Assembly: GCA_900317165.1 (NCBI GenBank)
Contig: ONFU01000008.1
Coordinates: forward strand, 1 to 34,561
DNA length: 34,561 nt
Direction: 5' to 3'
From: an uncultured Erysipelotrichaceae bacterium
GTDB taxonomy: Bacteria > Bacillota_I > Bacilli_A > RFN20 > CAG-826
Part shown: positions 1-34,561 of the stretch, piece by piece
Layout of the letters: each line of letters opens with the position of its first letter
Numbering within the stretch: position 1 is the stretch's first letter
Notes under the pieces: generated by a model
The model's database searches: none
Told to the model about the DNA's origin: nothing
The model's input: only the letters and a program-made list of their open reading frames with translations
Position numbers and translations under genes: made by a program

Positions 1-162
1 GAACTCCCCCACAGGAAAAAAGTAAGGAAGTCAACAACAGGGAAGACAATACAACCGGTTTTCTTTTCATGGGAAAGCCCTCTTTTCGTAGTTTGATTAT
101 AGAAAGGGCTAAATCTTCCGTTCAAGGAAGTAGGCCTAACCTTATTGATTTGGGCCTTAAAA

Positions 163-191
163 TGAAAGAAAAACCCAACCAAGCGGTTGGG
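163..191 (-). terminator. Rho-independent terminator of the 202-843 gene
   Basis: On the minus strand a perfect 7-bp stem (CCCAACC at 174-180 with GGTTGGG at 185-191, loop of four) lies about 11 nt after the stop codon and is followed by a T-rich run (TTTTTCTTT). This is a textbook intrinsic terminator for the small SPFH-like gene. Confidence 0.85.
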
Positions 192-201
192 CGTTTGTTC
201 T

Positions 202-843
202 TTAGGCTGCTTGTCTTCCACCAAGAGGTTCGATGATGTTAATTTTGAACTCGGTTGCCTCGATGTGGTATTCCTCGACGGCTTTGTTGATGATTGAGAG
301 GAGCTCCGCGGCGTTTTCCCTATAATCCTTAACGATGGTTAAGGCGTGACCTTGATCGGCGTAAAGACGGAGCTCATCGTTTAGTTTCTTAACGAGAAGG
401 TCTTGGATTTTCCCGGCGTAAGGATAGAAAGCAACGGGATCATTTACTTTGTAGGTCAAGGTGTAATGGACTTTGTAAAGAGCGTCCGGTCCGTTGTTGA
501 TGAAGAGCTTATCGGAAGAGAATTCGGCTTCCTTGGAGCTGATGATTGCCCCGACATGATCGCGGAAGGGAACGAGGAAATATTTTTGGTTCGGCTCGTT
601 GAGGACCTTGTGGATCTGTCCTCCCCTGACGATGATGGTCGTCGCTTCCGGGGTGGACCTAGTGACCCTACGGATTAAATAGACGACGATTATCAAGAGG
701 ACGATGGCCCCCAAAACGATATAAAGGACTGGGCTTTGGAAGATTTTCTTCAAGGATTCCAAAGATTGTCCGCCCGAGCCGCTGGAAGATCCACCTTCGC
801 TGGTGCTTGCTACGGAAGAGAGAATATTAAGTATTAAGTTCAT
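202..843 (-). CDS. Small membrane-anchored SPFH/band-7-like protein
   Basis: A 213-residue protein. A Ser/Gly-rich N-terminus (residues about 12-26) is followed by a single strong transmembrane helix (about 38-58) ending in basic residues (LIRRVTR), then a soluble domain. That domain reads like an SPFH/prohibitin beta-alpha module: two strands, the segment LYKVHYTLTYKVNDP near 122-136, then an alpha-helical stretch with DLLVKKLNDELR. SPFH proteins scaffold membrane microdomains; the assignment here rests on pattern similarity only. It is shorter than a typical SPFH protein and lacks the long coiled-coil C-terminus. The ATG at 843 has a GAGGT ribosome site about 7 nt upstream. It is monocistronic with its own terminator. 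A second, larger SPFH protein lies at 14226-15524. Confidence 0.6.
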   Translation of the reverse strand: MNLILNILSSVASTSEGGSSSGSGGQSLESLKKIFQSPVLYIVLGAIVLLIIVVYLIRRVTRSTPEATTIIVRGGQIHKVLNEPNQKYFLVPFRDHVGAIISSKEAEFSSDKLFINNGPDALYKVHYTLTYKVNDPVAFYPYAGKIQDLLVKKLNDELRLYADQGHALTIVKDYRENAAELLSIINKAVEEYHIEATEFKINIIEPLGGRQAA

Positions 844-919
844 AATTTTACCTCAAATAAGCTGGCAATGCTGACCGAAACATAGTTTAGCGCGTAAAAT
901 GCAAGAATTAAAGCCACCT

Positions 920-1115
920 AAAGAAAATGGGCACCTACCGAGGGCTCCAATCGCCCAGTTCAGTGTCCTGCCATTCACAGATGTACCTTTTTATGGGCCT
1001 GGCCTGATCTTTGCCACGTTTTCCGACGCGTCCAACGCAGAGGCCGCAAAGAGGACGGCTTTCGCTGGCTAAACTAAATATACACCAAGGAACAGGCGTT
1101 TCAATACCCCTTGGA
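920..1115. repeat. Tandem repeat copy 1 (about 196 bp)
   Basis: Begins AAAGAAAATGGGCACC and is repeated from 1116 with the same phase (928 aligns to 1124, period 196). Over the first 140 bases the copies differ at only a handful of positions. Toward the 3' end both have TATACACC, then a divergent stretch of about 15-20 nt, then CAATACCCC. In this copy the divergent block is bordered by a CCAAGG/CCTTGG inverted repeat. I do not recognise the element. Confidence 0.8.
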
Positions 1116-1311
1116 AAAGAAAATGGGCACCTACCGAGGGCTCCAATCGCCCAGTTCAGTGTCCTGCCATTCACAGGTGTACCTTTTGATGGGCCTGGCC
1201 TGATCTTTGCCACGTTTTTCTAACGCGTCCAGCCTAAGAGGCCGCAAAGAGGACGGCTTTCGCTGGCTGACTCCAATATACACCGGACGAGCCTTTTTGC
1301 AATACCCCCCC
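1116..1311. repeat. Tandem repeat copy 2 (about 196 bp)
   Basis: Second copy of the unit starting at 920. Conserved blocks include GGGCCTGGCCTGATCTTTGCC and GAGGCCGCAAAGAGGACGGC. Differences cluster in short patches near 1222-1240, 1268-1275 and between TATACACC and CAATACCC. A third start (GAAAAGAAAA) appears at the right edge but the similarity stops there. No transposase gene or clear terminal inverted repeats were found, so its nature is open. Confidence 0.8.
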
Positions 1312-1400
1312 GAAAAGAAAACGAGTTTTTCACTTTTTTCAAAAAAATGAGCCGTTTTTCGTTTTTCACCACTATTAGTTAGTAGAGGAACTTTTTTCAG

Positions 1401-1904
1401 ATGGGGCATGATATCAACGTCAAAAACATCGAGGAGGCCGTAAAGAGCCTCAACCACTACGCGAAAAAGGACCGCGGGCATTTCGACGTACGATTCAGGA
1501 ACGTCCACCTCTGCCTGCTGAACGAAACCATCGGAAGGACCATCTTCAGGAAGAACGACCTCTACGTCGATGCCTCTACTCTCTATGAGCTGATGCAACC
1601 AATCGGAAGACATAGATCTCACAACTCTCATGGCCTTGATCCTTTGCAAATCATCAATTGCCTCAACGATCTTAATAAAACCGTATCAATTATTCGTTCC
1701 CATCTTGATAGGCTTTGTGTCTTTACCAGTTACTTGGAGGATAAGAATAGCAGCATGATATTGGTTATCGATAGATGTTCTAATCTACCAAACAACCTAA
1801 CTGCCCTGGTCAATAAGCTCATCACCATATATCCAAAGAGGAAGGTTAGGGAGTATTTGAGTAGATGCAAAAAGGAAGATATTTTGTATTTGGGCCTGCC
1901 GTGA
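1401..1904 (+). CDS. Orphan protein, possible phage/toxin-type nuclease domain
   Basis: A 167-residue protein starting at an ATG with GAGGAAC about 11 nt upstream. I cannot name it firmly. The second half (about residues 75-167) has a layout I associate with the barnase/EndoU/ColicinE5-D/RelE-like nuclease domains found at the C-termini of phage MuF proteins and polymorphic toxins: HGL..LQIINCLNDLNK, a strand pair ending VFTSYLEDKN, SSMILVIDR, then ITIYPKRKVREYL and a short ILYLGL ending. This is a pattern impression, not a homology result. The first 65 codons are GC-rich (AAG, AAC, CTC, GAG) and the rest AT-richer, suggesting a chimeric or transferred gene. No partner antitoxin or immunity gene is adjacent. 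The stop codon sits in a hairpin. Confidence 0.45.
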   Translation: MGHDINVKNIEEAVKSLNHYAKKDRGHFDVRFRNVHLCLLNETIGRTIFRKNDLYVDASTLYELMQPIGRHRSHNSHGLDPLQIINCLNDLNKTVSIIRSHLDRLCVFTSYLEDKNSSMILVIDRCSNLPNNLTALVNKLITIYPKRKVREYLSRCKKEDILYLGLP

Positions 1905-1915
1905 AGGCCCATTTG
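1891..1915 (+). terminator. Hairpin over the stop codon, possible weak terminator
   Basis: TGGGCCT (1891-1897) pairs perfectly with AGGCCCA (1905-1911) across a 7-nt loop that contains the TGA stop of the 1401-1904 gene. The following T-run is short (TTTG), so termination would be weak; a longer T stretch occurs 20 nt further on. Confidence 0.4.
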
Positions 1916-1968
1916 CCGCAACCTTGTTGTTTTTCGACGTGAGATGAAAACGATAACGGACCTTCGCT

Positions 1969-1977
1969 TGCTACAAT
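1969..1977 (+). promoter_or_regulatory. Extended -10 promoter of the lipoprotein gene
   Basis: TGCTACAAT is an extended -10 element (TG-n-TACAAT) with no good -35. The predicted start of transcription, about 7 nt after the hexamer, falls on the ATG at 1984, and no SD sequence is present, so the message may be leaderless. Confidence 0.5.
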
Positions 1978-1983
1978 TATTCC

Positions 1984-4041
1984 ATGAAAACAAAACTGCT
2001 CTTTCCTTTAGCCCTATTGCTCATCGGATGTGGCAACGTTCCTTCTTCAAGTGAAACGTCAACCTCATCATCCGAATCCTTTTCGCTAGAAGAAGGGGAA
2101 GTCTTCGCTTACGTTAGGGAAGGAAAGGCCCATATAACTTGGAATTTCCCTGATCATTCTCTTTTTCGGGTTTATGGAAGTGATACCAAATATGGCACCT
2201 ATCAACTTTTAACGGAGAAAAACGGTATAAGGGGTTCCTCCTTTTCCACCCCATCATACCGTTATGGTTATTTCAAAGTTTCCGCCTATGAAGATGGGAA
2301 GGACATCTTTTTGGGCAAAGTCGTATCTCCTCTAGGGGATAACGCCCTCGTCATTGAGGAAAACGATGACCTAGCCAAGGTCCAAGAGGAGATCGACGAA
2401 AGACATAGCCACTTGGAAACCGCGGACGAAGGGCAATTCTCCAGTGACCGTTTCGCCGCCCTTTTCCTTCCTGGTCATTATGAAAGCATAGAAATGAAAC
2501 TTGGCTATTATTCCTCCGCTTTGGGCCTAGGAATGATCCCAGACGATACGGAGGTCGGAAGCCTTTATGTTTCCACTAACGTTCTTGGCAACAACAATTC
2601 GACCTGCACTTTTTGGCGCAACGCCATGAATCTTTCCTTCCCGGATTTCACCCAATTCGCGGTATCGCAGGCGACGTCCTTAAGAAGATGTCATTTCAAG
2701 ACCAATTTGGCATTGGCCCATACTTCCGGTTGGAGCTCTGGCGGATTCCTTGCGGATAGTAAAGTCGATATCCGCATCGAATCGCGTACCCAGCAGCAAT
2801 GGCTTTCCCGCAATGACGAGTTTGGGAAATGGAATGGCAATAGCCATAATTACGTTTTCTCCGGCTGCGTCGGTCAAATGCCCGCCCATTCCTGGAGCGA
2901 ATCAACCTCGAGGACCTCGATTTTGGAGAAGACCACCAAGATGGCCGAAGCCCCCTTCCTTTATGTCGATAATGGGGAATACAAAGTCTTCATCCCTTCT
3001 TTGCGCAAAGAATCGCAAGGCCTTTCCTGGAATGAATCCTCGATGGGCAAAGGAAGAAGCGAGTCGCTTGATTCCTTCTATGTGGCCTTGCCTTCAATCG
3101 ATGATTCCTCTTCCCTTAACGATGCCCTAAGCCAAGGCAAATCGATATTGTTCACTCCCGGAATCTACCATTTAGATACCCCGTTACACGTTAAAAAGGA
3201 GAATTCCGTCCTCATGGGAATCGGTTATCCAACCTTGCAGGTTAAGGACAGCAACGACCAAGGGGCCATCTTGATCGATGATGTCGATGGGGTTAGGGTT
3301 TCCTCCATCCTTTTGGATGCTGGGGCTTATTCCTCATATCTTCTAAAGGCCGGAAAGGAAAAAACCGATACCCGCCATAGCGATAATCCGCTTGTCCTAA
3401 GCGATTTGTTCTGCCGTATCGGCGGGAAGGAGAACGCCCATACCGAAGTCAACGATTCCGTCATCGTCTTCTCCAACGATACTATCGGGGATAACCTTTG
3501 GTTATGGAGAGCCGACCATTCTAGGGGCGTCGCCTGGAACGATAGCGAAGGCGAAGAAGGAAGGAAAACCTATGGTAATCCCGCCTACACGGGTTTAAGG
3601 GTCCTTGGGGACTATGTCAGCATGTATGGGTTGATGGTCGAGCATTTCGAGGAATACCAAACCTATTGGGCTGGCGAATACGGCGAGACCATCATGTATC
3701 AATCGGAGACCCCTTATAGGGTCCCTTCCCAAGACGAATGGTATAACAGTGAACTCGAAAAAGACGGATATGCCTCCTATAAAATCGCGGATAGGGTCGA
3801 CCACCATTTCGCTCTTGGAATAGGGATATACTGGGTTCATTACACCCATGATTTCCTTGAAAGCGCGATCGAAGCCCCAATTAAGGAAGGCATCGATTTG
3901 GAACACCTCGTCACCGTCACTTTCTCCGGCAATTCCACCGGAGGCATCCGCCATGTCGTCAATGACTTCGGAGATGCCGTTGGGGAAGACGGAGAATTTA
4001 GGGCTTTGGTGGAATCCTATCCTTTAAAAGAAGGACTTTGA
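1984..4041 (+). CDS. Surface lipoprotein with pectate-lyase-like beta-helix domain
   Basis: A 685-residue protein with a lipoprotein signal peptide (MKTKLLFPLALLLIGC, lipidated Cys16) and a Ser/Thr-rich linker (about 20-35). A fibronectin-like segment follows, where FRVYGSDTKYGTYQLL resembles the usual repair strand pattern. From about 120 there is a long right-handed beta-helix type region. Its features recall the GH55/pectate-lyase superfamily proteins: FLPGHYESIEMKLGYYSSALGLG, RRCHF, a GGFLADSKVD strand and QQQWLSRN, then a second set from about 395 (ILFTPGIYHLDTPL, GIGYPTLQV). It is likely exposed on the cell surface and polysaccharide-facing, but no catalytic residue can be assigned. Start choice: the signal peptide requires this ATG although it has no SD. 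It is monocistronic; the next gene has its own promoter. Confidence 0.7.
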   Translation: MKTKLLFPLALLLIGCGNVPSSSETSTSSSESFSLEEGEVFAYVREGKAHITWNFPDHSLFRVYGSDTKYGTYQLLTEKNGIRGSSFSTPSYRYGYFKVSAYEDGKDIFLGKVVSPLGDNALVIEENDDLAKVQEEIDERHSHLETADEGQFSSDRFAALFLPGHYESIEMKLGYYSSALGLGMIPDDTEVGSLYVSTNVLGNNNSTCTFWRNAMNLSFPDFTQFAVSQATSLRRCHFKTNLALAHTSGWSSGGFLADSKVDIRIESRTQQQWLSRNDEFGKWNGNSHNYVFSGCVGQMPAHSWSESTSRTSILEKTTKMAEAPFLYVDNGEYKVFIPSLRKESQGLSWNESSMGKGRSESLDSFYVALPSIDDSSSLNDALSQGKSILFTPGIYHLDTPLHVKKENSVLMGIGYPTLQVKDSNDQGAILIDDVDGVRVSSILLDAGAYSSYLLKAGKEKTDTRHSDNPLVLSDLFCRIGGKENAHTEVNDSVIVFSNDTIGDNLWLWRADHSRGVAWNDSEGEEGRKTYGNPAYTGLRVLGDYVSMYGLMVEHFEEYQTYWAGEYGETIMYQSETPYRVPSQDEWYNSELEKDGYASYKIADRVDHHFALGIGIYWVHYTHDFLESAIEAPIKEGIDLEHLVTVTFSGNSTGGIRHVVNDFGDAVGEDGEFRALVESYPLKEGL

Positions 4042-4043
4042 GG

Positions 4044-4072
4044 TTGTTATTTGCCTATAAGGCTTGTATAGT
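4044..4072 (+). promoter_or_regulatory. Promoter of the preQ1-controlled operon
   Basis: TTGTTA at 4044-4049 and TATAGT at 4067-4072 are separated by exactly 17 bp, a good housekeeping-sigma promoter. The predicted transcription start (about 4079) coincides with the first base of the riboswitch stem. Confidence 0.75.
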
Positions 4073-4078
4073 TGCCCA

Positions 4079-4126
4079 CGAAGATGTTCCTTGCCTAACC
4101 ATCTTCGAAATAAAAAACAAGGAGAA
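4079..4126 (+). promoter_or_regulatory. preQ1-I-like riboswitch
   Basis: Stem P1 is CGAAGATG (4079-4086) with CATCTTCG (4100-4107). The 13-nt loop starts TTC and the junction ends AACC, as in known preQ1-I aptamers (UUC...ACC). The tail at 4108-4125 is A-rich and runs straight into the ribosome site, closely like the AUAAAAAACUAAGGAG tail of the Bacillus aptamer. Loop CCTTG (4089-4093) can pair with tail CAAGG (4118-4122), forming the H-type pseudoknot and masking the SD. Ligand binding should therefore repress translation. Placement before a queuosine-precursor transporter fits. P1 is longer than in the best-known examples. Confidence 0.8.
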
Positions 4127-4131
4127 CTGAC

Positions 4132-4908
4132 GTGAAAAAACTCAAATCCCTTTTTCTAGAGGCCAAAGAGTTGATGCGGAGCGTGCCCTCACTTGTGGTC
4201 GCTTCTTTTTTGTTATCCCTCATCGGGATGAACCTATTGGCCAACAAGAGCATCAACCTTCCCCTCGACTTCATGGCCTTAGATGCCGGCATCCTCTTTT
4301 CCTGGGTGTGCTTCCTTTCGATGGATGTCACGATCAGAAGGTTCGGCTTAAGGGCCGCTAACATCCTGACGGTCATCGGACTCTTATTTAACCTCTTCCT
4401 CGCCTTGATATTCTTCCTCGCCGCGATTATCCCTGGCGTGTGGGGCGAATCATTCGTTCCAGGAAGCGAAGATATCATCAACAATGCCTTAAACGGCACG
4501 TTTAGGGGAACTTGGTATGTCCTTTTAGGTTCTTCCGCGGCCTTCTTGGTTTCCGCCTTAACCAACAACTTCCTTAATTTCGGTCTAGGAAAAGTCTTTA
4601 GGGGAGAAGGGAAAGGCAGCTTCTACGCAAGAAGCCTTATCTCGACCTTTGTCGGCCAATTTGTCGATAATCTGGTCTTTGCCCTTATCGTCTCCCTCCA
4701 TTTCTTTGGATGGACCATCACCCAGTGTTTCGTCTGCGCCCTAACAGGCGCGGTTGTTGAACTTCTCTTCGAGGCCATCTTCTCCCCGATTGGCTATAGG
4801 GTAGTCAAAAAATGGGAGAAAGAAGGAGTCGGGGAAGGCTACCTCAAATTGATTAGAAGCAAAAAGGAGGAACCCATACATGAAAATATTGATAACGGGA
4901 ACGAGTAG
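4132..4908 (+). CDS. VUT-family (YhhQ-like) queuosine-precursor transporter
   Basis: A 258-residue integral membrane protein with about six hydrophobic segments (roughly 18-36, 50-66, 75-100, 128-146, 170-190, 195-222). It carries features I associate with the Vut_1/COG1738 family: LDAGILFSWVCFLSMDV followed by RFG, and RSLISTFVGQFVDNLVF in the second half. Family members import preQ0/preQ1/queuine, which fits the preQ1-I-like riboswitch in its leader. The start is a GTG at 4132 with AAGGAGAA 5 nt upstream; that SD is the riboswitch expression platform. The charged C-terminal tail (about 223-258) is cytoplasmic. It overlaps the next gene by 29 bp, so both should be co-translated and co-regulated. 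Confidence 0.75.
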   Translation: MKKLKSLFLEAKELMRSVPSLVVASFLLSLIGMNLLANKSINLPLDFMALDAGILFSWVCFLSMDVTIRRFGLRAANILTVIGLLFNLFLALIFFLAAIIPGVWGESFVPGSEDIINNALNGTFRGTWYVLLGSSAAFLVSALTNNFLNFGLGKVFRGEGKGSFYARSLISTFVGQFVDNLVFALIVSLHFFGWTITQCFVCALTGAVVELLFEAIFSPIGYRVVKKWEKEGVGEGYLKLIRSKKEEPIHENIDNGNE

Positions 4909-5530
4909 AGGCATCGGCAAGGCCATTGCCAAGAAGTTCCTCCAAGAAGGCCATGAAGTCTATGGCATGGATCTTCTGCCTTCTTCCATAGAGCATCCTA
5001 ACTACATCCATTTCATCCATGATGTTCGTGAAGCGGATTATCCGGAAATCATGGGGTTGGAAGCGGTTATCAATAACGCGGGTGTCTCCAACGAAGGGGA
5101 AAGCGATATCGAGACCAATGCCTTAGGAACGATTAGGCTATCCGAACATTATCTCAAAGCGAATTCCCCGAAGGTCTTTCTCAACATCGCAAGTGCTTCC
5201 GCGCGTAATGGATCGGAATTCCCTTATTATGTCGCTTCGAAAGCCGCGGTCGTCGCCTATACAAAGAATCTAGCTTCGCGTATCGCTTCCTATGGAGGTA
5301 TAGCTAACACCATTTCTCCTGGAGGCGTTCTAACGGAAAGCAACAACAGAGTCCTTCTAGACGAGAAGAAGAAGGAAGAGGCGATTGGCGAATCGCTCCT
5401 TGGCAAGTGGGCCAAGGTTGAGGAGATCGCCGAATGGGCCTATTTCCTCGTCACCAAAAACAAATCGATGACGGGTGAGGACATCCTCATCGATAATGGC
5501 GAGATCCTCAAATCAAACTTTGTTTGGTAA
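4880..5530 (+). CDS. Short-chain dehydrogenase/reductase (SDR)
   Basis: A 216-residue classical SDR with an N-terminal Rossmann motif TGTSRGIG (residues 7-14), NNAG near 65-68, a catalytic Ser in NIASAS and the YYVASK active-site Tyr/Lys pair near 114-119, followed by NTISPGG. It would be a cytosolic NAD(P)H-dependent oxidoreductase; the substrate is unknown. FabG-like 3-oxoacyl-ACP reductases look similar but run about 245 residues. SD AAGGAGG (4863-4869) lies inside the preceding gene, 10 nt before the ATG. Its position downstream of a preQ1-type riboswitch suggests shared regulation with precursor uptake, though no link of an SDR to queuosine metabolism is established here. Confidence 0.85.
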   Translation: MKILITGTSRGIGKAIAKKFLQEGHEVYGMDLLPSSIEHPNYIHFIHDVREADYPEIMGLEAVINNAGVSNEGESDIETNALGTIRLSEHYLKANSPKVFLNIASASARNGSEFPYYVASKAAVVAYTKNLASRIASYGGIANTISPGGVLTESNNRVLLDEKKKEEAIGESLLGKWAKVEEIAEWAYFLVTKNKSMTGEDILIDNGEILKSNFVW

Positions 5531-5533
5531 AAG

Positions 5534-5569
5534 AAAACCTTCATTCACAATGGATGAAGGTTTTTTGGT
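5534..5569. terminator. Bidirectional intrinsic terminator
   Basis: AAAACCTTCAT (5534-5544) pairs with ATGAAGGTTTT (5554-5564) across a 9-nt loop. A T-run follows on the plus strand, and the A-run at the other end gives a T-run on the minus strand. It lies between the convergent SDR and plsX genes and can serve both. Confidence 0.9.
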
Positions 5570-6598
5570 TTAGGCTTCTTGTTTCGCGGCGAGCTTGGCG
5601 TTTTCCTCGTCGATAGCTTTGGCAATTGTTTCCTGGATGTTCTTCTTCAATAGGTCATGGGCTTCAAGGAGGGAGAGGCAAATCGCGTCATGCTTAGCCT
5701 TTCCATGGGCCTTGAGGACCAGTTTCTTGACCCCAAGAAGCGGGGCGCTAGCCTTCTTCGCGGCCTTGATGAGTTCGCTAATCTTTCCGAGATGTTTCTT
5801 CATCGTCAAGGCCCCGAGTTTGGTTAGGATGTTCGTATAGAAGACGCCTTTGAAAAGTCCTGAAATCCATAACGCGGTATCCTCGATTGTCTTTACGAAG
5901 ATATTTCCCCAGAAACCATCGCAGACAACCGCGTCGGCTTGGTTATGTACGACATGGTCGGCTTCGATGTTGCCAACGAAATTAAGGTCCGCCTCTTTTA
6001 GAAGGTCGTATGTTTCCTTGGCTAAGGCATTCCCCTTTCCTTCCTCGGCCCCGACATTAAGGAGACCGATGCGAGGATTTTCGAGTCCGATGCCCTTCAA
6101 ATAGGCGTTGACCATGACGGCGAATTGGACGAGGTATTCTGGTTTGCAATCCATGTTGGCCCCGGCGTCAAGCAGTCTGACAAGCTCCCCGTTTTTCTCA
6201 GTGGGCATCGTCGCAAGGAGGGCTGGCCTTTTGACTCCAGGAAGCCTCCCTAATTTGAAGATAGCTCCGCTAAGGACGGCTCCGGTTGGCCCAGCGGTAA
6301 CGACTCCACCGACGTCTTCGCGGTTTTTGGCGGTATCATAAGCCATGGCCAAAGAGCATTTCGGTTTGCTCGTTAAGAAAGAGGCGGGATGGTCCGTATT
6401 GAGGACCGCTTCATCGGATTCGACGATTTCCACGCGGCTCAAATCAGCGCCTTCCTCTTTGATTTTGGCTTCGATTTCATCTTTTCTTCCGACGATGATA
6501 AGCTCGAGATCGCTTTCCTTTTTCAAAGCCTCCGCGGCTCCAAGAAGGATTTCGTTTGGGGCGTTATCGCCGCCTAATGCATCTAGGACTATTTTCAT
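5570..6598 (-). CDS. plsX: Phosphate acyltransferase PlsX
   Basis: A 342-residue protein with the PlsX signature N-terminus MKIVLDALGGDNAP, then VVTAGPTGAVLSGAIFKLGR, RPALLATMP, LLDAGANMDCKPEYLVQFA, LLNVGAEEGKGN, and ADAVVCDGFWGNIFVKTIE. PlsX converts acyl-ACP and phosphate to acyl-phosphate, feeding PlsY in phospholipid synthesis; it is a peripheral membrane enzyme. The frame is open back to 6670, but the family start is the ATG at 6598, which has an AGGAG site about 9 nt upstream; the 24 extra residues are rejected. fabD/fabG/acpP, often clustered with plsX in Bacilli, are not in this window. No FapR-type operator was recognised upstream. Confidence 0.95.
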   Translation of the reverse strand: MKIVLDALGGDNAPNEILLGAAEALKKESDLELIIVGRKDEIEAKIKEEGADLSRVEIVESDEAVLNTDHPASFLTSKPKCSLAMAYDTAKNREDVGGVVTAGPTGAVLSGAIFKLGRLPGVKRPALLATMPTEKNGELVRLLDAGANMDCKPEYLVQFAVMVNAYLKGIGLENPRIGLLNVGAEEGKGNALAKETYDLLKEADLNFVGNIEADHVVHNQADAVVCDGFWGNIFVKTIEDTALWISGLFKGVFYTNILTKLGALTMKKHLGKISELIKAAKKASAPLLGVKKLVLKAHGKAKHDAICLSLLEAHDLLKKNIQETIAKAIDEENAKLAAKQEA

Positions 6599-6684
6599 AT
6601 TCGCAATCTCCTGCCCATATTTTAGGACCATTGTTTCCCTTTCGCTAGCGCCAGCATAAACATGATGCATACGCGCGCCTTTTA

Positions 6685-6693
6685 TGCTACGAT
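6685..6693 (+). promoter_or_regulatory. Extended -10 promoter for the zinc-ribbon/ABC operon
   Basis: TGCTACGAT (TG-n-TACGAT) lies 25 bp upstream of the ATG at 6718, between it and the divergent plsX. No matching -35 is evident. Same form as the elements at 1969, 14167, 21977 and 24975. Confidence 0.45.
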
Positions 6694-6717
6694 ATGCACT
6701 CGCGATAGGGACGAAGC

Positions 6718-8061
6718 ATGAAGAAAGAGGAAATTCTGAAAATCCTTGCCCACACCAAGGGCAATGAAATTGATATCCTCCGCAGCAAAAAATGCGGATG
6801 CGCTTTTTGCTCGTCGATTTTCGATGCCCGCGAAGTCAAGGATTGGGTCAACGAAAACGAAGCGACCTCGGCAAGATGCCCGCGTTGCGGATCCCCTTAT
6901 GTCATCGGTGATGCCGCGATGGAGGGGCTCGACAAAAAGACGTTGTCCCCGATTGTAAAATACCTAAGGAATTCCCTTCCTCAGGAAACTCGTAACGCGG
7001 AGGCGGAAAGGTTCTGCGCCTCCTACCTCCGTCATGAGATTACCCCCTCGGAAGAAGCGGATAACCTTTTCTTCGAATATGCGACTTCCCTTTTCAAAAA
7101 TACCGGGAATATCGAATATATCCCTAGCCTAATCCGTATAACCGCGAGTGGAACCGAATTCCATCAGCCGAACGTCCCCCTTGCTCTGTCTATTGCCATG
7201 GAAAAGGAATTCGACCTTGTTCCGGAGATCCTTTGCCTTAGGGCGAGTCTCCTTGTCATGGTCGAAGACGAACTCGCTCCGAGCAACAAGAGGAGGAAGG
7301 CCTTTGAATGGGCTAGAAAAGCCTGCGAACTAGGCAATCTTTTGGGAAGATGCATCCTCAGTGATTTCTATATGGCCGGAATCGGGGTAAAACAAGATTT
7401 CGATTACGGTTTTTCCCTCCTTGAATCCGAGCTGCCGATGGCCATCAGCGAATTCTTTTGGGGAAACGGGGAAAACCCCAACGATTATTGCCATTTCTTC
7501 ATTCGTCTTTCTTCTTGCTATCTCATCGACGAAGGAAGCCATCGCGCCGATCCTCGTTCCGCGGTCCGTTATGCCTTGTTGGCCAAATACGCTTTGGGGA
7601 AGAATTACGAAGACCTTATCAGTAGCGGAGACCAACTCGCCGTTCACGTCAAAGATACCCTTGCAAGCGCCGCCGAAATGTTTGGCGTCAAAAGCGATGA
7701 GATGATCCTCGACGAGAACACGATGTTCGATACCTTCGTTGATTTTTCCTATAACATCGGTCCGCTTTATATCCATTTCGGCGATTACGATCCAATCGGG
7801 AAGACCCTCTCCTGCCAAATCGCGGAAGGGCTCATGATTCCTTTCATCGATTGTTCCTCTTTAAGGATAGAAACGATCGATGGACCCCATTCATTCACCT
7901 TGAACAATGTCGCTTCCTATGATTTCGACCCTTCCTTCTCTTTCTTCCAATACATTGAGTTCCGCGATAACGAATGGGTGTTCCTCGTTGGTTCACCCCA
8001 AGGAAACGCGGAGATCGGAAGGATCGTTTTCCAAAAAGACAAAGACGGTGACGAGGAATGA
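6718..8061 (+). CDS. Zinc-ribbon protein with Sel1/TPR-like repeats
   Basis: A 447-residue, apparently soluble protein. Residues about 25-65 form a zinc ribbon with two Cys pairs (CGCAFC and CPRCG). The middle contains alpha-helical repeats of Sel1 type, clearest at about 200-245 (AFEWARKACELGNLLGRC, then FYMAGIGVKQDFDYG) and again near 280-300. The last 100 residues are beta-rich (SLRIETIDGPHSF...) with no recognised fold. Sel1 proteins usually mediate protein-protein contacts. The stop overlaps the first ABC gene in ATGA, so it is translationally coupled to the exporter and may be an accessory or regulatory partner. SD is a weak AGGGA about 10 nt upstream. Function unknown. Confidence 0.75.
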   Translation: MKKEEILKILAHTKGNEIDILRSKKCGCAFCSSIFDAREVKDWVNENEATSARCPRCGSPYVIGDAAMEGLDKKTLSPIVKYLRNSLPQETRNAEAERFCASYLRHEITPSEEADNLFFEYATSLFKNTGNIEYIPSLIRITASGTEFHQPNVPLALSIAMEKEFDLVPEILCLRASLLVMVEDELAPSNKRRKAFEWARKACELGNLLGRCILSDFYMAGIGVKQDFDYGFSLLESELPMAISEFFWGNGENPNDYCHFFIRLSSCYLIDEGSHRADPRSAVRYALLAKYALGKNYEDLISSGDQLAVHVKDTLASAAEMFGVKSDEMILDENTMFDTFVDFSYNIGPLYIHFGDYDPIGKTLSCQIAEGLMIPFIDCSSLRIETIDGPHSFTLNNVASYDFDPSFSFFQYIEFRDNEWVFLVGSPQGNAEIGRIVFQKDKDGDEE

Positions 8062-9785
8062 AGAAAGTTACTTCCTTAACGCCTTTAAAGGGCAAGGCCT
8101 TCCTAGTGGCTTTGGCCCCTATGCTCAAACTCGTCGAATGCGTATGCGAACTTTTCGTTCCGATAATCGTTTCCTTGATCATTGATAACGCCTTAACCGA
8201 AACGGGCCCGAATTATGGGGATAAAGGATATGCCCTTGGCTTGGTCGGCCTTGTTTTTGGTTTGGCCTTAGTCGGTTTCATGACTACGATGCTTACCCAA
8301 TACGTAGCCTCGAAAACCTCAAGCGATTACGGATACGATTTAAGGAAACTGATCTTTAGGAAGATTACTTCGCTTTCTCCTAGCGAACTCGATGAATTCG
8401 GTCGTAACAAAGCCCTTAACCTCGCGGGAAGCGATGCCCTTTCCGTCCAAAACGGGGTCATGATGTTCATGCGTTTGTTAGCAAGGGCCCCCTTCCTTCT
8501 TATAGGTTCGATAGTCGCTTCCTTCATCCTTTCCCCAATAGGCGGGACGATCGTCTTGGTCGCGATGGTCTTCTGCGCGATTTCGATCGCGACGGTCATC
8601 CTTTTAACCCCTAAACAATATGGCAAACTCCAAAACGAGTTGGACCGTATATCGATTCTTGGGGAAGACGCTTTGACAGGGAGAAGGCTAATCAGGGCCT
8701 TCAATCGGCAAAGCAAACAGCAGGAGGAATTCCTCGAAGCCGATTCCAAATACCGTAAGAGGGCGATTCTCCTTGTGAAAATCAATTCCTTAACGAATCC
8801 GCTCACCTTCGCCTTTGCTAACGCGGGCGTCCTATTCGTCCTTTATCTTCTTGGGGTAAATGGACAAGCCAATATGCCTTTTACCGTGGGTGTTGGCGTT
8901 GCCCTTATCAATTACTTGACCCAGTCTTTGGCGGCTTTCTTGCAGTTCACACGCCTTTTGACCGTCTTAAGTCGGGCCTATGCCTCCAAAAAACGTATCG
9001 ACGCTTTCTTGGCCAAGGAGACCAATCTCCTAGAAGGAGAGAAGGAAGTCACATGCCAAGAAGGGGATATCGTTTCCTTCAAAAACGTCTCCAAGGGCTT
9101 CGGCGGAGAGAAGAACGTTCTTGATGACATATCCTTCTCGGTGAAGAAAGGCGAGAAGATTGGTGTCTTTGGGGCTACAGGAAGCGGTAAGAGCGTCTTG
9201 ATGCGTCTTCTTTGCCGCGAATATGATCCCTCCGAAGGAGAAATATCGATATATGGGTCCCCTATTTCTTCCTATAAGTTAAGTTCCTTAAAGAAATCCA
9301 TTTCCTATTGCGGGGCCTCTTCGGGCTTCTTCCGCGGGTCCATTAGGGACAACATTTCCTTAGGAAGGTCTTTCTCCGATGAGGAGATCCTCCTCGCTTT
9401 GGAAAAGGCGCAGGCCAAAGGATTCGTCCTCGATTATGAAGATGGCCTAGACCATGAAGTCGAGGATAAGGGGAGCAATTTCTCAGGTGGGCAAAAGCAG
9501 CGTCTTTTACTTGCTAGGAGTTTGCTAGAAGAAGCGGATATCGCCATATATGATGATGCGATGTCCGCGCTAGATAACCTTACCGAAAAACGCGTGAGGG
9601 ATTCCCTTCTTGCTTCGAAATCCACGACCTTCATCGTTTCCCAAAAGGTTTCCTCCTTCGTTTCCACCGATAAGGTCATCGTCCTCCAAGACGGAAGGAT
9701 CTACGCCTATGGGACCCATGAAGAATTGCTGAAGACCTGCGATTTCTACGCGAAGGTCAACGATATCCAAAGGAGGCAGATGTAA
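8058..9785 (+). CDS. ABC exporter half-transporter with degenerate ATPase site
   Basis: A 575-residue fused membrane/ATPase protein of the MsbA/LmrC type. About six transmembrane helices occupy residues 15-300 and the nucleotide-binding domain about 335-575. Walker A is GATGSGKS (372-379) and the signature is FSGGQ (475-479). The Walker B Asp is D499, but the catalytic Glu position is Asp (D500) and the H-loop His is Gln (Q529, in FIVSQKVSS). These are the substitutions known from the degenerate subunit of heterodimeric exporters such as TM287/288, BmrCD and LmrCD. Partner: the next gene, which supplies the canonical Glu and His. Substrate unknown (multidrug, lipid or peptide). ATGA overlap with the upstream gene. 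Confidence 0.92.
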   Translation: MKKVTSLTPLKGKAFLVALAPMLKLVECVCELFVPIIVSLIIDNALTETGPNYGDKGYALGLVGLVFGLALVGFMTTMLTQYVASKTSSDYGYDLRKLIFRKITSLSPSELDEFGRNKALNLAGSDALSVQNGVMMFMRLLARAPFLLIGSIVASFILSPIGGTIVLVAMVFCAISIATVILLTPKQYGKLQNELDRISILGEDALTGRRLIRAFNRQSKQQEEFLEADSKYRKRAILLVKINSLTNPLTFAFANAGVLFVLYLLGVNGQANMPFTVGVGVALINYLTQSLAAFLQFTRLLTVLSRAYASKKRIDAFLAKETNLLEGEKEVTCQEGDIVSFKNVSKGFGGEKNVLDDISFSVKKGEKIGVFGATGSGKSVLMRLLCREYDPSEGEISIYGSPISSYKLSSLKKSISYCGASSGFFRGSIRDNISLGRSFSDEEILLALEKAQAKGFVLDYEDGLDHEVEDKGSNFSGGQKQRLLLARSLLEEADIAIYDDAMSALDNLTEKRVRDSLLASKSTTFIVSQKVSSFVSTDKVIVLQDGRIYAYGTHEELLKTCDFYAKVNDIQRRQM

Positions 9786-9786
9786 G

Positions 9787-11508
9787 ATGTTCTCCTCCTT
9801 GAAGACTTTGTTCCGCCTTTTCAAAGGTCATAGCCTCTATCTTTCCTTTACCTTCCTTTTCGCGGCTTTATCGATTTCCTCGAAGATGGCGATTCCTTTC
9901 CTTACGGGCAAAGTCATCGACATCCTTTCCAAAGGTTTCGTTTTTGAGGATTTGACCCCATATCTATTCACGATTATGGGTCTTCTAATCTTCGGGGCCA
10001 TCACCCGTTATTTCTTCGATTTCCTTTCGGGAAGACTCGTCGAACGGGTTCTCTTCGATTTGCGTAATAAGCTTCATGACGCGATTCTTAACGCGGACAT
10101 CTCCTCCCTCGATTCGTATAAACAAGGGGACATGCTATCGAGGATGCTATCCGATATCGATACGGTCCAACGCGGCCTTCTTTCCGGCGTAATGGCTCTT
10201 TACGAAGGCATCGTCCAAATCCTTATAACTGTGGTCTTCATGATAATCCTTTCCCCAATCCTAACGGCCGCGGTTATCGTCCTCACCCCGTTATCGATGG
10301 TGGTAAGCCGCTTCATCGCCAAAAAGAACGCGAATTCCTTCACGGAGCAAAACGCTTCCTTGGGCGAGTTATCCGCGTTCACCCTCGAATGCCTGAATAA
10401 CGCCAAAACGGTGAACGATTACGGATTATGGGAAGATAAGGAGAAGGAGTTTGAGGAAAAGGCCAAAACCCTCAGGAAGAGCAATTTCAAAGCCTCCTTC
10501 GCCGCGAGTTTAATCAACCCCTCCACGAGGTTAGTGAATAACACGATTTACGCCGTTCTTATCCTTCTTGGCGTTATCTTCCTTATCGAGAAGCCTTCCT
10601 TTGTCGGAGCCTTCACCGTTGGGGCTTTAGCTTCCTTCCTATCTTACGCATATCAATACATGGCTCCCTTCAACGAGATTGCCGACGCGGGTAGCGACAT
10701 GATTTTCGCTTCCGTCGCGGTTAAACGTATCGAAGAAGGCATCAACCTCAAGTTAGAAAACAAGGAAGGAAAAGAAATTAACGAACCCATTACCTCGTTA
10801 ACCGTCGATAATGTCGATTTCGGATACACCAAGGAACGCCTTGTCCTTAAGGACATCAACCTCCATATCGAAAAGGGCATGAAGGTCGCTTTGGTTGGCC
10901 CAACAGGCTGTGGGAAGACCACCTTGCTCTCTCTTTTGATGCGCTTTTACGATCAGCAAAGCGGTTCATTCCATTTTAACGGAGGGGATTTCTCCGCCCT
11001 CTCGATTGATTCCATAAGGGGAAAAGAAGGAGTCATCTTACAAGAAGCCTTGCTCCTATCGATGAGCATCGCGGATAACATCGCCTTAGGAAAAGCCGAT
11101 GCCTCCAGGGAGGAAATCATGGAAGCCGCGAAGAAAGCGGGCGCGGACGATTTTATCCGCGCATTGCCAAATGGCTACGACACGATGGTCGGAAGGAACG
11201 ATGGTTTGTCCGAGGGGCAGAAGCAGCTGATTAACCTTGCTCGCGTCCTCCTTCTTGATAAAGATGTCCTTCTCCTTGACGAAGCGACTTCCCATATCGA
11301 TTTGTTGACGGAGATTAGATTAAGCGAAAGCTTTGCTTTGTTATGCAAAGGGAAAACAAGCCTTATCGTCGCCCATCGCCTTTCGACAATCGCCGACAGC
11401 GATTTGATCCTCGTCATGGATAAAGGGGTCATCGTCGAAAGGGGAACGTTCGACGAACTATTGAAGCAAAACGGCTTCTTCGCGAAGCTATATCATAGCC
11501 AGCTTTAA
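9787..11508 (+). CDS. ABC exporter half-transporter with canonical catalytic residues
   Basis: A 573-residue partner of the preceding exporter subunit. It has a six-helix membrane domain (about 15-310) and an ATPase domain with Walker A GPTGCGKT (371-378), Walker B LLLDEATS (D498, catalytic E499) and H-loop VAHRLST (His530). Its signature is LSEGQ (474-478) rather than LSGGQ. In the heterodimer the active site would therefore combine this subunit's Walker A/B with FSGGQ of the first, and the other site would be doubly degenerate. SD AGGAGG (9771-9776) sits at the end of the upstream gene; only one base separates stop and ATG. Its stop overlaps the convergent GNAT stop within TTAA. Confidence 0.92.
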   Translation: MFSSLKTLFRLFKGHSLYLSFTFLFAALSISSKMAIPFLTGKVIDILSKGFVFEDLTPYLFTIMGLLIFGAITRYFFDFLSGRLVERVLFDLRNKLHDAILNADISSLDSYKQGDMLSRMLSDIDTVQRGLLSGVMALYEGIVQILITVVFMIILSPILTAAVIVLTPLSMVVSRFIAKKNANSFTEQNASLGELSAFTLECLNNAKTVNDYGLWEDKEKEFEEKAKTLRKSNFKASFAASLINPSTRLVNNTIYAVLILLGVIFLIEKPSFVGAFTVGALASFLSYAYQYMAPFNEIADAGSDMIFASVAVKRIEEGINLKLENKEGKEINEPITSLTVDNVDFGYTKERLVLKDINLHIEKGMKVALVGPTGCGKTTLLSLLMRFYDQQSGSFHFNGGDFSALSIDSIRGKEGVILQEALLLSMSIADNIALGKADASREEIMEAAKKAGADDFIRALPNGYDTMVGRNDGLSEGQKQLINLARVLLLDKDVLLLDEATSHIDLLTEIRLSESFALLCKGKTSLIVAHRLSTIADSDLILVMDKGVIVERGTFDELLKQNGFFAKLYHSQL

Positions 11509-12059
11509 AACGCGGGATTACTGCATATGCCTTCTTTTATGAAAGGCTTAACGTAAATTCGACCACCGTTTAAGGGGTTTTTCGAATTGATTATGAATTG
11601 ATTTAAAGGCCTAAAGCCGAGGTTTTCGAAAAATCTGATTTCATCATCCTCAAATAGAACGATGAGGAAAGAATCCTCCTCATGCCTACGGAAGAGGTCT
11701 TTCATCAAGGTCGTCCCGTGCCCTTTGTTACGCAGACTCGGGTCGACGAAAAGATAATCGATGTATGTGACTCCCTCTTCGTTATAGGGAAAGGATTCGA
11801 GGATGGACGATTCCTTTTGGTAGGTCGTTTCCTTGCCGAATATGGCTTCTCCCCATAAAGAGGTATATCTCAAGGCCCCATAAACCCTTTTGTCTTCCTT
11901 TATGATGATGGTTTCCTCATTTTGGATATTCGATAGGAGTTTGTCTTCGTTTAGGCGAGCGGAAAAGGATTCCTGCAAGGAGGAAAGACATCTCCTAAAG
12001 CATTTCGCGGTGATGTCGGATTCGTTTATCTTGGCCTTGGATATTTTTATGTTGGCCAT
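11505..12059 (-). CDS. GNAT-family N-acetyltransferase
   Basis: A 184-residue protein whose central segment YIDYLFVDPSLRNKGHG (about 118-134) is GNAT motif A with the acetyl-CoA pyrophosphate loop R-x-x-G-x-G, followed by helix GTTLMKDLF and motif B around FFENLGF. The acceptor substrate cannot be told. It begins 2 nt after the stop of the upstream lipoprotein gene, so the two are probably one transcription unit. The weak ribosome site (ACGGAT) suggests coupling. No terminator is visible after it; convergence with the ABC gene is immediate. Confidence 0.85.
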   Translation of the reverse strand: MANIKISKAKINESDITAKCFRRCLSSLQESFSARLNEDKLLSNIQNEETIIIKEDKRVYGALRYTSLWGEAIFGKETTYQKESSILESFPYNEEGVTYIDYLFVDPSLRNKGHGTTLMKDLFRRHEEDSFLIVLFEDDEIRFFENLGFRPLNQFIINSKNPLNGGRIYVKPFIKEGICSNPAF

Positions 12060-12061
12060 GC

Positions 12062-13909
12062 TTATCCGTTTATTGGTCTAGCGACGTAGGCACTTGTTTG
12101 ACTGTCGTAATCGAATATCTGTTTTCCGACCATCTCGACGTCATCGAATTCATACGCGGTGACCGATTTGAAGATTTCGCCTTCGAGGTTATCGACGTTT
12201 TGGACGAGGAAGAAACTGTGATCGGCGTTTGTGACGACGCTCTTGTATTTGGCGTCGTTTCCGTCGACCGTGGTCACGAAATATTCGATATTGTCGCCAT
12301 AGGAGGCATTCCTAGTCTCATAACGTTCATTCCAAACGAGCACGGATGGATCGTCGCCGACATTGGTGAAGGTCGAAGAACCATAACCGCAGTATTTGAC
12401 GTTCTCGGGATAGAAATAATAGAAGAGTTCCGCGGCTAAAGAAGCCGGAAGTTCCTCAACGCCAAGTTTCTCAAAGACCTGGATCTTCGGGTCGCCATCA
12501 TAGGTTGGATGGGCTGGGTGACCCTTGTAATAGAGGTCATAGGTCTCACCGAAGACATCCTGGGAAATCTTGAGGAATTCCTCTAAGTTAGGTTCTTTGT
12601 TCGTGCCCAAGGCAATGACCGGGGTATGGCCCTTCTCGGTGCTTGAGGAGAAGTAGTCCCCGAGGTTATACAAAGCCTTGACGACGCCTTTATCCTCGTC
12701 GGATAGGTTGCTATACATCGTGCCGAAATTGAACCTTTGAATGGTATTTTCCGCATAAAGATCGGCGATGAGCTGCTTCATTTCGGGATAGTCGTCGCTT
12801 TGGATGGTGTCGATTCTATTGATGAGCCAGGTAACCCTTCCCTTCAAGGAAGCGTCTTCGATCCAAGCAAGGAGAAGGTTTCTGAAGGCGGTTCCTTCAA
12901 GGTATTCGCTCTTGAAGTCCCCGTTTTCCTTCATCTTGGCTTTCGCTCTTTCCCAAATACCTTGGAATCTGGTGCGGTTATCCTGGCCTTTCGCGATATT
13001 GAAGAGGCCATTGAACCAGGAATAGCTCCAGGTTCCGTCGGAAAGGAGTTTGACGGTGAATTGCTCTTCCGGCATCTTAAGCGGATAAACGCTCATGAAC
13101 CAAGCGTCGCACCACATGTCGTTGACGTAGAAATTGAATTTGGAAGTGCTATCGATGCTATAGAGTTCCTTGACGTAATCGGCCGCCCTTTCCTGATAGT
13201 TGCCCCTTCTGGTCTCAAGGAGTTCCTTTTTGTTATAAAGCGGGATGGCGTAGGTATTTTCAGGAAGATGGGAATAATCCCAGGCGGTTCCTCTTTCCAA
13301 ATAGAAGAGGGTCGGGATTTGGTAATTGTTCGTATAGGTAGGGAAGGAAAGCGAATAGATGGTGACCGGAACGGTCGCGATAAGTGGGCAGATGTTGTAT
13401 TCCTTCGCGGAGAGTTTGACCTCCATTTCCTTCTTCTCGGAGAATTCTTCGTCCGAATAGGCAATCGCGGTTACGTTATTGATGCCGAAATTGCCCTCGA
13501 CTTCGATGCAACCCTTCATGAGGTCATATTGATCGAGATGGAAAACGGTCGTCTTGGAATTGACTTTCCTATAAGCAACCGTGACGGAAATCTTATCGAT
13601 TTGGTCGTCTGACTCAAAGAAGAGTTTGAATCTTGGCCTATTGGGGATCGGCTCCGCCTTGAAAGCCACCTCAACGGTTGGGGAGGGGGCGATAGAAGTG
13701 GTGGAGGAGGGGGTCTCCTCAGAGGAAGTAGATTCACTGCTTTCCGGAGATGGTTCGCTTGAAGGAACGGTCTCGGTTGAAGGGACGACTTCGCTTGTCT
13801 TGCTTTCGCTGCTTGGGCAACTGCATTCAGAAGGTTTTCCACAGGAAGTCAATAAACCGCCGACCATCGTCACGATGAAGGAGGCGGATAGGATCAGATT
13901 CTTTTTCAT
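12062..13909 (-). CDS. Large lipoprotein with sialyltransferase-like C-terminal motifs
   Basis: A 615-residue protein with a lipoprotein signal (lipobox LLTSC, Cys23), a second Cys cluster (CSC, 29-31) and a Ser/Thr/Pro/Glu linker to about 78. An Ig-like beta segment (about 80-170) follows. From about 185 there is an alpha/beta region that ends in motifs resembling bacterial sialyl/polysialyltransferase GT-B proteins: TPVIALGTNKEPN (nucleotide-domain strand and loop), YYKGHPAHP (KGHP at 462-465), ELPASLAAELF, and YGSSTF (S511-S512). HP and SS spaced about 45 residues apart are the donor-site motifs of those families. The family link is inferred from motifs only. A lipid-anchored, extracytoplasmic glycosyltransferase fold would be unusual, and it may instead bind or remodel glycans. 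SD GGAGAT upstream of the ATG. Confidence 0.6.
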   Translation of the reverse strand: MKKNLILSASFIVTMVGGLLTSCGKPSECSCPSSESKTSEVVPSTETVPSSEPSPESSESTSSEETPSSTTSIAPSPTVEVAFKAEPIPNRPRFKLFFESDDQIDKISVTVAYRKVNSKTTVFHLDQYDLMKGCIEVEGNFGINNVTAIAYSDEEFSEKKEMEVKLSAKEYNICPLIATVPVTIYSLSFPTYTNNYQIPTLFYLERGTAWDYSHLPENTYAIPLYNKKELLETRRGNYQERAADYVKELYSIDSTSKFNFYVNDMWCDAWFMSVYPLKMPEEQFTVKLLSDGTWSYSWFNGLFNIAKGQDNRTRFQGIWERAKAKMKENGDFKSEYLEGTAFRNLLLAWIEDASLKGRVTWLINRIDTIQSDDYPEMKQLIADLYAENTIQRFNFGTMYSNLSDEDKGVVKALYNLGDYFSSSTEKGHTPVIALGTNKEPNLEEFLKISQDVFGETYDLYYKGHPAHPTYDGDPKIQVFEKLGVEELPASLAAELFYYFYPENVKYCGYGSSTFTNVGDDPSVLVWNERYETRNASYGDNIEYFVTTVDGNDAKYKSVVTNADHSFFLVQNVDNLEGEIFKSVTAYEFDDVEMVGKQIFDYDSQTSAYVARPING

Positions 13910-14008
13910 AATGAAATCTCCATAAGGTTTTTAACGTTGATAATCATAGACTTTTTTCCCAACATGTTAAGAGGCTCCGGATTTGCCATCTCTTCCTACA
14001 AGCGTCAC

Positions 14009-14025
14009 AAAAGTGTCACACTTTT
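14009..14025. promoter_or_regulatory. Perfect palindrome AAAAGTGT-C-ACACTTTT, candidate operator
   Basis: Eight bases either side of a single centre are exactly inverted. A partial extra half (GTCACA at 14004-14009) precedes it. It is followed by TT and could also act as a small hairpin, but the position between two divergent genes favours a regulator-binding site. The regulator is unknown. Confidence 0.45.
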
Positions 14026-14062
14026 TTGGTTAATTTTTTGGAAACTCGAAGTGCCATTCAAG

Positions 14063-14086
14063 TTTTCATATTAATTTTCATATTAA
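14063..14086. repeat. 12-bp tandem direct repeat (TTTTCATATTAA twice)
   Basis: Two exact back-to-back copies at 14063-14074 and 14075-14086, about 80 bp upstream of the SPFH promoter -10. It may be an AT-rich upstream element or a paired binding site. Confidence 0.6.
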
Positions 14087-14145
14087 TATAATCAATAAAT
14101 TGATTAAATCTGGAAACTAACATTTTTTTACAAGTTCATATCCTA

Positions 14146-14175
14146 TTGTGCGCGTGATTAAATATTTGATAAAAT
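14146..14175 (+). promoter_or_regulatory. Promoter of the SPFH/zinc-ribbon operon
   Basis: TTGTGC (14146-14151), 18-bp spacer, and TAAAAT (14170-14175) preceded by TG with one intervening base (TGATAAAAT). It gives a leader of about 44 nt ending in the SD AAAGGAG at 14213-14219. Confidence 0.6.
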
Positions 14176-14225
14176 TAAGGAACCAATGGGCAAAATGCCT
14201 AACAACAAATACAAAGGAGTTTTCT

Positions 14226-15524
14226 ATGGGATTACTAAAACTAGCTGGTGATGCCATCCGCGCTGCTCATACAGTAGAGAAGATTGAGTACGCACCTCGT
14301 GACGCCGCGAGTAACGATATTATCGTCTACCGTCATGAAATCGAGAATTTTGGCAAAGCCGCAAGACTTCAGGTCGCCCCTAACCAGGTAGCGATCTTCG
14401 TCAATGACGGCGAAACCAAGGTTTGGGCGCCTGGCCTCCACAGGATGGACGATAGCAAGGTCTCCTCGTCCCCATTCTTTCAGAAGATCCTCAACGTCGT
14501 CAGCGACGGTGAGCCCATCTATTCCACCAAGATCTATTTCATCAACCTCGTCACGTTGATGGATATGAAGTTCGGCACCGCCGACATGATTCCGGTCAGG
14601 GATCCAGAATTCGGTATCAGGGTCCGTGTCCGCGCCGCTGGTCTTTTCGGTGCCCACATCAACAACGATGACATCGATGGCGTTGAAGTCCTCAAGTTCT
14701 TCAACAAAGTCAATGGTACCCGCGAAAGGTTCACCAAAGGCGATTTGGAAGCCTATCTCCGCGGTAAGATCCAGGAATTCCTCGCGAACCTCCTCGGTGA
14801 AGTCATCGGCGAAAAGAGGATCTGCACCCTCGATTTGGCGAGCCATTACACCGAAGTCTCCAAGGCCCTCCAAGAGCGGATGACCCCCGAATTCGATAAA
14901 TTCGGCATTAGAATCGACAATTTCTCCGTCGTCAACATCAAGTTGCTCGACTCCGACCTCGACGTTATCAACGAAGCGATGGTCAAACGTGCCACCACGG
15001 CGATCGAAGCCCAGGGCCAAGCCGCCGCGATGACCGTCGAATCCGAAGCTCTCGCCGCAAAGCGTGCACGTGAAGGCTACACCTATCAACAGGAAGCCGG
15101 ATTCGGTGTTATGAAGGAAGCCGCCGGAAATACCGCCACGATGGGATCCATGATGGGTCTTGGCGTTGGCTTTGGTATGGGTGGCGCCATGGGTGGAGCC
15201 ATGGGTCAAATGGCTAACCAAACCATGGGCACCATGGGTGCGGCCCCAGGCGGAGCAGCCCCAGCTGGTGGAGCGGCCCCTGCCGCTGCCCCAGAAGGCA
15301 AAGCCTGCCCAGATTGTGGCACCATAGTTCCTCCAGGCGCGAAGTTCTGCCCGAACTGCGGACGCAAGTCCGGCGAATTCTGCCCGAAGTGTGGCGCTGA
15401 GCTCGCCCCAGGCGCGAAGTTCTGCCCCAATTGCGGTGAAAAACTTACCAAAGCCTGCCCAGATTGCGGCACCGAACTCGCTCCAGGCGCCAAGTTCTGC
15501 CCGAACTGCGGCAAGAAGCTATAA
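14226..15524 (+). CDS. SPFH-domain protein with three C-terminal zinc ribbons (YdjI-like)
   Basis: A 432-residue protein. The start is the ATG at 14226, with SD AAAGGAG 6 nt upstream; the longer open frame from 14148 begins inside the promoter. Residues about 20-290 resemble the SPFH/'virion core'-type proteins of Firmicutes (APNQVAIFVNDGETKVWAPG, then IRVRVRAAGLFGAHI, a helical KRICTLDLASHY, and a coiled region EAQGQAAAMTVESEALAAKRA). A Met/Gly-rich segment (about 300-335) and an Ala/Pro/Gly linker follow. From C361 to the end are three near-identical zinc ribbons, each with CP.CG paired to CPNCG. Related Bacillus proteins sit with PspA-type envelope-stress genes. It likely forms membrane-associated oligomers; the zinc ribbons probably recruit partners. 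Confidence 0.8.
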   Translation: MGLLKLAGDAIRAAHTVEKIEYAPRDAASNDIIVYRHEIENFGKAARLQVAPNQVAIFVNDGETKVWAPGLHRMDDSKVSSSPFFQKILNVVSDGEPIYSTKIYFINLVTLMDMKFGTADMIPVRDPEFGIRVRVRAAGLFGAHINNDDIDGVEVLKFFNKVNGTRERFTKGDLEAYLRGKIQEFLANLLGEVIGEKRICTLDLASHYTEVSKALQERMTPEFDKFGIRIDNFSVVNIKLLDSDLDVINEAMVKRATTAIEAQGQAAAMTVESEALAAKRAREGYTYQQEAGFGVMKEAAGNTATMGSMMGLGVGFGMGGAMGGAMGQMANQTMGTMGAAPGGAAPAGGAAPAAAPEGKACPDCGTIVPPGAKFCPNCGRKSGEFCPKCGAELAPGAKFCPNCGEKLTKACPDCGTELAPGAKFCPNCGKKL

Positions 15525-15582
15525 GACACGCCTAACACGCCTAATCTATATCTATATATCTATATAAATAGGAGAATCAAAA

Positions 15583-16296
15583 ATGAAAAAATTCGTTACC
15601 GGACGTTTAGGCCTCATCCTCATCGGCCTTCTATTCCTTCTCTTCCACATCATCTTCTGGCCGATCGTCGCGACTGGTAATCCTCAGCGCATCGTTGGTC
15701 TTAGGGCCGATTGCTGGCTAGGCTTCGCCTTCATTAACGTCGCCTTCCTCCTCATGGCCGCGACCACCTTCATCCGTCCAAAGGCGGGCGCCGCTTCCGG
15801 CGTTGCCCTTGCTGGAGTCTATTTCATTCCAGCCGTCTATCTCTTCATCAGCCTCGTCATGAACACCATCATCATGTGCGTCAACCAGGAGAACATCGTC
15901 GTTCCAATAGTCCTCAACGCCATTCTCCTCGTCCTCGCCGCGATGCTTTGGTTCGTCGCCTTCAAGGTCCTTGCTAGACTAGAAGGACAGGGTGCGGCCC
16001 AAGAAGCCCGCATGTTCGATTGGCGCATGATGACCACCAAAGCCATCGCCTTGAAGAACCGTTCCGCCGATGCGGAAATCAACGCTCTCGTCGAGAAATT
16101 CGCCGACACCGTCAAGAATTCCTCCTCCAGGTCAGTTCCCGAATCCGTCCAAGCCGAAGCCGACTTGGAAGAAGCTATCGCCCAGCTTGACGCCATCATC
16201 GAAGACGGCGAAAGGAAGGACGATATCCTCAAAGCCATTGACAAAGTCAACAGGTTACTCAAGACGCGCAATCAGATCATCATGATGAAAAACTAA
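15583..16296 (+). CDS. Four-helix membrane protein with helical cytoplasmic tail
   Basis: A 237-residue protein with four predicted transmembrane helices (about 8-28, 45-63, 70-92, 105-127). A charged helical C-terminal domain of about 100 residues follows, with AEADLEEAIAQLDAIIEDGE typical of a coiled coil. I do not recognise a family. SD AGGAG lies 9 nt before the ATG. The 58-nt spacer after the SPFH gene is a TATATC-rich run with no terminator, so it reads as the second gene of the operon. It may anchor the SPFH and zinc-ribbon partners at the membrane (inference from context). Confidence 0.75.
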   Translation: MKKFVTGRLGLILIGLLFLLFHIIFWPIVATGNPQRIVGLRADCWLGFAFINVAFLLMAATTFIRPKAGAASGVALAGVYFIPAVYLFISLVMNTIIMCVNQENIVVPIVLNAILLVLAAMLWFVAFKVLARLEGQGAAQEARMFDWRMMTTKAIALKNRSADAEINALVEKFADTVKNSSSRSVPESVQAEADLEEAIAQLDAIIEDGERKDDILKAIDKVNRLLKTRNQIIMMKN

Positions 16297-16307
16297 GGTA
16301 ATCATTT

Positions 16308-17108
16308 ATGGAAATTGATGCATTAGTTTGCCCATGTTGCGGTATGGGCGGTGGCGTCCATGACCGCAAGAAACGTACTTATTCCTGCGAATGGTGCGGC
16401 ACGACTTCCGTCATCGCCAAAAGCCATTCCACGGTCTCTGGAAACGCCAAAGCCAATTTGGATGAAGCTGTCAAACTCTTCCTCAGCGGCAACTTTGAAT
16501 CCGCCAAGTCGATGGCCGAAATGGTCGCGGCTCAGGAATCCAATAACTTCACGAGTCTTTTCATCATCGAGTTCTATCACGCCTATATCGATGACGTTAA
16601 GGATTCCGCGGCCATGACCCGCGTCTTTAAGGGTAGGCTTCCCGACTTCGAATTCGATGTCGAAGACGAGGATACATTCAAAGACCTCATGCTTCATACC
16701 ATCCCAAGGATGCAACAATATGAGCCTGAGATCCTTCAAAAGATCCTCGATTACGATGATCCAAAGGAAGCGGCCGAATTCATGGAAAAATTCAGCCCCG
16801 CCTGTGTCCAACTTCGCCGCAACCTCAATTGGTTCACCCCGCAGCTTGCGAATATCTATCAGCAACTCGCGGCTAAGGCCTATACCCCCAAATTCTGGAT
16901 GTCTCTTTATTACACGATGACCAAGAATCCGGAATCCCCCCTCGTCGCCAATGATTTCCATTTGAAGACAAAGGCTACCAGGATCTATAACGACGTCATC
17001 ATTCCAATCGGGAAGATCTACGATAACATCGGCAACCCCGAGATGAGGGTCAAATTCCAGGCGGGCTTCAAACAGGTCAAAGCCAAATTCGACGCGGCCT
17101 TGCAATAA
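16308..17108 (+). CDS. Zinc-ribbon protein with alpha-helical repeat domain
   Basis: A 266-residue soluble protein. A zinc ribbon sits at residues 8-31 (CPCCG, then CEWCG), preceded only by MEIDALV. The remainder is helical: a TPR-like pair at about 45-80 (LDEAVKLFLSGNFESAKSMA) and then helical segments rich in aromatic residues to the end. The zinc ribbon resembles the leading domain of the 6718-8061 protein and the C-terminal ribbons of the SPFH protein, a recurring theme in this window. It starts 11 nt after the preceding stop with AAGG as a weak SD. No enzymatic motif seen. Confidence 0.75.
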   Translation: MEIDALVCPCCGMGGGVHDRKKRTYSCEWCGTTSVIAKSHSTVSGNAKANLDEAVKLFLSGNFESAKSMAEMVAAQESNNFTSLFIIEFYHAYIDDVKDSAAMTRVFKGRLPDFEFDVEDEDTFKDLMLHTIPRMQQYEPEILQKILDYDDPKEAAEFMEKFSPACVQLRRNLNWFTPQLANIYQQLAAKAYTPKFWMSLYYTMTKNPESPLVANDFHLKTKATRIYNDVIIPIGKIYDNIGNPEMRVKFQAGFKQVKAKFDAALQ

Positions 17109-17127
17109 GGCTGTTACCTAGGTTTTT

Positions 17128-17142
17128 AGCGATTTTCGCTAG
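17128..17142 (+). other. Intergenic hairpin inside the operon
   Basis: TAGCGA and TCGCTA pair around a TTT loop between the third and fourth operon genes, flanked outside by TTTT and AAAA. It is followed by an A-rich, not T-rich, sequence, so it is not an ordinary terminator; it may be a processing or stability element. Confidence 0.3.
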
Positions 17143-17184
17143 AGATAAAAACATTCCCCATATTTAGAAAGGAGCCAATAATCA

Positions 17185-19119
17185 ATGGCAGATGGAGAAG
17201 TCAGAGTAGTAGTTGATTACTCGAAGGTTTATTCCGCCGTCCAAGACGTCATGCAAGGCGTTACCAGGCATATTGATAACAACCTCGAGATCATCAACAA
17301 AAACGTCTTAGCGACGGCGCGTGAGCTCGACGCCTTTAAACGCAAGACAACCGAGAAGTTGATGCAACTTCACAAGTTCATGATCGACATGGACCGCCGT
17401 CAAACGCTTGCCGCGAACCTCCAACGCGCGATTACCGAAATCATCCGCGTTAGGCAGGAACTCGAAGACAAGTTCTCCGCCCAGAAGGAAGTTCGTGAAG
17501 CCATGCTTGGTATTCTCGAAGCGAGCGACCTTGAACTCATCAAGAAGAACACCGTCAGCCGCATCACCGAGCAATTCATGATCTCCGCCCCGAGATACTG
17601 GCTTGCCCCAGCCCTCGTCGCCCTTTCCGCTTGGTTATCAGACGATAAGGCCCTCGCTCAGCGCGGCATCAAGGAAGCCCTTAAGCGTGATACCGAGAAA
17701 ACCGCGTTGCTCTTCGCCCTTATCACAAGGCGTGTCAATGCCGGCCGTGCCGCGAAGAACCTTCCTTATAGCGACGTCTGCTTCCAGTGGCTCAACCTCT
17801 ATTTCTCCAAACAGAACGTCCTCAAGATGCGTTCCTCGATCATCGCCTTCGTCGACGCTTACTTCAATGGCGTCTTCGGAAACGACAAAGACAACATCTG
17901 CGGCGAGCAAGTCTCCTACTGGATGTCCGAACTCATCGCCAAGAAGCCAACCTTCGCCGAGGAACAAAGGGCCTATTGGAACAACTATTTCCAAAAATAC
18001 GTCCAAGTCTATGAGAACCCGAAATTCCAAGCCTTGAAGCGTCTTTCCGCCCAATATGGCGAGATCGACAAATACATTGGCCGTATCCAAGCCTCCACCC
18101 GTGAAGACGGTATCAAAGGCTCCATCACTGGTATCGTCAACAGTGTCGTCGACACCAACGAACTCATTGAGAAGATCGATAAGCAATTAAAGAAGCTCGT
18201 CAGTGAATACGAAGAAGGCGAAGCCGATCTCCGCGACGAGGAATTCTACCTCCAGAAGGTCAAGGATTTCCAAGGCGACGAAGACCGCGCGAAAAACCTC
18301 GTCAACGCGATCAAACAACGCCGTAAAGACGACGATGTCGACTTCGCGATGAGGCTATCCGAAGCCATCACCGGCGAAGATACCGATGAAGACGGCGAAG
18401 GAAAACTCTCCGAGAAGAAGACCGCTATCTTCCTCCTCCGCCCCTACATCGAAAACGCCTACGTCGACTTCCTTGAAAACGGCAAAGCGACCTATCCAGA
18501 GACCATCGACCTCGCCTTCAAAGAACCGGCGAAGATCGATAACGGTATCCCATTCGATTGGTCTGCCCAAACCAAGAACGCCGAAAACCGCGACGAAATC
18601 GTCGGAAGCATCCGTAAGAAATACGATTCCGAACGTGATGCCGCGGTCGCCAAAGTCACCGATGACGAAGCCAACAAGAAGATCAAAAACGGTACCATTG
18701 CCTGTTTCTTCTTCATCCTTCTCTTCATCCCTCTCTTCATCGGTTTGAGCATGCGTAAGAAAGGTAAGCAGATGCTTGCCGATAACGCCGCCAAGCGCGA
18801 AAGAATCAAGAAGTTCTACGATTCCCACCGTGACGGTGCGATCAATGTCGTCAACGATGCTCTTGATGCCCGCGTTGAAGCCAATGCGATGATCGCCGCC
18901 TTCGAAAGTAATCCTCATTATACCGATGTCATCGTCCACGATTATGGCGATGAAGAGGCTGCACCAGCCCCAATGGAAGAACCGAGTGAAGACGCCGAAT
19001 ATGTCTCCCCAGACAATTTTGACGAAGTCCCAGAAGAAGCTCTCCCAGAGGAAGAGGCTCCGGTCGAAGAAGAACCAGCTAAGGAAGAAGAAACCCCAGT
19101 TGGCGATGATGCCGAGTAA
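17185..19119 (+). CDS. Large coiled-coil protein with one membrane helix and acidic tail
   Basis: A 644-residue protein of unknown family. Order: an amphipathic/coiled N-terminal region (about 15-115, including RHIDNNLEIINKNVLATARE), an alpha-helical domain (about 120-330) with WLAPALVALSAWLSDD and repeated aromatic helices, then a charged coiled region (about 330-500). One strong transmembrane segment follows at about 503-523 (rich in Phe/Ile/Leu), then a short helical domain and a Glu/Pro-rich tail from about 590. The N-terminal bulk and the C-terminus would lie on opposite sides of the membrane, or the helix forms a hairpin-like anchor. SD AAAGGAG precedes the ATG by 9 nt. Fourth gene of the SPFH operon. 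Confidence 0.75.
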   Translation: MADGEVRVVVDYSKVYSAVQDVMQGVTRHIDNNLEIINKNVLATARELDAFKRKTTEKLMQLHKFMIDMDRRQTLAANLQRAITEIIRVRQELEDKFSAQKEVREAMLGILEASDLELIKKNTVSRITEQFMISAPRYWLAPALVALSAWLSDDKALAQRGIKEALKRDTEKTALLFALITRRVNAGRAAKNLPYSDVCFQWLNLYFSKQNVLKMRSSIIAFVDAYFNGVFGNDKDNICGEQVSYWMSELIAKKPTFAEEQRAYWNNYFQKYVQVYENPKFQALKRLSAQYGEIDKYIGRIQASTREDGIKGSITGIVNSVVDTNELIEKIDKQLKKLVSEYEEGEADLRDEEFYLQKVKDFQGDEDRAKNLVNAIKQRRKDDDVDFAMRLSEAITGEDTDEDGEGKLSEKKTAIFLLRPYIENAYVDFLENGKATYPETIDLAFKEPAKIDNGIPFDWSAQTKNAENRDEIVGSIRKKYDSERDAAVAKVTDDEANKKIKNGTIACFFFILLFIPLFIGLSMRKKGKQMLADNAAKRERIKKFYDSHRDGAINVVNDALDARVEANAMIAAFESNPHYTDVIVHDYGDEEAAPAPMEEPSEDAEYVSPDNFDEVPEEALPEEEAPVEEEPAKEEETPVGDDAE

Positions 19120-19136
19120 ATTAGGAGGAAATAACA

Positions 19137-19346
19137 ATGCCTGATAATTTAGATACCATCAACTTTGGCGCCGATAACGCGACCGAAGAATTCGATTTCG
19201 AAGCCGAGATGGCAAAGACCTTCGCTGAAGACGTTGCCGCTCTCGACCAACAGGAAGAAGTCCCCCTCGTTGAGGATACCCGCGAATTCGCTTCCGGCTT
19301 CCCCCAGTGGGATCTCGGACCTAACGGGATCATCGACCTCGACTAA
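19137..19346 (+). CDS. Small acidic protein ending the SPFH operon
   Basis: A 69-residue, very acidic protein (many Asp/Glu; predicted pI very low) starting 17 nt after the preceding stop with an excellent SD (TAGGAGG, 9 nt upstream). The C-terminus contains FASGFPQWDLGPNG, a compact hydrophobic motif that stands out from the disordered acidic remainder and may dock on a partner. A real gene is supported by the SD, the position, and the terminator 25 nt after its stop. Function unknown; a small regulator or adaptor of the membrane complex is one possibility. Confidence 0.75.
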   Translation: MPDNLDTINFGADNATEEFDFEAEMAKTFAEDVAALDQQEEVPLVEDTREFASGFPQWDLGPNGIIDLD

Positions 19347-19370
19347 TCCGTAACCCAAAATCGATCGATT

Positions 19371-19400
19371 GGACCATCCGAAAGGGTGGTCCTTTCTTTA
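19371..19400 (+). terminator. Intrinsic terminator of the SPFH operon
   Basis: GGACCATCC (19371-19379) pairs with GGGTGGTCC (19384-19392, one wobble) around a GAAA loop, then TTTCTTTA. Confidence 0.9.
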
Positions 19401-19542
19401 TGCCTAAAGAAGGAACTGCTGATGTAACTACATGGAAACTCATAATGGTTTTTTCGTTTCCAAAATTCATAAAAATTTAACGCGTCAGCCAACACCACCG
19501 TTGTCGTTTTCTACGAATAGCATAACGATTGTTCATTGATTA

Positions 19543-19570
19543 GGCCGTCCTCGCGACGGCCTTTTCCTCT
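19543..19570 (+). terminator. Second hairpin-T terminator before the alpha-galactosidase
   Basis: GGCCGTC (19543-19549) pairs perfectly with GACGGCC (19555-19561), loop CTCGC, followed by TTTTCCTCT. It lies 150 nt after the first terminator with no convincing gene between them; it could back up the first or end a small untranslated RNA from 19400-19540. Confidence 0.75.
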
Positions 19571-19590
19571 AGCCTTCTAGCCTTCCCACG

Positions 19591-19599
19591 TGTTAACCT
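19591..19599 (+). promoter_or_regulatory. Possible extended -10 placing the GH36 start leaderless
   Basis: TGTTAACCT matches TG-n-TAnnnT and ends exactly 6 nt before the ATG at 19606, the same distance as at 1984 and 32914. The hexamer is a poor match to TATAAT and no SD is present, so this is tentative. Confidence 0.35.
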
Positions 19600-19605
19600 T
19601 TATCT

Positions 19606-21909
19606 ATGATTAAACACGTAGATGACCTTTTCGTCCTTTCGACCATTTCCTCGACCCTCGTCCTATCCGTTAGGACTTTGAAAAAAGTAACCACCGAATA
19701 TTTCGGTAAGCGCCTATCGGATGATATCGACCTCACCCCTATCCTTCATACCTATGGAGCCACGAGGGGCCGTTCGACGATTCTTGAGAAAGAGGGACCG
19801 AATATATCCCTTAACGATATCCCTAGCGATTTCTCAACGCCTCTTCTAGGCGATTACAACAACCCCTCGATCATCATCGATGGGGATAAAGGCGCGGTCT
19901 ATGATTTCCGCTTCCTTTCCTTTGAGATTATCGAACACAGGAAGAAAAACGGTTATCCTACGCCTCATGGCAAAGCCCAAGAACTCGTTATCTTGCTTCA
20001 AGACGAAGCGATGGAAGCAGAACTGGAACTCCATTATGTCTGTTATGAGGAAGCGGGCGTCATCGGGCGTTACGCAATCCTTAGGAACAAGGGAAAAGAG
20101 GAGATGCGTATCAAGAAAATCGCCTCCCTCCAACTCGTCCTTGACGATAGGGGATATGAACTCGTGAGTTTTAACGGCAACTGGGCGGGCGAATGGAATA
20201 AAGACGTCGCGCCCATTCATAAACTCCGTTATTCGTTTGGCTCATTCACCGGTTCCTCAACCGATTATAACCAGCCTTTCTTCATTTTGAAGAAGAAGGA
20301 GTGTTCCTATCTTAATGGGGAATGCTATGGCTTTAACCTCATCTATTCCGGCAACCACCTTGAGGAAATCGAGAACAATTCTTATGGCGAGGTCCGCATC
20401 ATCACAGGCATCTCCACCCTCTTCTTCGAGAAATCCCTAAAGGAAGGCGAGGAATTCGAAACCCCTGAAGCCGTGATGGCCTTCTCTAAGGATGGCCTTA
20501 ACGGTTTAGCCCATAATTTCCACCGTTTCGTCAACAATAACATCGTCCCCGAGAATTTCGCGCTCAAACCCCGCCCAATCCTCTATAACAACTGGGAGGG
20601 AACCTATTTCAAATTCGATGAAGGCAAGATCATGTCCTTGGCCAAGAAAGCCAAGGAACTAGGGGTTGAGCTTTTCGTCCTCGACGATGGTTGGTTTGGC
20701 CATCGCGATTCCGATAATTCAAGCCTTGGAGATTATTCGGTCTATAAGAAAAAACTGCCGCATGGGCTTAACGGATTATCCAAGAGAATCCATAAACTCG
20801 GCCTCCAATTCGGCTTATGGTTCGAACCGGAAGCGATCTCGGAAGACTCCGAACTCTTCAAAGCCCATCCAGAATATGCAATCAAGGACCGTTTCCATAA
20901 ACCTCTTGAAGGCAGAAACCAACTCGTCCTCGACCTTACTAATCCTGAAGTCAGGGCTTATGTCATCAATTCCTTAAAGACCGTCATCGGCGAAGCCGAG
21001 CTTGATTACATCAAATGGGACTATAACCGTTGCATCTCGAATATCGATACACGTGATACCTCTTTCTTCCATAATTACATCCTTGGCCTTTATGAAATCC
21101 TTGAGGAGATCAAATCCGCGTTCCCGAATCTTTTGATGGAAAACTGCGCTTCGGGAGGAGCGAGGAACGATCTAGGCATGTTCTCATATTTCTGCCAAGG
21201 CTGGGTCAGCGACGACACCGATTCCTTCCAAAGGTCCTCAATCCAAGCCAACATGGGTTTAGCCTATCCCCCATCGGTCATGGATAACCATGTCTCGGGG
21301 AAGACGAGCCATCAATTGCTAAGGAAGACTAGCCTCGACACCAAATTCGATGTCGCCTGCATCGGGGTCCTTGGTTATGAGCTTAACCTCAATGACCTCG
21401 ATCCAATCGATGAAAAAGCCATCAAAGCCCAAATCGAATTCTACAAAGAGCATCGCGAGACCTTGCAATATGGGACCTGGTATCTATTCGAATCATACGA
21501 GGATAACCGTCAGGTCATCGAGATGCTTGGGAAAGATGAGGCTGTCGCTTCCTATGTTTTAGGTATCTCTAGGCCTAACCCCAAACAGGAAGTCCTCCCC
21601 TTGACGGGCTTTGAAGATGAAGCGACCTATGATTATTCGGTCCGCCCCACAAAGCTAGATCCAAAGAGATTTGGTTCACTCATCAACATGGTCACCCCAA
21701 TCCATATCAAGGAAGAAGGAAAGCTTGTCAATATCGTCTCGAGAAGATTCGGTCTCGACGCGGAGAAATTCCAAGGCGAAGTCTCCGGATCGATCCTCAA
21801 TTCCGGCTTATTCCGTCTCCATCTACTTTGGGGAGGGACCGGATTTGGTGAGGAAGTGAGGGTCCTCGGCGATTTCGGGGCGAGGACGTATCTCTTCAAA
21901 AAGAAATAA
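19606..21909 (+). CDS. GH36 alpha-galactosidase
   Basis: A 767-residue glycoside hydrolase family 36 enzyme of bacterial type. Beta-sandwich N-terminal domain (about 1-310); catalytic barrel with LDDGWFG near 358-364, GLWFEPE, the nucleophile in KWDYNR (D472), ENCASGG near 514-520, and the acid/base motif SDDTDSFQR starting at S535. A C-terminal beta domain follows. It removes terminal alpha-1,6-galactose from melibiose/raffinose-type sugars or galactomannan. No signal peptide, so cytoplasmic; the length is normal for the family (about 720-770). No sugar transporter or regulator sits beside it. The next ATG is far inside the sandwich domain, so this start is preferred although it lacks an SD. 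Confidence 0.93.
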   Translation: MIKHVDDLFVLSTISSTLVLSVRTLKKVTTEYFGKRLSDDIDLTPILHTYGATRGRSTILEKEGPNISLNDIPSDFSTPLLGDYNNPSIIIDGDKGAVYDFRFLSFEIIEHRKKNGYPTPHGKAQELVILLQDEAMEAELELHYVCYEEAGVIGRYAILRNKGKEEMRIKKIASLQLVLDDRGYELVSFNGNWAGEWNKDVAPIHKLRYSFGSFTGSSTDYNQPFFILKKKECSYLNGECYGFNLIYSGNHLEEIENNSYGEVRIITGISTLFFEKSLKEGEEFETPEAVMAFSKDGLNGLAHNFHRFVNNNIVPENFALKPRPILYNNWEGTYFKFDEGKIMSLAKKAKELGVELFVLDDGWFGHRDSDNSSLGDYSVYKKKLPHGLNGLSKRIHKLGLQFGLWFEPEAISEDSELFKAHPEYAIKDRFHKPLEGRNQLVLDLTNPEVRAYVINSLKTVIGEAELDYIKWDYNRCISNIDTRDTSFFHNYILGLYEILEEIKSAFPNLLMENCASGGARNDLGMFSYFCQGWVSDDTDSFQRSSIQANMGLAYPPSVMDNHVSGKTSHQLLRKTSLDTKFDVACIGVLGYELNLNDLDPIDEKAIKAQIEFYKEHRETLQYGTWYLFESYEDNRQVIEMLGKDEAVASYVLGISRPNPKQEVLPLTGFEDEATYDYSVRPTKLDPKRFGSLINMVTPIHIKEEGKLVNIVSRRFGLDAEKFQGEVSGSILNSGLFRLHLLWGGTGFGEEVRVLGDFGARTYLFKKK

Positions 21910-21936
21910 CCGCCCCTTGGTTTATTTGTTATCCTT

Positions 21937-21977
21937 ACCCAGGAGGAAACGCAAACTTCCCCCTGGGTTTCTTTTAT
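21937..21977 (+). terminator. Intrinsic terminator after alpha-galactosidase
   Basis: ACCCAGG (21937-21943) pairs with CCTGGGT (21962-21968), extended inward by GGAA/TTCC, followed by a TTTCTTTT tract. Confidence 0.9.
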
Positions 21978-21985
21978 GCTAAAAT
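21977..21985 (+). promoter_or_regulatory. Extended -10 promoter of the Mn2+ riboswitch/ATPase unit
   Basis: TGCTAAAAT directly follows the T-tract of the preceding terminator and lies 8 bp upstream of the riboswitch stem. No convincing -35. Confidence 0.6.
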
Positions 21986-21993
21986 CCTTCTAA

Positions 21994-22106
21994 CGAAGGG
22001 GAGTAGCGTTAAGCCCGCTTGTCGTCAACACGCCTTTAGGCCGGCAACGGACTGCAACCTAGTAGCCTCGCGAGACCTTCCGACATTCCGTTTGATGGGG
22101 AAAGGA
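21994..22106 (+). promoter_or_regulatory. yybP-ykoY (manganese) riboswitch
   Basis: The conserved GGGGAGTAGC box begins at 21998 and the matching 3' GCGAGACCTTC is at 22070-22080; between them lie the GTCGTCAACACG and GGCAACGGACTGCAACC elements typical of this class. P1 forms between GAAGG (21995-21999) and CCTTC (22076-22080). The same CCTTCC can instead pair with GGGGAAAGG (22097-22105), which is the SD of the ATPase. Metal binding would lock P1 and free the SD, giving a translational on-switch. The class senses Mn2+ and commonly controls metal exporters. Confidence 0.88.
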
Positions 22107-22117
22107 TTTTATAGTTT

Positions 22118-24865
22118 ATGGACGAAAACAACGCTTTCGAGACAAGAAGCGCAACCGAGGTTTTGTCTTCCCTTGAGGTTGACCATAACGTCGGCTTAAG
22201 TGAAGACGAGGTAATCAAAAGAAGAGAGAAGCACGGACCTAACAAGTTGGCCGAAAAGAAAAGCGACCCTTGGTATAAGATCCTTTGGGGAAACATCAAA
22301 GACCCGATGACGGGTATTTTGGCGGTCGCGGCGATCATTTCCTTGGTCTTAGCGATCATCAACATGAACAAGCCGATCGATGACCCAACCCATGAAGGAC
22401 CTGAGGGTTTAGCGGATGTATTCATCATCTTCGGCGTCGTCTTGATCAACGCGATCATCGGCACCATCCAGGAGATGAAGGCCGAGAAAGCCTTGGAGGC
22501 CTTGAAGAAGATGTCGGCCCCAACCGCGACCGTCAAGCGCGATGGCAAATTGATCGAGGTCAAGGCCGAGGAACTCGTCCCTGGCGATATCGTCATCTTG
22601 GAAGAAGGGCGCACGGTCCCCGCGGATTTGCGTCTTATCAAATCAGTTAGCCTTAAAACCGATGAATCATCCTTGACCGGCGAATCTCTCCCGGTCGAGA
22701 AGGATGCCGAGCTCGTCCTCACCGAATCTAGCGGAATCGGCGATAGGGTAAATGAGGTTTTCATGTCGACCCCTGTTGTCTATGGTAGGGGAGAAGGCGT
22801 CGTTATCGGCACCGGAATGGGCACCGAAATCGGCAAGATCGCCACGATGCTTAGCGAAGGCGAAGACGATGAGACGCCCCTCCAGAAGCAACTTGGCAAA
22901 TTATCCAAATTCCTTGGTATCCTCACCGTTGGCATCGTCATCTTGATGCTCGCGGTCAAGATAATCTATGGCTTAGCCAATTCTAACCTCGGTTCCACCT
23001 GGAGCCAGGCTCTCCTTGATTCGGTCGCTTTGGCAGTCGCCGCGATCCCAGAAGGCCTCACCGCGGTCGTCACCATCGTCTTGGCGATGGGTATGACCAA
23101 AATGGTCAAGGTCAATACGATCGTCAGGCGTCTTGCTTCCGTCGAAACCCTTGGGGCGGTATCCGTCATCTGCTCCGATAAGACAGGCACCCTCACCCAA
23201 AACAAGATGACGGTCGTCCGCGCCTATTTCGATAAGAACATCTATGACCAATCCTCCTTCGATAAGGAAAAACTCGGCCTATTGGCTAGAGGCATGTCCC
23301 TTTGCAGCGACGCCAACGTCGACGGAGGCATATATGGCGATCCTACCGAAGTCGCCCTCGTCGAATTCGCGAATGGCTTCGATATGCATAAAGGGGATAT
23401 GGAAAAAGAAACGCCCCGTGTCGATGAACTTCCTTTCGATTCCGTTAGGAAGATGATGTCGACGATGCATAAGGAAGAGAAGGGCAACGTCGTCTACACC
23501 AAAGGGGCGATGGACCAAATCCTTATCCGCACCACCCATATTCTCGATAATGGCAGAATCAGGGAAATAACAGAACAAGATAAGAAAGATATCGCAGAGG
23601 CTTCCGCCTTGATGGCTAATGACGCTCTCCGCGTCCTCGCTCTTGCCATCTCTTATCGTAACGAAATCAAAGAAGAAGGACTGACCTACGTTGGTATGGT
23701 CGGTATGGTCGATCCACCTCGTTCAGCCGCTAAACCAGCGGTTGCCACGCTTAAGCACGCTGGCATCACTACCATCATGATCACCGGTGACCATAAGGAC
23801 ACCGCCTTTGCGATCGCCAAGGAATTAGGAATCGCGGATAGCATCGATCAATGCATGTCCGGTGATCAAATCGACGCTTGCAGCGATGAGGAACTCCGTG
23901 AAAAGGTCAAGACCGTCCGCGTCTTCGCTAGGGTCTCCCCAACCAACAAGGTTTCCATCGTCAAAGCCGTCAAGGCTAACGGCATGATAGCCGCGATGAC
24001 TGGCGATGGCGTTAACGACGCCCCATCCTTAAAAGCCGCCGATATCGGTATTGCGATGGGCATCACCGGCACCGACGTCGCTAAAGGCGCGGCCGATATG
24101 GTCTTAACAGACGATAATTTCGCCTCCATCGAAAAAGCGGTTGAAGAAGGTAGAGGAATCTACGCGAACATCAAGAAGACGATCCTTTTCCTCCTTTCCT
24201 CCAATATTGGCGAAGTCGTCTGTATGTTCGTTGGGGCTTGCTTTGGCCTTCCTTCGCCTCTTATTGCCATCCATCTTCTTTGGGTCAACCTCATCACCGA
24301 CTCTTTGCCCGCGGTCGCGTTAGGCGCGGATAAAAAGCCTGCGGACATCATGAACGATCAACCGCGCGATTCCAAAGATACGGTCTTCTCCCATGGAGGT
24401 TACGCCCTAACGTTTGGCTATGGCATCCTCATCGGTTTAGCGACCCTCCTGGCCTTCCTCGTTAACGCTTGGCAAGCCGGCAAATTCGCGATCCCCGATA
24501 TCCTCTCCTATTTCGATAGCACTACCGAAATCGGTAAGGTTCATCTAGAAAACGCTCAAGCCATGGCCTTCTGCGTCCTCTCTTTCTCCGAACTCTTCCA
24601 TATGCTAGGCATGGTCAACGTCAAGAAATCGGCGGTACATGTATTCGCGAATAAGAACATCCTCCTTTGGATTTCCTTCTTCCTTGGCATGGGTTTGCAG
24701 TTCTTCGTCATCTTTACCCCTGGGGTCAATACCATCTTCAAGATCGTTCCTCCAGAAGGACTTGATTGGGCTTGGGTATTTGGCCTTGCCGTTTCGCCTC
24801 TTGTCGTCCACGAGATAATCGTTCTTGTTCTCTTCCTAAAGAGAAAATTCGGGAAAAAAGCGTAA
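22118..24865 (+). CDS. SERCA-like P-type ATPase, probable Mn2+/Ca2+ exporter
   Basis: A 915-residue P2A-type ATPase. Actuator motif TGES (187-190), phosphorylation site DKTGTLT (D354), nucleotide-domain KGAMDQ, hinge MITGDH and TGDGVNDAP. Ion-site residues known from SERCA are conserved: PEGL in M4 (311-314), N696 and E699 in M5, and N724, T727 and D728 in M6, so both SERCA sites appear intact. Family knowledge allows Ca2+ and Mn2+ efflux; the upstream yybP-ykoY riboswitch favours Mn2+ detoxification, as for Lactococcus YoaB. The full ten-helix layout is present. Translation should depend on the SD GGGGAAAGGA released by the riboswitch. It is followed by its own terminator. Confidence 0.93.
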   Translation: MDENNAFETRSATEVLSSLEVDHNVGLSEDEVIKRREKHGPNKLAEKKSDPWYKILWGNIKDPMTGILAVAAIISLVLAIINMNKPIDDPTHEGPEGLADVFIIFGVVLINAIIGTIQEMKAEKALEALKKMSAPTATVKRDGKLIEVKAEELVPGDIVILEEGRTVPADLRLIKSVSLKTDESSLTGESLPVEKDAELVLTESSGIGDRVNEVFMSTPVVYGRGEGVVIGTGMGTEIGKIATMLSEGEDDETPLQKQLGKLSKFLGILTVGIVILMLAVKIIYGLANSNLGSTWSQALLDSVALAVAAIPEGLTAVVTIVLAMGMTKMVKVNTIVRRLASVETLGAVSVICSDKTGTLTQNKMTVVRAYFDKNIYDQSSFDKEKLGLLARGMSLCSDANVDGGIYGDPTEVALVEFANGFDMHKGDMEKETPRVDELPFDSVRKMMSTMHKEEKGNVVYTKGAMDQILIRTTHILDNGRIREITEQDKKDIAEASALMANDALRVLALAISYRNEIKEEGLTYVGMVGMVDPPRSAAKPAVATLKHAGITTIMITGDHKDTAFAIAKELGIADSIDQCMSGDQIDACSDEELREKVKTVRVFARVSPTNKVSIVKAVKANGMIAAMTGDGVNDAPSLKAADIGIAMGITGTDVAKGAADMVLTDDNFASIEKAVEEGRGIYANIKKTILFLLSSNIGEVVCMFVGACFGLPSPLIAIHLLWVNLITDSLPAVALGADKKPADIMNDQPRDSKDTVFSHGGYALTFGYGILIGLATLLAFLVNAWQAGKFAIPDILSYFDSTTEIGKVHLENAQAMAFCVLSFSELFHMLGMVNVKKSAVHVFANKNILLWISFFLGMGLQFFVIFTPGVNTIFKIVPPEGLDWAWVFGLAVSPLVVHEIIVLVLFLKRKFGKKA

Positions 24866-24891
24866 GGCATTACCCAATTATTTGACTTATT

Positions 24892-24916
24892 AGCGCTCAG
24901 TCATGGGCGCTTTTTC
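24892..24916 (+). terminator. Intrinsic terminator after the P-type ATPase
   Basis: AGCGCTCA (24892-24899) pairs with TGGGCGCT (24904-24911, one wobble) around GTCA, then TTTTTCC. Confidence 0.9.
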
Positions 24917-24974
24917 CTTATAAAGGATATCCTGCCAAAACAGCCTCACCCAATCCCCCAAACGCCCTTCCCTA

Positions 24975-24983
24975 TGTTAAAAT
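24975..24983 (+). promoter_or_regulatory. Extended -10 promoter of the RHS gene
   Basis: TGTTAAAAT, 31 bp before the ATG, with a purine-rich ribosome site (GGGGGAAA at 25002-25009) in the leader. The AT-rich host-like promoter contrasts with the GC-rich gene it drives. Confidence 0.55.
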
Positions 24984-25014
24984 TGGTAACAAACGAAAAA
25001 CGGGGGAAACGAAA

Positions 25015-28000
25015 ATGAGGAATCCTAACATACCTGGCGTCGAGTACGTGACATCGTCCATCTCGGACGTAAGGTCCCACTCGCTCGTGAACGACCGCGG
25101 GCAGACCTCCTTCCTGGAGGTGCCGCTCGTCGAGGAGATCCTCGGCTGGCCGTTCCCGGTGTCGCTGCTCTTCCCGGTCGGGCAAGACCCGTCCCTTACC
25201 GAGGGAAGCCTCAGCATCTGCTGGTCCCTCTCGCTCGTCTCGGGGTCGGTCGTCCTCAAGCGGCCGTGCCTCCCCGACCTGCCCTTCGCGCCGGTCGAGA
25301 ACACCCAGCTCTACGTGTGCAGGAGCACAGGGCAGATCGTGGAGTCCACCGAAGACGGCCTGATCCTGCGCGAAGGCGGTGTCAAGTACGTATTCCCCTC
25401 CGAGGGGGGAGGGCTCTCGTCCTTCTCCATAGGGGGTCGGGAGTTCGCGGTGCAACGAACCGAAACGAGCTTCTCTGCCTCGACATCCGGTCCCGGCGCC
25501 GGCTTCTCGATAGAGTTCGTGGCCCTGGGAAACGACAGATCCAGGGTCAGGCTGACAAGGACCTGGGCGACCCTCCCGGAGAAGGTTCTCGTGGAGGCGG
25601 AGGGAAGCGAGTCAAACGCCTCCTATTCGATCTCAGTCTCGAGGCGGGTGGCCGCCACCCCCGTCGAAAGGGAGGTCGCCCTATCGATGCAGGATGGCAC
25701 GCTCACAGCGTCGGAGACGTTCGCGGCGGAGCCCGGGAGGTCGGAGGTTTTATCGGTCTCGCTCGTCCAGTCGGAGACGCTGATAACCGCCACCGTCGGG
25801 CAGAGGGTGGAGGAGACGACGATCTCCATGGCCTCCGCCAAGACCGTCAGGGTCGAGCGTCCGGACGGATCCGTCGCGCTTTACGGGCTCTGCGCAGGCC
25901 AGTCCGGCCCGGTCGGCACCCTCGTGTGCTCCGCGGTCACGGACAGGGGCGAGGCCTCCTCCATGAGGTTCGACCAGGACGGCGCCCCCATCGAGTCCTC
26001 CGACCCGACGGACCTGCGCGCGGCCGGATCCCAGTTTAGATCTATGTCCGGCGGTGCCTCCGACTTCTCTGGCGGGTGGTCCCTCACCGGGGCGGCCCAC
26101 CTGGAGCAGGATGGGCCGTTCGCCTTGCCGGGGGCCCTCGGCGGCGGGTGGGTCGGCTTCGGTACGGGCGGGAACGCCGCCAGGGCCGCCGATTCCCTCC
26201 CGTACCCAGGGGAGCCAACCCTCCTCGCGGCGCTCGTCGTCTGCGGCGGGGCCTCGGTGTCGATCGGCGTCGACGCCTCCACGTCCCTCGGGCAGGAGTC
26301 CATTTCCTCAACCCTCCCGGCGTCGGAATGCCCGGAGGGATGCCTCAGGCTGGTATGCCTCCCCGTCGAGCTCTCCGGCACGCCGTCTTCCGCCAGCGTG
26401 TGGGTGTCCTCGGGCGCCTGCCACCTCAAGTCATTCGCCTGGCTCCGCGGCCTCACCGCGTCCAGGTTCTCGCGCGACTTCCTCGGGCGCGCCACCGCCA
26501 CATCCAGAGGGGGCGTCCTCTCCGGTTCCTATTACGACGGCAGCTCCCCCTTCTCGGAGTCGGACCCGGGCGGCGGCCGCACTATCCGCGACCCGGAGAC
26601 CGGACTGCCCACCCTTTCCGTGGACGACCTCGGCGACAGGGAGGAGCGGGCCTACCTGACGGGGGAGGGCGCGACGCCACTGCACCCGCTCCCGCTATCA
26701 TCGACAACGTCCGCGGGCGGGCTTTCCCGCACGTCGTCTGTGCGACTCGGCAGACTGACCCTCGAGCCGGTGTTCGGGTCATCCGACGGGGTTTCCACGT
26801 CCTACGGAAGGGTGGAATCCGAGGCCGCGTTGAACGTCACCAGGGCCATTGGGGGGCGTTTCTCCTCCGAGACGCTCGACACCGCGTCCGGGTCGGTGTC
26901 TTTCTCCCTGCCGTCCGGGCAAACCCAGTATAGGACGGAGTCCATGGGGCTCGTGACCTCGCTCTCGGACTTGGCCGATTCGTTTTCCTTCGGAAGCGAC
27001 TCCTTGAGGCGCCTTTCGGAGGTATCCTACCCATGGGGCGCGACCTCATCGTATGCATACGAGGAGGGCCCGTTCGGCAGGCTCTCCTCCGGCTCGTCGT
27101 ACGGTTCGACGACCTCCTTCCTCTACGACGCGCTCGACAGGCCCACCCTGGTATCCGAGGGCTCCGGCCCATCGGCCAGGTCGTTCTCGTTCTCTTACGA
27201 CGGCGCGTCCTACGACGCCATGGCCTCGTCCTCCCTCGGCTCGTCCTGGTCGTCCTCCGGCCCCGGCAGGTCCGATTTGGGGGAATCCTCGGCCGTCTCG
27301 ATCGCATCCGGCCCGCAGAGAGCGGAGGTCGGAAGGCTCGGCGGCTCCAGCGTGTCGACATCGCACGGGAGCGGGAGGGTCCTGGGCTCCGTCTCCGGCG
27401 GGGGCCGCGTCTGCTCGCCGGACAGGAAGTCGTGGTTCGCGGCCATAGGCATGGCCGGGCTCGCCAGGGCCAGGCTTTGGGACACCGACCCCCTGGGCCC
27501 CTCCGGGGGCACCGGGAGCGGCCCGGCCCTCATCGCGGGGGCCACCGAATACCAGCCGTCGGGGACCGTCGCTTCCGGGACGAGGTCCGCCTCGGGGACG
27601 GTCTGCCTGAGGTTCTCGGGGAGGTCCCAGTACGGCCCCTTCCCCGCCGCCGAGGAGGGGCGCTTCCCCGCGGCCGTCGTCTCTTTCGTGCCGCCCGGCG
27701 GTTCCTCCCAGGTTATTTCAGTCACGGGATTCTCGTCGGGCGAAGAGGTCCTCTCCGTCTCCGTGTCCTCCGGCGTGGCCTACGTGTCCGGATCGCGTCT
27801 CCAGGGGTCGCCCGTGGCGCTTGGGTCCGTATCCGGAGGCCCCAACTGCGTGGTGGTCGCCTTCTGGTCCAGCACCTCCGGGGTCGCCGTCCTCAACGGC
27901 GTCCCCACAGCCCTCGCGTTCGGGGACGCGGGCGTGCAAACTGGCGCCTCGTTTTTCTCCGTCGGCAGGCCATTCCTAACGCTGGAGGTCCATTCGCTCG

Positions 28001-30519
28001 CCTACGGCCATTGCCAGATGGGGCCGGACGAGGCGGTGTCGCTATGCCTCTCCACGATGGACTCCTGCCCATCCGCGTCCTCGGCCGAGCCGCCATCCGG
28101 GCTTTCATGCGCCGTCAGGAGGATCGCGTTCGAGGAATGCTGCCTGGCCCAGTCCGAGGACAGACCGAACCTCAGGAGGGTTCCCCTAAACGGGTCGCTA
28201 GGGACCACGGACGCCGCCGCCCCCTCGAAGGTTGCGCGCCCTGCCGGCGTCGGCGTGTCGCCCGACCCGTTCCTCTCGGGCGCCAGGGCCCTCAGCCCGG
28301 CTCCGTTCGCCTTCGAGCCCTCCTCCCGCAGGTTCATGTGGAGGGCGTTCGGCAGGGGGCTTTCCTACGCGTGCCAAAGCCCCGGCGGGCTGTACTTCTC
28401 CGCGCTGGTGCGCCCATCCCCCGTCCAGGACGGCAGGAGGAGGGTCATAGCGGAGGCCAGGTCGGGGGCGTCGTTCCTCTCGCTCTTCGCACGCTCGGGG
28501 AGGCTTTTCGTCTCGACCGCGTCCGGGGAGGTCCAGACCAGCCTATCCCTGCCGGACTCCGCGGTTTCAAGGGTTAGTCTCAAACTGCGAGTGGAGCTTT
28601 TGCCGCTCGGGCCCGTGCCCGTCGCCGAGGTTTACGTTCAGGGGTCGCTCCCCTGGCTCGGCTTCGTCGCGGACCCGGGCCTCGGCCAGTCGTGCGAGCT
28701 CTGGCTCGGCTCGGCCGATGGCGGCGCCGACCCCATGCTGGGGCTGATCGGCGACGTGTGGACCGACGGGGAGCCGTCAAGGACGCTTGACCAGTGCGCC
28801 TCCGACGAGTCGGCCTACGGCGCGTGCCTCGAGGAGGGGTTCGACGCGCTCGGCAGGCGGTCATACGGCCTTTCGAAGTGCGCCGGAAGGTCGGTGGACG
28901 GGTCCTTCATATACGGGTCCGACCAGCCCTCGGGGGACCTCTCGAGGCCCTGCGAGGTGGTGGTCTCGGTCGACGGTTCCCAGAGGTACGACACGGTGCT
29001 CGGGTACGGGCCCGACGGGCTTCTCTCTTGCGTGGACTCCGTAGACGTAAAACGCGACCGTGGGGCCAGGGTGGCCGGGGCCCTCGGGCAGTCCGTTACC
29101 TACGACCGCAAGGGGAACGTATCTGCCGTCAGCGGGCTCTCGGGCGTTGCCCCTTCGAGATCAATCACTTTCTCCGAGGGCCAGACGGGCCTTCTCGTCT
29201 CCTCGGCAACGGTCGGGAACAGGGTCAGGTCGTACGCCTACCCGACCCCGAACCACGGGCTCCCCTCGTCGATATCGACGTCGGGGCCGGGCTATTCGTC
29301 AACACTCTCGCTCTCCTGGTCGGGCCGCAGGCTCGCCTCGGCCACCGTCGGCCAGGAGGCGGCGGAGTACACATACGGACCCGACGGGTTCCTCGCGTCC
29401 AGGAGGAGCGGCGCGTCGGTAAGGGGGTACGCCTTTTCTGAAGACGGGAGGCTCCTCTCGGACCTGGGAGGCCCGCTGGAGTTCCATTACGTCTACTTCC
29501 CCTCCGGCGCGCCCGGCCTTGCCGTGACCATAGACGGCAACGGCGTCCCCGAGGCGCACCTCGTCGTGCAGGACGCCCTCGGGAGGATCGCGGGCCTCGC
29601 CTCCTCCTCGGGCGGGGAGGCCTCCTACGCCTACGACCTCTGGGGAATCCCATCCCTCGTATCCGACACCACCCAGAGGGGGGTCGGGTCCGCCAACAAA
29701 CTCCTTTTCGTCGGATACCTCTACGACGACCTCCTCGGGACCTACGCCCTCGGCGTCAGGCATTATGACCCCGTCGTCTGCAGGTTCGTCGAGCCCGACG
29801 GATTCAGCTACCTCGATCCATCGTCGGTCGACGGGCTCAACCCCTTCGCCTACTGCGCCGGGGACCCTTTGACGTATGTAGATCCAACGGGAACGGTTCC
29901 TATTGTTGTAGCCATGTTACTCATTGCCGTAGGTGCTGGCGCTGCCATTGGAGCTACATCAAATGTGATCACACAGTACATTTCCAATGATGGCTGGGAC
30001 AATTTCAATTGGGCTTTATTGGGATGGAATACTATTGTTGGAGCTGCTAGCGGAGCATTAGCTATGTCAACACTTGGGCCTTGGGCGATGGTTTTTGCCA
30101 ACGCTGGGTTGGCCGCCGTTGGCTCTGTGGGGAATCACCTAATTTCGGGAGACGACTTCGGCTGCCTGGGAACGTGGGGCGACATAATGATTACCGGCTT
30201 TATCGGTGGTTTTGCCGGACTACTCGGGGGCCCAGGAGCATTGTATAAAAACAATGTTAACGCGGCAGCGTCTCAATTGACCAAGGCCGCCAATTCATAC
30301 ATTAAGGTTATCTCGAAGGCTTCCTCGGGTGGATATGCTACTACCAAAGGTGCTAATATTGCCTTGGGGTTAACTAGAAATAACTTAATTCGTGCCTTTA
30401 ACACGCTCAATTCTAGAGTTGCTTTGGCCGGGGGGTCGTTGTTTACATCTATTCGTGCATCGGCCTTCGTAGAAATAGGCGAAGCTTTCGTTTTTGGATT
30501 GTGGAACCGAGGTCGGTGA
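25015..30519 (+). CDS. Giant RHS/YD-repeat protein with exchanged C-terminal tip (polymorphic toxin-like)
   Basis: An 1834-residue protein. N-terminal third (1-about 500) is beta-rich and unrecognised, with no signal peptide. YD-type repeats begin near 680 (SYAYEEGPFGRLSS, FLYDALDRPTLVSEG). Two segments at about 850-1010 and 1100-1260 look like LamG/concanavalin-type sandwiches inserted between repeats. YD repeats resume to about 1600 (YDTVLGYGPDGLLS, YTYGPDGFLASRR), and the canonical RHS core end is present: GYLYDDLLGTYALGVRHYDP, FVEPDGFSYLD, NPFAYCAGDPLTYVDPTG (ending at 1626). In RHS toxins this core encapsulates and delivers a variable C-terminal effector. Composition is far GC-richer than neighbours up to about 29870, then changes sharply. 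ATG 25015 has an SD. The export route is unclear. Confidence 0.88.
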   Translation: MRNPNIPGVEYVTSSISDVRSHSLVNDRGQTSFLEVPLVEEILGWPFPVSLLFPVGQDPSLTEGSLSICWSLSLVSGSVVLKRPCLPDLPFAPVENTQLYVCRSTGQIVESTEDGLILREGGVKYVFPSEGGGLSSFSIGGREFAVQRTETSFSASTSGPGAGFSIEFVALGNDRSRVRLTRTWATLPEKVLVEAEGSESNASYSISVSRRVAATPVEREVALSMQDGTLTASETFAAEPGRSEVLSVSLVQSETLITATVGQRVEETTISMASAKTVRVERPDGSVALYGLCAGQSGPVGTLVCSAVTDRGEASSMRFDQDGAPIESSDPTDLRAAGSQFRSMSGGASDFSGGWSLTGAAHLEQDGPFALPGALGGGWVGFGTGGNAARAADSLPYPGEPTLLAALVVCGGASVSIGVDASTSLGQESISSTLPASECPEGCLRLVCLPVELSGTPSSASVWVSSGACHLKSFAWLRGLTASRFSRDFLGRATATSRGGVLSGSYYDGSSPFSESDPGGGRTIRDPETGLPTLSVDDLGDREERAYLTGEGATPLHPLPLSSTTSAGGLSRTSSVRLGRLTLEPVFGSSDGVSTSYGRVESEAALNVTRAIGGRFSSETLDTASGSVSFSLPSGQTQYRTESMGLVTSLSDLADSFSFGSDSLRRLSEVSYPWGATSSYAYEEGPFGRLSSGSSYGSTTSFLYDALDRPTLVSEGSGPSARSFSFSYDGASYDAMASSSLGSSWSSSGPGRSDLGESSAVSIASGPQRAEVGRLGGSSVSTSHGSGRVLGSVSGGGRVCSPDRKSWFAAIGMAGLARARLWDTDPLGPSGGTGSGPALIAGATEYQPSGTVASGTRSASGTVCLRFSGRSQYGPFPAAEEGRFPAAVVSFVPPGGSSQVISVTGFSSGEEVLSVSVSSGVAYVSGSRLQGSPVALGSVSGGPNCVVVAFWSSTSGVAVLNGVPTALAFGDAGVQTGASFFSVGRPFLTLEVHSLAYGHCQMGPDEAVSLCLSTMDSCPSASSAEPPSGLSCAVRRIAFEECCLAQSEDRPNLRRVPLNGSLGTTDAAAPSKVARPAGVGVSPDPFLSGARALSPAPFAFEPSSRRFMWRAFGRGLSYACQSPGGLYFSALVRPSPVQDGRRRVIAEARSGASFLSLFARSGRLFVSTASGEVQTSLSLPDSAVSRVSLKLRVELLPLGPVPVAEVYVQGSLPWLGFVADPGLGQSCELWLGSADGGADPMLGLIGDVWTDGEPSRTLDQCASDESAYGACLEEGFDALGRRSYGLSKCAGRSVDGSFIYGSDQPSGDLSRPCEVVVSVDGSQRYDTVLGYGPDGLLSCVDSVDVKRDRGARVAGALGQSVTYDRKGNVSAVSGLSGVAPSRSITFSEGQTGLLVSSATVGNRVRSYAYPTPNHGLPSSISTSGPGYSSTLSLSWSGRRLASATVGQEAAEYTYGPDGFLASRRSGASVRGYAFSEDGRLLSDLGGPLEFHYVYFPSGAPGLAVTIDGNGVPEAHLVVQDALGRIAGLASSSGGEASYAYDLWGIPSLVSDTTQRGVGSANKLLFVGYLYDDLLGTYALGVRHYDPVVCRFVEPDGFSYLDPSSVDGLNPFAYCAGDPLTYVDPTGTVPIVVAMLLIAVGAGAAIGATSNVITQYISNDGWDNFNWALLGWNTIVGAASGALAMSTLGPWAMVFANAGLAAVGSVGNHLISGDDFGCLGTWGDIMITGFIGGFAGLLGGPGALYKNNVNAAASQLTKAANSYIKVISKASSGGYATTKGANIALGLTRNNLIRAFNTLNSRVALAGGSLFTSIRASAFVEIGEAFVFGLWNRGR
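29893..30519 (+). other. RHS C-terminal tip: Gly-rich hydrophobic linker plus unassigned effector
   Basis: Residues 1627-1834 of the RHS protein, after DPTG. The first about 120 residues contain several Gly/Ala-rich hydrophobic helices (VPIVVAMLLIAVGAGAAIGA, WNTIVGAASGALAMS, DIMITGFIGGFAGLLGG) resembling the pre-toxin linker seen in many Firmicutes RHS proteins. The last about 85 residues (from NAAASQLTKAAN to FGLWNRGR) match no toxin fold I know and are short for an effector. They could be a membrane-active toxin, or a remnant. G+C by hand count: 45/60 at 29581-29640 versus 28/60 at 29941-30000. Confidence 0.6.
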
Positions 30520-30525
30520 TTATTT

Positions 30526-31047
30526 ATGACTTCGGAAACTATATTGGACATAATTCTTGGATCTGTGCTTGGGTTAGCCCATCTTTTGAGCGCGATCTAC
30601 ATCATCTTTTGGAGGAGAAAAAAATATAGTAAGGGTATTCACACCACACATATTGGGGCCACGATGCTGTTTTTTTCCGTCTGCATGGGTGTTGTCCTCC
30701 CGATAGGAGGGTTTACGTATCCCGATGGCGGACAGAGCGGAACTAAGGCATTGATCACTGCAATGGTTATTTGTCCATTTCCGCTCGTGGCTTCGCTAAG
30801 ATTCCTGTGTTTCTGTGTTTTTATCGACGAAAAATCGGTGATCGAAAGAGTGCTGTGGTTCGAAAAAAGGATACGCCTCGATGAGCCGGGCACATTGATT
30901 CTTTTGGACAATTCTTATGGGAGACTTGTTATATCAATCATATCTGAGGATAAAAAGAAAATGATCGAAATCAACGAACGCCATTTTTTGGGGGACGTAT
31001 CGGACTTTTTGGAAGCCTGTAAAAAAATCCGCAAGGAAAATCTGTGA
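30526..31047 (+). CDS. Membrane protein with PH-like domain, candidate immunity protein
   Basis: A 173-residue protein beginning 6 nt after the RHS stop. It has three hydrophobic segments (about 8-29, 42-63 and 75-101) and then a soluble domain of about 70 residues with alternating strands and a final helix (VIERVLWFEKRIRLDEP..., LVISIISEDKKKMIEI, then GDVSDFLEACKKI), reminiscent of a PH-like fold. The gene is AT-richer than the RHS core and matches the composition of the RHS tip, as expected if tip and partner moved together. By position it is the immunity gene; membrane location suits protection against a membrane-acting effector. GAGGT about 14 nt upstream is a weak SD, so coupling to RHS is likely. 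Confidence 0.65.
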   Translation: MTSETILDIILGSVLGLAHLLSAIYIIFWRRKKYSKGIHTTHIGATMLFFSVCMGVVLPIGGFTYPDGGQSGTKALITAMVICPFPLVASLRFLCFCVFIDEKSVIERVLWFEKRIRLDEPGTLILLDNSYGRLVISIISEDKKKMIEINERHFLGDVSDFLEACKKIRKENL

Positions 31048-31096
31048 GATGCTGCTTATTGAATAACCAACAAGCGTGAATTCTGTATTATCTGTT

Positions 31097-31801
31097 TTAT
31101 AAAAGTTCGTCAGGTTCTTTTGGGTTGATGTCGCTATAGCCTTTGGACATGTTTAACGCATCCCCAATAAGATAAACAAACGGAAGGAAAGCCACCCCAA
31201 AATAGGTGTAGCCGATGACGCCCGGGAAATAGGTTCCTAAACCTAAAGCAAGAGGAACAATGGCAACCACTAATAGCAAAGCTAGCCTCAGGCCTTTATG
31301 GTCGAGCTCGCTTTTATATATTAGAAGCACCTGGTTGAAAAGAAGATAGGCAAAGGGGAATAAGCCTAAAGGCAACGAGGCGAGGACATAAAGGTATTCT
31401 TCCGCGCTTTTTATCACGTTGGTAAGGAAAAGGATGATTAATATAAAGGAGATGATTGTTCCCGCCAAAGCGATGAAAAGAGCATAACGGGCTTCGCCTT
31501 TATCTTCTTTCTTGGTGAAGTCGATCAGGGAATGATTATGATGAAGCGAAGCGAAATAATTGATGATTGAATGGGTCAAGGAAGAGAGGAAAGCCGGCAA
31601 GAAGGCAATGAAATAGGGGAAACGGGCAATCTCCTCCACATAATTTGGGATTTGGTCATAGCCTAAGGAAATCATGAAGATGAAAACAACCGAGAGGATT
31701 CCCAAAGTCGCCGAAATCAAAAGATCCAACAAACGGTAGGAATCAAGGAGTTTCATCCCCTTGAATTTCACGATGCTTTTCTTCTTGCTTTCTTGTTTCA
31801 T
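31097..31801 (-). CDS. Polytopic membrane protein next to an S66 peptidase
   Basis: A 234-residue protein with about six hydrophobic helices (about 24-46, 61-84, 107-127, 135-160, 172-192, 197-220) and short charged ends. Unknown family. Its ATG overlaps the stop of the upstream S66 peptidase gene in ATGA form, indicating translational coupling and probable joint function, for example in muropeptide or peptide handling at the membrane; this is inferred from arrangement only. No clear terminator lies between it and the convergent immunity candidate. Confidence 0.7.
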   Translation of the reverse strand: MKQESKKKSIVKFKGMKLLDSYRLLDLLISATLGILSVVFIFMISLGYDQIPNYVEEIARFPYFIAFLPAFLSSLTHSIINYFASLHHNHSLIDFTKKEDKGEARYALFIALAGTIISFILIILFLTNVIKSAEEYLYVLASLPLGLFPFAYLLFNQVLLIYKSELDHKGLRLALLLVVAIVPLALGLGTYFPGVIGYTYFGVAFLPFVYLIGDALNMSKGYSDINPKEPDELL

Positions 31802-32817
31802 ACGTAATCGATGATGATATTGCCTTCTTCCAGCTTAACGATCGCTTCCGCCCCATTGATTATCGGCATGCTTGGTCCTAGATGCCCTAAATCGATATCC
31901 ATCAATAAGGGGACTCCTAGGGGGGAGAGGATATCCGTCGCGGCGTTATATTTATTGACTCCCATAATTTCGTTATGTTCCCAAACGCCGCATAAATGCC
32001 TTCCTAAAAGGAACATGTTCGCGGAATCGAAATAACCGGCTTCCTTGAGCTGAAATAATCCCCTTCTAATCTCCAAAGGAGAAAGGTCGCAGGCTTCCAA
32101 ATACCAGATGACGGGTCCCCTGTTTTTCAAGAATTCCAAGGTCTTATCAAAACGGGTTCCGACAAGGGTGAGGATTACGTCAAGGCAGCCTCCAAGAAGG
32201 GTCCCCTTCCTTTCGGAATCGTAATTATAGGGGACGATGGTTTTGACCATATTGGCCCTAGGTCTATATAAAGCCGGCCAATCGCGGTTGCTTTTGCCGT
32301 AATATTTCGGATAGCCTTCGAAATGTCTTTCGCCCCTTAATACCCTTAAGGCGTCTTTTTGGGCGAAGCGGAATTCCTTTTCATAGAAAGAAGGCGCGTT
32401 AGGACCATAGACGGTTTTGATATTGCAGTTGGTGGTCAATAAATATGTCAGACTTGTGTTATCGGAAAAGCCCATAAACCATTTTGGTTTGGCTTTCTTG
32501 ATGGCCTCGAAATCCACATAAGGGAGCATATCGGACATGACCTCGCCTCCTCCGACGGAGATGATAAGGGAGGAGTCCTTGTTCAAATAGGCATCCATGA
32601 ATTCTTCCGCTCTTTCCTTTGGGGGAGCGCTTGAAGCGACCCCGTCGTTACGACGGATGTTCTTGCCTTCGTTAATCTTAAAACCCTCTTTCTTTAGCCT
32701 TTTGATTGAGGCTTCAAGACGGGTGAGATAAGGCTCAGTGGTGCAACCAAAACTAGGGGCGATAAGCTCAATCGTATCGCCTTTTGCAACATAAAGAGGG
32801 GTAATCGCTTTTTCCAT
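31798..32817 (-). CDS. S66-family LD-carboxypeptidase / MccF-like peptidase
   Basis: A 339-residue serine peptidase of family S66. The N-terminus is KGDTIELIAPS; the nucleophile elbow is GFSDNTS (Ser118), and the other catalytic positions are Glu241 (LEACD) and His312 (DLGHLGPSMP). These match the S118/E243/H311 arrangement of MccF almost residue for residue. Family roles are LD-carboxypeptidase cleavage of murein tetrapeptides (LdcA) and inactivation of microcin C-type aminoacyl-nucleotides (MccF); the sequence alone does not decide, though the overall length fits MccF. No signal peptide, so cytoplasmic. There is no SD; a TAAAAT at the reverse complement of 32828-32833 would give a very short leader. 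Confidence 0.88.
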   Translation of the reverse strand: MEKAITPLYVAKGDTIELIAPSFGCTTEPYLTRLEASIKRLKKEGFKINEGKNIRRNDGVASSAPPKERAEEFMDAYLNKDSSLIISVGGGEVMSDMLPYVDFEAIKKAKPKWFMGFSDNTSLTYLLTTNCNIKTVYGPNAPSFYEKEFRFAQKDALRVLRGERHFEGYPKYYGKSNRDWPALYRPRANMVKTIVPYNYDSERKGTLLGGCLDVILTLVGTRFDKTLEFLKNRGPVIWYLEACDLSPLEIRRGLFQLKEAGYFDSANMFLLGRHLCGVWEHNEIMGVNKYNAATDILSPLGVPLLMDIDLGHLGPSMPIINGAEAIVKLEEGNIIIDYV

Positions 32818-32913
32818 GGTCTAGAAGATTTTACTTTCTATTCTTACCTTGGGCAATTCCCAAACTTATAAGTTTGCCTTTATGAAAACGTTAAATCCTT
32901 CTAAAATAGGCCT
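32818..32913. promoter_or_regulatory. Divergent promoter region
   Basis: Two -10-like hexamers face outward: TAAAAT on the minus strand (32828-32833, 10 nt before the S66 ATG) and TAAAAT on the plus strand (32902-32907, exactly 6 nt before the Sel1 ATG). Neither gene has an SD and neither promoter has a clear -35. Confidence 0.45.
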
Positions 32914-33585
32914 ATGGACGAAGTCGAACTCAAGGTGCTTAAGGAGAAATCCAAGAAAGGGGATTCCGAATCCTCTTTTGCCCTTGCTAAGCACTTTGAG
33001 TCCATCGGAAAGCAACATAAGTCCCTCCATTACTACAAGAAGGCCGGGGATAAAGGCCATTCCAAGGCCCAAAAGATCTTGGGCATGCATTTCCTTTCCA
33101 AAACAAATCCCGATTATCCAAAGGCGGTTGATTGGCTGACCCTAGCTTCCGCCCAAGACGAAGTCGAGGCCATGTGGGAGCTCGCCTGGATTTATGAAAA
33201 CGGCATCGGGGTCCTCAAGGACACCAAAAAAGCCAATTATTGGTTTTCCGTGGCCGCGGAGATGTGCTATCCCCAAGCGGAATATCGCCTAGGGGTCATA
33301 TACGAAGAAGGACATGGGGTCAAACAAAGCGATAAGAAAGCCCTCCATTATTATCTCCGTTCGGCAAGACACGGCTTAATCGAAGGCATGTATCGCGTAT
33401 CTTTGTTCATGGAGAAAGGAAGAGGCATCGGTAGAAGCGTCAATGAGGCTAATTATTGGAAGAAGAAAGCCATCACCCTCGACCTTGAACGTAACCGTAA
33501 ACGCCTTGAATCCATGAAAGGCAATCAAGATAAAAAAGAGGGGGAGGCCCCCATCGAAAACGAAGAAAAACCAAGCGAGGATTAA
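32914..33585 (+). CDS. Sel1-repeat protein
   Basis: A 223-residue soluble protein made largely of Sel1-like repeats: about 20-45, 50-85, 85-120 (EAMWELAWIYENGIGVLKD), 120-157 (AEYRLGVIYEEGHGVKQS) and 157-193, followed by a charged, lysine/glutamate-rich tail. Sel1 repeats build an alpha solenoid for protein-protein contacts; no enzyme is implied. The ATG has no SD but a -10 hexamer ends 6 nt before it. The stop overlaps the convergent TtcA-like stop in TTAA. A related repeat occurs in the 6718-8061 protein. Confidence 0.85.
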   Translation: MDEVELKVLKEKSKKGDSESSFALAKHFESIGKQHKSLHYYKKAGDKGHSKAQKILGMHFLSKTNPDYPKAVDWLTLASAQDEVEAMWELAWIYENGIGVLKDTKKANYWFSVAAEMCYPQAEYRLGVIYEEGHGVKQSDKKALHYYLRSARHGLIEGMYRVSLFMEKGRGIGRSVNEANYWKKKAITLDLERNRKRLESMKGNQDKKEGEAPIENEEKPSED

Positions 33586-34544
33586 TCAAAGTCTTTTGGC
33601 TTAACGATTTCCCATTCGCGGTGCTCGTCCTCCGCTTTTTTGACGCTAGCCTCCTCGATTCCGTTTTCCCTGATGTATTTCGATAAAGCCTTTTTCTTTT
33701 CTTCGTAATCATCAAGGAAGGAATGCTTGCCGGATTCGTCTTTATAGCCCATAACCATCGCAAGGTTCACGTTAGTCGGGGCGATAAAAAGATTGGCCTC
33801 AACCGCGGGGGAATAAACCTCCATCAGTTTCTTGATGAGCTCTTTGGTAAGAGCCCTTCTTGATGATATCTTTTCCTTTTCTTCCTTCGATAAGGAGGCG
33901 GTAAGACGACAAGCGCAGGCGATGAATTCCAAACCATGCTTTTTCGAGAATTCGATGATGTCGTTTTCCCTAACGAAATATAGGGGACGGATCAGCTCCA
34001 TTCCTTCATAATGGTCGCTAGGAAGCTTTGGGACCATCGTTTGGAAGCTGCCCGCCGAAAGGATATTCATCAAGGTCGTGGTGATTGCATCATCATAATG
34101 ATGGCCGAGGGCGATTTTGTTGCAGCCAAGCGACTTTGCGATCCGATAAAGCGCCCCGCGCCTCATCTTCGCGCATAGATAACATGGGTTTCCCTCCACT
34201 TGGTCATTGACCGCGAAGATATCGGTTTTATAGAAATAGGCGGGGATCTCCAGCTTTTCGCAGTTTTCCTCAATCCTTTTTCGGTTAGGTTCATCATAAC
34301 CTGGATCCATCACAAGGTATTTGACTTCAAAGGGGATCTCGCTATGGCGGGCAAGGGCTTTGAAACAAAGGGCCATCACCATCGAGTCCTTACCTCCAGA
34401 GATGCAGACCGCGATTTTATCATGCGGGGAAAGGAGTTTATATTCGGTGATGCCCTTAAGGAATTTCGAAAAGATGACATTCCGCGATTCGGTGGTCAAA
34501 TCGTGGAGGACGAATTCGGGGAATGAAAGTTCCTTCTTGCTCAT
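33582..34544 (-). CDS. TtcA-like tRNA thiolation PP-loop ATPase
   Basis: A 320-residue adenine-nucleotide alpha-hydrolase of the TtcA/TilS superfamily. PP-loop SGGKDS (49-54), then NPCYLCAKMRRGALYRIA (C121 and C124) followed by ALGHHYDDAITTTLMN, and a C-terminal CAC motif (C210, C212). The TtcA family uses a CxxC pair plus a later Cys to hold an iron-sulfur cluster and makes 2-thiocytidine in tRNA; some Firmicutes relatives modify other positions. The third-cysteine region here, CACRLTAS, differs from the usual form, so the exact substrate is open. SD AAGGAGG is 7 nt before the ATG, at the window edge; an upstream gene may follow beyond 34561. Confidence 0.85.
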   Translation of the reverse strand: MSKKELSFPEFVLHDLTTESRNVIFSKFLKGITEYKLLSPHDKIAVCISGGKDSMVMALCFKALARHSEIPFEVKYLVMDPGYDEPNRKRIEENCEKLEIPAYFYKTDIFAVNDQVEGNPCYLCAKMRRGALYRIAKSLGCNKIALGHHYDDAITTTLMNILSAGSFQTMVPKLPSDHYEGMELIRPLYFVRENDIIEFSKKHGLEFIACACRLTASLSKEEKEKISSRRALTKELIKKLMEVYSPAVEANLFIAPTNVNLAMVMGYKDESGKHSFLDDYEEKKKALSKYIRENGIEEASVKKAEDEHREWEIVKPKDFD

Positions 34545-34561
34545 TCGCCCTCCTTAAACCG

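What the first reader, a model, noticed from the sequence alone, without database searches (positions are those of the whole stretch)
25015..31047. RHS toxin-like locus with membrane-type immunity candidate
An 1834-residue YD-repeat protein ends in a standard RHS core motif (DPTG at 1623-1626), then a 208-residue hydrophobic, Gly-rich tip with no effector fold I recognise. A three-helix, PH-like membrane protein begins 6 nt later. A membrane-located immunity protein paired with a hydrophobic tip suggests a membrane-targeting effector. The RHS protein lacks an N-terminal signal peptide and no secretion genes are in the window, so the delivery route is unknown.
Basis: partly seen in the sequence, partly recalled or inferred. 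Interest (0 to 1): 0.8.

Follow-up and report, generated by a model that had tools for sequence, protein, structure and literature searches.

The report
Rhs toxin with PH-type membrane immunity
A gut- or rumen-type Bacilli bacterium carries a giant Rhs protein whose fast-evolving, oily C-terminal tip is followed by a gene for a membrane protein with a PH domain that very probably protects the cell from that tip: a known kind of bacterial weapon in an uncatalogued version.

Summary
In detail: an 1834-aa Rhs protein (25015..30519), DPTG at 1623-1626, a 208-aa hydrophobic tip, and 6 nt later a 173-aa protein that AlphaFold2 models as three TM helices plus a PH-fold domain (pLDDT 87; PDB matches nearly all PH/PTB). 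The toxin-immunity reading gains strong support. Four related tips in two families of the order are each followed by a homologue of the partner. Orphan partner genes occur, some in genomes with no detected Rhs. Against a sister genome, dN/dS is 0-0.12 in flanking genes, 0.27 in the Rhs body, 1.99 in the last 94 residues of the tip and 0.72 in the partner. One correction: a hydrophobic stretch right after the core is generic here (26 of 29 Rhs tips with soluble partners have one too). The specificity-bearing part is the last ~94 residues. Invariant residues of the tip family include no Asp, Glu, His, Cys or Arg, which speaks for a membrane-inserting effector, not an enzyme. Secretion remains unexplained: no signal peptide, no WXG100, EssC or VgrG-type genes in the genus. 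It works like Tse5/Tsi5. Neither tip nor partner matches Pfam, NCBIfam or PADLOC. Verdict: a new variant of a known kind; membrane killing itself is inferred.

The parts
24892..24911 (+). terminator-like hairpin after the cation-ATPase gene, separating it from the Rhs gene
   Evidence: pattern scan, 8-bp stem followed by a T run; consensus match only
25015..30519 (+). Rhs protein, 1834 aa; GC 68% in the body against 46-49% in the rest of the window
   Evidence: ORF, TIGR03696 core, GC
29632..29892 (+). Rhs-associated core domain (residues 1540-1626), ends DPTG
   Evidence: TIGR03696 E=1.9e-15
29893..30234 (+). hydrophobic Gly/Ala-rich module of the tip (residues 1627-1740), glycine-zipper-like GGFAGLLGGPGA near its end; shared with other Rhs tips of the order
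   Evidence: dN/dS 0.66
30235..30516 (+). fast-evolving C-terminal tail of the tip (residues 1741-1834), proposed effector/specificity region
   Evidence: dN/dS 1.99 against 0-0.12 in flanking genes
30526..31047 (+). 173-aa partner, proposed immunity protein
   Evidence: 6 nt downstream; homologues next to homologous tips; AF2 model
30532..30807 (+). three TM helices of the partner (residues 3-36, 42-64, 70-94)
   Evidence: AF2 and hydropathy
30814..31029 (+). PH-fold domain of the partner (residues 97-168), predicted cytosolic
   Evidence: AF2 pLDDT ~84-90; Foldseek and VIA-align

Best explanation
This is a polymorphic Rhs toxin and its cognate immunity gene. Rhs body and core (shown by profile for the core) are presumed to form the usual Rhs cocoon that holds the C-terminal tip (inferred from known Rhs structures). 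After delivery to a competitor, the 208-aa tip, a hydrophobic helical module plus a variable ~94-aa tail, inserts into the cytoplasmic membrane and permeabilises or depolarises it (inferred). The producer and its kin are protected by the downstream three-TM protein, which sits in the membrane with its PH-fold domain on the cytosolic side and blocks insertion or assembly by binding the tail (structure predicted; binding and protection inferred). The export route is unknown.
For: (1) Linkage: tip homologues in G030 (86%), G018 (57%) and G079 (42%) are each followed directly by a partner homologue, although the partner family is present in only 12 of 279 genomes of the order. (2) Orphan partners: G025 and G249 carry the partner but gave no Rhs core match. 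In G249 it lies next to a second membrane protein that resembles, by eye, the partners following Rhs tips in G011 and G100. In G055 and G080 it lies within arrays of tip and immunity cassettes. This is the usual pattern of immunity genes. (3) Evolution against G030: dN/dS 0-0.12 in six flanking genes, 0.27 body, 0.66 hydrophobic module, 1.99 tail, 0.72 partner, with dS in the tip about that of the body; replacement-to-silent excess against flanks p=1e-10 (tail) and 3e-11 (partner). (4) GC steps down at DPTG from 68% to 49% and 43%. (5) Partner model pLDDT 87 with PH fold. (6) Survey of 66 tip-partner pairs: C-terminal 80 aa more hydrophobic when the partner is a membrane protein, median 0.31 against -0.36, p=1e-5. 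(7) The 28 invariant positions of the tip family include no Asp, Glu, His, Cys or Arg.
Against: No activity is shown. The tip model is unusable (pLDDT 46). dN/dS above 1 in the tail is not significant by itself (p=0.21), so relaxed constraint is not excluded. The delivery route is missing. A hydrophobic start is common to tips with soluble partners. One related tip (G043) has no partner gene directly downstream.
Confidence: 0.62

Rival explanations
1. Toxin-immunity pair, but the hydrophobic module is only an entry/translocation (pre-toxin) segment and the ~94-aa tail acts elsewhere, for example on another membrane protein or a cytosolic target close to the membrane.
For: A hydrophobic segment near the start of the tip is equally common in tips with soluble partners, 26/29 against 30/31, including tips that end in soluble domains with conserved His/Trp (L038, L061, L096). 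The tail evolves fastest.
Against: The last 80 residues have few charged residues (15%), the tip family has no invariant catalytic-type residue, and the partner is a membrane protein.
Confidence: 0.22
2. The partner is an export or membrane-chaperone factor for the signal-less Rhs protein rather than an immunity protein. PH-domain membrane proteins DdE/DdF are reported to take part in transport of the leaderless bacteriocin enterocin DD14 (PMC8657885).
For: Fold and TM architecture resemble that class; the Rhs protein has no signal peptide.
Against: Partner genes occur in genomes without a detected Rhs core (G025, G249), evolve fast together with the tip, and are replaced by unrelated soluble proteins in other Rhs loci.
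Confidence: 0.1
3. The tip is a decaying, non-toxic remnant and the high dN/dS is relaxed constraint.
For: dN/dS above 1 is not individually significant; split tips exist in other arrays of the order (L135, L170).
Against: Intact frames and an adjacent partner in four species, with 28 invariant positions across tips at 30-57% identity to the window's.
Confidence: 0.06

Closest known systems
Tse5/Tsi5 of Pseudomonas aeruginosa (PMC9637101, PMC10684867)
   Same: Rhs protein with a hydrophobic, non-enzymatic C-terminal tip reported to form membrane pores; adjacent integral-membrane immunity protein (two predicted TM regions)
   Different: Tse5 is a T6SS effector with a PAAR-like N-terminus and VgrG4; no VgrG-type gene was found here; the partner here has three TM helices plus a PH domain; sequence relation to Tse5 was not tested
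WapA/Rhs proteins of Gram-positive bacteria (for example Streptococcus suis WapA-CT1, PMC12704120)
   Same: Gram-positive Rhs polymorphic toxins with variable C-terminal tips and adjacent immunity genes
   Different: WapA has a Sec signal peptide and wall-anchoring domains; no signal peptide is apparent here
LXG membrane-depolarising toxins EsxX/TelE and TspA/TsaI (PMC12744356)
   Same: Firmicute polymorphic toxins that depolarise membranes, with glycine-zipper motifs; TspA is countered by a membrane immunity protein
   Different: Delivered by T7SSb with LXG/WXG partners, not found in this genus; EsxX immunity ExiAB is soluble
bPH2 proteins YdbS/YdbT and DdE/DdF (PMC8657885)
   Same: Bacterial TM plus PH-domain proteins, DdE/DdF linked to a membrane-active bacteriocin
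   Different: Two-TM or six-TM/three-PH layouts, reported in transport; the partner here has no Pfam match, three TM helices and sits behind an Rhs tip
Imm-CdiI and Imm17 (PMC3482391)
   Same: Membrane immunity proteins of polymorphic toxins
   Different: Two TM helices only; the held text of that catalogue does not contain the words PH domain or pleckstrin

Membership tests
Rhs polymorphic toxins | Rhs-associated core domain next to a variable C-terminal tip | tested here: met
   TIGR03696 E=1.9e-15, above cut-off; tips differ between Rhs proteins sharing the core
Rhs polymorphic toxins | cognate immunity gene directly downstream | tested here: met
   gene 6 nt downstream; four conserved pairs; protection itself not tested
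Rhs polymorphic toxins | classical YD repeats | tested here: inconclusive
   RHS_repeat E=0.03 below cut-off; three YD-like motifs
T6SS Rhs effectors (Tse5 type) | T6SS/VgrG in the genome | tested here: not met
   no Phage_base_V match in 31 genomes of the genus; window genome 84% complete
WapA | N-terminal Sec signal peptide | tested here: not met
   no charged plus hydrophobic N-terminus by eye and no upstream in-frame start; no dedicated signal-peptide predictor was available
T7SSb LXG toxins | EssC and WXG100 partners | tested here: not met
   EssC hits only FtsK-like and below cut-off; no WXG100 in 31 genomes
Tse5-like pore-forming tips | ion-conducting pores and membrane depolarisation | not testable with these tools
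   needs electrophysiology or dye assays
PH-fold membrane proteins (bPH2-like) | TM helices followed by a PH-fold domain | tested here: met
   AF2 pLDDT 87; PH/PTB matches, best Z 8.1 over 80 residues at 3.6 A, DUF1696 PH protein 3dcx Z 7.3; Z values are modest
PH-fold membrane proteins (bPH2-like) | sequence membership of a Pfam bPH family | tested here: not met
   no Pfam match at E up to 1

The most novel reading that the evidence does not exclude
TM-hairpin plus PH-domain proteins are a broad, uncatalogued class of immunity proteins against membrane-acting Rhs tips in these Bacilli: 22 of 31 membrane partners in the survey share the layout of 2-3 N-terminal TM segments and a C-terminal tail of 70 aa or more while mostly unrelated in sequence. 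The Rhs proteins would be delivered by a route that is neither Sec, T6SS nor T7SS.
Probability: 0.25. Interest if true: 0.65.

Novelty: new variant of a known kind. Interest (0 to 1): 0.47.

Why it matters
If right, it adds a PH-domain membrane immunity family and a non-enzymatic Rhs tip family to the catalogue, in uncultured gut/rumen-type Bacilli where Rhs proteins are common (68 of 279 genomes of the order) but no delivery system is known. It offers a testable case for how a membrane-acting Rhs tip is neutralised from within the membrane.

Tried and rejected
Pfam, NCBIfam, PADLOC and PHROGs scans of tip and partner: no significant match. PDB sequence search with the partner profile: nothing credible. 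Viral contigs with tip and partner profiles: no relatives. AlphaFold2 of the tip from five sequences: pLDDT 46, all-helical, not used for fold searches. Profile comparison of the partner with the other Rhs membrane partners: only the direct family matches, so a shared PH fold in the rest is a guess from layout. Comparison of the tip tail with other tails: no significant match outside the family. Housekeeping role for the partner rejected: 12 of 279 genomes in the order; in class and phylum samples all hits lie in the same order. Enzyme tip judged unlikely for lack of catalytic-type invariants. The limit of two structure jobs prevented modelling a tip-partner complex or other partners. Literature searches for PH domain plus immunity protein plus polymorphic toxin gave no paper, within an open-access library only.

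Full report
What is there. The ORF at 25015..30519 encodes 1834 residues, with DPTG at 1623-1626 and a significant Rhs-associated core domain at 1540-1626 (TIGR03696, E=1.9e-15). Classical RHS/YD repeats are only weakly recognisable (RHS_repeat E=0.03, below cut-off). GC is 68% in the Rhs body, 49% in the tip and 43% in the partner, against 46-49% in the rest of the window. The 173-aa ORF starts 6 nt after the Rhs stop. A terminator-like hairpin separates the upstream cation-ATPase gene from the Rhs gene. The downstream genes include an S66 peptidase on the other strand.

The partner. Eleven homologues from the same order were aligned. AlphaFold2 gave mean pLDDT 87 with TM helices 3-36, 42-64 and 70-94, six short strands and a C-terminal helix in 97-168. 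Foldseek and VIA-align matches are almost all PH, PTB or FERM-F3 domains, including the bacterial DUF1696 PH protein 3dcx. The Z-scores are modest (up to 8.1), but the list is uniform. The Arg/Lys-rich stretch at 30-36 and the PH domain would lie on the cytosolic side by the positive-inside rule (inference). No Pfam, NCBIfam, PADLOC or PDB sequence match was found.

Linkage and orphans. The same tip and partner stand together in G030 (tip 86%, partner 87-88%), G018 (56-57%, 45-48%) and G079 (tip 42%; another family of the order, inside an array of tip cassettes). A more distant tip in G045 (30%) is followed by an unrelated membrane protein. The partner family is found in 12 of 279 genomes of the order, one of them a weak hit (G003), and in no other order in samples of the class (395 genomes) and phylum (392). 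Without its own tip it occurs in cassette arrays (G055, G080), alone (G025, G026, G064, G225), and in G249 beside a second membrane protein that resembles, by eye, the partners following Rhs tips in G011 and G100. G025 and G249 gave no Rhs core match. Both are incomplete assemblies (G025 83%, G249 91%), so a missed Rhs gene is possible. This pattern fits immunity genes and not a housekeeping or obligatory Rhs chaperone role.

Evolution. Compared codon by codon with G030, dN/dS is 0.00-0.12 in six flanking genes, 0.27 in the Rhs body, 0.66 in tip residues 1627-1740, 1.99 in residues 1741-1834 and 0.72 in the partner; dS in the tip (0.064) is about that of the body (0.058). The excess of replacements over flanking genes is strong for the tail (p=1e-10) and the partner (p=3e-11) and holds against the body too (p=0.0002 and 0.002), but dN/dS above 1 in the tail is not significant alone (p=0.21). 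Partner changes lean towards TM2-TM3 (11 of 22), not significantly (p=0.08).

Which part of the tip matters. I surveyed 100 Rhs core ends of the order and kept 66 tip-partner pairs, the window's included: 31 partners with two or more TM segments, 29 with none, 6 with one. Hydropathy was used for TM calls, so these counts are approximate. A hydrophobic segment near the start of the tip is nearly universal (30/31 and 26/29), so it cannot by itself mark a membrane effector. The last 80 residues are more hydrophobic when the partner is a membrane protein (median Kyte-Doolittle 0.31 against -0.36, p=1e-5); the window's tip scores 0.22. At the level of sequence family, however, the hydrophobic module of this tip resembles modules in tips with membrane partners more than those with soluble partners (p=0.006; for example L106, L156, L112, L182), while the tails are not recognisably related. 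In L107, counted as having no partner, a membrane-type ORF lies about 250 nt downstream. The tip family has 28 invariant positions, none of them Asp, Glu, His, Cys or Arg, and the window's tip has glycine-zipper-like motifs (GGFAGLLGGPGA).

How it most likely works. Shown: gene structure, core domain, PH-type membrane partner (predicted structure), conserved pairing, orphan partners and fast evolution of tail and partner. Inferred: antibacterial activity, membrane insertion of the tip, neutralisation by the partner and encapsulation by the Rhs shell. The closest functional model is Tse5/Tsi5, a pore-forming Rhs tip with a membrane immunity protein (PMC9637101, PMC10684867). For LXG toxins, membrane-depolarising domains with glycine zippers are known, and membrane immunity for TspA (PMC12744356). 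PH-domain membrane proteins have been tied to transport of a leaderless bacteriocin (PMC8657885), which is why an export role was weighed as a rival.

Delivery. No signal peptide is apparent; in 31 genomes of the genus there is no WXG100, no EssC over cut-off (only FtsK-like matches) and no Phage_base_V. Several Rhs proteins of relatives also start without an obvious signal (by eye). WapA proteins use Sec (PMC12704120), so the route here is open. Incomplete assemblies limit the negative results.

Other membrane partners. 22 of 31 have 2-3 N-terminal TM segments and a C-terminal tail of 70 aa or more; in a rough control of 53 ORFs the same layout turned up in 10, all of them Rhs-linked genes or homologues of the partner. 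Their sequences are unrelated to the window's partner by single-sequence profile comparison. Whether they too have PH folds was not tested; this is the most novel reading.

Verdict. A real and probably functional Rhs toxin-immunity locus; a new variant of a known kind rather than a new principle.

Noticed in passing
window 1401..1904 (+): A 167-aa protein matches MuF_C (PF18819, E=8e-7), a domain of phage-borne polymorphic toxins, standing alone.
   Followed up: no
L038 (G055:C28), L061 (G080:C1), L062 (G079:C6): Tandem arrays of short ORFs that start at the Rhs core end (MYADPSGH..) and carry a tip, most followed by a small immunity candidate: probably silent cassettes, some ending in soluble domains rich in His/Trp.
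   Followed up: partly
L170 (G055:C28) against L181 (G080:C1); L135 (G184:C39): Tip cassettes split into two reading frames in one genome, the first of them intact in another.
   Followed up: no
window 25015..29892: The Rhs body is 68% GC against 46-49% in the rest of the window; the same in G030 and G018 (69%) and weaker in G027 (62%), but not in G017 (50%).
   Followed up: partly
L044 (G043:C2) 1079..6211: A related Rhs tip with no same-strand gene directly downstream, so no obvious immunity gene.
   Followed up: no
L034 (G018:C132) 6074..7237: A transposase-like ORF (387 aa) directly downstream of the G018 tip-partner pair, followed by further orphan tip cassettes.
   Followed up: no
window 8058..11508: Two adjacent ABC transporter ORFs (membrane plus ATPase domains) behind a Sel1-like protein; no sign of a link to the Rhs gene.
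   Followed up: no
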